Source of the DNA: Oscillospiraceae bacterium
Lineage (GTDB): Bacteria > Bacillota > Clostridia > Oscillospirales > Oscillospiraceae
Assembly: GCA_017456645.1 (NCBI GenBank)
Contig: JAFTIZ010000006.1
Coordinates: forward strand, 1 to 53,625
Length of the DNA stretch: 53,625 nt
Reading direction: 5' to 3'
In this document: piece by piece, positions 1 to 53,625 of the stretch
Layout: each line of letters starts with the position of its first letter
How positions within the stretch are numbered: position 1 is the first letter of the stretch
Position numbers and translations under genes: made by a program
The notes under the pieces: model-generated
What the model saw: only the letters and a program-made list of their open reading frames with translations
Told to the model about the DNA's origin: nothing
The model's database searches: none

Positions 1-287
1 GTGAGCATGCCCCTCTGGTCATCAAGACCTGCGGCACCGGCTGTGTCATTGCTAAGAGCTTTGCCCGCATCTTCTACCGCAATGCCATCAACATCGGCCT
101 TCCCATTCTGGAATGTGAGCAGGCCGCTGATGAGATCGCTGCCGGCGACGAGGTCAAGGTGGACTTCGATACCGGCGTGATCACCAATATTACCACCGGA
201 AAAACCTATCAGGCTGAGCCCTTCCCTGAGTTCATTCAGAACATCATCCAAAAGGGCGGCCTGCTGGCTTCTTTGAAAGAGGGGTGA
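1..287 (+). CDS. leuD: 3-isopropylmalate dehydratase small subunit, C-terminal part (5' truncated)
   Basis: Codons run in frame from base 3 to the TGA at 285-287, giving about 94 C-terminal residues. They include the stretch IAKSFARIFYRNAINIGLPI, typical of the LeuD swivel domain that closes over the aconitase-like active site. With LeuC it isomerises 2-isopropylmalate to 3-isopropylmalate in leucine synthesis. The gene is cut by the window edge, so its start and leuC are not visible. The last base of the stop codon is the first base of an ATG, and leuB follows at once, which fits one leu-ilv operon. The identification is firm because of both the sequence and the neighbour. Confidence 0.93.
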   Translation, partial: EHAPLVIKTCGTGCVIAKSFARIFYRNAINIGLPILECEQAADEIAAGDEVKVDFDTGVITNITTGKTYQAEPFPEFIQNIIQKGGLLASLKEG

Positions 288-292
288 TGGGT

Positions 293-1378
293 ATGCGCAA
301 GAATATCGCGGTCATCCGCGGCGACGGTATCGGCCCTGAGATCGTAGATCAGGCACTGCTGGTACTGAACCGTGTGGCTGAGCTTTACGGCCACGAATTT
401 GCCTATACCGATGTGGATATGGGCGGCTGCGCCATCGATAAGTACGGCGATCCGCTGCCCCAGCATGAGCTGGATAAGTGCTGCGCTGCGGATAGCGTGC
501 TCTTAGGTGCCGTCGGCGGCCCTAAGTGGAACGATGTTCCCGGTTCTATGCGTCCTGAAAAGGGTCTGCTGCGGCTGCGTGCCGGCATGGGCGTTTACTC
601 CAACAACCGCCCGGCCAAGATCTGGCCTCAGCTGGCAGATGCATCCCCGCTGAAGAAGTCCATTGTGGACAAGGGCATTGATTTCATCATTGTCCGGGAG
701 CTGATCGGCGGCATTTACTTCGGCAAGCATGAAACCTTTGAAGAAAATGGCGAAAAAGTATCAGTTGACGAACTGCGCTACTCGGAAGAAGAAATTCGCA
801 GAATTGGCCGCATCGGCTTCGAAACCGCACAGAAGCGGGGCAAGAAGCTGTGCAGCGTGGAAAAGTCCAACGTCCTCGATTCCTCCCGTTTGTGGAAAAA
901 GGTCATGCACGAGCTGGCAGCGGAATATCCGGACGTGGAGCTGAGCGATATGCTGGTGGATAACTGCGCCATGCAGATCGTCAAGGATCCTTCCCAGTTC
1001 GACGTGATCGTCACGGAGAATATGTTCGGCGATATCCTCTCCGACGAAGCCTCCATGATCACCGGCTCCATCGGTATGATCCCTTCTTCCAGCTTGGGCG
1101 CCACCGGCTGCGGCCTGTATGAGCCCATCCACGGCTCCGCCCCCGACATTGCGGGGCAGGACATTGCCAACCCCATCGGAACCATCCTGTCCGCCGCCAT
1201 GATGCTGCGCTTCAGCTTCAGCATGGCCGAGGAAGCGGATTGCATTGAAAACGCGGTGTCCGCGGTGCTGACCGCCGGCTACCGCACCGGCGACATCCTT
1301 CCTGCCGACGGCAACGCCACCAAGGTGGGCTGCCGTGAAATGGGAAGACTGATCATCGAAAATCTTACGAAAGGATGA
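293..1378 (+). CDS. leuB: 3-isopropylmalate dehydrogenase
   Basis: Oxidatively decarboxylates 3-isopropylmalate to 2-oxoisocaproate with NAD+, the third dedicated step of leucine synthesis. The protein begins with the beta-decarboxylating dehydrogenase signature IAVIRGDGIGPEI. It later carries LLRLRAGMGVYSNNRP, in which the arginines bind substrate, and VTENMFGDILSDEAS, with the metal-binding Asp residues. At 361 residues it has normal family length. Starts at 284 (GTG), 287 and 293 are all in frame. I chose 293 because the purine-rich AGAGGGG at 278-284 sits 8 bases before it, whereas 287 would leave only 2. It lies between leuD and ilvB with almost no spacing. Confidence 0.95.
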   Translation: MRKNIAVIRGDGIGPEIVDQALLVLNRVAELYGHEFAYTDVDMGGCAIDKYGDPLPQHELDKCCAADSVLLGAVGGPKWNDVPGSMRPEKGLLRLRAGMGVYSNNRPAKIWPQLADASPLKKSIVDKGIDFIIVRELIGGIYFGKHETFEENGEKVSVDELRYSEEEIRRIGRIGFETAQKRGKKLCSVEKSNVLDSSRLWKKVMHELAAEYPDVELSDMLVDNCAMQIVKDPSQFDVIVTENMFGDILSDEASMITGSIGMIPSSSLGATGCGLYEPIHGSAPDIAGQDIANPIGTILSAAMMLRFSFSMAEEADCIENAVSAVLTAGYRTGDILPADGNATKVGCREMGRLIIENLTKG

Positions 1379-1382
1379 TTAC

Positions 1383-3053
1383 ATGAAGCTTACCGGCTCT
1401 GATATTATCGTGCGTACCTTGATCGAGCAGGGCGTGGACGTTGTGTTCGGCTACCCCGGCGGTCAGGTCATCCATATTTACGATTCTCTTTACAAGTACC
1501 AGAGCGAGCTCAAGCACGTGCTGACCGCCCATGAGCAGGGCGCGTCCCACGCCGCTGACGGCTACGCCCGTGCCACCGGCAAGGTGGGTGTGTGTATCGC
1601 CACCTCCGGCCCCGGTGCCACCAATCTGGTTACCGGCATCGCCACTGCTTATCTGGACTCTGTTCCCATGGTGGCCATCACCGGCAACGTGCCCAACAGC
1701 GTCATCGGTACCGATGGCTTCCAGGAGATCGACATCACCGGTATCACCCTGCCCATCACCAAGCACAATTATTTCGTCAGCTCCATCGAGGATCTGGCGG
1801 ATACCATCCGGGATGCCTTCAAGCTGGCTGCCTCCGGCCGCCCCGGTCCTGTGCTGATCGACGTGCCCAAGGATGTGCAGACGGCTACCTATGACTACGA
1901 GCCCCATGCTCCCGTCATTCCCGAGGAAAAGCAGGCAGCCAAGGAACTTCGCATCCAGCAGGCTGCGGAAACCATCAATGCCGCTCAGAAGCCCTTCATT
2001 TACTTCGGCGGAGGCCTGGTCTCCGGTAATGCGCAGGCAGAGCTGCTGGAGCTGGCTGAAAAGATCGACGCGCCTTTGGGCTGCTCCATGATGGGCATCT
2101 CCGGCGTTCCCACCGACCATCCCCGGTTCCTGGGTATGCAGGGCATGCACGGCCACTATGCCTGCTCCACCGCCATGCACCATGCCGACACCATCATCGC
2201 TCTGGGTGCCCGTTTCAATGACCGTGTTACCGGCAACCGTGCCAAGTTCGCCAAGAACGCCAAGATCGTCCACATCGACATCGACGGCGCGGAGCTGAAC
2301 AAAACCGTCAACTCCGCTCACGGCCTGCGGGGCGACATGAAGCTGACGCTGCAGAGGCTGCTGCCTCTGATCGAAAAGGTAGAGCGTCCCGATTGGCAGG
2401 CTCACATTGATGAGCTGCGCGCCAGAGAGGCAGCCGGTCAGGACAAGCGCGACGGCATGACCCCCACCAACGTCATCAACAAGCTCAACACCTACCTCAA
2501 GCCCAATACGCCCGTGGCTACGGACGTAGGTCAGCACCAGTGCTGGGCTGCCCAGTATGTGAAATTCCAGCAGACCCGCCGGTTCATTACCAGCGGCGGT
2601 TTGGGCACCATGGGCTTCGGCATGGGTGCTGCTATGGGTGCCCAGATGGGTACCGGCGAGCGCACCGTGCTGATCACCGGTGACGGCAGCTTCGGCATGA
2701 ACCTCAATGAGCTTGCCACCGCCGTTGCCAACAAGGTGCCTCTGGTCATCCTGCTGCTGAACAACGGCGTTCTGGGCATGGTTCGCCAGTGGCAGACTCT
2801 GTTCTTCCAGAAGCATTATTCCAACACCATGCTGGATGCCCGACAGACAGATTTCGTCAAGCTGGCTGAGGCCTTTGGCGCGGATGCCAGCCGGGCGCTG
2901 ACTCTGGAGGAGCTGGACGCGGCTCTGGAAAAGGCCTTCAGCTGCGACGGCCCTTATCTCATCGATTGCGCCATCGATAAGGACGAATTCGTCCTGCCCA
3001 TGCTGCCTCCCGGCGGTTCCATGGACGATATCATTGTGAAAGTGGGTGACTGA
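1383..3053 (+). CDS. ilvB: Acetolactate synthase large (catalytic) subunit
   Basis: Thiamine-diphosphate and FAD enzyme that makes 2-acetolactate or 2-aceto-2-hydroxybutyrate, the first common step to valine, leucine and isoleucine. The N-terminal domain has GYPGGQVIHIYDSLY followed by the catalytic-Glu region AHEQGASHAADGYARATGK. The C-terminal domain has the ThDP/Mg motif GDGSFGMNLNELATA ending in LLNN. Its 556 residues match the family. A ribosome site AAAGGATG precedes the ATG. The regulatory subunit gene starts 2 bases after the stop, as in most ilvBN operons. Nothing suggests the catabolic (AlsS) form. Confidence 0.96.
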   Translation: MKLTGSDIIVRTLIEQGVDVVFGYPGGQVIHIYDSLYKYQSELKHVLTAHEQGASHAADGYARATGKVGVCIATSGPGATNLVTGIATAYLDSVPMVAITGNVPNSVIGTDGFQEIDITGITLPITKHNYFVSSIEDLADTIRDAFKLAASGRPGPVLIDVPKDVQTATYDYEPHAPVIPEEKQAAKELRIQQAAETINAAQKPFIYFGGGLVSGNAQAELLELAEKIDAPLGCSMMGISGVPTDHPRFLGMQGMHGHYACSTAMHHADTIIALGARFNDRVTGNRAKFAKNAKIVHIDIDGAELNKTVNSAHGLRGDMKLTLQRLLPLIEKVERPDWQAHIDELRAREAAGQDKRDGMTPTNVINKLNTYLKPNTPVATDVGQHQCWAAQYVKFQQTRRFITSGGLGTMGFGMGAAMGAQMGTGERTVLITGDGSFGMNLNELATAVANKVPLVILLLNNGVLGMVRQWQTLFFQKHYSNTMLDARQTDFVKLAEAFGADASRALTLEELDAALEKAFSCDGPYLIDCAIDKDEFVLPMLPPGGSMDDIIVKVGD

Positions 3054-3055
3054 AC

Positions 3056-3562
3056 ATGAAACGATTTACCGTAGCCATCCTCGTCAATAACCAGCTGGGC
3101 GTTGTGAACCGTGTTACCAGCATGTTCCGCCGCCGCCAGTTCAATATCCACTCTCTGACGGTTTCTGAGACCGAGACCATGGATTTTTCCCGCATCACCA
3201 TCCAGTCCGAAGGCGATGACGTGGTTAAGCAGCAGCTGATCAATCAGCTGTATAAGCTGCCGGACGTCAGCTCTGTTAAGGAACTGGATGCCCGTGAGGC
3301 GGTAACCCGTGAGCTGATGCTCATCAAAATGCGCAACAGCCCCGAAAGCCGCGGCGAGATCAAGAGCGCCATCGAGGCCTTTGAGGGCAAAATTCTGGAT
3401 TACACCAAGGAATCTTTGACGATTCAAATGGTGGGCGACATCCAAAAGATCGATAATTTTGTGAATCTGATGAAAGATTACGAAATACTTGAAATCTGCC
3501 GTACAGGTGTGGTATCCTTAGAGCGTGGCGCGTCTGTTATCCGCCATGTAACTCAGCTATAA
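3056..3562 (+). CDS. ilvN: Acetolactate synthase small (regulatory) subunit
   Basis: Regulatory partner of IlvB that confers feedback inhibition by branched-chain amino acids. The N-terminal ACT domain is visible in the first ~75 residues (VAILVNNQLGVVNRVTSMFR, then RRQFNIHSLTVSETE), followed by the C-terminal ALS small-subunit domain. The length of 168 residues is typical of the long IlvH/IlvN type. The start ATG lies 2 bases after the ilvB stop, so translation is probably coupled. The symbol ilvH would be equally correct. Confidence 0.95.
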   Translation: MKRFTVAILVNNQLGVVNRVTSMFRRRQFNIHSLTVSETETMDFSRITIQSEGDDVVKQQLINQLYKLPDVSSVKELDAREAVTRELMLIKMRNSPESRGEIKSAIEAFEGKILDYTKESLTIQMVGDIQKIDNFVNLMKDYEILEICRTGVVSLERGASVIRHVTQL

Positions 3563-3567
3563 AATAA

Positions 3568-4617
<1,050 letters not shown>

Positions 4618-4627
4618 TTTCACATGG

Positions 4628-4653
4628 TAAGGGAGGGTTTTGGCCCTCCCTTA
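4628..4653 (+). other. Intergenic hairpin between ilvC and ilvD
   Basis: TAAGGGAGGG (4628-4637) and CCCTCCCTTA (4644-4653) form a perfect 10-bp stem with a 6-base loop. No run of T follows, so it is not a clear intrinsic terminator. It may stabilise the ilvC message or partly reduce read-through to ilvD. Confidence 0.7.
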
Positions 4654-4701
4654 ACGTGCAATATGCAATCACACTCCAAATAAGAAAGCAGGAATGCTGT
4701 T

Positions 4702-6360
4702 ATGATGAAAGACAAGATCGTGAACGGCCCCCAGAACGCCGCTCACCGCAGCCTTTACCATGCTCTGGGTCTGACTCGTGAGGAGCAGCAGCGGCCGCTG
4801 ATCGCCGTGGTCAGCTCCTATAATGAGATCGTTCCCGGCCATATGAATATCGACAAGATCGTCAACGCCGTTAAAATGGGCGTTGCCATGGCCGGCGGTA
4901 CTCCCATCGTGTTCCCGGCTATCGCCGTCTGTGACGGTATCGCTATGGGTCACGAGGGTATGAAGTATAGTTTGGTCACCCGTGACCTGATCGCCGATTC
5001 CACCGAAGCGATGATCCGTGCCCACGGCTTTGACGGCGTGGTCATGGTTCCTAACTGTGATAAAAACGTGCCCGGCCTGCTGATGGCTGCGGCTCGCTGC
5101 AATATTCCCACCGTGTTCGTCTCCGGCGGCCCCATGCTGGCAGGCCGGGTTCACGGCAAGAAGACCAGCCTTTCGTCCATGTTCGAAGCCGTGGGTGCTT
5201 ACTCCGCCGGCAAGATCGACGAGGCCGAGCTGACGCTGTGCGAGGAAAATACCTGCCCCACCTGCGGTTCCTGCTCCGGTATGTACACCGCTAACTCCAT
5301 GAACTGCCTGACGGAGGTTCTGGGCATGGGTCTGAAGGGCAACGGCACGATCCCTGCTGTGTATTCCGCCCGCATTGAGTTGGCCAAGCACGCCGGTATG
5401 CAGGTCATGGAGCTGGTTCGCAAGAATATCCGCCCCCGGGACATCATGACCGAGGCGGCCATCCGCAACGCCCTGACCGCCGATATGGCGCTGGGCTGCT
5501 CCACCAATTCCATGCTCCACCTGCCGGCTATCGCCAATGAGTGCGGCGTGGATCTGAATCTGGACATTGCCAATGAGATCAGCGCCAAGACTCCCAACCT
5601 GTGCCATCTTGCCCCTGCCGGCCCCACCTATATGGAGGATCTGAACGAAGCCGGCGGCGTTTACGCCGTCCTGAAGGAGCTGACAAAGCTGAACCTGCTG
5701 GATACCTCCGTGATGACCGTTACCGGTAAGACTCTGGAGGAGAACCTGAAGGGCGTTGTCAATAAGGATACCTCCGTCATTCGTACTGTGGAGGAGCCCT
5801 ATTCCGCCACCGGCGGTATTGCCGTCCTGCGGGGCAATTTGGCTCCCGAGGGCAGTGTGGTCAAGCGCAGCGCGGTGCTGCCCGAAATGCTGGTGCATGA
5901 GGGTCCTGCCCGTGTGTTTGAGTGCGAGGAGGATGCCATGGCAGCCATCATGGCCGGCAAGATCAAGGCCGGCGATGTGGTGGTCATCCGCTACGAAGGC
6001 CCCAAGGGAGGCCCTGGTATGCGCGAGATGCTGAACCCTACCTCTGCCATCATGGGTCAGGGCCTGGGCAACAGCGTCGCCCTGATCACCGACGGTCGGT
6101 TCTCCGGCGCCACCCGTGGTGCCTGCATCGGCCACGTTTCCCCCGAAGCTGCCTCCGGCGGTGTCATCGGTGTGGTTCGTGAGGGTGATATGATTTCTAT
6201 CGATATCCCCGGCAATAAGCTGGAACTGAAGATCAGCGACGAGGAGCTGGCACAGCGCATGGCTTCCTTTGTCCCGAAAACCAAGGAGCTGTCCGGATAC
6301 CTGAAGCGCTATGCGGCGCTGGTTTCCAGCGGCGCGAAGGGCGCGGTTTTGAACGTATGA
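4702..6360 (+). CDS. ilvD: Dihydroxy-acid dehydratase
   Basis: Dehydrates 2,3-dihydroxy-acids to 2-oxo-acids, the step before transamination to valine and isoleucine. The Fe-S cluster cysteines are visible in NCDKNVPG and in [19 protein letters not shown]. The C-terminal part contains the conserved [19 protein letters not shown]. At 552 residues the length is normal. Two ATG codons (4702 and 4705) are adjacent. AGGA about 8 bases upstream fits 4702 slightly better. It completes the ilv set of this operon. Its stop overlaps the ATG of the next gene (ATGA at 6357-6360). Confidence 0.96.
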
Positions 6361-7559
6361 AGACATTGAATATCCGGCTGCAATCTCTGGCGATCTTCCG
6401 CAATCTGCTGCAGGATCCCGTAATCGCGGCTTTGAGCAATTATTTACAGCAGACAGAAACGGTCATGGCGGTGTCTGCCTACGCGGATTTTGTGGCGGCT
6501 TTGTACCGCACGGATAAGCGTACTTTGGCCGGCCATGTCCAGAGCATCGTCTCTCAGGATGAAAATGCCTATATCCGCATGATCGGTAGGGGAGAGATCC
6601 CTTGGCCGGAGGTGGAGGGTGATGTCTGGGCAGAGCTGCAGGTTCTGCAGGCTGTGGCGGATCTGACCCCTGAGACCCTGCGTCAGGGTTTGAAGTGGGA
6701 TGGATACCTGCCGGCCTTTGCAACCAAGCACGTGGATCTGGCGCAGGTCTATCGGGAGCGCTGCCTGAATATCGGTAAGTATGGCTACGGCATCTACGCC
6801 AAGTACCATATGTTCTACCTCAATCAGGAGCACAAGATCGTGCCGGTTCGCAATCCGGATCGCACCCGATTGTCCTCTCTTGTGGATTACGAGCAGGAGA
6901 AGAAGATCATTGTGGACAATACGGTTGCGCTGCTGGAGGGTCGCCCCGCGGCCAACATTCTGCTGACCGGCGATGCCGGCACCGGCAAATCCTCCACCAT
7001 TAAGGCGGTGGTCAACGAGCTGCGGGACAGCGGTCTGCGCGTTCTGGAGGTTCGCAAGGAGCAGTTGCGTGAGATTCCGTGGGTGCTCGATGAGCTCAGC
7101 GGCAATCCCCTGAAATTCATTCTGTTCATTGATGACCTGTCTTTCCGGAAGGATGATGATAATTTCAGCGCCCTGAAGGCAATCCTGGAGGGCTCTGTGT
7201 CCGCAAAGTCCAGCAATGTGGTGATCTACGCCACCTCCAACCGCCGCCATCTGGTGAAGGAGAACTTCTCCGATCGGGACGGTGATGATATCCACCGCAA
7301 CGATACCATGCAGGAGATCATCTCCCTGAGCGAGCGGTTCGGCATCCAAATCACATTCCAGAAGCCCAGCAAGAAGACATATCTGGACATTGTCCGCCAT
7401 CTGGCCAAGGAGAAGGGCATAGACTATGAACCCATCCGTCTGGAGATGGAGGCTGAGCAGTTTGCGCTGGCAAGAGGCGGTCGTTCTGCCCGTGCGGCAG
7501 CCCAGTTCATTGACAGCATCGTGTCCCGACTCATCGATAGCGTCGTAGCAGAGAATTAA
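6357..7559 (+). CDS. DUF815-family AAA+ ATPase
   Basis: A 400-residue P-loop ATPase of unknown job. An N-terminal helical region of about 180 residues is followed by the ATPase core. That core has Walker [16 protein letters not shown] near residue 205, Walker B LFIDDLSF, a sensor-1-like [13 protein letters not shown], and the C-terminal lid with [11 protein letters not shown]. This order matches the predicted ATPases grouped as DUF815 (COG2607). The gene overlaps the ilvD stop by 4 bases, so it is translationally coupled to the amino acid operon, but no functional link is known to me. The family assignment is confident and the substrate is unknown. Confidence 0.85.
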
Positions 7560-7564
7560 TTTAA

Positions 7565-7595
7565 ATTCCCCACTTCAAAGCCTGAAGTGGGGAAT
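7565..7595 (+). terminator. Strong hairpin in front of the flavin reductase gene
   Basis: ATTCCCCACTTCA (7565-7577) pairs perfectly with TGAAGTGGGGAAT (7583-7595) around a 5-base loop, and GCTTTC follows. The stem is terminator-like but the T run is poor. A ribosome site (7602-7608) follows within 10 bases and no promoter is obvious between them, so it may act as a partial terminator of the ilv operon rather than a full stop. Confidence 0.65.
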
Positions 7596-7613
7596 GCTTT
7601 CAAGGAGGAAAAT

Positions 7614-8129
7614 ATGAAGGAAATTTCCGTAGCTGAACTGCAAATGAACCCCATGACCATGATCGCTAAGGAGTGGATGCTGGTCACCGCCGGCAATGCC
7701 GAACGGGGCTACAATACTATGACCGCCAGCTGGGGCCACCTGGGCTCAATATGGGGTCACGGCGGCGGCCTGCCAACGGCTGTGGTGTACCTGCGCCCTC
7801 AGCGCTATACCAAGGAGTTTGTAGATCGTGAGGAACTGTTCACCATTACCGTGTTCCCGGAGCAGTACCGTAAGGCGCTGGGGTATCTGGGCTCCCATTC
7901 CGGTCGTGACGGGGATAAGGTGGCGGCTGCCGGCCTGACTCCGGTGTTTGAAGGGAAGTATACCACCTTCGCCGAGGCTAAGTTGACTCTGGTTTGCCGC
8001 AAGCTTTACCGTGGCACCATCGAAGAGGGCGGCTTTGTGGACAAGAGCATCGTATCGGAGCATTACCCCAATTCCGACTTCCACGACTTCTACATCGGCC
8101 AGATCATTAAGGCCTTCGTGCAGGAATAA
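7614..8129 (+). CDS. Flavin reductase-like (FMN-binding split-barrel) protein
   Basis: A 171-residue protein resembling the flavin reductase/flavoredoxin family, small homodimeric FMN proteins that pass electrons between reduced nicotinamide or ferredoxin and acceptors. Seen in the sequence: MLVTAGNAERGYNTMTASWG, the usual pattern of the FMN-binding first strands; the family-like VYLRPQRYTKEFVDREELFTI; and GSHSGRDGDKVAAAGLT. The start at 7614 was chosen for the AAGGAGG 5 bases upstream. An in-frame ATG at 7587 lies inside the preceding hairpin and has no ribosome site. The electron partner cannot be told from sequence. It stands alone before a convergent gene. Confidence 0.8.
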   Translation: MKEISVAELQMNPMTMIAKEWMLVTAGNAERGYNTMTASWGHLGSIWGHGGGLPTAVVYLRPQRYTKEFVDREELFTITVFPEQYRKALGYLGSHSGRDGDKVAAAGLTPVFEGKYTTFAEAKLTLVCRKLYRGTIEEGGFVDKSIVSEHYPNSDFHDFYIGQIIKAFVQE

Positions 8130-8150
8130 TTAATCTAATACCATAAACGA

Positions 8151-8182
8151 GAGCCGCTGCGTTTCGCAGCGGCTCAATTTCT
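8151..8182 (+). terminator. Bidirectional terminator between flavin reductase and degV-family gene
   Basis: GAGCCGCTGC (8151-8160) pairs with GCAGCGGCTC (8166-8175) around GTTTC. AATTTCTTT follows on the plus strand. On the minus strand TCGTTT follows, so it can serve both convergent genes. Confidence 0.85.
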
Positions 8183-9028
8183 TTAGTTCTTCACGAAGAA
8201 TGCGGCGGCGACGGCACCGGGGCCTGCGTGGGTTCCAATGACACTGCCGATGGGAGTGTAGTTGAGTTCGGCCTTGCTGTCGCTCCACAGCTCGGCACTG
8301 TCGGTGATGTACTTCTGTAGCAGGGCATCGGTCAGACCGGTGTAGCCCAGCAGAACGGGCTTGTCGAAATCCACACCGCCGGCGGTATGGATCTGCTCCA
8401 CCAGTAGATTGTTGGCCTGCTTGGAGCCACGAGCCTTTCCCAGCATATTGATTTTACCGTCCTGAACGTTGACTACGGGCTTGATCGCCAGCAGATTGCC
8501 GGCGAAAGCCACGGTCTTGGAAATGCGGCCGCCCTTTTTCAGGTATTCCAGCGTATCCAGCATGGCGATAACCCGCACATTCTCCCGCTCGGCGGTGATG
8601 CGCTGAACGATGGTCTCGGCATCGGCACCCTGCTCGGCAAGCGCAACGGCCAGTTCGGCCAGAATACCGGCACCGATGGCAACGGTACGGGTGTCAACCA
8701 CGAAAACGCTGCCAGGGAAATCCATGGCGGCGATGGTGGCGCTCTGATAGGTGCCGGAGAGCTCGGAGGCGATGGTCAGCACCACGGCCTTCTTGCCCTC
8801 GGCTACGGCCTTCTGATATTCCTGAGCGAAGGCGTCGGGGGTGGGCTGGCTGGTGGTGGGCAGGGCGTCACTTTCCACTAGCTTCTCATAAAATTCCTTA
8901 TGGGTGATGGTCACGCCGTCCACATACTCGGTGTCCCCGAAGCGGACGCACAGGGGAACCACTGCGCATTTCGCCCGAACGGCGGAGGTGGTATCGGCGG
9001 TAGAATCAATGATTATTTTGACATTCAT
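8183..9028 (-). CDS. DegV family fatty acid-binding protein
   Basis: A 281-residue DegV/EDD-fold protein. Members bind a fatty acid chain. In several Firmicutes homologues (FakB) this presents the fatty acid to a kinase for phospholipid synthesis. Seen: the N-terminal KIIIDSTADTT strand-loop, the central SELSGTYQSA binding motif, TLEYLKKGGRIS, and the C-terminal GSVIGTHAGPGAVAAAF. Full family length is present. No FakA kinase gene is in the window. The gene runs against the flanking operons and has its own strong promoter at 9088-9116. Confidence 0.92.
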   Translation of the reverse strand: MNVKIIIDSTADTTSAVRAKCAVVPLCVRFGDTEYVDGVTITHKEFYEKLVESDALPTTSQPTPDAFAQEYQKAVAEGKKAVVLTIASELSGTYQSATIAAMDFPGSVFVVDTRTVAIGAGILAELAVALAEQGADAETIVQRITAERENVRVIAMLDTLEYLKKGGRISKTVAFAGNLLAIKPVVNVQDGKINMLGKARGSKQANNLLVEQIHTAGGVDFDKPVLLGYTGLTDALLQKYITDSAELWSDSKAELNYTPIGSVIGTHAGPGAVAAAFFVKN

Positions 9029-9087
9029 GGCAAATCTCCTTTTCTTTTGATCATGCCGGTTTTATATTTTGACTTTCAACGATCCGC

Positions 9088-9116
9088 ATTATACACGAAA
9101 GATGTTGATTTGTCAA
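9088..9116 (-). promoter_or_regulatory. Promoter of the DegV gene
   Basis: On the minus strand: TTGACA (9111-9116), a 17-base spacer, then TATAAT (9088-9093). The -10 box is preceded by TG (extended -10). The CTTTCGTGTATAATG segment is identical to one in the promoter at 32114-32142. Confidence 0.85.
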
Positions 9117-9205
9117 CAAACTGGATGTAACAAAAAACACCCGTGTTTGGCGGGTTCTTTGTCCATAATGCGATAAAACTGGCAGAAAATATCGAAAACG
9201 GAAGG

Positions 9206-9235
9206 TTGACAGAGCACAGCTGCGGATGGTATTCT
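9206..9235 (+). promoter_or_regulatory. Probable promoter of the lipoprotein gene
   Basis: TTGACA at 9206-9211, an 18-base spacer, and TATTCT at 9230-9235. The gene starts 80 bases downstream. Confidence 0.55.
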
Positions 9236-9314
9236 ATAAAAATAAAAAATATTTTTAAATTCTATGTTGCATTTTGGGAAGAAAATACGTTTTAATGATT
9301 ATGGAGGTTTGGTA

Positions 9315-9917
9315 ATGAATATGAAACGCATCCTCGCACTATTGCTGGCAATGCTGCTGTGCCTGAGCATTTCCGGTTGCGGCAGGGAAGGGGAGAATAC
9401 TCCGCCCACCGCTCCCACCAGAGAGAATAAGCCGATCCTTCCGGGTTTCGGGGATACACAGCCCAGTCCCAACGATTATACGGCTGTATATGTGACCGTG
9501 TTTGAGGATCTGGCCATCATTGCGGCGTATCCTATTCTGGAATATGAGGAAATGGAGCCGGATTGCGGCCCTCGGGAGCTTTCCGATGGCGGTAGTATCC
9601 TCTGCGGCGGCGACCATGAGGACGAGTATCCCATCACTCACGTGATCATCACCGGTCAGCTGGTGCCCAAATCCATGGCTGGCTGGTTCCGGGATATGGT
9701 TCATCTGGAGCAGATCGAGGGTTTGGAGAAGCTGCGCACCCACCATGTAACAGATATGAATCACCTGTTTGCCGGCTGTGAGCAGCTGACGGAGGTCGAT
9801 ATCGACGCTTGGGATGTGTCAAATGTGGCGGATATGACCGGAATTTTTGACGGTTGTACAGCCCTTTCCCAGCTTCCGGATTGGTATGTAGAAGATGCAA
9901 ATGAGAATTTAGGCTAA
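9315..9917 (+). CDS. Lipoprotein with BspA-like repeat remnant
   Basis: A 200-residue predicted surface lipoprotein. Residues 1-22 form a signal peptide ending in the lipobox SISGC, so Cys would be lipidated and the protein anchored outside the membrane. A short Thr/Pro linker follows. The C-terminal part (residues ~120-195) contains MVHLEQIEGLEKLRTHHVTD, MNHLFAGCEQLTEVDIDAWD and MTGIFDGCTALSQLP, which are BspA/DUF285-type leucine-rich repeat units. The family usually carries many more such units. The start at 9315 was chosen for the GGAGG at 9303-9307 and because the signal peptide begins there; an upstream ATG at 9264 would add 17 residues. The function is unknown, possibly adhesion. Confidence 0.7.
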   Translation: MNMKRILALLLAMLLCLSISGCGREGENTPPTAPTRENKPILPGFGDTQPSPNDYTAVYVTVFEDLAIIAAYPILEYEEMEPDCGPRELSDGGSILCGGDHEDEYPITHVIITGQLVPKSMAGWFRDMVHLEQIEGLEKLRTHHVTDMNHLFAGCEQLTEVDIDAWDVSNVADMTGIFDGCTALSQLPDWYVEDANENLG

Positions 9918-10036
9918 ATGCACAGAATAATTTTTCCTTTTTAGGCAAAATGCCAATTTCCAAAACGAATGATTTCAGTTATAATTATTGTGGCTATATC
10001 CCCGGATAAACCAAAATAATAAGGAGGAAAAAACAA

Positions 10037-13000
10037 ATGAAGTCCACATTCGCACGCAGAATTAGCATCCTGCTGGTTCTGGCAATGGTTCTGGCTATGC
10101 TGCCCTTGGGCGCCATGGCTGCAACCCCCACCACCCTGTATCTGAAGCCCGGTCCTTGGAATACTGCTAATGCTTGGTTCTCCGCTTACTTCTATGCCGG
10201 CGAGACCAACACTCACGCAGCTATGGCCGATACCGATGGCGACGGTGTCTACGAGGTCACCGTTCCCGAAGGTGATTGGACCAACGTCATCTTCCTGCGC
10301 AACGATCCTGCTGATCAGGTCGCTGACTGGACTAGTGTCTGGAATCAGACTGCTGATCTGGATATGCCCACCGACAGCAACAACATGTACACCGTTACCG
10401 GTTGGAATGCTGGCGACGGTGCCTGGTCCGAGTACGTTTATGTCGAGCCCGCTTTCTATGTTTGCGGCACCATGAACAGCTGGACCCTGTCCTATGCCGA
10501 CCACAAGATGGTTAAGGGCGACGACGGCGTTTACAGCCTGACCCTGACCCTGGCCGCTGGCAACTACGAGTTCAAGGTCAACGACGGCACTTGGAATTCT
10601 TCCTGGGGCAAGGACGGCGGCTCCAACAACATCGAGTTCGTTCTGACTGAGGAGTCCAACGTCACCATCACCTTCGACGTGGCCACCAAGGTTCCCACTG
10701 TCACCAGCTCCGCTCTGGGCGAAGTCGAGACCTTCGACTACTATCTGCGCGGCTCCATGAACGAATGGTCTGTGTCTTCCGCCAACGGCATGACCAAGAA
10801 CGACGATGGCACCTACTCCATCACCATCGACATGGTCGCTGGTACTTATGAGTACAAGGCCGACAGTGGTGACTGGACGGATTGCTACCCCGTCGTTGGC
10901 GAGCCCAACGCCACTGTGACTGTCGCTACTGACTGCGCTGTCACCTTCACTCTGGATACCACCGCTGGCACCATCACCGCTACCGGTGACGGCGTTGAGG
11001 CTCCTGTGGAGCCCGATCCTGTTGTGGTTACCTCCGCTGCCGTTAAGGGCACCATCCCCGGTCTGGACTGGGACGAGACCACCGAGATCGGTGCTATGAC
11101 CCTGGTCGACGGCATCTACACCCTGACCATTCCTGCTGTGGCCGCTTCCGAAGTCGGCGCTGACGCTTACGCTTTCAAGGTTGTTGCCAACGGCTCTTGG
11201 GATACCGCTTATCCCGAGTCTGATTGGACCTTCTACCTGAACGCTGAGTGTGATGTCACCATCACCTTCAACCCCGAGACCTACGAAGTCACTCTGACTG
11301 CTGACGGCCTGACCTACGAAGCTCCCACCGATGGTAGCGAAGAGGGCGGCGAAGATAGTGGCGAGACCACTGAGACTACCTACTATGTTGCTGGTTCCAT
11401 GAACAGCTGGAGCGCCGCTGCTGAGGGCTATGCTATGACCGCTGTTGGCGATGGCACCTACACCTACACCTTTGCAGCTCTGGCTGCTGGTACCTACTCC
11501 CTGAAGGTCACCGACGGCACCTGGGACAACTCCTGGACCGCTGCTGAGGGCGAGTACCTGGGTACTGACGGCAACCTGTACTTCACCGTGACAGCTGATT
11601 GCGACGTTGTTGTTACCTTCGACGGCACCAACGTTTCTGTTTCCGGCGACAATGTCACTGCTAAGGCCGCTGAGGCTCTGGTTGTCGACAAGGTCGTTAT
11701 CGCCGGCGGCGTTACCGGCGACGACACTGCCAACCCCGGCAACATGTTCAACGGCCTGATCTGGTCTGTGAACGCTGAGTACTACGTCAACTGCCTGTAC
11801 GATACCGAGGAGACCCCCGGTGTCTACTCCATCACCTTCAAAAACGTTTCCGCTGGCTCCTATGACTTCAAGTTTGTTGTCAACGACAACTGGGCCATTA
11901 ACTTCGCTACCGGTCTGGCTATCGAGTCCGGTGTTGAGGCTACCGCTTGGTTCAATGCTCAGGGCAACTCCACTGTCGTTGTTGCTGAGGATGGCTCCAC
12001 TGTTACCTTCGTTCTGGATCTGACCAACACTGTCAACGTTGGCGACAACGCCACCATGACCGTTACCATCGAGGCTCCTGTCACTTCCGACGTGGTCACT
12101 TCCGCTCCCGAGTCCCTGGTTCTGGGCAAGAACGAGTTCGCTATCGGTATGGGCGATACGAACATTGTCTCTTCCACCTACACTGCCGAGGCTGACGGCG
12201 TTCTGTACATCGCTCCTGTTGCTATGAACAGCTGGAACAGCTGGTCGATGGTCATGGAAGAGGTTCCTGCTGCTTACATCAGCATGCAGTTCGGCCGTAG
12301 CTATGGTATCATGGTCGATGGTGTTCAGTTGTACGCTGAGTACATCGAGGTCACTGCCGGCACCACCTACGAGATCGGTGTCATCAGCTACCAGGGCAAT
12401 GCTGCTGAGATTACTCTGAACCTCTGCACCGGCCACAACTATGTTGATGCAGTTTGCACCGTCTGTGGTCTGGAGTGCACCATCCACAACTGGGATAATG
12501 GTGTCTGCCTGAACTGTGGCGCTACCTGCGATCACGAGATCTGGAACGACGCTTACTGCGCTAACTGCGGCCAGTACTGCGAGCACAGCTGGACCTACAC
12601 CTACGCTGCTGATGTTCACACCTTCGTTTGCGGCGGCGTCTGCGGCCAGACTGTTACCGTTGAGAACACCGACAGCAAGCAGCTGAAGATCAACTCCGCT
12701 GCTCCTGTCCTGTCCGACGACATCACTCTGAAGTACCGTGTTACTGTGCCCGCTGGCTTCAACGGCGAATATGCTTACATGACCTTCACCATGAATGGTG
12801 AGACTACCTACGTCTTCGACTACACTGTCGAGACTGATGGCAAGCTGTGCTTCGCTTACCCCGGCCTGAACCCCCAGAAGATGGGCGATGCCATTGACGC
12901 CACTCTGTACGTTATGGCTGGTGAGACTCAGGTTTGCGTGCAGAACCTGCAGTTCAGCATGGTTAAGTACTGCAACATTCAGATGCAGTATTTCTCCAGC

Positions 13001-13558
13001 AACACCACTCTGATGACCATTCTGAGTGACCTGCTGGTATACGGTGAGAAGACTCAGGTTTACCAGGGTTACAAGACTGATACTCTGATCACCAGTCTGT
13101 GCACCGGCACCCTGACGCCCAGCACCTTCAGCACTCTGGGCTCCGAGTACAACCTGATGGCTGTCAGCGGCACTGTTGATGCTAACGTTCGTTACTCCAG
13201 TGCTTCTCTGATCCTGTCCGGTAAGATGACTCTGCGTTACACCATCAAGACCACCACTCCCGAGAACTATGTGTTCAAGATCAGCCTGAACGGCGTGACC
13301 TATGAGTACACTGTTGACGATCTGATCGCTGACGAGAACGCCGAGGGTACCTACTATCTGGACTTCAACAAGATGAAGGCTACTCAGTTCGGTATGCCCA
13401 TCATGGCTACCATCGAGCAGGATGGTGTCCAGATCAGCCGTGCGATCCAGTACAGCGTTTACACCTACGTCTATCAGAACCAGAACACCAGTGATGTTGC
13501 TCTGAAGGAGCTGCTGCAGGCGATCTACCTGTATGGTGAGTCTGCTCAGAAGGCTTAA
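10037..13558 (+). CDS. Large secreted multi-module protein with alpha-glucan-binding-like repeats
   Basis: A 1173-residue exported protein. A Sec signal peptide (residues 1-29, ending GAMA) is followed by a CBM26-like module (33-136, YLKPGPWNTANAWFSAYFY). Then come X25/CBM-like modules at about 138-219, 232-318, 332-424 and 447-538 (YVCGTMNSW, YYLRGSMNEW, YYVAGSMNSW), a longer variant at 550-680, a beta domain (690-797), a Cys-rich segment (797-870) and two copies of a C-terminal module (880-1015, 1040-1170). No sortase motif, transmembrane anchor or catalytic domain is visible. Related modules elsewhere bind starch or glycogen, so glucan binding is an inference. Codon bias is as extreme as in ilvC, suggesting an abundant product. 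AAGGAGG precedes the ATG. Confidence 0.75.
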   Translation: MKSTFARRISILLVLAMVLAMLPLGAMAATPTTLYLKPGPWNTANAWFSAYFYAGETNTHAAMADTDGDGVYEVTVPEGDWTNVIFLRNDPADQVADWTSVWNQTADLDMPTDSNNMYTVTGWNAGDGAWSEYVYVEPAFYVCGTMNSWTLSYADHKMVKGDDGVYSLTLTLAAGNYEFKVNDGTWNSSWGKDGGSNNIEFVLTEESNVTITFDVATKVPTVTSSALGEVETFDYYLRGSMNEWSVSSANGMTKNDDGTYSITIDMVAGTYEYKADSGDWTDCYPVVGEPNATVTVATDCAVTFTLDTTAGTITATGDGVEAPVEPDPVVVTSAAVKGTIPGLDWDETTEIGAMTLVDGIYTLTIPAVAASEVGADAYAFKVVANGSWDTAYPESDWTFYLNAECDVTITFNPETYEVTLTADGLTYEAPTDGSEEGGEDSGETTETTYYVAGSMNSWSAAAEGYAMTAVGDGTYTYTFAALAAGTYSLKVTDGTWDNSWTAAEGEYLGTDGNLYFTVTADCDVVVTFDGTNVSVSGDNVTAKAAEALVVDKVVIAGGVTGDDTANPGNMFNGLIWSVNAEYYVNCLYDTEETPGVYSITFKNVSAGSYDFKFVVNDNWAINFATGLAIESGVEATAWFNAQGNSTVVVAEDGSTVTFVLDLTNTVNVGDNATMTVTIEAPVTSDVVTSAPESLVLGKNEFAIGMGDTNIVSSTYTAEADGVLYIAPVAMNSWNSWSMVMEEVPAAYISMQFGRSYGIMVDGVQLYAEYIEVTAGTTYEIGVISYQGNAAEITLNLCTGHNYVDAVCTVCGLECTIHNWDNGVCLNCGATCDHEIWNDAYCANCGQYCEHSWTYTYAADVHTFVCGGVCGQTVTVENTDSKQLKINSAAPVLSDDITLKYRVTVPAGFNGEYAYMTFTMNGETTYVFDYTVETDGKLCFAYPGLNPQKMGDAIDATLYVMAGETQVCVQNLQFSMVKYCNIQMQYFSSNTTLMTILSDLLVYGEKTQVYQGYKTDTLITSLCTGTLTPSTFSTLGSEYNLMAVSGTVDANVRYSSASLILSGKMTLRYTIKTTTPENYVFKISLNGVTYEYTVDDLIADENAEGTYYLDFNKMKATQFGMPIMATIEQDGVQISRAIQYSVYTYVYQNQNTSDVALKELLQAIYLYGESAQKA

Positions 13559-13580
13559 TTTCCAAAAGCACATTTATAAC

Positions 13581-13620
13581 TACGGCAAGTCTGTATACAA
13601 AATGATATAGATTTACCGTA
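13581..13620 (+). other. Intercistronic hairpin between the large secreted protein and the peptide gene
   Basis: TACGGCAAGTCTGTA (13581-13595) pairs with TATAGATTTACCGTA (13606-13620) over 15 positions, with one mismatch, two G-U pairs and a 10-base loop. The 3' flank TTATAAAAATC is not a T run. It looks like a message-stabilising or partially attenuating structure rather than a full terminator. Confidence 0.6.
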
Positions 13621-13653
13621 TTATAAAAATCTCAAGAAAGGAGATTGCGCATC

Positions 13654-13797
13654 ATGATGACTTATGAGAAGGCTGAGCTGGAGCTGATCCGCTTCGCTGC
13701 TGAGGATGTCCTGGCTACCAGCCCTGCTTCCGAGGCCCCCGTCGAGACCACCAAGTGCTCCGGCGAGGATGCTGAGCTGCCCGCTGTCGAGTTCTAA
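13654..13797 (+). CDS. Small acidic peptide, candidate precursor of the adjacent maturation locus
   Basis: A 47-residue ORF with a good ribosome site (AAAGGAG at 13637-13643, 10 bases before the ATG) and the same biased codons as the gene before it. It begins MMTYEKAELELIRFAAEDVL, followed by ATSPASEAPVETTKCSGEDA and ELPAVEF. It is very acidic, has one Cys (residue 35), a Ser/Thr/Pro/Glu-rich second half, and no signal peptide. The leader-like N-terminus and the downstream kinase, PqqD-like, peptidase and exporter genes suggest a ribosomal peptide precursor. That role is inferred. A start at 13657 is possible. A strong terminator follows. Confidence 0.65.
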   Translation: MMTYEKAELELIRFAAEDVLATSPASEAPVETTKCSGEDAELPAVEF

Positions 13798-13850
13798 TTT
13801 AGAAAACGATAGTACAGCAAACTCGGGAGTAAATCCCGATACCCAATTGA

Positions 13851-13891
13851 TCGTGCCGGAGAGCAATCTCCGGCACGATTTCTTTCTGTTT
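13851..13891 (+). terminator. Intrinsic terminator after the peptide gene
   Basis: TCGTGCCGGAGA (13851-13862) and TCTCCGGCACGA (13867-13878) form a perfect 12-bp stem with a GCAA loop, followed by TTTCTTTCTGTTT. A smaller hairpin (TCGGGA/TCCCGA, 13823-13839) lies just before it. This separates the peptide transcript from the kinase operon. Confidence 0.92.
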
Positions 13892-13916
13892 ATCAATGTC
13901 TCATTTGTTTTTCTTC

Positions 13917-13945
13917 TTTACATTTACACTTTTTGGTGGTATAAT
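13917..13945 (+). promoter_or_regulatory. Promoter of the kinase-PqqD-peptidase-ABC operon
   Basis: TTTACA (13917-13922), a 17-base spacer, TATAAT (13940-13945). The expected leader to the ATG at 14062 is about 110 bases and contains small inverted repeats (GTGGG/CCCAC near 13966-13982, and TTGATCAA-like elements). I recognise no known riboswitch in it. Confidence 0.8.
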
Positions 13946-14061
13946 TAATCTTAATATAGGTAAAGTGGGTGGAGTGCCCACGGTCGATCAAATAAGTAAC
14001 GGATATGAATTTCTGATTGCTATTTAAACTTGATTGATCAATACGTTTTTTTGGAGTTATT

Positions 14062-14805
14062 ATGAGTGAGTTTACCATAGGAATCGCCGAGCGGCGGATC
14101 CGTATTTGTGCCATGTACGACTATGCACAGGAGTTCTGTAAAAAATATCTGACGGAAGGCGAGCCGGATTTTACGGTGACAATTCTGCCAGAAGATATTG
14201 AGTTCGAGCGTGCGAAATCCGCCCGCGAGGATGAGGTGGAGGGCATTCCTACCCGCCAGTATTCTCCCGGTTATTTGGAAACTCTGGCGATCTACCGCAA
14301 GATCGTGGAAAAAATGCTGGACTATAACGCGTTTTTGTTCCACGGATCCGGTATCAGTGTGGATGGCGAGGGCTATCTGTTTACTGCGAAGAGCGGAACT
14401 GGCAAATCCACCCACGCATGGTTCTGGCGAATGGAGTTCGGTGATCGGTTTGTTACCGTCAATGACGATAAGCCCCTGCTGCTGGTGAAAGAGGAAAAGG
14501 TCATTCTGTGCGGCACGCCCTGGGATGGAAAGCACCGCTTCAGCACCAATATCATGGTTCCGCTAAAGGCAATTGTGCTTCTGGAGCGGGGCGAGGAGAA
14601 TGTAATTGATCCTGTGGACGTGGCTACCGCGCTTCCTATGCTGGTGCAGCAAACTTACCGCCCTGCAGGGCCCGTCGCCCTCAGCAAGACGCTGAAGCTG
14701 ATCGAGAGTATGACAAAAAAAGTCGGGCTTTACCGCCTGAAATGTAATAAAAAACCCTCGGCAGCCAGGGTGGCTTACGATGGTATGAATAGAAAGGATA
14801 ATTAA
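14062..14805 (+). CDS. HPr kinase-like P-loop protein
   Basis: A 247-residue protein whose C-terminal two thirds resemble the HPr Ser kinase/phosphorylase catalytic core. Seen: FHGSGISVDGEGYLF (92-107), the P-loop AKSGTGKST (109-117), an acidic pair VNDDKPLL (133-140) and GTPWDGKHRF (151-160). It lacks the N-terminal domain of true HprK. Such stand-alone HprK-like proteins occur beside PqqD-like genes in peptide natural-product loci; a homologue in paeninodin-type lasso clusters phosphorylates the precursor peptide. I infer that it phosphorylates a peptide or protein here, perhaps the 47-residue peptide. TTGGAG precedes the ATG by 5 bases. Confidence 0.75.
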   Translation: MSEFTIGIAERRIRICAMYDYAQEFCKKYLTEGEPDFTVTILPEDIEFERAKSAREDEVEGIPTRQYSPGYLETLAIYRKIVEKMLDYNAFLFHGSGISVDGEGYLFTAKSGTGKSTHAWFWRMEFGDRFVTVNDDKPLLLVKEEKVILCGTPWDGKHRFSTNIMVPLKAIVLLERGEENVIDPVDVATALPMLVQQTYRPAGPVALSKTLKLIESMTKKVGLYRLKCNKKPSAARVAYDGMNRKDN

Positions 14806-14807
14806 TT

Positions 14808-15068
14808 ATGAAACTGAAAGACGGATTTGTAACTCAGGAAATGGGCGGCGAGCAGATCATGGTCGCCACCGGCTCTGCCCATTTTTCCGGCCTCGTGCGC
14901 TCCAACCCCACTGCCGCGTTTATCGTTGACTCCCTGAAGGAGGATACTACTCGCGAAGCGATTATTGAAAAGATGTTGGCGCGTTACGATGCGTCTGTGG
15001 AGCTGATCTCTGCTGATGTGGACATGGTTTTGACCAAGCTGCGCAGCATTGAGGCTCTGGATGAGTAA
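14808..15068 (+). CDS. PqqD family (RiPP recognition element-like) protein
   Basis: An 86-residue protein with the PqqD layout: an N-terminal beta hairpin (FVTQEMGGEQIMVA), the conserved middle with NPTAAFIVDSLKE, and C-terminal helices ending in DVDMVLTKLRSIEALDE. PqqD-type domains are winged-helix modules that bind the leader of ribosomally made peptides and present them to modifying enzymes. It starts 2 bases after the kinase stop and overlaps the peptidase gene by 8 bases, so the three are translated together. The likely partner is the peptide encoded at 13654-13797, which is an inference. Confidence 0.85.
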   Translation: MKLKDGFVTQEMGGEQIMVATGSAHFSGLVRSNPTAAFIVDSLKEDTTREAIIEKMLARYDASVELISADVDMVLTKLRSIEALDE

Positions 15069-15525
15069 TAGCACATACGAGCAACAACTGCAGCAACACG
15101 GCTCTTTGATCTATACCAATGTGGGCGACAGTATGATGCCTCTTTTGCGGGAGCATCGGGATCTGCTCATTATTGAGAAACGTCCTGAAGGTCGGTGCCG
15201 GAAGCACGATATCGTGCTGTACCGCCGCCCCAGCGGAAAGTACATCCTGCATAGAATCATCAAGGTTCGGGACGAGGATTATATCATTGCCGGTGATAAT
15301 CGCTGGGAGCGGGAGATCGGTGTCAAGGATGATTGGATCTTCGGCATTCTGACCGGCGTGGTACGTGACGGGAAGAAAATTGAGCTGTCAGGCTGGAAAT
15401 ACAGATTGTATGTGTTTGCTTGGTGCGATCTGTTCTGGGTAAGGGCGGGTATTTTGTGGCTTTTAGACTTGCCCAGATGGATCAGAAGGCAGAAGAAGAA
15501 ACATGAAGCAAAAAAACAGCGATAA
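15061..15525 (+). CDS. S24/S26 family peptidase (signal peptidase-like)
   Basis: A 154-residue protease-like protein. The Ser-containing box NVGDSMMP (residues 20-27, Ser24) and the second box KYILHRIIKV (60-69) are in S26 order. The general base would be His64 rather than the Lys of bacterial LepB, as in the ER/archaeal type. GDNRWERE corresponds to the conserved GDN box. A hydrophobic C-terminal stretch (~115-140) and a basic tail suggest membrane association. It probably trims a leader in this locus. The start at 15061 overlaps the PqqD stop; an upstream in-frame ATG at 15049 is less likely. Its end overlaps the ABC gene by 23 bases. Confidence 0.8.
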   Translation: MSNSTYEQQLQQHGSLIYTNVGDSMMPLLREHRDLLIIEKRPEGRCRKHDIVLYRRPSGKYILHRIIKVRDEDYIIAGDNRWEREIGVKDDWIFGILTGVVRDGKKIELSGWKYRLYVFAWCDLFWVRAGILWLLDLPRWIRRQKKKHEAKKQR

Positions 15526-17206
15526 CAAGACCCTGAGTTGGCTTTGGGCCAGAGCAAAGGGCAAAAAAAGATACGTGGCATTGCTGATTGCGATTAGCAC
15601 GGTCATGGGTGTGCTCAGTGTTGGCTATGCGCTGTTCCTCAGCGGTATTGTGGATGCGGCTGTGGCTAAGGATTGGGAGCTGTTTTACTTATATTCCGGT
15701 TTGCTGATAGCGCAGATCGCAGTGCAGTTTGCTCTGCGCATGGTGCAGCATTTCCTTGAGGAGTATTCGAAAGCCTCACTGGAAAATGCCTTCAAGCGCC
15801 ATATGTTCCGTCAGCTGTTGACCGGAGATTACGCAGCGGTCACAGCGACCCATTCCGGTGAATGGTTGAGCCGCCTGACTTCGGATACCGTGGTTGTGGC
15901 CAATGCCATCACCGGCATTTTGCCCGGCATCATCGGCATGATCGTTCGCTTGGTCATGTCCCTGGGTTTGATGTTCTTCATTGTACCGATCTTCGGCATT
16001 GGCTTTATCGTAGGCGGTGCGGCGGTCATGCTTGTGACCTGGCTGCTTCGCCGGGGAATGAAGAAGCTCCACAAGCAGGTTCAGGTGGCTGACGGCGCGT
16101 TGCGGGTCTTCCTTACGGAGCGGCTGGGCAGCATGATGATCCTTCGTGCCTTTGGGCAGGAGGATTCTGCGGTGGATCAGGGCACGAAACTGATGAATGA
16201 CCATAAAACTGCCCGCATGAAGAAAAACCACATTTCCAACGTGTTCCACACCGGCTTCTCCTTGATTGTGAACGTGGTGTATGTGCTGGGTGCGATCTAC
16301 TGCGGTTATGGAATCCTAACCGGTACCATGTCCTACGGTTCCTTTACAGCTATGCTGCAGCTGGTAAGCCGGGTTCAGCAGCCTATTGGTAATATCTCCT
16401 CCTATCTTCCACAGTATTCCGCCATGCTTGCCAGCGCGGAGCGGCTGATGGAAGTGGAGAAGTATGCAACGGCTGAGGAGCCGGCTGCGGTGGAGAATAT
16501 GAATGTCTACTACAGCACGTCGTTCCGTGGCATCGGTTTGCGGAACGCAGGCTTCACCTATATGCCCGTAGGCGATGCCGAGGGCGATAAGCAGACCCAG
16601 CCGACGGTTCTGAAGAACCTGAACCTTGAGATCGCAAAAGGGGAGTACGTGGCATTTTGCGGCCCCTCCGGTTGCGGCAAGAGTACGGTGCTGAAGCTGC
16701 TGATGAGCATGTATGAGCTGGACGAGGGCGTGCGCTACCTGACGGACGGAGAAGGGGAGAAGCTCCTGACCACCGCCTGGCGTGGCCTTTTCGCCTATGT
16801 GCCCCAGGGCAACCAGCTGATGAGCGGTACTATCCGGGAGGTCGTGTCCTTTGCTGCTCCGGACAGAAAGGAAAGCGACGAGCAGATCTGGCGCGCCCTG
16901 ACCATTTCCTGTGCGGATCAGTTCATTTCCGAGCTGCCCGACGGTCTGGATACCCAGCTGGGCGAGCGAGGCGCCGGCTTGTCTGAAGGCCAGATGCAGC
17001 GCATTGCCATTGCCCGGGCGGTGTTTTCCGAGCGCCCCATCCTGCTGCTGGACGAAGCAACCAGCGCGCTGGATGAGCAGACGGAGGCACAGGTTCTGGA
17101 TAATCTGCGTAGCATGACGGATAAGACGGTCATCATCGTGACCCACCGCCCCAAGGCGCTGGAGATTACGGATAAGACTATCACCTTCAACCCCAATGAC
17201 AAATAA
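15503..17206 (+). CDS. ABC exporter, fused permease and ATPase
   Basis: A 567-residue half-exporter. Six membrane helices lie in residues ~20-310, followed by the nucleotide-binding domain with Walker A GPSGCGKST (387-395), signature LSEGQMQRIAIARA and Walker B ILLLDEATSALDE. There is no N-terminal C39 peptidase domain, so leader removal would fall to the S24/S26 peptidase encoded just upstream. It ends the operon and is followed by a clean terminator. Likely a peptide or lipopeptide exporter working as a homodimer. The substrate is inferred from context only. Confidence 0.88.
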   Translation: MKQKNSDNKTLSWLWARAKGKKRYVALLIAISTVMGVLSVGYALFLSGIVDAAVAKDWELFYLYSGLLIAQIAVQFALRMVQHFLEEYSKASLENAFKRHMFRQLLTGDYAAVTATHSGEWLSRLTSDTVVVANAITGILPGIIGMIVRLVMSLGLMFFIVPIFGIGFIVGGAAVMLVTWLLRRGMKKLHKQVQVADGALRVFLTERLGSMMILRAFGQEDSAVDQGTKLMNDHKTARMKKNHISNVFHTGFSLIVNVVYVLGAIYCGYGILTGTMSYGSFTAMLQLVSRVQQPIGNISSYLPQYSAMLASAERLMEVEKYATAEEPAAVENMNVYYSTSFRGIGLRNAGFTYMPVGDAEGDKQTQPTVLKNLNLEIAKGEYVAFCGPSGCGKSTVLKLLMSMYELDEGVRYLTDGEGEKLLTTAWRGLFAYVPQGNQLMSGTIREVVSFAAPDRKESDEQIWRALTISCADQFISELPDGLDTQLGERGAGLSEGQMQRIAIARAVFSERPILLLDEATSALDEQTEAQVLDNLRSMTDKTVIIVTHRPKALEITDKTITFNPNDK

Positions 17207-17211
17207 AGATG

Positions 17212-17240
17212 GAGCTGTCACTTCGGTGACAGCTCTTTTT
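17212..17240 (+). terminator. Terminator of the kinase-ABC operon
   Basis: GAGCTGTCAC (17212-17221), TTCG tetraloop, GTGACAGCTC (17226-17235), then TTTTT. Confidence 0.95.
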
Positions 17241-17419
17241 GTATATTTGGTCAATATCCACAGAAAAGCCCACCGTTTTTTTACAGGATAAATTCAGAAA
17301 AAGGATGCGTTTTCAGAGGGGATATGGTATTATTATTCTGTATAATTCCGCAATTATAGACGTAGGAGAAACGAGCGATCTTAAAGTGCCGATCACAAGC
17401 TGAACAGAATGTACAAAAA

Positions 17420-17448
17420 TTGACGGCCCGCGCTGGGGAAATTGTATA
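17420..17448 (+). promoter_or_regulatory. Possible distal promoter of the mdh-hdr-frd-fum operon
   Basis: TTGACG (17420-17425), a 17-base spacer, TGTATA (17443-17448). The -10 box is weaker than that of the proximal promoter. Confidence 0.4.
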
Positions 17449-17469
17449 TACATTCCGGCTATATGGAAC

Positions 17470-17498
17470 TTGCATTTTTCGGCCTGAAAGTCTATAAT
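17470..17498 (+). promoter_or_regulatory. Main promoter of the mdh-hdr-frd-fum operon
   Basis: TTGCAT (17470-17475), a 17-base spacer, TATAAT (17493-17498). It leaves an AT-rich leader of about 90 bases before the first ATG. Confidence 0.75.
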
Positions 17499-17593
17499 AA
17501 TGTTATCGTAATGTTTTTATCGATATACCCATATTGATAAATTCTACTTAATTCAATTCCGTCCGCTGCGCGCGGCACGAAAGGAGTATCTTT

Positions 17594-18541
17594 ATGAGCA
17601 GAAAAGTAACCATCATCGGCGCTGGCAATGTTGGTGCCACCATCGCCTACACCTTGTCCCTGGGCACCATTGCCTCCGAGATCGTTCTGATCGATATCAA
17701 CAAAGAGAAGGTCGAAGGCGAGGTCATGGATATCGTTCAGGGCGCCAGCTTCCGTGAACCCATCTCCGTCATCGCCGGTGATTATGAGGATGCCAGAGAT
17801 TCTAATATCGTCATCATCACCTCCGGCGTGGGACGTAAGCCCGGTCAGACCCGTATCGAGCTGGCTCAGACCAATGTGAACATCCTCAAGTCCATTACTC
17901 CGAAGATCGTGTCCGTGGCTCCCAACGCCCTGTACGTCATCGTCAGCAACCCTGTTGACATCATGACCTACGTGTTCACTAAGATCTCCGGCCTGCCCGA
18001 GAATCAAATCATCGGCTCCGGCACCGTGCTGGATACCGCACGGCTGCGCTATGACCTGAGCAAGCACTTCGGCGTAGCTCAGAAGAATATCCATGCCTAC
18101 GTCTTTGGTGAGCATGGTGATACATCCTTTGTGCCCTGGTCCTGCGCCGATATCTCCGGCTGCAGCCTGGCCGATTACGAGGATCTGATGATCAAGAAGG
18201 GCGTTGTTACCGAGCGTGTCGACCCCGATAAGACTCTGGAGTACGTCCGCAAGTCCGGCGGCGAGATCATTGCCAAGAAGGGCGCTACCTTCTATGCTGT
18301 TTCCGCCTCCGTTAACAAGATCTGCAACAGCCTTGTGGCGGCTTACGACTCCGTCAGCACCGTTTCTTCCATGATGCACGGCGAGTACGGCATCGAGGAC
18401 GTGTGCCTGAGCACCATGACCATCATCGGCCCCGACGGCGTCAAGGGCAAGGTTCCCGCCAAGCTGACCTACGAGGAGATCTCCAAGCTCCAGGCCAGCG
18501 CCAATGCCCTTAAGGAAGTTATCAGAAATTTGGACATTTAA
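17594..18541 (+). CDS. Lactate/malate dehydrogenase family protein, probable malate dehydrogenase
   Basis: A 315-residue NAD-dependent 2-hydroxyacid dehydrogenase. The Rossmann motif IIGAGNVGA is at residues 7-15, with Asp34 in LIDIN favouring NAD. Catalytic Asp147 and Arg150 are in GTVLDTARLR, and the proton-relay His174 is in FGEHGD. Overall it looks LDH-like. However, the specificity loop reads GVGRKPGQTR, with Arg81 at the position that is Gln in lactate dehydrogenases and Arg in malate dehydrogenases. With fumarase and fumarate reductase in the same operon I infer oxaloacetate to malate. Existing annotation would often say L-lactate dehydrogenase, which remains possible. AAAGGAG precedes the ATG. 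Confidence 0.8.
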   Translation: MSRKVTIIGAGNVGATIAYTLSLGTIASEIVLIDINKEKVEGEVMDIVQGASFREPISVIAGDYEDARDSNIVIITSGVGRKPGQTRIELAQTNVNILKSITPKIVSVAPNALYVIVSNPVDIMTYVFTKISGLPENQIIGSGTVLDTARLRYDLSKHFGVAQKNIHAYVFGEHGDTSFVPWSCADISGCSLADYEDLMIKKGVVTERVDPDKTLEYVRKSGGEIIAKKGATFYAVSASVNKICNSLVAAYDSVSTVSSMMHGEYGIEDVCLSTMTIIGPDGVKGKVPAKLTYEEISKLQASANALKEVIRNLDI

Positions 18542-18551
18542 GGTGATTCAT

Positions 18552-19337
18552 ATGACTTACAGCTATTATCCCGGCTGCACTCTGCGCAACAAAGCCAAGG
18601 ATCTGGACACTTATGCCAGAGCCTGTGCTGAGGCGCTGGGTTTCACCCTTGAGGAACTGGAAAACTGGCAGTGCTGCGGCGGCGTGTACCCTCTGGGTGC
18701 TGACGAGATCGCCAGCAAGCTGCCCTCTGTCCGCGCGCTGAACGCGGCCAAGGAAAAGGGTCAGGATCTGGTAGCGGTGTGCTCTGCCTGCTATCATGTG
18801 CTCAAGCGTGTCAATGATGACATGGCCAATGTAGAGGATATTCAGACCCGTGCCAACAATTACATGAAGCTGGATGCGCCTTACAAGGGCGAAACTCAGG
18901 TTCTGCACTTCCTGGAAGTGCTGCGGGATCGTGTGGGCTTTGACGAGCTGAAGAAGAAGGTCGTCAATCCTCTGACCGGCCGCAAGATCGGCGCCTACTA
19001 CGGCTGCCTGCTGCTGCGTCCCAGCAATGTGATGGCCTTTGACGATGCGGAGGATCCCACCATTCTGGAGAATTTTATCCGGGCGCTGGGTGCCACCCCC
19101 GTGATCTATCCCTATCGCAACGAATGCTGCGGTGGCTACATCAGCCTGAAGGAGAAGGAACTGGCGGCATCCATGTGCGACAAGATTACGGACTCCGCCG
19201 CCGGTTTTGAGGCGGATTGTCTGGTAACGGCCTGCCCTCTGTGCAAGTATAACCTTGCCAAGAGCGGTAAGCTGCCCATCGTGTATTTTACGGAGCTTCT
19301 GGCTGAGGCTTTGGGTGTAAAGGAGGGAGCGCTGTGA
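18552..19337 (+). CDS. hdrB: Heterodisulfide reductase-like subunit B
   Basis: A 261-residue protein with two CCG domains. The first has YYPGC, WQCCGG and CSACYH; the second has YYGCLLL, ECCGGY and CPLCKYN. In HdrB these bind two non-cubane [4Fe-4S] clusters that reduce a disulfide or another acceptor. The start at 18552 follows AAGGTGA. It is the first of an hdrBCA-flx set inside an operon with fumarate reductase, so its electron acceptor may be FrdB rather than a methanogen-type heterodisulfide. That acceptor is inference. The stop overlaps the hdrC GTG start. Confidence 0.9.
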   Translation: MTYSYYPGCTLRNKAKDLDTYARACAEALGFTLEELENWQCCGGVYPLGADEIASKLPSVRALNAAKEKGQDLVAVCSACYHVLKRVNDDMANVEDIQTRANNYMKLDAPYKGETQVLHFLEVLRDRVGFDELKKKVVNPLTGRKIGAYYGCLLLRPSNVMAFDDAEDPTILENFIRALGATPVIYPYRNECCGGYISLKEKELAASMCDKITDSAAGFEADCLVTACPLCKYNLAKSGKLPIVYFTELLAEALGVKEGAL

Positions 19338-19714
19338 ATAAGCAGGCAGAACTGATCAAGGAAATCTCCGGCGTGAACCCCCTGAAGTGCATGAAGTGCG
19401 GCAAGTGCTCCGCTTCCTGCCCTTCCTACAACGAGATGGACATCAAGCCCCATCAGTTTGTTTCCTATGTGATCAATGAGGACATCGAGGCGCTGACCGC
19501 CTCCAAGTCTTTGTACAAGTGCTTGAGCTGCTTTGCCTGCGTGGAGCGCTGCCCCCGTGGCGTGAAGCCCGGAAAGCTCATTGACGCGGCCCGTCAGGTT
19601 GTGATCCGTCAGAGAGGTCAGACGTATCTGTCCGCGGACGAGATCCCTGAGCTGCTGGACGACGAAACGCCCCAGCAGCTGCTGATGAGCGCATTCAGAA
19701 AGTATCGGAGGTGA
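19334..19714 (+). CDS. hdrC: Heterodisulfide reductase-like subunit C
   Basis: A 126-residue di-cluster ferredoxin-like protein. The [4Fe-4S] motifs are CMKCGKCSASCPS (residues ~19-31) and CLSCFACVERCP (~64-75), with helices between as in HdrC. It should pass electrons between HdrA and HdrB. It starts with GTG (19334), overlapping the hdrB TGA, and AGGAGG at 19321-19326 is well spaced. No unusual features are seen. Confidence 0.9.
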   Translation: MNKQAELIKEISGVNPLKCMKCGKCSASCPSYNEMDIKPHQFVSYVINEDIEALTASKSLYKCLSCFACVERCPRGVKPGKLIDAARQVVIRQRGQTYLSADEIPELLDDETPQQLLMSAFRKYRR

Positions 19715-19719
19715 GCTAG

Positions 19720-21708
19720 GTGCAGAAAATCGGTGTATTTGTATGCCACTGCGGCAGTAATATCGCTGCTACGGTGGACGTAAAGAAGGTCGTGGAGATG
19801 GCTCTGCTGGAGCAGGGCGTTGTCCATGCCGAGGATTATCCCTATATGTGCAGTGAAGCCGGCCAGTCCCGCATCGCTGCCGCCATCGCGGAAAAGGGTC
19901 TGACGGGTATCGTGGTCTGCTCCTGCTCTCCCAGAATGCATGAGGCCACCTTCCGTAAGGCCGCCGAGCGTGCTGGCCTGAACCCCTACATGGTGGAGAT
20001 TGCCAACATCCGTGAGCATTGCTCCTGGATCCATAAGGACATGGCTGAAGCCACTGAGAAGGCCACCATTCTCATGCGTGCCGCCGTTGCCAAGGTGCAT
20101 CTGAATGCTCCTCTGCAGGCCGGCGAGAGCATGGTCACCAAGCGTGCGCTGGTCATCGGCGGCGGCATCGCCGGCATCCAGACCGCCATCGACATTGCCG
20201 ATGCGGGCTATAAGGTGGATATTGTGGAGAAGACTCCCTCCATCGGCGGCCGTATGAGCCAGTTGGATAAGACTTTCCCCACCTTGGACTGCTCTGCCTG
20301 TATCCTGACACCCAAGATGGTGGAGGCGGCAGCCCATGAGAACATCACCATCCATACTTACAGCGAGGTGGAGAAGGTTTCCGGCTTCGTGGGCAATTTC
20401 ACCGTAGACATCCGCAAGAAGGCCCGCATGGTGGACATCACCAAGTGTACCGGCTGCGGCGTGTGTCAGGAAAAGTGCCCCTCCAAGAAAACGCCCAACG
20501 AATTTAACCGTGGCCTGAATAACCGCAGCGCCATCTATACCCCCTTCGCTCAGGCCATTCCCAATGTGCCTGTCATCGACACCACTGCCTGCATCAAGTT
20601 CAAGACCGGCAAGTGCGGTGTCTGCGAAAAGGTCTGTCAGGCCGGCGCTATCAACTATGCCCAGCAGGACGAGATCATCACCGAAACCTATGGCGCCATC
20701 GTAGTTGCCACCGGTTTCGATACCATCAAGCTGGATAAGTACGGCGAGTACGCCTACGGTCAGAGCAAGGATGTCATCACCTCTCTGGAGCTGGAGCGGG
20801 TCATGAACGCCGCTGGCCCCACCAAGGGCCATCTGGAGCGCCTTAGCGACGGCAAAGCGCCCAAGGAGATCGTATTCATCCAGTGCGTGGGCAGCCGCTG
20901 CTCCGACGACCGCGGCAAGCCCTACTGCTCCAAGATCTGCTGTATGTACACCGCCAAGCATGCCATGCTGATCCGGGATAAGTATCCCGATACCAACGTG
21001 ACCGTGTTCTACATCGATGTCCGTACCCCCGGCAAGAACTTCGACGAGTTCTACCGCCGTGCGGTGGAGGATTACGGTGTCAACTATATCAAGGGTCAGG
21101 TTGGCAAGGTCATTCCTCAGGCCGACGGCAGCCTGCTGGTGCAGGGCGTTGACCTGCTGGATCAGAAGCAGATCCTGAAGAAGGCTGATATGGTTGTTCT
21201 GGCTACCGCCATTGAGCCCAACCCCGATGTGCGCAAGATTGCCACCATGCTCACTGCCTCTATCGATACCAACAACTTCCTGACGGAGGCGCACCCCAAG
21301 CTGCGCCCTGTGGAATCTCCCACCGCCGGCGTGTTCCTGTCCGGTGTGTGCCAGGGTCCCAAGGATATTCCCGAAACCGTAGCCCAGGCCGGTGCGGCAG
21401 CCTCTAAGGTCATTGGTCTGCTTGCTAAGAACAAGCTCAAGACCAACCCCTGCACCGCCAAGGCCGACGAGCTGCTGTGTAACGGCTGCTCCACCTGTGC
21501 CAATGTTTGCCCCTACGGTGCCATTACTTATGAAACGAAGCTCATCAACGATCACGGCATCCGTGAGGATCGCCGGGTAGCGGTGGTCAACAATGCCCTG
21601 TGTCAGGGCTGCGGTGCTTGTACCGTTGCCTGCCCCAGCGGCGCTATGGATCTGCAGGGCTTCTCCAACCGTCAAATTCTCGCGGAGGTGGATGCAATAT
21701 GTCGATGA
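19720..21708 (+). CDS. hdrA: Heterodisulfide reductase-like subunit A, FAD and multi-Fe-S (candidate bifurcating subunit)
   Basis: A 662-residue iron-sulfur flavoprotein. Residues 1-130 form the N-terminal HdrA domain (FVCHCGSNIAATVD, VVCSCSPRMHEATF). The FAD-binding motif is VIGGGIAGIQTAIDIADAGY, followed by LDCSACILTPKM. Cluster motifs are CTGCGVCQEKCP, CIKFKTGKCGVCEKVC, CNGCSTCANVCP and CQGCGACTVACP. HdrA is the flavin-based electron-bifurcating subunit in methanogens and in bacterial Flx-Hdr complexes. The start is GTG at 19720, 5 bases after hdrC. The stop overlaps the next gene by 10 bases. Whether this copy bifurcates cannot be read from sequence alone. Confidence 0.9.
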   Translation: MQKIGVFVCHCGSNIAATVDVKKVVEMALLEQGVVHAEDYPYMCSEAGQSRIAAAIAEKGLTGIVVCSCSPRMHEATFRKAAERAGLNPYMVEIANIREHCSWIHKDMAEATEKATILMRAAVAKVHLNAPLQAGESMVTKRALVIGGGIAGIQTAIDIADAGYKVDIVEKTPSIGGRMSQLDKTFPTLDCSACILTPKMVEAAAHENITIHTYSEVEKVSGFVGNFTVDIRKKARMVDITKCTGCGVCQEKCPSKKTPNEFNRGLNNRSAIYTPFAQAIPNVPVIDTTACIKFKTGKCGVCEKVCQAGAINYAQQDEIITETYGAIVVATGFDTIKLDKYGEYAYGQSKDVITSLELERVMNAAGPTKGHLERLSDGKAPKEIVFIQCVGSRCSDDRGKPYCSKICCMYTAKHAMLIRDKYPDTNVTVFYIDVRTPGKNFDEFYRRAVEDYGVNYIKGQVGKVIPQADGSLLVQGVDLLDQKQILKKADMVVLATAIEPNPDVRKIATMLTASIDTNNFLTEAHPKLRPVESPTAGVFLSGVCQGPKDIPETVAQAGAAASKVIGLLAKNKLKTNPCTAKADELLCNGCSTCANVCPYGAITYETKLINDHGIREDRRVAVVNNALCQGCGACTVACPSGAMDLQGFSNRQILAEVDAICR

Positions 21709-22139
21709 ATAATGAAGAATTCCGCCCCGTAATCGTGGCGTTCTGCTGCAACTGGTGCAGCTATGCCGGCGCGGATCTGGCCGGCTCCAGCCGCCTGGCG
21801 TATCCCGCGGATGTGAAGATCATCCGTGTGCCTTGCTCCTGCCGTGTCAACCCCATGTTCATCCTCCGTGCCTTTGAAAAGGGCGCCGACGGCGTGATTC
21901 TGTGTGGTTGCCACCCCGGTGACTGCCACTACTCCACCGGTAACTATTATGCCCGCCGCCGTATGACCCTGCTGTTCAGCATGCTGGATTACATCGGCGT
22001 CGAAAACGGCCGTACCCGTGTGGAATGGGTTTCCGCTGCCGAGGGCGTGAAGTTCTCCGAAACCATGAACAGCTTCGTTGAGAAGATCCGTTCTCTGGGT
22101 CAAAACGTCAGATTGGGGGATTTGAGATGCAAGAACTGA
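21699..22139 (+). CDS. MvhD/FlxD-like [2Fe-2S] protein
   Basis: A 146-residue small iron-sulfur protein with the hallmark order FCCNWCSYAGAD, YPADVKIIRVPCSCRV, GADGVILCGCHPGDCHY, GNYYARRR. MvhD and FlxD bridge an electron-input module to HdrA through a [2Fe-2S] cluster. The start at 21699 was chosen from GGAGG at 21684-21688 and the usual protein beginning. It overlaps hdrA by 10 bases and the next gene by 13, so the complex is made stoichiometrically. The motif commonly reads CSGRV in relatives; here it is CSCRV. Confidence 0.88.
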   Translation: MSMNNEEFRPVIVAFCCNWCSYAGADLAGSSRLAYPADVKIIRVPCSCRVNPMFILRAFEKGADGVILCGCHPGDCHYSTGNYYARRRMTLLFSMLDYIGVENGRTRVEWVSAAEGVKFSETMNSFVEKIRSLGQNVRLGDLRCKN

Positions 22140-23092
22140 TCAATAGAGCCAAATCCCTCTTAGAATCCGGCGAAGTCGCACGGGTTCTGGGCTGGCGCAA
22201 GGGTGAAAATGTCTGGGACGTGGAGCCTGCCTTCTTCGGCAATGTCGACGAGCTGAGCGACTTCGTCTACAACGGCTTCTGCGGGGCCAACCTGAGCAAG
22301 TATATGATCGAGGCCTCCAAGCTGGAGGGGAAGACTCTGGTGTTCCTGAAGCCCTGCGATACTTACAGCTTCAATCAGCTGACCAAGGAGCATCGTGTGG
22401 ATCGGGAAAAGGCCTACATCATCGGTGTGGGCTGCGAGGGCAAGATTAGAGTGGAAAACATCGACGCAGCCGGTATTCTGGATGTGATCGGTGCCGACTA
22501 TCCCGGTCATGCCGAGAATCTCACCGTTAAGACTCTCTACGGTGACAAGGAAGTTTCCTACAAGTCCGCCATGCTGGAGCGCTGCCACGTCTGCAAGGGC
22601 AAGGAGCATATGGTCTATGACGAGCTGATGGGCGAAAGCACCGACACTATCGATGCTGACCGCTTTGCCGAGGTGGCTAAGATCGAGGCCATGAGCCCTG
22701 AGGAGAAGTTCGCCTTCTTCCAGAGCGAGCTTTCTAAGTGCATCCGCTGCAATGCCTGCCGGAATGTGTGCCCCGCCTGCTCCTGCCGCAAGTGCGTTTT
22801 CGACAGCACCAAGTTCGATTCCGCCCAGAAGGCCAACACCACCTCCTTTGAGGAGAAGATGTTCCACATCATCCGCGCTTTCCACGTGGCGGGTCGCTGC
22901 ACCGATTGCGGTGAATGCAGCCGTGTTTGCCCTCAGGGCATTCCGTTGCACCTGTTCAACCGCAAGTTCATCAAGGATATCAACGAGCTGTACGGCGATT
23001 TCCAGGCTGGTGCGGATATCGACACCAAGGGTCCGCTGACCAATTTCCGTCTGGACGATTGCGAGCCGGACATCGTGACCAAGAGGGGGTAA
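22127..23092 (+). CDS. FlxC-like FrhB-type 4Fe-4S protein
   Basis: A 321-residue protein. Residues ~1-170 resemble the FrhB/FdhB-type F420 hydrogenase beta family (LVFLKPCDTYSFNQL, IIGVGCEGK, ERCHVCKGKEH). The C-terminal half has the ferredoxin motifs CIRCNACRNVCPACSCRKC and CTDCGECSRVCP. It matches one of the iron-sulfur proteins encoded with FlxA in bacterial flx-hdr clusters; which label (FlxB or FlxC) is correct is uncertain. No F420 function is expected in this organism. It lies within tightly packed operon genes, 4 bases before the next start. Confidence 0.8.
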   Translation: MQELINRAKSLLESGEVARVLGWRKGENVWDVEPAFFGNVDELSDFVYNGFCGANLSKYMIEASKLEGKTLVFLKPCDTYSFNQLTKEHRVDREKAYIIGVGCEGKIRVENIDAAGILDVIGADYPGHAENLTVKTLYGDKEVSYKSAMLERCHVCKGKEHMVYDELMGESTDTIDADRFAEVAKIEAMSPEEKFAFFQSELSKCIRCNACRNVCPACSCRKCVFDSTKFDSAQKANTTSFEEKMFHIIRAFHVAGRCTDCGECSRVCPQGIPLHLFNRKFIKDINELYGDFQAGADIDTKGPLTNFRLDDCEPDIVTKRG

Positions 23093-23096
23093 TGCT

Positions 23097-24122
23097 ATGC
23101 TGAAGATCAAAAAGAGCGATCTGGCTGCCCTCTTTGCCAGAATTTCCGAGAAAAACGACCTGTTCCTGCCGGTAAAAACCGCCGGTAAGACCAATTTTGC
23201 TGCATGGGATGAAGCTGCCGACGTGGATCTGGACACTTTGAAGACCGTTAAGTCTCCCAAGGATGCCTTCTTCCCCCAGAGCGAGAATCTGTACACCTGT
23301 AACCGTGAGGACGGCAAGCTGAAGGTCAGCCCCGAAAAGCTCACCGACGAGCCCTTCGTGCTGTTCGGTATCCGTGCCTGCGATGTCCGGGCGATTGACG
23401 TGCTGGATCGGGTGTTCCTCAGTGAGCCTGTGGACAGCTACTATGCTGCCCGTCGGGAGCATGGCATCATCGTGTCTTACGCCTGCAACAACCCCGAAAC
23501 CTCTTGCTTCTGTAAGGTTTTCGGCATCGATGCTGCCGTTCCTGCCGGTGACGTGGTCACTTGGATGGTAGGCGAAGAGCTGTACTGGGAGGCTAAGACC
23601 GAGAAGGGCGAAGCCCTGACCGCTCAGGTTCGTGACCTGCTGGTGGATGCCGATGTTGCCACCGTGGAAGCGGCGCAGGCTGCCATCCGCAGCATCATCG
23701 AAAAGCTGCCCAACTCCAACCTTTCTCTGGAGGGCTGGGGCGCTGAGGCGGCCAAGACGAGGTTCGACAGCCCCGTATGGGAGCAGTTGTATAAGCCCTG
23801 TCTGGCCTGCGGCACCTGCACCTTCGTATGCCCCACCTGCCAGTGCTACGACATTAAGGACTATAATACCGGCAACGGTGTCCAGCGCTTCCGCTGCTGG
23901 GACAGCTGTATGTATTCCGACTTTACCATGATGGCTCACGGCAACAACCGTACCAGCCAGATGCAGCGCTTCCGTCAGCGGTTCCTGCACAAGCTGGCCT
24001 ACTATCCTGCTAACAATGAGGGTATGTTCTCCTGCGTCGGCTGCGGTCGCTGCGTGGATAAGTGCCCCAGCCATCTGAACATCGTTAAGGTCATCAAGGC
24101 CTTTGAAAAGGAGGGTGTGTGA
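23097..24122 (+). CDS. FlxB-like 4Fe-4S dicluster protein (HydB/AsrA type)
   Basis: A 341-residue protein like the beta subunit of sulfhydrogenases and AsrA of anaerobic sulfite reductase. Seen: VLFGIRACDVRAIDVLDRVF near residue 90, SYACNNPETSCFCKVFG, and two clusters, CLACGTCTFVCPTCQCYD and CVGCGRCVDKCPSHLN. In that architecture it carries electrons between the flavin subunit (next gene) and the rest of the complex. Its stop shares a base with the start of the FlxA-like gene. The family is confident and the exact partner naming less so. Confidence 0.82.
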   Translation: MLKIKKSDLAALFARISEKNDLFLPVKTAGKTNFAAWDEAADVDLDTLKTVKSPKDAFFPQSENLYTCNREDGKLKVSPEKLTDEPFVLFGIRACDVRAIDVLDRVFLSEPVDSYYAARREHGIIVSYACNNPETSCFCKVFGIDAAVPAGDVVTWMVGEELYWEAKTEKGEALTAQVRDLLVDADVATVEAAQAAIRSIIEKLPNSNLSLEGWGAEAAKTRFDSPVWEQLYKPCLACGTCTFVCPTCQCYDIKDYNTGNGVQRFRCWDSCMYSDFTMMAHGNNRTSQMQRFRQRFLHKLAYYPANNEGMFSCVGCGRCVDKCPSHLNIVKVIKAFEKEGV

Positions 24123-24985
24123 TGGAAGCCATGCACGAATGTAAGCACAATCCCGGCTTCATGCGGGATACTTTGGTGCCTATGGTGGGCATCATCACCG
24201 ACATCCGCACCGAAACTCCCGATGTCAAGACCTTCCGTGTCAACGCCCCTGAGGGCGGCAAGCTCTTTGAGCATCTGCCCGGCCAGTGCGCCATGGTCTG
24301 CGTTCCCGGTGTGGGCGAGGCTATGTTTTCCATCACTTCTTCTCCAACCAATAAGGAGTATCAGGAGTTCTCCATCAAGCGCTGCGGCGTGCTGACGGAG
24401 CATCTGCACTCCATGCAGGTGGGCGACGAGATCATGGTTCGCGGCCCCTACGGCAACAATTTCCCCGTGGAAACCGAGCTGAAGGGCAAGAATCTGCTGT
24501 TCATCGCCGGCGGTATCGCACTGGCGCCTCTGCGCAGTGTCATTAACTACTGTCTTGACAATCGGGAGAACTATGGCGAGATCGACATCCTCTACGGCTC
24601 CCGCTCTGCTGACGATCTGGTTCAGCGCAAGGAGATCGAGGAGGTCTGGTGCAAGCAGCCCGGTGTTAATGTGCATCTGACCATCGACCGTGAGCAGGAA
24701 GGCTGGGACGGCCACGTTGGCTTCGTGCCTTCTTATCTGAAGGAACTGGCCTTCGATACCAACCGCACTGCTATCCTCTGCGGCCCTCCCATCATGATCA
24801 AGTTTTGCTTGCAGGGTCTGAAGGAAATGGGCTTTGCTATGGAGCAGGTCTATACCACGTTGGAGCTGCGCATGAAGTGCGGCGTGGGCAAATGCGGCCG
24901 CTGCAACATCGGCACTAAGTACGTCTGCAAGGACGGCCCCGTGTTCCGCTTCGACCAGGTTGACGAACTGCCTAACGAATATTAA
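24122..24985 (+). CDS. FlxA-like ferredoxin-NAD(P)+ reductase family protein
   Basis: A 287-residue FAD/NAD(P)-binding protein of the HydG/AsrB/FNR type. An FAD beta-barrel (residues ~10-105, with a MFSITSSP FAD motif) is followed by a nucleotide-binding domain (LLFIAGGIALAPLRSVINY, LYGSRSADDLV, CGPPIMIKF). The C-terminal CGVGKCGRCNIG plus a later Cys binds a [2Fe-2S] cluster, as in PyrK-like proteins. In Flx complexes this subunit oxidises NADH. The start at 24122 forms a TGATG overlap with the previous stop; a GTG at 24119 is also possible. Confidence 0.87.
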   Translation: MEAMHECKHNPGFMRDTLVPMVGIITDIRTETPDVKTFRVNAPEGGKLFEHLPGQCAMVCVPGVGEAMFSITSSPTNKEYQEFSIKRCGVLTEHLHSMQVGDEIMVRGPYGNNFPVETELKGKNLLFIAGGIALAPLRSVINYCLDNRENYGEIDILYGSRSADDLVQRKEIEEVWCKQPGVNVHLTIDREQEGWDGHVGFVPSYLKELAFDTNRTAILCGPPIMIKFCLQGLKEMGFAMEQVYTTLELRMKCGVGKCGRCNIGTKYVCKDGPVFRFDQVDELPNEY

Positions 24986-25002
24986 GGAGGACGATACCAG
25001 AT

Positions 25003-25677
25003 ATGAGCAATATGGTAAATGTCTATTTTTACGGCAAAAGGTACTCTGTTCCCGGTGATCTGACTATCATGACCGCCATGGAGTACGCCGGCTATACTCT
25101 CAAGCGGGGCTGCGGCTGCCGCCACGGCTTCTGCGGCGCCTGCGCCACCATCTACCGCATCAAGGGCTGCAACGAGCTGAAGACCTGTCTGGCCTGCCAG
25201 ACTCAGGTGCAGGAGGGCATGTATGTTGCCTCCATTCCGTTCTTCCCCACGGATAAGCGAACCTACGATATCAACACCATCAAGGCTGACCAGCGGGTAA
25301 TGATGGAGCTGTATCCTGAGATCTACGCCTGCATTGGCTGCAACGCCTGCACCAAGGCCTGTACCCAGAGCCTGAATGTCATGCAGTACATTGCTTACGC
25401 CCAGCGCGGCGAGCTGGAAAAGTGCGCCGAGGAGAGCTTCGATTGCGTCGGCTGCGGCTGCTGCTCCGTCCGCTGCCCCGCCGGCATCAGCCATCCCATG
25501 GTTGGTCTGCTGGCTCGCCGGCTCACCGGCAAGTACATCGCTCCTGAAACCAAGCACCTGACAGATCGGGTCAATGAGATCAACGCCGGTGCTTACGACG
25601 AGCTGATCGAGGCAATTATGCAGAAGCCCATCAGCGAGATGCAGGAACTGTACAACCACCGCGATATCGAGAAGTAA
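25003..25677 (+). CDS. frdB: Fumarate reductase/succinate dehydrogenase iron-sulfur subunit
   Basis: A 224-residue electron-transfer subunit. The N-terminal [2Fe-2S] domain has CGCRHGFCGACATIY and CLAC. The C-terminal half has CIGCNACTKACTQS and CVGCGCCSVRCP. No HdrB-type CCG domain is fused, unlike TfrB of methanogens. No cytochrome b or membrane anchor gene accompanies it, so the enzyme should be soluble. It lies between the Flx-Hdr genes and frdA, suggesting HdrB or FlxA hands electrons to it. TAAGGAGGACG precedes the ATG. Confidence 0.88.
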   Translation: MSNMVNVYFYGKRYSVPGDLTIMTAMEYAGYTLKRGCGCRHGFCGACATIYRIKGCNELKTCLACQTQVQEGMYVASIPFFPTDKRTYDINTIKADQRVMMELYPEIYACIGCNACTKACTQSLNVMQYIAYAQRGELEKCAEESFDCVGCGCCSVRCPAGISHPMVGLLARRLTGKYIAPETKHLTDRVNEINAGAYDELIEAIMQKPISEMQELYNHRDIEK

Positions 25678-25690
25678 GGAGGGGAATACC

Positions 25691-27289
25691 ATGTTTACAC
25701 CTGAAATGATGGAATCCATTAAGAAAGTGGAAGCCACCCGTGAAGCGCGTATGGCCGTGGAGCCCCGCCGCATGACCGCGGAGGAAAAGAGCGAACTGCT
25801 GAAGGCTTACCATCCTGACTATCGGCCTGAGGGCTTCAAGGAGATCAAGATCGGACCCAACAAGGGTCAGAAGGCTCCCGTGGAGCTGGCTGACCTGCTG
25901 CACTCCAACAGCCGTCTGCTGAACGAGAATATCGACCTGAGTAAGATCGACTACGATGTGGACGTTCTGGTCATCGGCGGCGGCGGTGCCGGCTGCTCCG
26001 CTGCCATCGAGGCTCACGAGGCCGGTGCCAATGTTATGGTGGTCACCAAGCTGCGTATCGGTGATGCCAATACCATGATGGCCGAGGGCGGTATTCAGGC
26101 TGCCGACAAGCCCAATGACAGCCCTGTGCAGCACTATCTGGATGCCTTTGGCGGCGGTCACTTCGCTGCCCGTCCCGAGCTGCTGCGCCGTCTGGTCATG
26201 GAAGCCCCTGATGCCATTCAGTGGCTGAACAAGCTGGGCGTTATGTTTGATAAATACGAGGATGGCACCATGGTCACCACCCACGGTGGCGGTACTTCCC
26301 GCAAGCGTATGCACGCCTGCAAGGACTACTCCGGCGCGGAGATCATGCGCACTGTTCGTGACGAGGTTTTGAACCGTAAGATTCCCGTGGTGGAGTTCAC
26401 TTCCGCTGTGGAGCTGATCAAGGACGACAAGGGGCAGGTCGCCGGTGCTGTTCTGCTGAACATGGAAACCGACGATTATCTGGTTGCCCGTGCCAAGACC
26501 GTCATCATCGCCACCGGCGGTGCCGGACGTCTGCACTATCAGAATTTCCCCACCTCCAACCACTACGGTGCCACCGCAGACGGCCTGATTCTGGGCTACC
26601 GTGCCGGTGCACCTCTGCTGTATCAGGATACCATCCAGTATCACCCCACCGGTGTGGCTTATCCCAGCCAGATCTTCGGTGCGCTGGTCACCGAGAAGGT
26701 TCGGTCGTTAGGCGCTATGCTGGTCAACAAGGATGGCGAGGCCTATGCCCATCCTCTGGAAACCAGAGACGTTTCCGCATCTGCCATCATTCGGGAGTGC
26801 GCGGGCGGCAAGGGTGTGGATACCCCTCTGGGCAGCGGTGTCTGGCTGGATACGCCCATGATCGAAATGATCCATGGCGAAGGCACCATTGAAAAGAGAA
26901 TCCCCGCCATGCTGCGTATGTACCTGAACTACGGCATTGATATGAGAAAGGTGCCAATTCTGGTCTATCCCACTCTGCACTACCAGAACGGCGGCCTGGA
27001 GATCGGCGGCGAGGGCTATACCAAGGCCATCCCCAACCTGCTGGTTGCCGGCGAGGCCGTGGGCGGAATCCATGGCCGCAACCGCCTGATGGGCAACTCT
27101 CTGCTGGATATCATCGTCTTCGGCCGTAATGCCGGTAAGGCTGCCGCCCGCCGTGCTGCCGAGACCCAGCTGAGCGAGATGAACTTGGATCATATCAAGG
27201 CTTACGCCGATGAATTGGCGGCTGCCGATTGCGCTGAGGAAGGCGTTTCTCCGCTGCTGCTGCCCAATTACGCCCGTCACCAGCGCTAA
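25691..27289 (+). CDS. frdA: Soluble fumarate reductase flavoprotein subunit
   Basis: A 532-residue flavoprotein. A charged N-terminal extension of about 88 residues precedes the FAD motif VLVIGGGGAGCSAAIEAHEAG. Active-site signatures are present: QYHPTG (His318), ETRDVSASAI (Arg359) and HGRNRLMGNSLLD. The residue equivalent to the covalent-FAD His of FrdA/SdhA is Asn127 (DANTMMAEGG), so FAD is probably non-covalent, as in soluble fumarate reductases and L-aspartate oxidase. Context (FrdB beside it, fumarase after it) favours fumarate to succinate. L-aspartate oxidase is disfavoured because no nadA or nadC is near. Confidence 0.87.
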   Translation: MFTPEMMESIKKVEATREARMAVEPRRMTAEEKSELLKAYHPDYRPEGFKEIKIGPNKGQKAPVELADLLHSNSRLLNENIDLSKIDYDVDVLVIGGGGAGCSAAIEAHEAGANVMVVTKLRIGDANTMMAEGGIQAADKPNDSPVQHYLDAFGGGHFAARPELLRRLVMEAPDAIQWLNKLGVMFDKYEDGTMVTTHGGGTSRKRMHACKDYSGAEIMRTVRDEVLNRKIPVVEFTSAVELIKDDKGQVAGAVLLNMETDDYLVARAKTVIIATGGAGRLHYQNFPTSNHYGATADGLILGYRAGAPLLYQDTIQYHPTGVAYPSQIFGALVTEKVRSLGAMLVNKDGEAYAHPLETRDVSASAIIRECAGGKGVDTPLGSGVWLDTPMIEMIHGEGTIEKRIPAMLRMYLNYGIDMRKVPILVYPTLHYQNGGLEIGGEGYTKAIPNLLVAGEAVGGIHGRNRLMGNSLLDIIVFGRNAGKAAARRAAETQLSEMNLDHIKAYADELAAADCAEEGVSPLLLPNYARHQR

Positions 27290-27317
27290 CACATCATCAT
27301 CGAATGGAGGAAACCCC

Positions 27318-28160
27318 ATGAGAGAAATTTCTGTCAATCTCATTACCGACGTGGTGGAGCGGCTTTGCATCGAAGCCAATACCCACCTGCCCGGTGATGT
27401 GCAGTGCGCCCTTGAGTCCTGCCGCGCCTGCGAGGACGGCAGCATCGCTCAGGGTGTGCTGGACAAGATTATTGAAAATTACAACATTGCTGACCGGGAG
27501 AATGTTCCCATCTGTCAGGACACCGGCATGGCCTGCGTGTTTCTGGAGATCGGTCAGGATGTCCACTTCGTCGGCGGCGACCTGAGGGAAGCGGTGGATG
27601 AGGGTGTGCGCCGTGGCTATACCAATGGTTACCTGCGCAAGAGCGTGGTGGGCGACCCCGTTCGCCGTGGCAACACCGGTGACAATACCCCTGCCATGCT
27701 CTACACCGAGATCGTTCCCGGTGAAAATGTGAAGATCACCGTTGGCCCCAAGGGCTTCGGCAGCGAGAATATGAGCGCCATCCGGATGTTCAAGCCCTCT
27801 GCCGGTCTGCAGGGCATCAAGGACTTCATCATCGAAACGGTTGAAAACGCCGGCCCCAACCCCTGTCCGCCCATGGTGGTGGGCGTGGGCATTGGCGGCA
27901 CCTTCGATAAGGCCGCCCTGCTGGCGAAAAAGGCCATCATGCGTCCTCTGGATGTGCCGAATCCCGATCCGTTCTATGCGGATCTGGAGAAGGAAATGCT
28001 GGAAAAGGTCAACGCGCTGGGCATCGGCCCTCAGGGCTTCGGCGGCAAAACCACTGCCATCGGCCTGAACATCGAGACTCTGCCCACCCACATTGCCGGT
28101 ATGCCCTGCGCCATCAACATCAACTGCCACGTGACCCGGCATAAGACGGAGGTGCTGTAA
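27318..28160 (+). CDS. Class I fumarate hydratase, alpha subunit
   Basis: A 280-residue [4Fe-4S] hydro-lyase subunit of the two-subunit FumA/TtdA family. The cluster cysteines are visible in VPICQDTGMACVFLE, NPCPPMVVGVGIGG and INCHVTRH. It interconverts malate and fumarate with the beta subunit encoded next. L(+)-tartrate dehydratase is the alternative for this family, but frdAB and a malate dehydrogenase-like gene in the same operon favour fumarase. The start at 27318 follows TGGAGG; an earlier in-frame ATG lies inside frdA. Confidence 0.9.
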   Translation: MREISVNLITDVVERLCIEANTHLPGDVQCALESCRACEDGSIAQGVLDKIIENYNIADRENVPICQDTGMACVFLEIGQDVHFVGGDLREAVDEGVRRGYTNGYLRKSVVGDPVRRGNTGDNTPAMLYTEIVPGENVKITVGPKGFGSENMSAIRMFKPSAGLQGIKDFIIETVENAGPNPCPPMVVGVGIGGTFDKAALLAKKAIMRPLDVPNPDPFYADLEKEMLEKVNALGIGPQGFGGKTTAIGLNIETLPTHIAGMPCAININCHVTRHKTEVL

Positions 28161-28161
28161 G

Positions 28162-28716
28162 ATGGAAAAGCATATCACCCTGCCTCTGACCGAGGAGCTG
28201 GCGAGAAGCCTGAAGGCCGGTGATACGGTTTATCTCACCGGTACCATCTATACCTCCCGTGATGCCGGCCACAAGCGGATGTGCGAGGCGCTGGCAAGGG
28301 GAGAGGCACTGCCCTTTGATCCTCAGGATGCGGTCATCTACTATGTTGGCCCCGCTCCGGCCAAGCCCGGTCAGGTCATTGGCTCCGCGGGCCCCACCAC
28401 TGCCGGCCGTATGGATGCCTACGCCCCCACTATGATGAGCGTGGGTGCCCGTGGCATGATCGGCAAGGGCGCACGTCTGCCCGAGGTAGTGGAAGCCATG
28501 AAGAAGTATTCCGGCGTGTACTTTGGCGCCATCGGCGGCGCCGGTGCGCTGCTGGCCAAGTGCATTAAGTCCGCCGAGCTGATCGCGTTCGAAGATCTGG
28601 GTGCGGAGGCGCTGCGCAAGCTGTATGTGGAGGATATGCCTCTGTTCGTCATCATCGACAGCGAGGGCAACAACCTTTACGAAACCGGCCGCGCCGACTA
28701 TCTGGCACAGAAGTAA
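28162..28716 (+). CDS. Class I fumarate hydratase, beta subunit
   Basis: A 184-residue C-terminal-domain subunit that contributes the swivel part of the fumarase active site. Conserved features are YLTGTIYTSRDAGHKRM, the substrate loop SAGPTTAGRMDAYAP, GARGMIGKGA and GAIGGAGALLAKCI. It begins 1 base after the alpha-subunit stop. It is the last gene of the mdh-hdr-flx-frd-fum operon and is followed by a perfect bidirectional terminator. Confidence 0.9.
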   Translation: MEKHITLPLTEELARSLKAGDTVYLTGTIYTSRDAGHKRMCEALARGEALPFDPQDAVIYYVGPAPAKPGQVIGSAGPTTAGRMDAYAPTMMSVGARGMIGKGARLPEVVEAMKKYSGVYFGAIGGAGALLAKCIKSAELIAFEDLGAEALRKLYVEDMPLFVIIDSEGNNLYETGRADYLAQK

Positions 28717-28720
28717 ATAA

Positions 28721-28750
28721 AAAAGCACCGCCATTTGGCGGTGCTTTTTT
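28721..28750 (+). terminator. Bidirectional terminator between fumarase genes and rnpB
   Basis: AAAAGCACCGCC (28721-28732), ATTT loop, GGCGGTGCTTTT (28737-28748), then TT. On the minus strand the same stem ends in a T run just after the rnpB 3' end, so it ends both convergent transcripts. Confidence 0.95.
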
Positions 28751-28752
28751 GC

Positions 28753-29260
28753 GCGACACGGGTCTATAAGCCGGGTTCTGTCTTGACAGCCATCTATCTA
28801 GCCTTACGATCGCTCGTAAGATCAAGCCGCCTCCTCGAAGCGGTCGGGCAGACCTATTGCTTCTCCACGGCGTTGCTCCGGGATAGAGTTTACATCGTTT
28901 TTAAGGTCGCCATGAAAAAGTTATTTTTGCCGGAGCGGCGGATTCTTTACCACATTTCTTCGCCGTGAAGACCTTGAAATACACGAAGTATTCCTGCGGC
29001 CTTCACAGCTTGAACTGTGGCAAATTCTCTCGCCATCCAATCAAAAATCCCTTTTACATGGCTCCCAAACCCATGTTACCATGGGCCGGGTGGGCTCTTA
29101 CCCCACCTTTTCACCCTTACCTTGCGGCGGTATATCTCTGTTGCACTTGTCCTGAGGTCACCCTCGGCGGGCGTTACCCGTTATCCTTGCCCTGCGGAGC
29201 CCGGACTTTCCTCATCCGGAACCTTTCGGTTTCCGTCCGCGGCTGTCCGACCCGGTCGCG
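28753..29260 (-). ncRNA. rnpB: RNase P RNA, type A
   Basis: On the minus strand the sequence contains the universal core GAGGAAAGTCCGGGCTCC about 45 bases from the 5' end, GGGTAACGCCCG after it, and near the 3' end CAGAACCCGGCTTATAGACC. The two ends (GCGACCGGGTC and GACCCGTGTCGC) pair as helix P1. Length is about 508 bases, longer than typical type A, with extra stem-loops in the middle (for example around CTTCACGGCGAAG). It is the ribozyme that removes tRNA 5' leaders. Apparent open frames on the plus strand here are artefacts. The 5' end is set by the promoter at 29266-29294. Confidence 0.95.
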
Positions 29261-29265
29261 GAAAT

Positions 29266-29294
29266 ATTGTAGCGCAAAGCGCCCCAATTGTCAA
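29266..29294 (-). promoter_or_regulatory. rnpB promoter
   Basis: Minus strand: TTGACA (29289-29294), a 17-base spacer, TACAAT (29266-29271). It places the transcript start at about 29259, matching the predicted RNA 5' end. Confidence 0.9.
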
Positions 29295-29300
29295 ATCCCC

Positions 29301-29329
29301 TTGCAAATTCTTTTCGCAGCGGATATACT
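29301..29329 (+). promoter_or_regulatory. murD promoter
   Basis: TTGCAA (29301-29306), a 17-base spacer, TATACT (29324-29329). Its -35 box lies 6 bases from that of the divergent rnpB promoter. Confidence 0.7.
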
Positions 29330-29370
29330 ATATCTTAGATGTAGAATATAAGATATGAGATGTAAGATAT
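29330..29370 (+). repeat. Short AT-rich direct and inverted repeats in the murD leader
   Basis: ATATCTTA (29330-29337) is the inverse of TAAGATAT, which occurs twice (29349-29356 and 29363-29370). The copies are separated by GAGATG, so both a hairpin and a tandem unit are possible. Confidence 0.7.
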
Positions 29371-29396
29371 CGGATCGCGGAAACGAGGATAAAAAT

Positions 29397-30752
29397 ATGA
29401 CCTTTACCGAGTATTTCACTTCTATCAAAAATAAGAGAATCGCCGTTCTGGGTCTGGGCGTCAGTAACCGCCCGCTGGTTCGGCTGTTGCTGGAATTCGG
29501 CTGCCATGTGACGGGCTGCGACCGCACACCCCGGGAAAAGCTGGACGCGGAGGTACTGGAGCTGGAGAAGAGCGGCTGCCGCCTGAGTCTGGGCGATGGC
29601 TATCTGGATGATCTGGATGCGGAGCTGGTGTTCCGCACTCCCGGTATGCACCCCGGCAATCCGGCGCTGGAAAAGCTCCGCCGCAGCGGCGCGAAAGTCA
29701 CCAGCGAGATGGAGGTTTTCTTTGAGGTCTGCCCCTGCCATACCATCGCCGTCACCGGCTCCGACGGCAAGACGACTACCACTACGCTCATTTCGGAAAT
29801 GCTGAAGGCCGGCGGCTACACCGTCTGGCTGGGCGGCAACATCGGTACGCCCTTGCTGCCGCTGTGCCGGCAGATGAAGCCGCAGGATTACGCCGTGGTG
29901 GAGCTCAGCTCCTTCCAGCTCATGGATATGGAGCGCAGCCCTGAGCGGGCGGTGGTCACCAATCTGGCTCCCAACCATCTGGATGTCCATAAGGACATGG
30001 ACGAGTACGTGGAGGCCAAGAAAAACATCTTTAAGTTCCAAACCCCTGCCGATCTGCTGGTGCTCAATGCTGACAATGCCATCACCGATGCCTTCACGGG
30101 TAACGGCGTGACCCGCAAATTTTCCCGGCAGGGCAGGGCAGAAGTGATGGTTGAAAATGGAATCATCTGCCGTGATGGCGTGAAGGTTCTGGATGCTGCG
30201 GACATTTTGATCCCCGGTGTCCACAATATAGAGAATTACATGGCCGCCATTCTGGCGGTGGAAGGTCTGGTGGAGGATGAAACCATCCGCTACGTTGCGA
30301 AGACTTTTGGCGGTGTGGAGCATCGCATCGAGCTGGTGCGCGTCAAGGACGGCGTGCGGTTCTATAACGATTCTATCGCCTCCAGCCCCAGCCGCACCAT
30401 TGCAGGCCTGCGGAGTTTTCCGGAGAAGGTTATCCTCATTGCCGGCGGCTACGATAAGCACATTCCTTACGATGTTATGGGCCCCGAGGTCTGCGCTCAT
30501 GTCAAAAAGCTGTTCCTCGGCGGTGCTACCGGCCCTCAGATCCGCGCGGCGGTGGAAAATGCGCCCGAATACTGCCCCGGCTGTCCGGAGATCGTGGATT
30601 GCGAGAACTTTGAAGCCGCCGTCCGCTCTGCCGCGGCTGCTGCCGAAAGCGGCGACGTGGTGCTTATGAGCCCCGCCAGCGCCGCCTTCGACCAGTTCAA
30701 AAACTTTATGGTTCGCGGTGATTTCTACAAAAAATTAGTAATGGAGCTGTAA
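29397..30752 (+). CDS. murD: UDP-N-acetylmuramoyl-alanine--D-glutamate ligase
   Basis: Adds D-glutamate to UDP-MurNAc-L-Ala in the cytoplasmic stage of peptidoglycan synthesis. The N-terminal UDP-binding domain has IAVLGLGVSNRPL. The central Mur ligase ATP site reads VTGSDGKTTTTTLI. The C-terminal domain has GGVEHRIELV, FYNDSIASSPSRTIAGL and LIAGGYDK, as in MurD. At 451 residues it is normal. The start at 29397 was chosen over an in-frame ATG at 29355, which lies inside the repeat leader. ispD starts 3 bases after the stop. Confidence 0.95.
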   Translation: MTFTEYFTSIKNKRIAVLGLGVSNRPLVRLLLEFGCHVTGCDRTPREKLDAEVLELEKSGCRLSLGDGYLDDLDAELVFRTPGMHPGNPALEKLRRSGAKVTSEMEVFFEVCPCHTIAVTGSDGKTTTTTLISEMLKAGGYTVWLGGNIGTPLLPLCRQMKPQDYAVVELSSFQLMDMERSPERAVVTNLAPNHLDVHKDMDEYVEAKKNIFKFQTPADLLVLNADNAITDAFTGNGVTRKFSRQGRAEVMVENGIICRDGVKVLDAADILIPGVHNIENYMAAILAVEGLVEDETIRYVAKTFGGVEHRIELVRVKDGVRFYNDSIASSPSRTIAGLRSFPEKVILIAGGYDKHIPYDVMGPEVCAHVKKLFLGGATGPQIRAAVENAPEYCPGCPEIVDCENFEAAVRSAAAAAESGDVVLMSPASAAFDQFKNFMVRGDFYKKLVMEL

Positions 30753-30755
30753 GAC

Positions 30756-31478
30756 ATGAAGATCACAGACGTTACAAAAGCCGCGCGGAAGGTGCTTCCG
30801 CTGAAATACTGCGGTGCGGTGATCGTGGCCGCGGGTACGGCCTCCCGTATGGGCGGCATCGATAAGGTCATGGCCGAACTCGACGGCGAGCCCATAATCT
30901 GCCGTACGGTGCGTACCTTCCAGAATTGCGATGCCATCAAGGAGATCGTCATCGTCACCCGTCAAGATCTGGTCGTGCCTATCATGGATCTGTGCCATAC
31001 CTATTCCAAGGTCAAGGCCGTGGTGGTGGGTGGCGCCAGCCGTCAGGAGTCCGTCAGCATGGGCTTGAATGCCCTTTCCGATAAGGTCAAGCTGGTGGCT
31101 GTGCAGGATGGTGCCCGGCCGCTGGTCACATGGCAGGTCATTGACCGTGTGGTGCGCGCGGCGCATATTTACGGCGCAGCCGCTCCTGCCGTTCCGGTGA
31201 AGGACACCATCAAGATGGTGGAAGGCGGCATCGTCAAGGAAACGCCGGAGCGCAGAAAGCTGCAGGCTGTCCAGACCCCGCAGGTCTTTGATTTCGACCT
31301 GCTTCGCGGTGCGCTGAAGAAAGCCAAGCTGGAGGGCGCGGAGGTTACCGACGATTGCTCCGCTGTTGAGCGGCTGGGTATGTCCGTCCGGATCGTGGAA
31401 GGTGACGAACGCAACATCAAGGTCACCACGCCCATGGATCTGAAGATCGCCAAATTGCTGCTGGAGGAAATGGAATGA
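30756..31478 (+). CDS. ispD: 2-C-methyl-D-erythritol 4-phosphate cytidylyltransferase
   Basis: Makes CDP-ME from MEP and CTP in the non-mevalonate isoprenoid pathway. Nucleotidyltransferase motifs: [21 protein letters not shown] for CTP binding, [22 protein letters not shown] with the metal Asp, and [14 protein letters not shown] at the C-terminus. An N-terminal extension of about 20 residues precedes the core; the length is 240. The stop overlaps the ispF start (ATGA). The two adjacent enzymes act at steps 2 and 4 of the pathway. Confidence 0.95.
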
Positions 31479-31945
31479 GAATTGGACACGGATATGACGT
31501 CCACCGTCTGGTGGAGGGTCGGGATTTGATCCTCGGCGGTGTGAAGATTCCCTATGAGCTGGGCCTGCTGGGGCATTCTGATGCGGATGTGCTGCTCCAT
31601 GCGGTGTCCGATGCCTTGCTGGGTGCGGCTGGGCTGGGGGACATCGGCAAGCATTTTCCGGATACGGATCCTCAGTATAAAGGTGCGGATTCCCTGCGTT
31701 TGCTGGAGATCGTGGGCGATAAAGTTGCGCAGGCTGGCTATCGGGTCAGCAACGTGGACGTGACCATGATCGCTCAAGCGCCTAAGCTGCGTCCCCATAT
31801 CGAAGCCATGGAGCGCAACCTTGCGTCGGCTTTGAGCCTTGACGTTTCCAGAGTCAATATCAAGGCCACCACCGAGGAGCGCCTTGGATTTACCGGTGAG
31901 GGCTTGGGCATGTCCTGCCACGCCGTTTGCCTGCTGGAGGAATAG
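31475..31945 (+). CDS. ispF: 2-C-methyl-D-erythritol 2,4-cyclodiphosphate synthase
   Basis: Cyclises CDP-ME 2-phosphate to MEcPP, releasing CMP. The N-terminal [10 protein letters not shown] carries the zinc ligands Asp and His. [29 protein letters not shown] and the C-terminal [15 protein letters not shown] are canonical. The 156 residues match the family, which forms trimers. It overlaps ispD by 4 bases and is followed by a clear terminator. Confidence 0.96.
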
Positions 31946-31954
31946 GAGCATTTT

Positions 31955-31986
31955 ACAGAGCTGCCGGTTTCGGCAGCTCTGTTTTC
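31955..31986 (+). terminator. Terminator of murD-ispD-ispF
   Basis: ACAGAGCTGCCG (31955-31966), GTTT loop, CGGCAGCTCTGT (31971-31982), then TTTC. Confidence 0.92.
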
Positions 31987-32113
31987 TGTGTCATAAATTC
32001 TGTGCGTTGGTTATGCTGTTCATAATGCGGCCATGCTTTTTGGTTGTTTTGCACAGAAGAACAAGTGTACGTCTGCCATTTTGTCCAATTTTGCATTTTG
32101 ACGGAAATAAGCA

Positions 32114-32142
32114 TTGAAATCCTATCTACTTTCGTGTATAAT
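32114..32142 (+). promoter_or_regulatory. Promoter of the EF-G-like gene
   Basis: TTGAAA (32114-32119), a 17-base spacer, TATAAT (32137-32142) with TG just before it. It shares CTTTCGTGTATAATG with the DegV promoter. The leader of about 70 bases contains GGTGC/GCACC pairing. Confidence 0.8.
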
Positions 32143-32217
32143 GTCTTCATTGTGGTGCTTGGCACCCCAACTGTAAGGACAGGAGGGCAAAAGGCCTTCC
32201 CGAAAGGAGTTTTTATC

Positions 32218-34281
32218 ATGTACACTGCAAACGCCATCCGTAATATCTGCCTGCTGGGCCACAGTGGCAGCGGCAAGTCCGCTCTGGCAGAGAGCTTACT
32301 CTACATGACCGGTGCCATCGACCGGATCGGCAAGAATGCCGACGGCAACACCGTATGTGATTATGATCCCGAGGAGATCCGCCGCAATATTTCCATCTCC
32401 ACCTCCGTGGTTCCTCTGGATTACCACAACTGCAAGATTAACCTTTTGGACGCCCCCGGCGGCTTTGACTTCTCCGGCGCTGTGATGGAGGCTCTGCGTG
32501 CCGCTGATGCCGCTATCATTGTCTGCTCCGCCAAGGACGGCATCACCGTCGGCTTTGAGAAGGCCTGGAAGTACTGCGAAGAGCGCAATATGCCCCGCTT
32601 CGTCTACATCTCCAAGGTCGATGAGGATAACTCCGATTACAATGCCACCTTCAACGCCCTGCGTGAGAAGTACGGCAACAAGATCGCTCCCGTGGTCGTG
32701 CCCATTTGGGACGCCGCCAAGAAGGTCACCGGCATTATCGATGTGCTGAATAAGCGCGCTTACGAGATGCAGAATCTGAAGCGCGTTGAGATCGCTGTTC
32801 CCGATGACAAGGTTTCCGTCATTGAGGAGTTCAACGATGCCCTGAAGGAAGCCGTCGCCGAGACCGACGAGGAGCTGATGGATCGCTTCTTCGAGGGTGA
32901 CGATTTCACCTATGCCGAAATGATCAAGGGTCTGCATCAGGGCGTTAAAGATCTGAGCCTGTTCCCCGTGCTGTGCGGCTCCGGCGTCAACTGCCTGGGC
33001 AGCCTGATGCTCATGGATCACATCATCGACCTGCTGCCCAACCCCGTGGAGGGCAACTATCACAAGGCTACCACCGCTGACGGCTCTGTGGAGGAGTTCG
33101 TTGTTTCCCCCGGTGGCGTGCCTGCCGCTTTCGTCTGGAAGACTGTTTCCGATCAGTACGGCAAGTACTCCTTCGTTAAGGTTCTGTCCGGCGTCATCAA
33201 CTCCGATACCACTCTGGTCAACTCCCGTACCGGCGAGACCGAGAAGCTGGGTCGCCTGTATTCCATGTGCGGCAAGAAGAACACCGAGGTTAAGGAACTG
33301 ACCTGCGGCGATATCGGCGCCATCGGCAAGATGGACAAGGTCAAGACCGGTGACACTCTGTGTGACCCCCGTAAGGTCGTCTCCCTGAAGGGCATTCCTT
33401 ACCCCGCTCCCTGCTACAGCGTGGCTATTGCCCCCAAGGTCAAGGGTCAGGAAGAGAAGGTCGGCATCGGCCTGAACCGCTTGAACGAGGAAGATCCCTC
33501 CTTCAACCTGGTCAACAATGCCGAAACCCATCAGTTGGTTCTGTCCGGCACCGGAGATCAGCAGCTGGACGTTCTGGTTGCCAAGCTGAAGAGCCGCTTT
33601 GGCGTGGATGCCGTTCTGTCTCCCGCTAAGGTCGCTTACCGCGAGAAGATCAAGAAGACCGTTCAGGCTCATGGCCGTCATAAGAAGCAGACCGGCGGCT
33701 CCGGTCAGTTCGGTGATGTCTGGATGCGCTTCGAGCCTCAGGACGAGCAGGACGAAATGATCTTCGCTGAGGAAGTCTTCGGTGGCTCCGTGCCCAGAAA
33801 CTTCTACCCCGCTGTTGAAAAGGGTATTCAGGAAGCGGTTCAGAAGGGCCCCCTGGCCGGCTATCCCATGGTTGGCCTGAAGGCTGTTCTGTACGATGGC
33901 TCCTACCACCCCGTTGACTCCAACGAAATGGCCTTCAAGATGGCTGCCATTTTGGCCTTCAAGGAAGCTATGCCCAACGCCATGCCTACTCTGCTGGAGC
34001 CCATCGGATCTTTGGCTGTCACCATTCCTGACAGCTACATGGGCGATGTCATCGGCGACCTGAACAAGCGCCGCGGCCGCGTCATGGGCATGAACCCCGA
34101 CAACGAGGGCAACACCATCGTTGAGGCTGAGGTTCCCATGGCTGAGATGAGCACCTACGCCATCGACCTGCGCGCCATGACTCAGGCTCGTGGTTCCTTC
34201 ACTCTGACTTTCGAGCGTTATGAGGAAGTTCCCAAGCAGAACCAGGCTAAGATCATCGCTGACGCCAAGAATGACGAATAA
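32218..34281 (+). CDS. Elongation factor G-like translational GTPase (EF-G paralogue)
   Basis: A 687-residue protein with the full EF-G domain order. Its G domain departs from the canonical motifs: G1 is GHSGSGKS (usually GHxDxGKT), G3 is DAPGGFDF (DTPGHVDF in EF-G, with the catalytic His replaced by Gly) and G4 is SKVD. Domains II-V follow, with GRHKKQTGGSGQFGDVW in domain IV and GDVIGDLNKRRGRVMGM near domain V. Such G3 variants define an EF-G paralogue group common in Clostridia, whose job is unclear. It stands alone with its own promoter, not in a str operon, and its codons are highly biased. AAAGGAG is 8 bases before the ATG. Confidence 0.88.
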   Translation: MYTANAIRNICLLGHSGSGKSALAESLLYMTGAIDRIGKNADGNTVCDYDPEEIRRNISISTSVVPLDYHNCKINLLDAPGGFDFSGAVMEALRAADAAIIVCSAKDGITVGFEKAWKYCEERNMPRFVYISKVDEDNSDYNATFNALREKYGNKIAPVVVPIWDAAKKVTGIIDVLNKRAYEMQNLKRVEIAVPDDKVSVIEEFNDALKEAVAETDEELMDRFFEGDDFTYAEMIKGLHQGVKDLSLFPVLCGSGVNCLGSLMLMDHIIDLLPNPVEGNYHKATTADGSVEEFVVSPGGVPAAFVWKTVSDQYGKYSFVKVLSGVINSDTTLVNSRTGETEKLGRLYSMCGKKNTEVKELTCGDIGAIGKMDKVKTGDTLCDPRKVVSLKGIPYPAPCYSVAIAPKVKGQEEKVGIGLNRLNEEDPSFNLVNNAETHQLVLSGTGDQQLDVLVAKLKSRFGVDAVLSPAKVAYREKIKKTVQAHGRHKKQTGGSGQFGDVWMRFEPQDEQDEMIFAEEVFGGSVPRNFYPAVEKGIQEAVQKGPLAGYPMVGLKAVLYDGSYHPVDSNEMAFKMAAILAFKEAMPNAMPTLLEPIGSLAVTIPDSYMGDVIGDLNKRRGRVMGMNPDNEGNTIVEAEVPMAEMSTYAIDLRAMTQARGSFTLTFERYEEVPKQNQAKIIADAKNDE

Positions 34282-34292
34282 TTAAGTTCCCG

Positions 34293-34325
34293 CTCCGGGC
34301 TGCCATGTAGCAGCCCGGAGTTTTT
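34293..34325 (+). terminator. Terminator of the EF-G-like gene
   Basis: CTCCGGGCTGC (34293-34303), a 6-base loop, GCAGCCCGGAG (34310-34320), then TTTTTC. Confidence 0.95.
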
Positions 34326-34386
34326 CTCGTCAACAACCGAACCATTTCGACCTTCCGGGCATAATCTGGCACGGGAGGTTTTGTAT

Positions 34387-34641
34387 ATGCGTTTTTATTT
34401 TATCACCTTCCGCTCGGTAACACTGGCTCAGCGGGGGGAACGAACCATACGCAGGGGAGGGGTAAGCTGCAATTTGCAGCGAACACCCCGATGGATGGAG
34501 GAGCGTGGCTGCGGCTATTGCCTGCGGCTTCGACCGCAGGATGCAGCCCGGGCGGTGGAGCTGCTTCGCGCAGATGGAATCCAGTTCAGCAAGGTGTTTG
34601 CCGTCAATGAAGCAGGGGAGGCGGAGGCGTTGCCACTATGA
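34387..34641 (+). CDS. DUF3343 (putative Se/S carrier-like) protein
   Basis: An 84-residue small protein of the DUF3343 type: MRFYFITFRSVTLAQRGERT at the N-terminus, then a Cys region GCGYC and RPQDAARAVELLRADGIQF. The family is suspected to carry sulfur or selenium as persulfide/perselenide on a conserved Cys. The start at 34387 was chosen because GGGAGG lies about 8 bases upstream. Its stop overlaps the ATG of a cysteine desulfurase family gene (ATGA), which supports a sulfur/selenium relay. The function is inferred from family and neighbour. Confidence 0.75.
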   Translation: MRFYFITFRSVTLAQRGERTIRRGGVSCNLQRTPRWMEERGCGYCLRLRPQDAARAVELLRADGIQFSKVFAVNEAGEAEALPL

Positions 34642-35735
34642 TCTATCTGGATAACGGCGCAACGTCCTATCCCAAGCCCGCTCCGGTGCGGCATGCGGTG
34701 CTGGATGCCATGCTCCGCTGCGCCAATCCGGGCAGAGGAGGTTACGGGGCGGCTATGGAGGCGGCTCGGCGGGTCTACGATTGCCGGGAAGCGGCATCGC
34801 AGCTGTTCGATTGCGATCCGGAGCAGGTGGTGCTAACCTCCAACTGCACCCATGGCCTGAACATCGCCATCCGCACACTGGTCAAGCCCGGCTCACGGGT
34901 GGTGGTCTCCGGTTTTGAGCACAATGCGGTGACCCGACCGCTCTATGCCCTCGGCGCAAAGATTACCGTGGCGGGGCATAGGCTATTCGATCAGGAAAAT
35001 ACCCTTGAGGAGTTCGAAGCGGCTCTTCGCGCTGGAGCGAAGGCTGCAATCTTCACCCACGTTTCCAATGTGTTCGGCTATATTCTTCCGGTGGAGGAGC
35101 TGGGAAGACTCTGCAAAAAGTATGCGGTTCCGTTCGTTGTGGATGCGGCACAATCCGCCGGCGCTATGGATATCAGCTTAAGACAGCTGGGGGCGGATTT
35201 CATAGCCATGCCGGGGCATAAAGGTCTGCTGGGGCCTCAGGGAACGGGGCTTTTGCTGTGCGCCGGTGTACCGGAGCCGTTGCTGTACGGCGGCACGGGC
35301 AGCGATTCTGTTCGGCAGGATATGCCCCAGCAGCTGCCGGAGCGGGCAGAGGCCGGCACGGTCAATGTACCGGGTATCGCCGGCCTCACCGCAGGGCTGC
35401 GCTATGTGCATTCCATGGGCGCGAAGGCCATCGGCCTGCGTGAGCAAAAGCAAGCAAGGGCGGCGGCACAGGGGCTGAAAAGTCTGGGGATCAGAGTCTT
35501 TTCCGGAGCGCATCAGGCCGGCACCGTCAGCTTCCTGCCGGCTATGGATTGCGAGGAACTGGCGCAGAGGCTGGCGCAGCGCGGCATCGCGGTGCGCGCA
35601 GGGCTGCATTGCGCGCCGCTGGCCCATAAGTCCGCCGGGACACTGGGAACCGGCACAGTTCGGATCAGCTTTGGCCACCGGTGCGACGGCTCTCAGACAC
35701 AACGTTTCCTAAGAGAAATGGCGGCTCTTTCCTGA
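34638..35735 (+). CDS. Cysteine desulfurase family aminotransferase class V protein
   Basis: A 365-residue PLP enzyme. MIYLDNGATSYPKP begins the fold. TSNCTHGLN binds the phosphate. VVDAAQSAGAMDI has the PLP Asp, and the Schiff-base Lys is in MPGHKGLLGPQG. The catalytic Cys is in GLHCAPLAHKSAGT. It resembles the EF2568-like subgroup often found with selenium-dependent molybdenum hydroxylase genes, rather than housekeeping IscS or SufS. Its partner is the DUF3343 protein just upstream. No molybdenum hydroxylase lies in the window. Its stop codon falls inside a terminator-like hairpin. Confidence 0.88.
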   Translation: MIYLDNGATSYPKPAPVRHAVLDAMLRCANPGRGGYGAAMEAARRVYDCREAASQLFDCDPEQVVLTSNCTHGLNIAIRTLVKPGSRVVVSGFEHNAVTRPLYALGAKITVAGHRLFDQENTLEEFEAALRAGAKAAIFTHVSNVFGYILPVEELGRLCKKYAVPFVVDAAQSAGAMDISLRQLGADFIAMPGHKGLLGPQGTGLLLCAGVPEPLLYGGTGSDSVRQDMPQQLPERAEAGTVNVPGIAGLTAGLRYVHSMGAKAIGLREQKQARAAAQGLKSLGIRVFSGAHQAGTVSFLPAMDCEELAQRLAQRGIAVRAGLHCAPLAHKSAGTLGTGTVRISFGHRCDGSQTQRFLREMAALS

Positions 35736-35740
35736 GCCGC
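35721..35740 (+). terminator. Weak terminator overlapping the desulfurase stop codon
   Basis: GCGGCTC (35721-35727) and GAGCCGC (35734-35740) form a 7-bp stem. The T-rich stretch comes about 10 bases later, so termination may be incomplete. Confidence 0.5.
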
Positions 35741-35764
35741 TATAAAATATTTTCCTTTTTTCTA

Positions 35765-35793
35765 TTGCTATCAGAGCGCAAATCCGCTATAAT
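35765..35793 (+). promoter_or_regulatory. cdaA promoter
   Basis: TTGCTA (35765-35770), a 17-base spacer, TATAAT (35788-35793). Confidence 0.8.
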
Positions 35794-35875
35794 AGAAAAG
35801 ATAATAGGGTGAGTGTGCGTATTTTGCGAATGAAGGCTCCAAAGGGAGTCTGAAGAAGGGGTGGACAGACCGAAA

Positions 35876-36745
35876 ATGACGTATATTACGAATTTCTTAA
35901 CACAGCTGACCAGAATGCAGTGGTCGGATTATTTGGATATTATCGTGGTCGCCTATTTGATCTACCGGTTCTTGCCGATGATCCGTTCCACCGGCGCCAT
36001 GCGTGTGGCCACCACGGTCGGTGTTTTGCTGCTGCTGACGTGGGTCACAGAGCTGCTGAACCTGCATACATTGCATTTCCTGCTGGAGCAGGTGATGGCT
36101 GTCGGCTTGATTGCTGTGGTCGTGCTGTTCCAGCCGGAGCTGCGCCGGATGCTGGATCATCTGGGCAATGTAAAATTCAGGAGTTTCTTTGGCATGGAAA
36201 AACCGGTGCAGGAGATGGAAGGAATCATCGACCAGACGGTTCGCGCCTGCGAGGTTATGAGCCGTGAGCGGGTGGGTGCACTGATCGTCTTTGCCCGGGA
36301 CAATCCTCTTGAGGAGTATGTCAAGACCGGCACCCAGATCGACGCGCAGGTATCCGAGCAGCTGATCCGCAATATCTTCTTCCCTAAGGCATCCCTTCAC
36401 GACGGCGCTATGATCATTCGCGATGGCCGTGTGTATTCCGCAGGCTGCGTGCTGCCCCTGTCCGAAAGCCATAAGCTCAGCGCCGACCTTGGAACCCGGC
36501 ACCGTGCCGGCGTTGGCATCAGTGAAGTGTCTGATGCGGTGGTGGTCATCGTCTCTGAAGAGACCGGCACCATTTCTGTTGCGGTGGGCGGCGTGCTGAA
36601 GCGCCATCTGGCGCACCAGACGCTGGAGCGCCTTCTGCGCAATGAGCTGTGCAAGGAGCCTGAGGAGCAGCAGGAGAACCTGGTTCTGAAGCTGCGCCAG
36701 AAGATGCATAAGAAGGAAAAGGGAGGCGACGAAAATGAAAAGTAA
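35876..36745 (+). CDS. cdaA: Diadenylate cyclase, membrane-bound CdaA type
   Basis: Makes the second messenger c-di-AMP from two ATP. Three membrane helices lie within residues ~15-80, then a linker and the DAC domain with the catalytic DGA motif (FPKASLHDGAMIIRDGRVYSAG) and the RHR motif (LGTRHRAGVGISE). The length of 289 residues is typical. I prefer the ATG at 35876, 11 bases after GAAGGGG, over the GTG at 35861, which would overlap its own ribosome site. The next gene, cdaR, overlaps by 11 bases, the standard cdaA-cdaR pair; glmM is not present here. Confidence 0.94.
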   Translation: MTYITNFLTQLTRMQWSDYLDIIVVAYLIYRFLPMIRSTGAMRVATTVGVLLLLTWVTELLNLHTLHFLLEQVMAVGLIAVVVLFQPELRRMLDHLGNVKFRSFFGMEKPVQEMEGIIDQTVRACEVMSRERVGALIVFARDNPLEEYVKTGTQIDAQVSEQLIRNIFFPKASLHDGAMIIRDGRVYSAGCVLPLSESHKLSADLGTRHRAGVGISEVSDAVVVIVSEETGTISVAVGGVLKRHLAHQTLERLLRNELCKEPEEQQENLVLKLRQKMHKKEKGGDENEK

Positions 36746-37997
36746 AGCCTTGACCATTCTTTTGTCCTTTGCCATCGCCTTTGCTCTGTGGCTGTATGTG
36801 ATCACCGTGGAGCGAACCACCATTGAGTACACCTTCTACAATGTCCCCGTGGTTTTGGACGGCGAAAGCGTCCTTTCGGATCGGGGTTTGATGCTCAATT
36901 CCGATACGGATCGCACGGTCAACCTGACCCTCAGCGGCAAGCGTTCGGATCTGAACAAAATGAAAAGCTCGGATATCACCGTGCTGGTGGATCTGACCCG
37001 TATCTACGAGGCCGGCGAAAAGAGCTTGTCTTATGACGTATCCTTCCCCGGCGATGTTCAGAACAGCGCCATTGAGATCGTCAGCCGCCAGCCGGACAGC
37101 ATTCAGGTGTCCGTAGCGCAGTGGGCATCTCAGGAGATCCCCGTAGAGATCGAGATCACCGGAACGCCGGCAGACAGCTACCGTGTGGATTTTGATAATA
37201 TTTCCGCCGACCCCGAAACTGTCGGCATTTCCGGCCCCAAGGAGCTGATCGATCAGATCGCCATGGGCAAGATCACCGTGAATATGGACGGTGCCAAGGA
37301 ATCCTTTGAGCAGCGCCAGCGGGTGACCCTTTGTGACGCGCTGGGCAATCCCATCGAGGCGGATTTGAGTAAGGTTTTTGTGGATAACCACATGATCCTG
37401 ACTAAGGTGCCTGTCCTTATGGAACGGGAGATCACCCTGAGTATCGGCATCACCCCCGGCGGCGGTCTGGAGACTTCCGATGTGAGCTTATGGTATTCCT
37501 TCGGCACGGATAAGATCACTGTGGTGGGAAGCCCCTCTGTGGTTTCCAAGATGAAGGACGTGATCGAGCTTGACCGCTTCGATCTGGGTCAGCCTGTCGA
37601 GGGATTTGAGAACAAGGAATACACCATTCCTGTGCCCGAAGGTGTAACCATCCAGCAGGGCGATGTGGTGGAGGTCACCATGACCGTTCCGCCCAGAGCC
37701 ACCAGAACCATCAGTATACCCCAGAGCCAGTTCGACGTACTGGGTCTGCCTGAGGGCTACGAAGTGACCTTCGCCCGCAAGGCCATTGAGGTTACGGTGC
37801 TGGGCAAGAGCTCCATTCTCTCCAAGCTGGAGACTACGGATTTCCGTGTTGTCGTGGATTTGGGCGACAATACCGCTTCCGGCTCCTATCCGGTGCAGAT
37901 CGAGATCCTGAATATGCAGAATGTCAGCATCGTGGAGGATCCCGACAGTCCATACAAGGTCTATGCGTTGCTGATTCAGGGTGCGCCGGAGGCCTGA
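36735..37997 (+). CDS. cdaR: CdaR/YbbR-like regulator of diadenylate cyclase
   Basis: A 420-residue membrane-anchored protein: one N-terminal helix (residues ~5-22, ILLSFAIAFALWLYVI) followed by four YbbR repeats facing outside. Typical repeat motifs are visible, such as NVPVVL, ITVLVDLTRIYEAGEKSLSYDV, VDFDNISADPETVGISGP and TVVGSPSVVSKMKDV. CdaR binds CdaA and adjusts c-di-AMP production in other Firmicutes. It overlaps the end of cdaA, so the pair is coupled. Confidence 0.9.
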   Translation: MKSKALTILLSFAIAFALWLYVITVERTTIEYTFYNVPVVLDGESVLSDRGLMLNSDTDRTVNLTLSGKRSDLNKMKSSDITVLVDLTRIYEAGEKSLSYDVSFPGDVQNSAIEIVSRQPDSIQVSVAQWASQEIPVEIEITGTPADSYRVDFDNISADPETVGISGPKELIDQIAMGKITVNMDGAKESFEQRQRVTLCDALGNPIEADLSKVFVDNHMILTKVPVLMEREITLSIGITPGGGLETSDVSLWYSFGTDKITVVGSPSVVSKMKDVIELDRFDLGQPVEGFENKEYTIPVPEGVTIQQGDVVEVTMTVPPRATRTISIPQSQFDVLGLPEGYEVTFARKAIEVTVLGKSSILSKLETTDFRVVVDLGDNTASGSYPVQIEILNMQNVSIVEDPDSPYKVYALLIQGAPEA

Positions 37998-38052
37998 TAT
38001 AGAATAAGCTTCGGCAAACCGGATGTGTCCGGAACCGTGAGAAAAGGGGATA

Positions 38053-38937
38053 ATGAACTTGATTAAAAGCATGACCGGCTACGGTCGGGCCGTGGAAACG
38101 GTAAACGGCCGTGAATTTACGGTGGAGCTGCGCTCCGTCAATAACCGCTATCTGGATTGCAGCGTAAAGCTGCCCCGGAGTCTGACCTTTGCGGAGGAGG
38201 CGGTAAAGCAGGCTGTCAAAGCCACCATCTCCCGCGGCAAGGTGGACGTGTTTATCTCCGTCCGTTCCGAGGGCGGCGAGGAAGTGAAGGTCAGCCTGAA
38301 CAGCGCGGTGCTGGAGGGCTACCTTGCGGCTATGCGCCAGATGGTTACGGATTACGGCGTGACCGACGATATCAGCGTATCCGCTGTATCCCGACTGCCT
38401 GAGGTGTTCGTCATGGAGCGCCCGGAGGTGGACGAGGATCAGCTGAAGGCAGACCTGCTGGGCGTGGTAGCTAAGGCTATCGAAGGCTACGATGCTATGC
38501 GCCGCACCGAGGGCGCTGCACTGGAGAATGATCTGCGTACCCGTGGCCAGACTATTTTGGAGCTGGTGGCACAGGTGGAGCAGGGCAACGGCCAGACGGT
38601 GATCGATTATCGTACCCGGCTGGAGAACAAGCTGCAGGAAGTGCTTGCCAATACATCGATCGACGAAAGCCGCATCCTCACCGAGGCTGCCATCTTCGCT
38701 GACAAGGTCGCGGTGGACGAGGAGACCGTCCGTCTGCGCAGCCATCTGCAGCAGATGAACACCATGCTCTCCGGCGGCGGTGCCGTGGGTCGCAAGCTGG
38801 ACTTCCTGCTGCAGGAAATGAACCGTGAGACCAACACCATCGGCTCCAAATGCACCGATGTGCGGCTGGCACGGATCGTTGTGGATATCAAGGCGGAGCT
38901 GGAAAAGATCCGCGAGCAGACCCAGAACATCGAATAA
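38053..38937 (+). CDS. YicC/YloC family endoribonuclease
   Basis: A 294-residue YicC-family protein beginning IKSMTGYGRA, the family hallmark. LRSVNNRYLDCSVKLPRSL and the C-terminal EEMNRETNTIGSK-type helix (LDFLLQEMNRETNTIGSKC) are also typical. Members are reported to act as endoribonucleases. It opens the yicC-remA-gmk-rpoZ-priA gene order that is widely conserved in Firmicutes. AAAAGGGG precedes the ATG. Confidence 0.92.
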   Translation: MNLIKSMTGYGRAVETVNGREFTVELRSVNNRYLDCSVKLPRSLTFAEEAVKQAVKATISRGKVDVFISVRSEGGEEVKVSLNSAVLEGYLAAMRQMVTDYGVTDDISVSAVSRLPEVFVMERPEVDEDQLKADLLGVVAKAIEGYDAMRRTEGAALENDLRTRGQTILELVAQVEQGNGQTVIDYRTRLENKLQEVLANTSIDESRILTEAAIFADKVAVDEETVRLRSHLQQMNTMLSGGGAVGRKLDFLLQEMNRETNTIGSKCTDVRLARIVVDIKAELEKIREQTQNIE

Positions 38938-38946
38938 GAGGTAGCT

Positions 38947-39207
38947 ATGAAATTGATCAACATCGGTTTTGGCAGCATGGTTGCCGCCGGACGTGTGCTT
39001 TCCATTCTGGAGCCGGACTCCGCGCCCATTAAGCGTGTGGTGCAGGAGGCACGGGAGCGGGGAATGCTTATTGACGCATCCTACGGCCGCAAGACCAAAG
39101 CTGTGATTTTGATGGATACAGATCATGTGATCCTGTCGGCTATGACGCCCGAGGTGCTGTTCGCCCGGTGGTCGGATCGGCAGGAAGCGGGTGAGGAGGA
39201 ACAATGA
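38947..39207 (+). CDS. remA: RemA-like DNA-binding regulator (DUF370)
   Basis: An 86-residue protein with the RemA core: [20 protein letters not shown], then [28 protein letters not shown]. In Bacillus RemA activates extracellular-matrix genes by binding DNA as an oligomer. Here only the family is certain. It sits between yicC and gmk, its usual place, and overlaps gmk by 4 bases. Confidence 0.9.
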
Positions 39208-39761
39208 GCAAAGGAAAGCTGTTTGTGATCTCAGGCGCTTCCGGCGTAGGTAAAGGCACGGTACTGAAGGCCGTTATGGAAAAGCGGAAGGATCTTGCGT
39301 TCTCCGTTTCTGCCACCACCCGTCCACCCAGACCCAGCGAAGAGGAGGGCGTACATTACTACTTCATTTCCGAGGAGCAGTTCGAGGAAATGATCCGTAG
39401 GGACGAATTTATCGAGTATGACCGCCACGCCAAGGCTTCCTACGGAACCCCTCTGGGGCAGATGGAGGACAAGCTGACCAGAGGCCATGTGATTTTGGAT
39501 ATTGAGCCCAAGGGTGCGGCGATCGTTCACGGCAAGCGCCCGGAGGCTATCCTGATCTTCATTATGCCCCCTTCCATGGAGGAGCTGGAACGCCGGCTTC
39601 GGGGCAGAGGCGATACGTCTGAGGAGCAGATCGCCATTCGCATGGAGCGAGCAAAATGGGAAATGGACCAGCGCGGCTGGTATGACTACGTTGTGGTCAA
39701 TGATCAGCTGGACGTTTGTGTCGATGAAATACTGAATATCATTGCCCGTGAGGCAGACTAA
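39204..39761 (+). CDS. gmk: Guanylate kinase
   Basis: Phosphorylates GMP to GDP. P-loop [15 protein letters not shown] at residues ~9-23, GMP-binding [32 protein letters not shown], and [15 protein letters not shown]. In the last segment many family members read DIDVQGA. At 185 residues it is slightly short but complete. It overlaps remA by 4 bases. Confidence 0.95.
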
Positions 39762-39782
39762 AATTTTGGAGGAAAATGAATT

Positions 39783-39989
39783 ATGTTGTACCCCCCTGTT
39801 GCAGACCTGTTGAAGAATGTTGAGAGCCGTTACCTGCTGGTCAATGTGGTTGCCCAGCGCGCCCGTCAGATCGCCGTGGAGGCCGAGGCCTTCAAGGAGG
39901 AGCTGCCTGAGAAGCCCGTTACTTTGGCCATTCAGGAAGTCGCCGACGGCAAGCTGACCGCCGGCCTGAAAGAAGAATATATGAATTAA
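39783..39989 (+). CDS. rpoZ: RNA polymerase omega subunit
   Basis: A 68-residue subunit aiding RNA polymerase assembly. It has the short N-terminus MLYPPVADLLKNVESRYLLV and the conserved helix VAQRARQIAVEAE. It lies directly after gmk, the usual location. GGAGG sits upstream of the ATG. Confidence 0.93.
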   Translation: MLYPPVADLLKNVESRYLLVNVVAQRARQIAVEAEAFKEELPEKPVTLAIQEVADGKLTAGLKEEYMN

Positions 39990-40008
39990 TGAGAGGAGAT
40001 AGGGCTGT

Positions 40009-42456
40009 ATGGTAGCAAAAATCGCGGTTTCTGCCGCAACGTTTGCAATCGATAAGCCCTATTCCTATTGGGTGCCGGAGGGCATGGAGCTGTTGCCCGG
40101 TATGCGGGTATCCGTGCCGTTCGGCCGGGGCAATAAGCGCAGCGAGGGCGTGGTGCTCTCGGTAGAAGCCGGCAGCCCCGAGGGCTTAAAAGCCGTGGAG
40201 CGGTGCTTAGATACAGAGCCGCTCCTCAGCATGACCATGCTGCGGCTGGCGGCCTTTATGCGCGAGCGCTACTTCTGCACCTTTTTCGACGCGATCCGCG
40301 CCATGCTGCCCGGAGGCTTGTGGTTTGCGGCCAGCGAGACCTTTGAGCTGACCGATGACCGCTCCTGGCAGGAAAAGACCCTGCGCAATCCCCATGCGAA
40401 AGCCATTCTGATCCATTTGTCCGATCTGGGCGGCAGAGCGGCAGGGGATGCCCTTCGTCAGGCTGTGGAGTCGGCAGAGGATTTCGATACGGCGGTTGCC
40501 TATCTTCTGAAGAAGAAATGGCTCCGCTCGGAGCAGAATTTCCAGCGCCGCACCGGCGACCGGACGGAGCAGGTTGCAAGCCTTGCGTCCTCTGTGGAGG
40601 AAGCCATGGAGTATGCCCAGCAGCGCCCCCGATCTGCGGTCATGCAGAAGGCGGTGCTGGAGCTGCTTTGTAATCTGGGTACTGTATCTGTCAAGGAGCT
40701 GTGCTATTTCACCGGCGCCAAGCCCGCAACGGTAAAGCGCCTGCGTGACCTGGGCTATGTGGAACTGCAGGATCGTGAGGTTCTGCGCTGTCGTGAGATC
40801 AAGCCGGCGGAGGTTTCCGCGGATTTGATCCTTAATTCCGAGCAGGGGGTGGCCTTCGATGGCCTTCGGGCGCAGATGGAACAGCCCCAACCGGGGGTGG
40901 CTCTGCTGTATGGTGTCACCGGTTCGGGCAAGACCTCGGTGTATCTGAAATTAATCCGCTGCTGTCTGGAGCGGGGGAGAAGTGCCGGCTTGTTGGTGCC
41001 GGAAATTGCTTTGACCCCTCAGTTACTGGGTCTGCTGGTGGCGCATTTCGGCCAGCAGGTGGCGGTGCTGCATAGCAGCCTGTCTGCCGCCGAGCGGTAT
41101 GACCAGTGGAAGCGCGTTCGCTCCGGTGACGCCAAAGTCATCGTCGGTACCCGATCGGCGGTGTTCGCGCCGGCTCCAAATCTTGGCCTGATGATTCTGG
41201 ATGAGGAGCAGGAGCATTCCTATAAATCCGAAAATAATCCCCGCTACTGCGCACGGGAAGTGGCCATCTGGCGGGGCGTGAAAGAAAAGGCGCTGGTTTT
41301 GCTTGGCTCGGCTACGCCGTCCATCGAAACCATGTACCATGCCAAACAAGGCCATTACCGTCTGTACACCCTTCGGGAGCGGTTCAATGGCCGCCCGCTG
41401 CCTCAGGTGCAGATGGTGGATATGCGGCAGGAGCTGAAGGACGGCAACGATTTGTCCCTGAGTTTCGCCTTGCAGGATGCCATTCGGGAGACCGCGGAGC
41501 GGGGTAAGCAGAGTATTCTCTTCCTGAACCGCCGGGGCAACAGCCGCGCGCTGGTTTGCGTGGATTGCCGGGAGGCGCCGGAATGCCCCCGCTGCAGCGC
41601 AAGGTTGACCTTCCATAGCGCTAATAAGCGCATGATGTGCCACTACTGCGGTTTTTCCCAGCCGGTGAGTCAGCGCTGCCCGGTCTGTGACGGCCCTCTG
41701 AAAGCGGTAGGCACCGGTACGCAGAAGGCTCAGCAGGAGCTGAATATGCTGCTGCCGGAGCTGGAGATCGCCCGCATGGATGCTGATACCGTCAGCGCGG
41801 TGAACACCCACGAGAAAATTCTGGAGCACTTCAAAAATGACCGTGTTCCGGTGCTCATTGGCACCCAGATGGTAGCCAAGGGCTTGAATATCCCCAATGT
41901 GACGCTGGTGGGCGTGCTGGATGGCGACCTGAGTCTGTATTCCGGCTCCTACCGCGCGGCGGAAACCACTTTTAATATGCTGACTCAGGTAGTCGGCCGT
42001 GCCGGTCGGGGTGATGACCCCGGCATCGCCATGATCCAGACTATGGTGCCGGAGCATCAGGTGCTGAATCTGGCAGCCCGGCAGGACTACGATGGGTTTT
42101 ATGAATTGGAGATCGCACTGCGGCAATTGCAGAACCTGCCGCCCTTCGGCGATCTCGTGACCGTTACATTTACCGGTCAGGAGGAGAGCCGTGTCCTCCG
42201 GGGCGCGGCAAAATTCCGGGATAGCGTGGTGCTGTGCCTGAAGGAGGCTGCCTACCAATCGGAAACTTGCACCGTTCTGGGCCCGGCGCCCTGCCCGGTG
42301 CCGAAGATCAACTACAATTTCCGTTATCAGCTGACTTTGCGCTGCCGTCTGACCAAGCCCCTTCGGGAACTAATTGCCCATTTACTGCGGCAGTTCGCCA
42401 AGGACGGCGCCAATCGGGGCGTCAGCGCATTTGCGGATGTGAATGGATTTGACTAA
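40009..42456 (+). CDS. priA: Primosomal protein N', replication restart helicase
   Basis: An 815-residue DNA helicase that reloads the replisome at stalled forks. Order: an N-terminal 3'-DNA-binding domain (~1-100), Walker A LLYGVTGSGKTSVYLKLI, the DEEQ box LMILDEEQEHSYK (DEEH in many relatives), paired zinc-binding Cys motifs in CVDCREAPECPRC and MCHYCGFSQ with CPVC, and helicase motifs VLIGTQMVAKGLNIPNVTLV and VVGRAGR. Complete length. GAGGAG precedes the ATG. def follows 13 bases after the stop. Confidence 0.95.
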   Translation: MVAKIAVSAATFAIDKPYSYWVPEGMELLPGMRVSVPFGRGNKRSEGVVLSVEAGSPEGLKAVERCLDTEPLLSMTMLRLAAFMRERYFCTFFDAIRAMLPGGLWFAASETFELTDDRSWQEKTLRNPHAKAILIHLSDLGGRAAGDALRQAVESAEDFDTAVAYLLKKKWLRSEQNFQRRTGDRTEQVASLASSVEEAMEYAQQRPRSAVMQKAVLELLCNLGTVSVKELCYFTGAKPATVKRLRDLGYVELQDREVLRCREIKPAEVSADLILNSEQGVAFDGLRAQMEQPQPGVALLYGVTGSGKTSVYLKLIRCCLERGRSAGLLVPEIALTPQLLGLLVAHFGQQVAVLHSSLSAAERYDQWKRVRSGDAKVIVGTRSAVFAPAPNLGLMILDEEQEHSYKSENNPRYCAREVAIWRGVKEKALVLLGSATPSIETMYHAKQGHYRLYTLRERFNGRPLPQVQMVDMRQELKDGNDLSLSFALQDAIRETAERGKQSILFLNRRGNSRALVCVDCREAPECPRCSARLTFHSANKRMMCHYCGFSQPVSQRCPVCDGPLKAVGTGTQKAQQELNMLLPELEIARMDADTVSAVNTHEKILEHFKNDRVPVLIGTQMVAKGLNIPNVTLVGVLDGDLSLYSGSYRAAETTFNMLTQVVGRAGRGDDPGIAMIQTMVPEHQVLNLAARQDYDGFYELEIALRQLQNLPPFGDLVTVTFTGQEESRVLRGAAKFRDSVVLCLKEAAYQSETCTVLGPAPCPVPKINYNFRYQLTLRCRLTKPLRELIAHLLRQFAKDGANRGVSAFADVNGFD

Positions 42457-42469
42457 GAGAGGTAAAACT

Positions 42470-42943
42470 ATGGGTATTCGGAAAATTCTGACGGATAAGG
42501 ATCCCGCGCTGCACAAGGTGTGCAAGCCGGTGGAGGTCTTTGACCGTAAGCTGCATAAGCTGCTGGATGATATGATCCAGACCCTTGAGGAGGCACAGGG
42601 CGTTGGCCTGGCGGCACCTCAGGTGGGCATTCTGCGCCGCGTGGTCATTGTGGACACCGGTGAGGGCATTCTGGAGCTGATCAACCCCACTATGCTGGAA
42701 ACTTCCGGTGAGCAGGTGGGTCCTGAGGGCTGCCTCAGCGTCCCCGGTAAGTACGGTCTGGTCAAGCGCCCCTTTTATGCCAAGGTTCGTGCGCAGGATC
42801 GTGACGGTCAGTGGTATGAGGCCGAGGCCGAGGAACTGATCGCCCGCTGCTTCTGCCATGAGCTGGATCATCTGGACGGTATTGTGTATACGCAGGTTAT
42901 GGATCGCTTCCTCACCGACAAGGAGCTGGAGGAGCTGGAGTGA
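42470..42943 (+). CDS. def: Peptide deformylase
   Basis: Removes the N-formyl group from new proteins. All three metal-site motifs are present: GVGLAAPQVG, EGCLSVPG and CHELDHLDGIVY (HExxH-type). There are 157 residues. The start at 42470 (MGIRKILT) was chosen over an in-frame ATG at 42443 inside priA. Paired with fmt, as is usual. Confidence 0.95.
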   Translation: MGIRKILTDKDPALHKVCKPVEVFDRKLHKLLDDMIQTLEEAQGVGLAAPQVGILRRVVIVDTGEGILELINPTMLETSGEQVGPEGCLSVPGKYGLVKRPFYAKVRAQDRDGQWYEAEAEELIARCFCHELDHLDGIVYTQVMDRFLTDKELEELE

Positions 42944-42963
42944 GCCTGCACGGAGGTGCAAAG

Positions 42964-43878
42964 ATGAGAGTTGTATTTATGGGTACGCCGGATATTGCGG
43001 CAACCTGCCTGAAGAAAATACTGGACGATGGCTTCCAAGTGGTGGGTGTGTATACCCAGCCTGACCGACCCAAGGGGCGGGGCATGAAGCTGGTGGCATC
43101 TCCTGTAAAGGAGCTGGCACTGGCGCATGAGATCCCCGTGTTCCAGCCGGAAAACTTTAAAGATCCCCAGACCGCCGAGGAGCTTCGGGCTCTGCAGCCC
43201 GATGTCTGCGCCGTGGTGGCTTACGGGCGGATCCTGCCCCAGCGGATTCTGGATGTGCCCACCAAGGGCTGTGTCAATATTCACGCCAGCCTGCTGCCTC
43301 AGTACCGTGGCTCCGCGCCTTACCAGTGGGCGGTGCTGGATGGCCTGACGGAAACCGGCGTGACGGCGCAGTACATGGCGCTGAAAATGGATGCCGGCGA
43401 CGTGATCGACGTTGCCAAGACCCCCATCGGCTCCGACGAAACCGCCGGCGAGCTGCTGGATCGGCTGGCTGTGCTGGGAGCGGAGCTGCTGAGCAAGACC
43501 TTGAGCCGCTTCGCCGCAGGTGAAGTTCTTGCCACGCCGCAGGACGAGTCCGCTGTGACCTATGCGCCCATGCTGGATAAATCCATGTGCCCTATCGATT
43601 GGAGCAAGACCGCGCAGCAGGTCCATGACCATGTTCGTGGCCTGCACCCCTGGCCGGTGGCTACCGCCGAATTGGGCGGCACAAAGTTTAAGATTCACCA
43701 AACCACCGTGGCACAAGGTTCCGGCAAGCCCGGTGAAATTCTGGCATTGACCAAAACCGGTCTGCTGGTTGCCTGCGGCGAGGGGGCGGTGGAGATCCGT
43801 GCCTTGCAGGCCGAAGGCGGCAAGCGCATGGCAGCTCCGGACTATTTTAGAGGACATCCCCTGAATTTGGAGGGATAA
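42964..43878 (+). CDS. fmt: Methionyl-tRNA formyltransferase
   Basis: Formylates initiator Met-tRNA with 10-formyl-THF. VVFMGTPDIAATCL begins the catalytic domain. CVNIHASLLPQYRGSAPYQWA carries the catalytic Asn-His pair region, and ETGVTAQYMALKMDAGDVI follows. A C-terminal OB-like domain is present. Length is 304 residues. CGGAGGTG precedes the ATG at 42964. It lies directly between def and rsmB. Confidence 0.95.
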   Translation: MRVVFMGTPDIAATCLKKILDDGFQVVGVYTQPDRPKGRGMKLVASPVKELALAHEIPVFQPENFKDPQTAEELRALQPDVCAVVAYGRILPQRILDVPTKGCVNIHASLLPQYRGSAPYQWAVLDGLTETGVTAQYMALKMDAGDVIDVAKTPIGSDETAGELLDRLAVLGAELLSKTLSRFAAGEVLATPQDESAVTYAPMLDKSMCPIDWSKTAQQVHDHVRGLHPWPVATAELGGTKFKIHQTTVAQGSGKPGEILALTKTGLLVACGEGAVEIRALQAEGGKRMAAPDYFRGHPLNLEG

Positions 43879-43880
43879 CA

Positions 43881-45200
43881 ATGAATGCAAGAAAAACTGC
43901 TCTGGATGCGTTGATCGCCTGCCGTAAGCGCGCGGCATGGTCCAACGGCGTATTGAAAGACTATATCGAGCGTGACCGGCTTGACCGTCGGGATGCGGCG
44001 CTGGCCACCCGCCTGTGCTACGGTATTCTGCAGCACAGAGGCATGCTGGACTTCTTCCTTGCCCAGCTGCTTACGGGCAAAGTTAAGGATCTGCACCCCG
44101 TGGTGCGGGATATCCTGCACATGGGTCTGTATCAGATCTACGAGCTGGATAAAGTGCCCGATTCTGCCGCTGTCAACGAGTCGGTGCTGCTGGCGAAGAA
44201 ATATTGCCGCTGGCAGCGCAGCGCTTCCGGCCTTGTGAACGCGGTGCTGCGCAACGCGGTGCGCACCAAGGGCACCCTGAAGCAGCCCACCGCTCTGGCT
44301 GACCGCTACAGCCATCCGCAGGAGCTGATTGACCTGCTGGAGGGCTATGTGGGCAAGGAAAATCTGGAGCCCATGTTGGCAGCTAATAACGACACCCCCT
44401 TGACCGTGGTGCAGGTGAACACCCTGCGCATCTCCACGCCGCAGCTGGTGGAAGCATTGGCACGGGAGAAAGTCGTGGCGCTGCCCCATCCGTGGATGGC
44501 GGATTGTCTTGTGCTGTCCAATACCGGCAATCTGGAAAAGCTGCAATGCTTTAATGACGGCCTGTTCTATGTGCAGGACGCGGCTTCCCGTCTGGCGGTC
44601 ATGTGCGCCGGCATTACGGAAAGCGAGAACCTGCGAGTGCTGGATTGCTGCGCCGCCCCCGGCGGCAAGACCTTTGCGGCGGCCATTCTCATGGGTGGCA
44701 AGGGCAAGATCCGCTCGGCGGATATCCACCGCCATAAAACCACCCTCATCCAGCATGGCGCAGACCGGCTCGGTCTGCACAATGTGCTGGTGCGTGAGCA
44801 GGATGCCACGGAGAACCATCCTACCTGGCATGAGAAAATGGATGTGGTGCTGGCAGATGTGCCTTGCTCCGGCTATGGCATCATCCGCAAGAAGCCCGAC
44901 ATTCGCTACAAAGACCCCAAGGAGATGGAACGCCTGCCGGATCTGCAGCTGAAGATTCTGTGTAAGCAGGCTAAGTATGTTAAGCCCGGCGGCGTGCTGA
45001 TGTATTCTACTTGTACCTTGGTGCGCAATGAGAATGAGGGCGTGGTGGAGGCATTCCTGCGCCACCATCCGCAGTTCCAGCTGGAGCCCCTGCCGCTGCC
45101 CGGCAACTTCCCCGCCAACGAGAGCGGTATGCTGGCGCTGGTTCCGGGGCAATATGATACCGATGGATTCTTTATCGCAAAAATGCGGAGGAAAGCATGA
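43881..45200 (+). CDS. rsmB: 16S rRNA (cytosine-5-) methyltransferase RsmB
   Basis: A 439-residue SAM enzyme that methylates C967 of 16S rRNA (E. coli numbering). The N-terminal NusB-like RNA-binding domain (~1-140) is followed by the methyltransferase core with VLDCCAAPGGKTFAAAI, ADVPCSGYGIIRKKPD (first Cys) and LMYSTCTLVRNENEGVV (catalytic Cys). It starts 2 bases after fmt and overlaps rlmN by 4 bases. Confidence 0.94.
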   Translation: MNARKTALDALIACRKRAAWSNGVLKDYIERDRLDRRDAALATRLCYGILQHRGMLDFFLAQLLTGKVKDLHPVVRDILHMGLYQIYELDKVPDSAAVNESVLLAKKYCRWQRSASGLVNAVLRNAVRTKGTLKQPTALADRYSHPQELIDLLEGYVGKENLEPMLAANNDTPLTVVQVNTLRISTPQLVEALAREKVVALPHPWMADCLVLSNTGNLEKLQCFNDGLFYVQDAASRLAVMCAGITESENLRVLDCCAAPGGKTFAAAILMGGKGKIRSADIHRHKTTLIQHGADRLGLHNVLVREQDATENHPTWHEKMDVVLADVPCSGYGIIRKKPDIRYKDPKEMERLPDLQLKILCKQAKYVKPGGVLMYSTCTLVRNENEGVVEAFLRHHPQFQLEPLPLPGNFPANESGMLALVPGQYDTDGFFIAKMRRKA

Positions 45201-46225
45201 ATTTGAAATCCCGGACCCTTCCGGAGCTGCAGGCGCTGTTCAAGGAATTGGGCGAGCCGGCATTCCGTGCCAAGCAGGTCTATCAGTGGTTGCACAGAGG
45301 CGTGCGTACTTACGATGAGATGACCAATATCTCCCAACCTCTGCGCCGCCTGCTGTCGGAGCGCTATCCCATCGAAGCACCTCAGGTGGTGCGCAAGCAG
45401 CAATCCGAGCGGGACGGCACCATCAAATATCTGTGGCGTCTTGCCGACGGTAACTGTGTGGAAACGGTGCTGATGCGCTACCATTACGGCAACACCGTCT
45501 GCATTTCTACGGAGGTGGGCTGCCCTATGGGCTGCGCCTTCTGCGCCTCCACCCTCGGCGGCCTTGTGCGCCGGCTGGAGCCCCATGAGATGCTGGATCA
45601 GGTGCTGTTTACCCAGATCGACTCCGGCTTGCCGGTTTCTCACATTGTGCTCATGGGCATCGGCGAGCCTTTGGATAATTTTGATAACGTTATGCGCTTT
45701 CTGGAGCTGGTCAACAGCCAAGACGGCATGAATATTTCCATGCGGCATATCAGCTTGTCCACCTGCGGTCTGGTGCCGAAGATCGACGAGCTGGCGAAGC
45801 GCAAACTGCAGATCAGCCTTGCGATCTCTCTTCATGGCCCCAACGATGAGATCCGTGACCGCATTATGCCCGTGAATAAAGCATATCCTATTGAGGAGCT
45901 GCTGGCGGCTTGCCGCCGGTACTACGCGGCCACCTCCCGCCGGATCCATTTTGAGTATGCCATGATCGATGGCGTCAATGACCGGGAGTGTGACGCGAAG
46001 GAGCTGCTGCGCAGACTCAAGGGGCTGCCGGCGCATATCAATCTAATCCCTCTGAACCATGTAGAGGAGAGCCCCTTGAAGCCCAGCACTCGACAGGCGG
46101 TGGCTCGCTTCCAGAAAATTCTGGAGGACGGCGGCCTGACCGCAACTGTCCGCCGCACCCTTGGCGGCGATATCGATGCCTCCTGCGGGCAGCTGCGCAG
46201 AAAGTACACCAAAGAACAGAACTAA
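45197..46225 (+). CDS. rlmN: Dual-specificity 23S rRNA/tRNA (adenine-2-) methyltransferase RlmN
   Basis: A 342-residue radical SAM enzyme that methylates A2503 of 23S rRNA and A37 of some tRNAs. The cluster motif is CPMGCAFCAS. The SAM-binding GIGEPLDNFDNV and the C-terminal methyl-carrying Cys region GGDIDASCGQLR are visible. The 4-base overlap with rsmB and the prpC gene after it match the usual Firmicutes block. Confidence 0.95.
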   Translation: MNLKSRTLPELQALFKELGEPAFRAKQVYQWLHRGVRTYDEMTNISQPLRRLLSERYPIEAPQVVRKQQSERDGTIKYLWRLADGNCVETVLMRYHYGNTVCISTEVGCPMGCAFCASTLGGLVRRLEPHEMLDQVLFTQIDSGLPVSHIVLMGIGEPLDNFDNVMRFLELVNSQDGMNISMRHISLSTCGLVPKIDELAKRKLQISLAISLHGPNDEIRDRIMPVNKAYPIEELLAACRRYYAATSRRIHFEYAMIDGVNDRECDAKELLRRLKGLPAHINLIPLNHVEESPLKPSTRQAVARFQKILEDGGLTATVRRTLGGDIDASCGQLRRKYTKEQN

Positions 46226-46244
46226 CCGAAAGGAGTGACCACCC

Positions 46245-46976
46245 ATGCAATATTGGAGCTTAACGGATCCCGGATGTGTCCGCACCCAAAATCAGGATGC
46301 CTATGATGTGCAGCAGCTGGATCGCAATACCCTGCTGTGCGTTGTGTGTGACGGCATGGGCGGCGCGAAGGCCGGCAATGTGGCCAGCGCCATGGCAGCG
46401 GAGGAATTTGTCAACCATGTCAAGCAGTATTACCATGGCTCCATGGGACGCGAAGCGCGGGATCAGCTGCTGGAGCAGGCTGTGAAGCAGGCGAATTTTG
46501 CGGTTTATGACCAATCCAGACAGTCGGATGACTATTATGGCATGGGCACCACTCTGGTTGCGGCACTGATCCACAGCAAGGGCGTTACCATTGTCAACGT
46601 GGGTGACAGCCGGGTGTACCGGATCGATGCCGACGGAATCTGCCAGCTGACCGTGGATCACTCTCTGGTGCAGCTGATGCTCCAGCGGGGGGAACTGACA
46701 GCGGAGCAGGCCAGATTCTTCCCCGGCAAGAACTACATCACCCGTGCCATCGGCACAGAGCCGACGGTCAAATGTGACATCTTCCATACAGACCTAAAGC
46801 GGGGCGACAGCCTGCTGCTGTGTTCCGACGGTCTGACCAATCTGGTCGATGACCAGGAGATCCTGTTTGAGATCGTCCACGGCGTCAGCAAGGAGCATTG
46901 CTGCCAGCGCCTACTGGACATCGCCAAAAACCGCGGTGCGCCGGACAATGTGACCAGCGTTCTGATCCAGCTGTGA
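46245..46976 (+). CDS. prpC: PP2C-type serine/threonine protein phosphatase
   Basis: A 243-residue metal-dependent phosphatase. Motifs: DPGCVRTQNQDA (N-terminal Asp), VVCDGMGGAKAGNVAS, GTTLVAAL, VNVGDSRVYRID and the C-terminal GAPDNVTSVLIQL. It opposes the PASTA kinase PrkC encoded next, controlling cell-wall and translation targets in other Firmicutes. GAAAGGAG precedes the ATG. The gap to prkC is 23 bases. Confidence 0.94.
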   Translation: MQYWSLTDPGCVRTQNQDAYDVQQLDRNTLLCVVCDGMGGAKAGNVASAMAAEEFVNHVKQYYHGSMGREARDQLLEQAVKQANFAVYDQSRQSDDYYGMGTTLVAALIHSKGVTIVNVGDSRVYRIDADGICQLTVDHSLVQLMLQRGELTAEQARFFPGKNYITRAIGTEPTVKCDIFHTDLKRGDSLLLCSDGLTNLVDDQEILFEIVHGVSKEHCCQRLLDIAKNRGAPDNVTSVLIQL

Positions 46977-46999
46977 CCGGGCCGCGAAAGGAGCAATCA

Positions 47000-49081
47000 A
47001 TGGATAAGGATAAATATATCGGACAGCTGCTGGATGATCGCTACGAGATCCTCGAGGTCATCGGCATCGGCGGCATGGCTGTTGTATATAAAGCGCTCTG
47101 CCACAGGCTGAACCGGCTGGTGGCGGTGAAGATCCTCAAGGATGAATACTCTCAGGATAAGGAGTTCCGTGACCGCTTCCATGCGGAAAGTCAGGCGGTC
47201 GCCATGCTCAGCCATCCCAATATCGTCTCGATTTACGATGTTTCCTCTTCTGATGAAGCGGATTACATCGTCATGGAGCTGATCGATGGCATCAGCCTGA
47301 AGCAATATATGGAAAAAAAGGGCGTGCTCAACTGGAAGGAGACCTTGCATTTTGCCATCCAGATCGCCAAGGCGTTGGAGCATGCCCATGGCCGGGGCAT
47401 CGTCCATCGGGACATCAAGCCCCATAATGTGATGGTGCTGAAAAACGGCTCTATTAAGGTTGCCGACTTTGGCATCGCCCAGGTCACCTCCCGCACCAGC
47501 ACCCTGACCACCGAGGCGCTGGGCTCCGTGCATTATATCTCTCCGGAGCAGGCCAAGGGCGGACGGGTGGATAACCGGTCGGATGTGTATTCTCTGGGCG
47601 TGGTCATGTATGAAATGATTGCCGGCCGTGTGCCCTATGACGGGGATTCTCCCGTGAATATCGCCATTCAGCATATCAACGGCGGCGCGCAGAAGCCCTC
47701 TCAGTACAATCCCAACATTCCTCAGGGTCTGGAGCAGATCATCCGCAAGGCTATGGCTTTGGCACCCAAGGATCGTTACCTGACGGCTACGGCTATGCTG
47801 TATGATATGGATGAGTTCCGCAAGGATCCTACTATGGTGTTTACGGAAGCTCCCGCGGCGGTGGACGGCGCGACCCGTGCCATTCCTACAGATGCGGTGA
47901 ACGAACTGGCAGGCCAGCAGGGGAAAACCATTGCCGAGCGGAAGGCCGACGGCAAGGATGATCCGGTGGCCGTTCCTAAGCCGCCTCGCAGAACGCCCAA
48001 GCCGGAGCCCATTGAGGAGGAAGAGGAGGGACGCAGCCGCGCGGCAACCATCGCCATCGCATCCTGCGTGGTTGTGGGCATCGTGGCGCTGATCATCTTC
48101 TTTGTGCTGCTGGCACAGGGCGGCCTGTTTACCAAGACGGAAATGGTCTCTGTGCCCAACCTGATCGGTGAGAATTACGATACCCTCCGTGACTACGATG
48201 GGATTGAAGTTGTCCGTCAGGGCGGAGAATATAATGACCAGTACGCCCGTGGCGAGATCATTTACCAGTATCCGCTGTCCGGCGTGCAGGTCAAGGCGGG
48301 AACCAAGGTCTTCGTGAAGATCAGTCTGGGTTCTGAGCCGTCTCTGACCATGGATGATCTGGTGGATCTGAAGGCTGACGAAGCCGAGCGCTTCCTGAAC
48401 GATCTGAATATCGGCCTTCGTGTGATCCGTCGGGAAGAAAACCACAGCCAGATCAAAGCCGGCAACGTGACCCGTACCAATCCTGCCAAGGGTGACCCTC
48501 TGAACTATGGCCAGACCGTGACCATCTGGATCAGCACCGGACCGGAGGTGATCTTCGAGTCTATGCTGGACGTGGTGGGGCAGAGTTATGATTACGCGGT
48601 GTCCATTCTGGAAGCCAACGGCTTTAAAAATATCATCCCCAACCCGGTCAACAGCGACCGCCCTGAGGGCGAGGTCGTTGGTCAATCTGTGGAAAAATAC
48701 GAAAAGATCGACGTGACCACGGAGATCGTTCTGGATGTGTCTAACGGCATCCCAGAGGAACCGGATGTAACAGAGCCCTCCGAGCCGGATGTGACGGAGC
48801 CGTCTGAACCTGAGGTAACAGAGCCGATTATACCGGAACCCTCCGACCCTGAGCCGACGCAAGTGACCATTGACTATGTGTTCGTGGTTCCTGGCCGGGC
48901 GGAGAGTTATCAGCTGAGCATCAAGCTGGGCGATACGTTGATTGTTGAGAACATGACCGTGGAGAGCGAAACCACAACGGTTCAGCTGACGCTGACCGGA
49001 AACGGCACCCAGAATTACGATCTGTATATTGATGGCGAGTATTACGCCACAGAAACGGTGGAATTTGAACCTGATGACTGA
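47000..49081 (+). CDS. prkC: PASTA-domain serine/threonine protein kinase
   Basis: A 693-residue membrane kinase. The cytoplasmic kinase domain (~15-275) has the glycine loop IGIGGMAVVYKA, HRDIKPHN and DFG. A linker and one membrane helix (~347-375) follow. Outside are three PASTA repeats (~381-445, 447-514, 516-588), which sense muropeptides or lipid II in relatives. After them come tandem TEPSEPDV-like repeats (~590-620) and an extra C-terminal beta domain (~625-693) that I do not recognise. The start at 47000 follows AAAGGAG. It overlaps rsgA by 8 bases. Confidence 0.94.
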   Translation: MDKDKYIGQLLDDRYEILEVIGIGGMAVVYKALCHRLNRLVAVKILKDEYSQDKEFRDRFHAESQAVAMLSHPNIVSIYDVSSSDEADYIVMELIDGISLKQYMEKKGVLNWKETLHFAIQIAKALEHAHGRGIVHRDIKPHNVMVLKNGSIKVADFGIAQVTSRTSTLTTEALGSVHYISPEQAKGGRVDNRSDVYSLGVVMYEMIAGRVPYDGDSPVNIAIQHINGGAQKPSQYNPNIPQGLEQIIRKAMALAPKDRYLTATAMLYDMDEFRKDPTMVFTEAPAAVDGATRAIPTDAVNELAGQQGKTIAERKADGKDDPVAVPKPPRRTPKPEPIEEEEEGRSRAATIAIASCVVVGIVALIIFFVLLAQGGLFTKTEMVSVPNLIGENYDTLRDYDGIEVVRQGGEYNDQYARGEIIYQYPLSGVQVKAGTKVFVKISLGSEPSLTMDDLVDLKADEAERFLNDLNIGLRVIRREENHSQIKAGNVTRTNPAKGDPLNYGQTVTIWISTGPEVIFESMLDVVGQSYDYAVSILEANGFKNIIPNPVNSDRPEGEVVGQSVEKYEKIDVTTEIVLDVSNGIPEEPDVTEPSEPDVTEPSEPEVTEPIIPEPSDPEPTQVTIDYVFVVPGRAESYQLSIKLGDTLIVENMTVESETTTVQLTLTGNGTQNYDLYIDGEYYATETVEFEPDD

Positions 49082-49961
49082 ATTGTGTACAGGCCGCATC
49101 CTGCGGTCGCTCAGTGGATTTTATGATGTGCAGACACCCGAGGGGATGGTCACCTGCCGTGCCAGAGGCATTCTGCGCAAGGAGGGCAACAGCCCCCTGA
49201 CCGGCGACATGGTGCAGATCACCGTGGAAAAGGGCAGGGGAATGGTGGAAAAGATCCTGCCCCGCCGCAATTGGTTTATCCGTCCCGCGGTGGCCAATGT
49301 GGATGCGCTGGTGATCTTTGCCGCCAATGCAAATCCGGTTACAGAGCCTTTTTTGATCGATCGTGTGGCGGCCATCGCCGGTGATCGGGAGGTCAAGGTG
49401 TATCTGTGCATCAATAAATGCGATCTGGATCCGGCTGTGGATCTGGAACGGATCTACCGCAACGCCGGCTTTCCGGTGATTATGACCAGCGCCGAGACCG
49501 GCGAAGGCATTGAGGAGCTGCGCGCCCTGATCAAGGGCAAGCTCACGGCTTTCACCGGCAATTCCGGTGTGGGTAAGAGCAGTATCCTCAACCGCCTGTG
49601 TCCCCAGCTGGCGCTTCCCACCGGTGAGGTGTCGGAAAAGCTGGGGCGTGGCCGGCACACCACACGTCATGTGGAGCTGTACCGGCTGGAGGAGGATACC
49701 TATGTGGCAGATACTCCCGGTTTTTCCTCCTTCGACACAGACCAAATGGACGTGATCCTGAAGGAAAATCTTCAGTATGCCTTTCCGGATTTCGGCGCGT
49801 ACATCGGTAAATGCCAGTTCCACGATTGCTCCCACCGGCGTGAGCCGGGGTGCGCCGTCACCGCCGCGCTGGCGGCAGGGGAGCTGGAGCCCACCCGTTA
49901 TGACAGCTACCTGCGACTCTACGAAAAGTCCAGTCAGGTCAAGCTGTGGGAAATCAAATAG
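49074..49961 (+). CDS. rsgA: Ribosome small subunit-dependent GTPase A
   Basis: A 295-residue circularly permuted GTPase that helps 30S maturation. An OB domain at the N-terminus is followed by the permuted order G4 (NKCDLD), G1 (TGNSGVGKSSILNRL) and G3 (DTPGF). A zinc finger CQFHDCSHRREPGC lies at the C-terminus. The start at 49074 overlaps the prkC stop by 8 bases and gives the expected N-terminus MTELCTGRILRSLSGFY. It ends the def-to-rsgA block. Confidence 0.95.
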   Translation: MTELCTGRILRSLSGFYDVQTPEGMVTCRARGILRKEGNSPLTGDMVQITVEKGRGMVEKILPRRNWFIRPAVANVDALVIFAANANPVTEPFLIDRVAAIAGDREVKVYLCINKCDLDPAVDLERIYRNAGFPVIMTSAETGEGIEELRALIKGKLTAFTGNSGVGKSSILNRLCPQLALPTGEVSEKLGRGRHTTRHVELYRLEEDTYVADTPGFSSFDTDQMDVILKENLQYAFPDFGAYIGKCQFHDCSHRREPGCAVTAALAAGELEPTRYDSYLRLYEKSSQVKLWEIK

Positions 49962-49994
49962 CAAAAGCTGCCGCAACCATGCGGCAGCTTTTGC
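49961..49994 (+). terminator. Terminator after rsgA
   Basis: GCAAAAGCTGCCGCA (49961-49975) pairs perfectly with TGCGGCAGCTTTTGC (49980-49994), a 15-bp stem starting at the last base of the rsgA stop codon. TATTTG follows. Confidence 0.85.
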
Positions 49995-50008
49995 TATTTG
50001 ATTGCGTC

Positions 50009-50037
50009 TTGACAATTCTTCAGCGGTCTACTATAAT
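50009..50037 (+). promoter_or_regulatory. Promoter of the YoaK-type gene
   Basis: TTGACA (50009-50014), a 17-base spacer, TATAAT (50032-50037), a consensus sigma-A promoter. It rules out the in-frame ATG codons upstream of 50063 as starts. Confidence 0.92.
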
Positions 50038-50062
50038 GCATGAGAAATCGAGGCGAATCAAC

Positions 50063-50737
50063 ATGAGCAAGACAACCAGAACTCCGGAACATGAAAAAAG
50101 ATGGGTATTTCTGCTGCTGATCTTCGTAGCGGGATTTTATGGCGGATATACACTTTGCGTTCGTGGTGGCGTATTTTGTAACGGACAGACGGGAAATTTG
50201 GCCTTACTGGGCATGGCCTTAGGCAGCGGCAACTGGATGAAAGCAATCTATTATCTAATACCAATCAGTAGCTACATGATTGGTATTATGGTGTCGGAGG
50301 TCATCCCCCGCCAGTTACGCTGGTATCGAATGCGTTGGGATACCCTGCTGACGCTGATTGAGATCGTACTGGTTATCATTATCGGTTTCATTCCGGCCAA
50401 TGCACCTCACCAGATTTGTCAAGTGACGATCAACTTCATTTGCGCAATGCAGTATAACACGTTCAGACAGTCTGAAGGATTTACCATGGCGACCACATTT
50501 TGCGTGAACCATATGCGCGTAGTCGGTACTGCGGTGTCAAGAATATTGACACGCAAGGAATGCGACCCCGAACAGGTTGAGCGTATTAAGGCGCACGGCG
50601 GTATGCTTGCCAGCTTTGTGCTGGGTGCAACGGTTTCTGCGGCGCTTTGCTGCTTGTTCTCTGTCTATGCAATTTGGTTTGTACTGATTCCACTGGTGAT
50701 TCTGGCGATAGATTTGCTCCGCGCGGATATGGCTTAA
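50063..50737 (+). CDS. YoaK/DUF1275 family membrane protein
   Basis: A 224-residue integral membrane protein with about six hydrophobic segments. FYGGYTLCVRGGVFCNGQTGN near residue 30 matches the DUF1275 N-terminal pattern (Gly-rich, then TGN). VTINFICAMQYNTFRQSEG in the middle is also typical. The function of the family is unknown to me; a transporter is likely. The start at 50063 fits the promoter and a weak CGAGGCG ribosome site. G+C and codon use are less biased than in the neighbours. It stands alone and converges with the next gene. Confidence 0.82.
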   Translation: MSKTTRTPEHEKRWVFLLLIFVAGFYGGYTLCVRGGVFCNGQTGNLALLGMALGSGNWMKAIYYLIPISSYMIGIMVSEVIPRQLRWYRMRWDTLLTLIEIVLVIIIGFIPANAPHQICQVTINFICAMQYNTFRQSEGFTMATTFCVNHMRVVGTAVSRILTRKECDPEQVERIKAHGGMLASFVLGATVSAALCCLFSVYAIWFVLIPLVILAIDLLRADMA

Positions 50738-50740
50738 GAA

Positions 50741-50766
50741 ATCTCCCCCTGAAACCAGGGGGAGAT
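50741..50766 (+). terminator. Bidirectional terminator
   Basis: ATCTCCCCCTG (50741-50751), AAAC loop, CAGGGGGAGAT (50756-50766). It lies between convergent genes; the minus-strand tail TTTCTT and plus-strand CGTGTTTTAT are moderately T-rich. Confidence 0.85.
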
Positions 50767-50772
50767 CGTGTT

Positions 50773-51981
50773 TTATGAGAAGAATATGATGATCAGCTGG
50801 GATGCGAACACAACGCTGATCAGGGCGATGGGATAGGTGGCTGCGTAAGCGGAAGCCACATCCTCGGTGCCAGTCACATGGATCAGCGTACCCAGAGCGG
50901 GGGTGGAGGTCATGCCACCGGTGATGGAGCCCAGATTGTTGAACAGGGGCAGCTTTAGGATATACTTGGCGAACAGGAAGCCGATGATCATGGGCAGCAC
51001 GGTCATGACGATGCCGTACAGGAAATACACGGCCTTGAAGTAGTTGACGAAGTTGGCGCCGCCGGAAATGCCGGCACCTGCCAGGAAGAACACCAGACCC
51101 AGCTCACGAAGAGCCTTCAGAGTGGAGGTCTTGGGCATCAGGGAAACAGAACCGATGTGCTGGAAGTGGCCGAACAGCAGGCCTGCCAGCAGGCAGCCGC
51201 CGGTGGTGGTCAGAGAGAAGTTGCCGAACTTCAGGCTGCCCACGGTCACGCCGATGAGAACAGCCAGAGCCAGAGGCATAAAGCCGAATTCGTCCATTTC
51301 AATCAGCTTGCGATCGCAGGTCTTTTTGGTGCCGGTGTCGGTGGCGGTGATCTTTTCCCGCTCGGCAGCAATGTCAGCGCCCATGATCTTGGGCACCAGT
51401 TGCACGAACAGAACCACGCCCACAACGCCGAATAGGTAGGCAATGCCATAACCGGTGGAAACGATGCCATCCAGACCCTCGGCCACAGCGCCCTTGGAGG
51501 CGGAGAAGGCGGGAGTGGAGGTCAGGGCACCGGCGAAAATGCCGGTCATCATAGCGGCAACTTCCTGGGTGCTCAGGGTGGTGAAGTTCCGATCCACCAG
51601 AATGCAACCGATGCACACGACAGCGCCGGAAACGATGATTACCAGACCCAGCAGGACGTAGGATTTGAAGTTCTTCTTGAAGTTGGACACAAAGCCCGGG
51701 CCGGCGATGAAGCCGACGGCGGTGACGAAGAACATCAGGCCGATGTTTTCGATGACCTTCAGCGCGTCCTTGACAAAGGAGGTGTCGTTTACGGTCAAAG
51801 CCTCGGACAGATTATTGTAGAAGAAACAGCCGAAGACCAGAGCCATGATAAACACACCGGCAGAGCCCAGAGAAATGCCCTTAATGGTGATGCGTCCGAG
51901 CAGGTAGCCGAAGGCCAGCACAGCGAACAGACATAGCATCATGAAAGACACGCCTGTGGCGGCGGAAAAAGTGAATTCCAT
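50773..51981 (-). CDS. AspT/YidE-type (aspartate-alanine exchanger family) transporter
   Basis: A 402-residue, very hydrophobic protein with about ten membrane helices and an internal duplication. Both halves carry the family signature: GALTSTPAFSAS and GGMTSTPALGTL. The two halves are joined by a hydrophilic loop (residues ~205-230). The family (Asp-Al exchanger, AAE) includes AspT, which exchanges aspartate for alanine, and SucE1 of Corynebacterium, a succinate exporter. The usual TrkA_C pair in the central loop is not seen, so it is shorter than AspT. Succinate or a dicarboxylate is an attractive substrate given the frdAB-fum operon, but that is inference. AAGGAG precedes the ATG. Confidence 0.82.
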   Translation of the reverse strand: MEFTFSAATGVSFMMLCLFAVLAFGYLLGRITIKGISLGSAGVFIMALVFGCFFYNNLSEALTVNDTSFVKDALKVIENIGLMFFVTAVGFIAGPGFVSNFKKNFKSYVLLGLVIIVSGAVVCIGCILVDRNFTTLSTQEVAAMMTGIFAGALTSTPAFSASKGAVAEGLDGIVSTGYGIAYLFGVVGVVLFVQLVPKIMGADIAAEREKITATDTGTKKTCDRKLIEMDEFGFMPLALAVLIGVTVGSLKFGNFSLTTTGGCLLAGLLFGHFQHIGSVSLMPKTSTLKALRELGLVFFLAGAGISGGANFVNYFKAVYFLYGIVMTVLPMIIGFLFAKYILKLPLFNNLGSITGGMTSTPALGTLIHVTGTEDVASAYAATYPIALISVVFASQLIIIFFS

Positions 51982-52025
51982 GACGGATCAACTCCTTATT
52001 ATAATGTATATGTAATTCAATGGTT

Positions 52026-52055
52026 ATTATAGACCTTGCAGGGCAGTAAAGTCAA
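52026..52055 (-). promoter_or_regulatory. Promoter of the AspT/YidE-type gene
   Basis: Minus strand: TTGACT (52050-52055), an 18-base spacer, TATAAT (52026-52031), about 45 bases before the ATG. Confidence 0.8.
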
Positions 52056-52240
52056 GTGACTTCGTACCTTTCTCCATCCGCTCTAAAATCGCGAAGGGGG
52101 AGAAGATCGGTTTGGTGTATTTTGTTGACAGTTTTTCTTGATCGAACCTGTGTCACTCCATTCATTTTATGCGACTTTTTTACTCCGTCGGAATGAACGA
52201 AATCCCGAAGAAATATTTGTGAAAAAATCTGAAATTGTTC
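52056..52240. other. Intergenic spacer between divergent promoters
   Basis: About 185 bases upstream of the S10 operon promoter. I see no gene, tRNA or known RNA here. TTGACA occurs near 52133 but has no good -10 box at the right distance. Confidence 0.5.
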
Positions 52241-52269
52241 TTGACAAACCTTCAAAACGGTGGTATCAT
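52241..52269 (+). promoter_or_regulatory. S10 ribosomal operon promoter
   Basis: TTGACA (52241-52246), a 17-base spacer, TATCAT (52264-52269). Transcription should start near 52276. Confidence 0.82.
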
Positions 52270-52275
52270 AATCGG

Positions 52276-52544
52276 GCGTGTGTAGGGATACTATGCGCGT
52301 ACTGCGATGATGCGGGAGATTGCGTCCAAAAGGGCGGTAACTTCCGCGGAGTATGTCCGGTCATCGGGCGGCTGAACTGCTTCTGTTTTGCGCTGCGTAT
52401 ATCGCTGCGGCAGGGGAAAGGTCGGCCTTGCGTCGGCCATTTTTCATGGCCTGGAATGATACGCACGGCGGCGTGAACAAAACGGTTCGACCGTACCCAG
52501 ACACCCACGCAAACTGAGTACGAAATTTTAGGAGGAAAACAACC
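52276..52544 (+). other. Long untranslated leader of the S10 operon
   Basis: About 270 G+C-rich bases with no credible ORF lie between the promoter and rpsJ. Local stems include GGCCAT/ATGGCC around TTTTC (near 52437-52454) and ACGGT/ACCGT around TCG (near 52482-52494). I do not recognise it as a known ribosomal leader. Its length and structure suggest autogenous control by a ribosomal protein, which is an inference. Confidence 0.5.
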
Positions 52545-52856
52545 ATGGCAAACCAGGAAATGATCCGCATCCGGCTGAAGGCTTACGATCACCAGCTGAT
52601 CGACTCCAGCGCTGCAAAGATCGTGGAGACCGCAAAGCGCAACGGCGCTGCTGTTTCCGGCCCCATCCCGCTGCCCACCAAGAAGGAAGTCGTTACCATC
52701 CTTCGCGCTGTTCACAAGTACAAGGACAGCCGTGAGCAGTTCGAGCGCAGAACCCACAAGAGACTGATCGATATCCTCAACCCCAACCAGAAGACCGTCG
52801 AGGCTCTGATGAGCCTGGATCTCCCCGCTGGTGTTGAGATAGAGATAAAGCTGTAA
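52545..52856 (+). CDS. rpsJ: 30S ribosomal protein S10
   Basis: A 103-residue S10/NusE with the typical [26 protein letters not shown] and the loop [31 protein letters not shown] cut across residues ~38-68. It is part of the 30S head and also acts in antitermination with NusB. First gene of the S10-spc operon. TAGGAGG precedes the ATG. A hairpin begins right at its stop codon. Confidence 0.98.
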
Positions 52857-52982
52857 TTCCTATACATTAAATATAGGAATTCACCGCTGCCCGCACTGTT
52901 ATAGCATCGGGCGGACGGGTCATGTTGGCGCAGTCCCCAATGCTGTGTCAACCAATAACCTATTAAAAAGGAGTAAACCAAA
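52855..52982 (+). other. Structured spacer between rpsJ and rplC
   Basis: A perfect 10-bp hairpin, AATTCCTATA (52855-52864) with TATAGGAATT (52872-52881), overlaps the rpsJ stop. A G+C-rich element follows (GCCCG ... CGGGC, and ATAGCAT pairing with ATGCTGT). The gap is 126 bases, long for this operon. A ribosome site AAAGGAG precedes rplC. Confidence 0.65.
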
Positions 52983-53625
52983 ATGCAGAAAGCAATCATC
53001 GGCAAGAAAGTGGGTATGACCCAGATCTTCGATGAGAGCGGCAAGGTGATCCCTGTTACCGTTGTGGAAGCAGGCCCCTGCGTCGTCACTCAGAAGAAGA
53101 CCGTTGAGACCGACGGCTACACCGCCGTCCAGCTGGGCTTTGGCGACATCGCCGAGAAGAAGCTCAGCAAGCCTGAGGCTGGCCACATGAAGAAGGCTGG
53201 CGTAGCCGCAAAGAAGCACCTGAAGGAGTTCAAGCTGGATAACGCTGCTGACATGAACGTCGGCGACGAGATCAAGGCTGATGTCTTTGCCGCTGGCGAC
53301 AAGATCGATGTCACCGGCATCAGCAAGGGCCACGGCTATCAGGGTGTTATCAAGCGCCATGGTGCTCACCGCACCGATATGACCCACGGCGGCGGCCCTG
53401 TTCACCGTCATGCTGGTTCCATGGGCGCTTCTTCCCATCAGTCCCGTATTTTCAAGGGCAAGATCGGCGCCGGCCAGATGGGCGTGGAGCAGGTCACCAT
53501 TGAGAACCTGGACATCGTCAAGGTTGATGCAGAGCTGAACATGATCGTCATCCGCGGCGCCATCCCCGGCCCCAAGGGCGGTCTGGTCTACATCCGCAAC
53601 ACCGTCAAGAACAACAAGGTCAAGA
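52983..53625 (+). CDS. rplC: 50S ribosomal protein L3 (3' truncated by window edge)
   Basis: The first 214 codons of L3, which nucleates 50S assembly. It begins [20 protein letters not shown]. The long loop reaching the peptidyl transferase centre is seen as [15 protein letters not shown] and [34 protein letters not shown] follows. The end lies outside the window. The rpsJ-rplC order is standard. Confidence 0.98.

Follow-up and report, generated by a model that had tools for sequence, protein, structure and literature searches.

The question raised by this locus is how a fumarate reductase whose operon holds no membrane anchor gene is supplied with electrons when its genes directly follow those of a Flx-Hdr complex. 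The window, that is the whole 53,625-nucleotide stretch of DNA analysed here, carries at 17594–28716 on the + strand twelve collinear, tightly packed open reading frames in the order mdh, hdrB, hdrC, hdrA, flxD, flxC, flxB, flxA, frdB, frdA, fumA-alpha, fumA-beta, with gene junctions of -13 to +28 nt and, as read by eye, a purine-rich stretch upstream of every start. The genes and their families were confirmed as named in the initial annotation, with the starts of hdrB (18552), flxD (21699) and fumA-alpha (27318) reassigned. The same annotation had the operon run from one promoter to one terminator. A terminator-like hairpin of 14 pairs is indeed present at 28719–28750, between fumA-beta and the rnpB gene on the - strand; the scan assigned it to the - strand, T-runs lie on both flanks, and terminator-like sites overall were not enriched (11 found vs 9.0 expected). 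The single promoter is only plausible, because the promoter-like TTGCAT-17-TATAAT site at 17470–17498 (+ strand), 5′ of the operon, was picked by eye and is absent from the list of the promoter scan, in which such sites were not in excess (7 found vs 6.7 expected).

The favoured interpretation of this arrangement, to which a probability of roughly two in three is given, is that NADH drives bifurcation to ferredoxin and, via HdrC, HdrB and FrdB, to fumarate, in a soluble and energy-conserving formation of succinate. The C4 branch would end with oxaloacetate converted to malate by Mdh, malate to fumarate by FumAB and fumarate to succinate by FrdBA. Electrons from NADH would enter at FlxA and pass through FlxB/FlxC and FlxD to the flavin of HdrA, from which the low-potential electron would leave through the HdrA ferredoxin domains to ferredoxin, and the high-potential electron through HdrC, the two non-cubane clusters of HdrB and FrdB to the FrdA flavin, where fumarate would be reduced. 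The net reaction would be 2 NADH + Fd(ox) + fumarate -> 2 NAD+ + Fd(red) + succinate, and Rnf would use the reduced ferredoxin to build an ion gradient. The direct HdrB–FrdB contact, the reaction direction and the stoichiometry are what we infer from sequence, and a thiol, disulfide or DsrC-like free carrier is still conceivable because HdrB keeps both disulfide-reducing clusters.

The enzymes at the two ends of the operon would supply the fumarate. The first gene, mdh (17594–18541), encodes an LDH/MDH-fold dehydrogenase of the Ldh_1 family by profile match, and the best NCBIfam call for its product is L-lactate dehydrogenase (TIGR01771, 328.1 bits, cut-off 303.55). That assignment was set aside, since Arg occupies residue 81, the substrate-specificity position, both here and in 51/51 relatives scored, and Arg there marks malate dehydrogenases. 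The gene is therefore probably a malate dehydrogenase, which favours the MDH-like label given to it earlier over the NCBIfam call. The last two genes encode the class I fumarase subunits alpha (Fumerase; 27318–28160; NF004885, 411 bits) and beta (Fumerase_C; 28162–28716; NF005310, 288 bits).

Within the predicted bifurcating core, hdrC (19334–19714) by profile match encodes an HdrC-type dicluster protein with two [4Fe-4S] motifs; its eight cysteines are kept in 86/86 open reading frames above the score cuts at loci L062-L198. The HdrA2 protein encoded by hdrA (19720–21708; NF040770, 800 bits), an FAD protein expected to bifurcate, could be aligned along its full length with 5odc_A, a bifurcating HdrA of solved structure (E 3e-205). 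It has the FAD domain and both ferredoxin domains by which a bifurcating HdrA is recognized in sequence, including the cluster cysteines, kept in 81–82 of 82 proteins at the same loci, and from these features we infer that it bifurcates. The MvhD/FlpD-type FlxD (21699–22139; PF02662, 1.4e-54) would link FlxABC to HdrA. Profile matches identified FlxC (22127–23092) as an Fe-S protein and FlxB (23097–24122) as a Fer4_22, ShyB/AsrA-like Fe-S protein. FlxA (24119–24985), the predicted point of electron entry, is a DHODB/AsrB-like FAD/NAD(P)H flavoprotein with a [2Fe-2S] domain (PF00175, PF00970, PF10418).

The reductase half consists of frdB (25003–25677) and frdA (25691–27289). FrdB, a match to FrdB-like profiles, has a [2Fe-2S] domain and two [4Fe-4S] motifs, with the cluster cysteines kept in 120/120 proteins from loci L062-L198 (C37 in 119); the [3Fe-4S] motif of complex II is absent and an extra Cys151 is present in all 120. 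FrdA is an FAD_binding_2 protein with TfrA as its best NCBIfam model; it has a conserved N-terminal extension of ~85 residues and ends right after the FAD domain. It carries the seven catalytic or substrate residues of a fumarate reductase flavoprotein, at positions taken here to follow the E. coli/Shewanella numbering: H, E and four R/H positions are invariant in 126/126 proteins from these loci and T is kept in 125/126 (one S). The His that binds FAD covalently is absent, its site being Asn in 126/126. L-aspartate oxidase was rejected as an identity for FrdA because NadB models score below TfrA and FrdB, fumarase and mdh genes adjoin. No single open reading frame fusing FrdB to HdrB was found among 12 families at loci L062-L198.

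These proteins thus lack the marks of complex II (quinol:fumarate reductase), namely the covalent FAD His, the [3Fe-4S] motif and an anchor or quinone pathway. UbiA was found in 0/11 same-family operon genomes (completeness of 95% or more in seven) vs 14/14 controls, and the Sdh_cyt anchor in 0/11, although that model finds only 7/14 controls. RnfC scored above its cut-off in 10/11 of these genomes and in 15/16 in all, so that reduced ferredoxin would have a use. With assumed potentials, the computed standard energetics of bifurcating fumarate reduction are -33 to -49 kJ/mol, dropping to -10 to -15 kJ/mol at less favourable ratios.

The named loci are those of the best 80 of 584 relatives. Within this sample the order hdrB-hdrC-hdrA-flxD-flxC-flxB-flxA-frdB-frdA is kept in 58/58 loci whose sequence extends 7.6 kb or more upstream of frdA, fumAB lies at most 3.5 kb downstream in 56/64 loci with room, and mdh lies upstream in 42/56. 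More than 1 kb separates frdA from fumA in 24 of the 56 named loci having fumAB; the two intervening genes scanned (L065, L104) encode Asp-Al_Ex permeases, a family that includes succinate exporters. In a same-family sample (n=150), close FrdA occurred in 13 genomes, FlxD in 20 and both in 12 (Fisher 9e-12), and in 12/12 of the latter the two lay on one contig, ~4 kb apart. The Flx-Hdr-frdBA arrangement is widespread, and the synteny on which the initial annotation made its proposal depend extends beyond one genome.

From profiles, tree and co-occurrence, the proposed adaptor between the two halves is the product of hdrB (18552–19337), a short-tailed HdrB of the frd-type in which both CCG motifs are present. 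Its CCG cysteines are kept in 87/87 open reading frames above the score cuts at loci L062-L198. In the HdrB tree, 43 frd-linked rows formed one clade (SH-aLRT 99) with 0/36 other rows inside, and grouping by Flx presence instead was rejected (p-AU 5e-41). The tail of the frd-type has a median length of 34 (range 28–64) vs 61 (52–233) in the others, and the Tyr after the second CCG motif is present in 43/43 linked and 6/7 unlinked rows. Ser78, found in 43/43 linked rows, is no marker of the clade because only 2/7 unlinked HdrBs keep it; a gap-length count was dropped as a marker, fitting only 36/43 and 16/36 rows. In seven genomes the frdBA genes lie apart from hdr-flx, and the HdrB of these genomes fell in the frd clade in 7/7 cases, compared with 0/14 for HdrB from genomes with a cytochrome-type neighbour. 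Core and reductase may thus remain matched by HdrB type even when encoded far apart, in which case HdrB type would predict the reductase. Across 398 genomes, frd-type HdrB (at least 200 bits) was present in 28/39 with close FrdA and 0/359 others (Fisher 2e-34), with both the 200-bit cut and the clade definition set post hoc on data already seen. HdrB may not be alone in tracking FrdBA, because a frd-only clade is also unrejected for HdrA (p-AU 0.15) and FlxA (p-AU 0.12), either of which may form a frd-specific lineage as well.

The remaining 11 of the 39 close-FrdA genomes comprise five with FrdBA beside cytochrome-type genes (G182, G223, G228, G188, G530), five in which no frd-type HdrB was found and which are unexplained (G219, G444, G528, G216, G278), and one with a cut contig (G402). 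On account of the first two groups, the FrdBA subfamily is, judging by gene content, not invariably Hdr-driven. The neighbours of FrdBA in f69 and f67 are pyruvate carboxylase, radical SAM, MFS, ABC, ThiG and FMN-reductase genes, with no clear donor gene among them. Other Flx-Hdr operons of the same bacterial family have as their partner either a molybdopterin oxidoreductase, alongside a different HdrB, or MetF/MetV, where no HdrB was found.

Taken together, the sequence data point to HdrB as a dedicated plug between the Flx-Hdr and Frd halves. The earlier suggestion that HdrB feeds FrdAB directly gains support from the frd-specific clade and from 28/28 co-occurrence with close FrdA, the direct transfer being a predicted step. 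A broader idea stands evenly balanced: Flx-HdrA would serve as an all-purpose bifurcation core driven by NADH, and a dedicated adaptor, here a frd-specific HdrB leading to soluble fumarate reductase, would set its acceptor. The first annotation's picture of an anchor-free, soluble FrdAB fed by NADH through Flx-HdrABC, in which ferredoxin takes the low-potential electron and fumarate the high-potential one, fits the 58/58 synteny, the 5odc_A alignment and the 0/11 counts for UbiA and Sdh_cyt; against it stand the FrdBA genes that are apparently not Hdr-driven, and the idea is already in print.

It could be that the operon represents a split thiol:fumarate reductase, with Flx-HdrABC reducing a soluble disulfide (a small thiol or DsrC-like) and FrdAB drawing on the thiol pool. 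Both CCG motifs of HdrB are kept (87/87), window FrdB, HdrC and HdrB match consecutive parts of TfrB, and the title of Ferreira 2023 states that DsrC directly interacts with FlxABCD-HdrABC in Desulfovibrio vulgaris. However, with a single HdrB in the operon and no HdrB domain in FrdB nothing remains for thiol oxidation, and the sorting of HdrB by FrdBA presence is unpredicted by a shared thiol pool, which makes this reading unlikely. It is quite unlikely that the system is a plain NADH:fumarate reductase whose Hdr module merely carries electrons, ferredoxin not being reduced: NADH-to-fumarate by itself is strongly exergonic (computed, -68 kJ/mol), but the conserved HdrA ferredoxin domains, the match to 5odc_A throughout and the near-universal RnfC all argue otherwise.

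Co-regulation of FrdAB and Flx-Hdr as separate enzymes in a shared operon would agree with their separate encoding in seven genomes and with FrdBA lacking frd-type HdrB in 11/39; it is nevertheless very unlikely, as the hdr-flx operons sited apart still have frd-type HdrB (7/7) and the window operon shows no other donor gene. Bifurcating enzymes are reversible in principle, and at f59 locus L182 frdA adjoins a 2-oxoacid:ferredoxin oxidoreductase gene, both of which would suit confurcation, in which the complex would work in reverse and oxidize succinate using reduced ferredoxin and NAD+. That direction is highly improbable given the permeases of a succinate-exporter family between frdA and fumA at L065 and L104 and given that Pseudoclostridium thermosuccinogenes, with a matching operon as described in PMC7282089, makes succinate.

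Should NADH-driven bifurcation to ferredoxin and fumarate hold, quinone-free Clostridia would conserve energy in succinate formation, a main hydrogen sink in anaerobic guts, by ferredoxin and Rnf and not by a membrane fumarate reductase. The ATP accounting of these fermenters would change, the set of high-potential couples in flavin-based bifurcation would gain fumarate/succinate, and frd-type HdrB would serve as a sequence marker predicting the acceptor of an Hdr complex.

Several known systems resemble this one in part. In methanogens TfrB carries an HdrB-like domain fused to FrdB. Window FrdA has its best NCBIfam match in TfrA (338 bits), and window FrdB, HdrC and HdrB match TfrB 19-87, 123-219 and 379-466; the scores, however, are 338/718 bits for TfrA and at most 42.4/385 for TfrB, both far below cut-offs, and window HdrB is a separate, unfused protein tied to HdrA and Flx. 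The HdrB-like SdhE model of 8-methylmenaquinol:fumarate reductase gave 147.5 bits against a cut-off of 500. In HdrABC-MvhAGD (5odc), HdrA aligns end to end and HdrB and FlxD/MvhD are homologous, but here an NADH module replaces the hydrogenase, and HdrB is ~30% identical by alignment and has a shorter tail. The FlxABCD-HdrABC of Desulfovibrio (cited as Ramos 2015) has the same seven subunit types; its proposed partner is DsrC in the account of PMC10920352, in contrast to FrdBA here.

In the accounts of PMC6315080 (2019) and PMC11636981 (2024), Thioflavicoccus mobilis and tubeworm symbionts have flxABCD-hdrABC together with tfrAB and korABCD, and direct electron transfer from Flx-Hdr to the TfrAB-type fumarate reductase was proposed for the symbionts. 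Flx-Hdr genes are likewise interspersed with such a reductase there, but in a gammaproteobacterial reductive TCA setting with 2-oxoglutarate:ferredoxin oxidoreductase and TfrAB, where the window has split FrdB and HdrB. In Riftia symbionts the expression pattern of tfrAB differs from that of the Hdr-Flx cluster (PMC11636981), a mismatch that, by analogy, counts against bifurcation to fumarate. A close counterpart is the 'succinate operon' of P. thermosuccinogenes (PMC7282089, 2020), which groups genes for fumarate hydratase, a Flx-Hdr complex of seven genes, a fumarate reductase of two and a putative succinate transporter, and for which the authors, citing a 2019 preprint, assume fumarate reduction coupled to ferredoxin reduction. 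By described gene content, both operons unite hdrABC, flxABCD, frdAB and fumarase; the window differs in having mdh, a two-gene fumarase and no transporter, and many relatives carry an extra gene at that place. The coupling of Flx-Hdr to fumarate reductase is thus not a new idea, being set out in PMC7282089, PMC6315080 and PMC11636981. No prior report of a frd-specific HdrB clade was found in the open PMC literature, and this clade is the new support added here to a bifurcating fumarate reductase already in print as a proposal.

Twelve genes, all in one direction on the + strand and spaced by -13 to +28 nt, occupy positions 17594-28716, and family searches placed them in the order mdh/ldh, hdrB, hdrC, hdrA, flxD, flxC, flxB, flxA, frdB, frdA, fumA-alpha and fumA-beta. 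The row of Flx-Hdr, fumarate reductase, fumarase and malate dehydrogenase-like genes described in the initial annotation was borne out by open reading frames (ORFs) and family searches. The region is closed by a hairpin (28719-28750) and, directly after the operon, by RNase P RNA (RF00010, 223.9 bits) on the - strand at 28750-29258; ORFs listed at 28965-29358 overlap this RNA and are probably spurious. Elsewhere, a weak HprK/ScmC-like protein, a signal-peptidase-like ORF and an exporter-type ABC transporter lie in a row at 14062-17206 (+ strand), a group that may mature and export a peptide, and an S10-Clostridia ribosomal protein leader (RF03136) is present at 52299-52374 (+ strand). The genome assembly of the window is 1.15 Mb and 53% complete.

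Both the gene content of the operon and its conservation were observed directly. Genome contigs were scanned for relatives of FrdA and the best 80 of 584 were kept. Among these 80, the hosts were Oscillospiraceae, Lachnospiraceae and other gut Clostridia, and the closest named relatives by FrdA were MAGs of Oscillospiraceae recovered from the gut of deer and cattle (≤95% identity). The operon is also present in two named strains, Blautia glucerasea (L087) and Faecalicatena contorta (L122). The order hdrB-hdrC-hdrA-flxD-flxC-flxB-flxA-frdB-frdA was kept in 58/58 of their loci with at least 7.6 kb 5' of frdA, and the synteny is not confined to the genome of the window. In the same 80, where there was room, fumarase lay 3' of frdA in 56 of 64 loci and mdh lay 5' of the operon in 42 of 56. 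The frdA-fumA gap exceeded 1 kb in 24 of the 56 loci having a downstream fumarase; two genes inside it were scanned (L065, L104), and both encode Asp-Al_Ex permeases, a family with succinate exporters among its members.

Genome searches scored the best first-look candidates only (three per genome in the 398-genome phylum FrdA search). Among 150 Oscillospiraceae genomes (same-family genomes), a close FrdA was found in 13, FlxD in 20 and both in 12, the pair being on the same contig and ~4 kb apart in 12/12. The one genome with FrdA and no FlxD (G021) is 63% complete, with its match at a contig edge, and eight of the 150 had FlxD without close FrdA. Across 398 phylum genomes, close FrdA occurred in 39 (at least 53% identity, full length), with FlxD in 35 of these 39 versus 121 of the remaining 359.

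FrdA and FrdB very likely form a fumarate reductase. Across loci L062-L198, 126 full-length FrdA ORFs passed a score cut of 600, and their catalytic residues (E. coli/Shewanella numbering) were invariant save for one Thr to Ser change. The covalent-FAD His position was Asn in 126/126, from which a non-covalent FAD would be expected; the FrdA N terminus is also extended by ~85 residues, a conserved feature, and the chain stops shortly after the FAD domain. FrdB had the Cys of the [2Fe-2S] cluster, together with eight that would bind two [4Fe-4S] clusters, in 120/120 (Cys37 in 119/120), and an extra Cys151 stands in place of the [3Fe-4S] motif of quinone-linked enzymes. By sequence, FrdB resembled solved chains only weakly, most of them ferredoxin-like, and a profile search gave a single SdhB match (9kpt_B, 1.5e-5). 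HdrB carried both CCG motifs (87/87), HdrC eight Cys (86/86) and HdrA its cluster Cys (81-82/82), and HdrA of the window aligned over its whole length with solved HdrA 5odc_A (E 3e-205). NADH-fed Flx-Hdr is the likely electron donor to FrdBA.

We infer electron bifurcation with direct transfer from HdrB to FrdB, and the best indirect evidence is the co-occurrence of HdrB with FrdBA. A tree was built from 79 HdrBs, with the Oscillospiraceae/Lachnospiraceae group reduced from 69 rows to 25 and the window added; in it, 43/43 frd-linked sequences fell in one clade (SH-aLRT 99, stem 0.84) spanning three contexts (Flx with HdrA, HdrC alone, two HdrAs), and 0/36 other HdrBs fell inside it, including four Mo-linked Flx-Hdr ones. 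The clade had a support of 100 when the tree was rerun with thinned rows, and a single group of Flx-carrying HdrBs was rejected in this rerun (p-AU 5e-41). As an independent test, we turned to genomes in which frdBA stands without an hdr neighbour: in seven (G159, G333, G498, G358, G383, G518, G239), HdrB encoded elsewhere fell inside the frd clade, each in an hdrBCA-flxDCBA operon with no fumarate reductase adjoining (in L279 the contig ends before flxA). All 14 HdrBs of five genomes with cytochrome-type frdBA neighbours lay outside the clade; G239 combines a NapC/FMN-type frdBA locus with a frd-type HdrB.

With a cut set after the scores were seen, HdrB matches of at least 200 bits occurred in 28/398 genomes, every one with close FrdA, and were absent in 359/359 genomes without close FrdA (best 192.4 bits, G531). 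The best match in 40 FlxD-positive genomes without close FrdA was 186.9 bits (41% identity, full length). Eleven close-FrdA genomes had no HdrB at this cut: five have a cytochrome-type neighbour, G402 has a cut contig, and G219, G444, G528, G216 and G278 are explained by neither. In the locus groups f16 and f62, HdrB joins that of the window group (97) and FrdA groups elsewhere (95), a disagreement between trees that suggests a re-pairing of the two lineages. Because a frd-only clade was not rejected for HdrA (p-AU 0.15) or FlxA (p-AU 0.12) either, it is not proven that HdrB alone among the subunits tracks FrdBA; the hdrBC-only loci and Mo-linked rows are what singles it out.

The earlier claim that HdrB feeds FrdAB held in part: frd-type HdrB tracks FrdBA, but FrdBA of the same subfamily also lies beside cytochrome-type genes. 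These are a cytochrome b561-type protein bearing an Fe-S domain (L142-L144, which share one ORF cluster, with Pfam run on L142) and NapC-type cytochrome and/or FMN_bind Fe-S genes (L145, L150, L153). Other loci have frdBA with hdrBC alone, hdrA and flx being absent nearby (L155, L157, L191, L192), with hdrCBA, a second HdrA and flxD (f59 loci, L148), or with hdr-flx 3' rather than 5' (L158, L188, L189, L190), and at some loci no adjoining redox partner was seen. The FrdA tree (58 rows) requires at least three changes of hdr linkage. In L161, L194 and L195, frdBA directly adjoins a 1144-aa gene for pyruvate carboxylase (Pfam on L161), and these genomes gave no FlxD and no HdrB match. In L182 (1513-5449) and the f59 loci, frdBA, two HdrAs and flxD have a 2-oxoacid:ferredoxin oxidoreductase as neighbour (Pfam on L182), which resembles a reductive TCA setting.

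Flx also has other neighbours in the eight same-family genomes with Flx genes and no close FrdA. Four of the eight Flx loci adjoin a molybdopterin oxidoreductase-sized gene (Pfam on L205, L201), three have MetF/MetV-sized genes with no HdrB found (Pfam on L199), and in L200 (10744-12603) FlxD, FlxB and FlxA adjoin a DAO-type oxidoreductase that carries a BFD [2Fe-2S] domain, and no HdrB was found near them. At L205 (385-4247) and L201 (1-2598), the two loci covered by the Pfam scan, an AhtL-like molybdopterin oxidoreductase and a four-cluster ferredoxin-like protein adjoin hdrCBA-flx, and L202 and L204 probably share this arrangement; such loci are predicted from sequence to encode a Flx-Hdr-linked Mo reductase in the same bacterial family.

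Direct HdrB-FrdB transfer would operate in what is likely a fermenter that lacks quinones and uses ferredoxin to drive an ion pump. RnfC was above cut-off in 15 of 16 operon genomes (exception G012). UbiA, expected for menaquinone synthesis, was found in 3/16 operon genomes, 14/14 control genomes and 0/11 same-family operon genomes, seven of these 11 being at least 95% complete. Sdh_cyt was found in 1/16 operon genomes and 0/11 same-family ones with a model that detects only 7/14 controls, in agreement with the soluble reaction without membrane anchor proposed earlier. With assumed redox potentials, the standard free energy for 2 NADH, ferredoxin and fumarate was -33 to -49 kJ/mol (ferredoxin at -0.50 to -0.42 V), and -10 to -15 kJ/mol under less favourable assumed ratios.

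No earlier report of the frd-type HdrB evidence or of a gut Clostridia survey was found in the literature searched. Hdr/flox is described as being without biochemical study up to 2014 (PMC4215793). For Gammaproteobacteria, it is proposed that flxABCD-hdrABC passes electrons directly to tfrAB and korABCD (PMC6315080), and a further paper repeats the flxABCD-hdrABC model, with a tfrAB expression pattern that differed from that of the cluster (PMC11636981). The 'succinate operon' of Pseudoclostridium thermosuccinogenes brings together genes for fumarate hydratase, Flx-Hdr (seven) and fumarate reductase (two), along with a possible transporter, and its authors assume that fumarate reduction is coupled to the reduction of ferredoxin (PMC7282089). 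Flx-Hdr-coupled fumarate reduction is an already published idea, and the main idea here is not new, because the P. thermosuccinogenes and gammaproteobacterial proposals are already in print.
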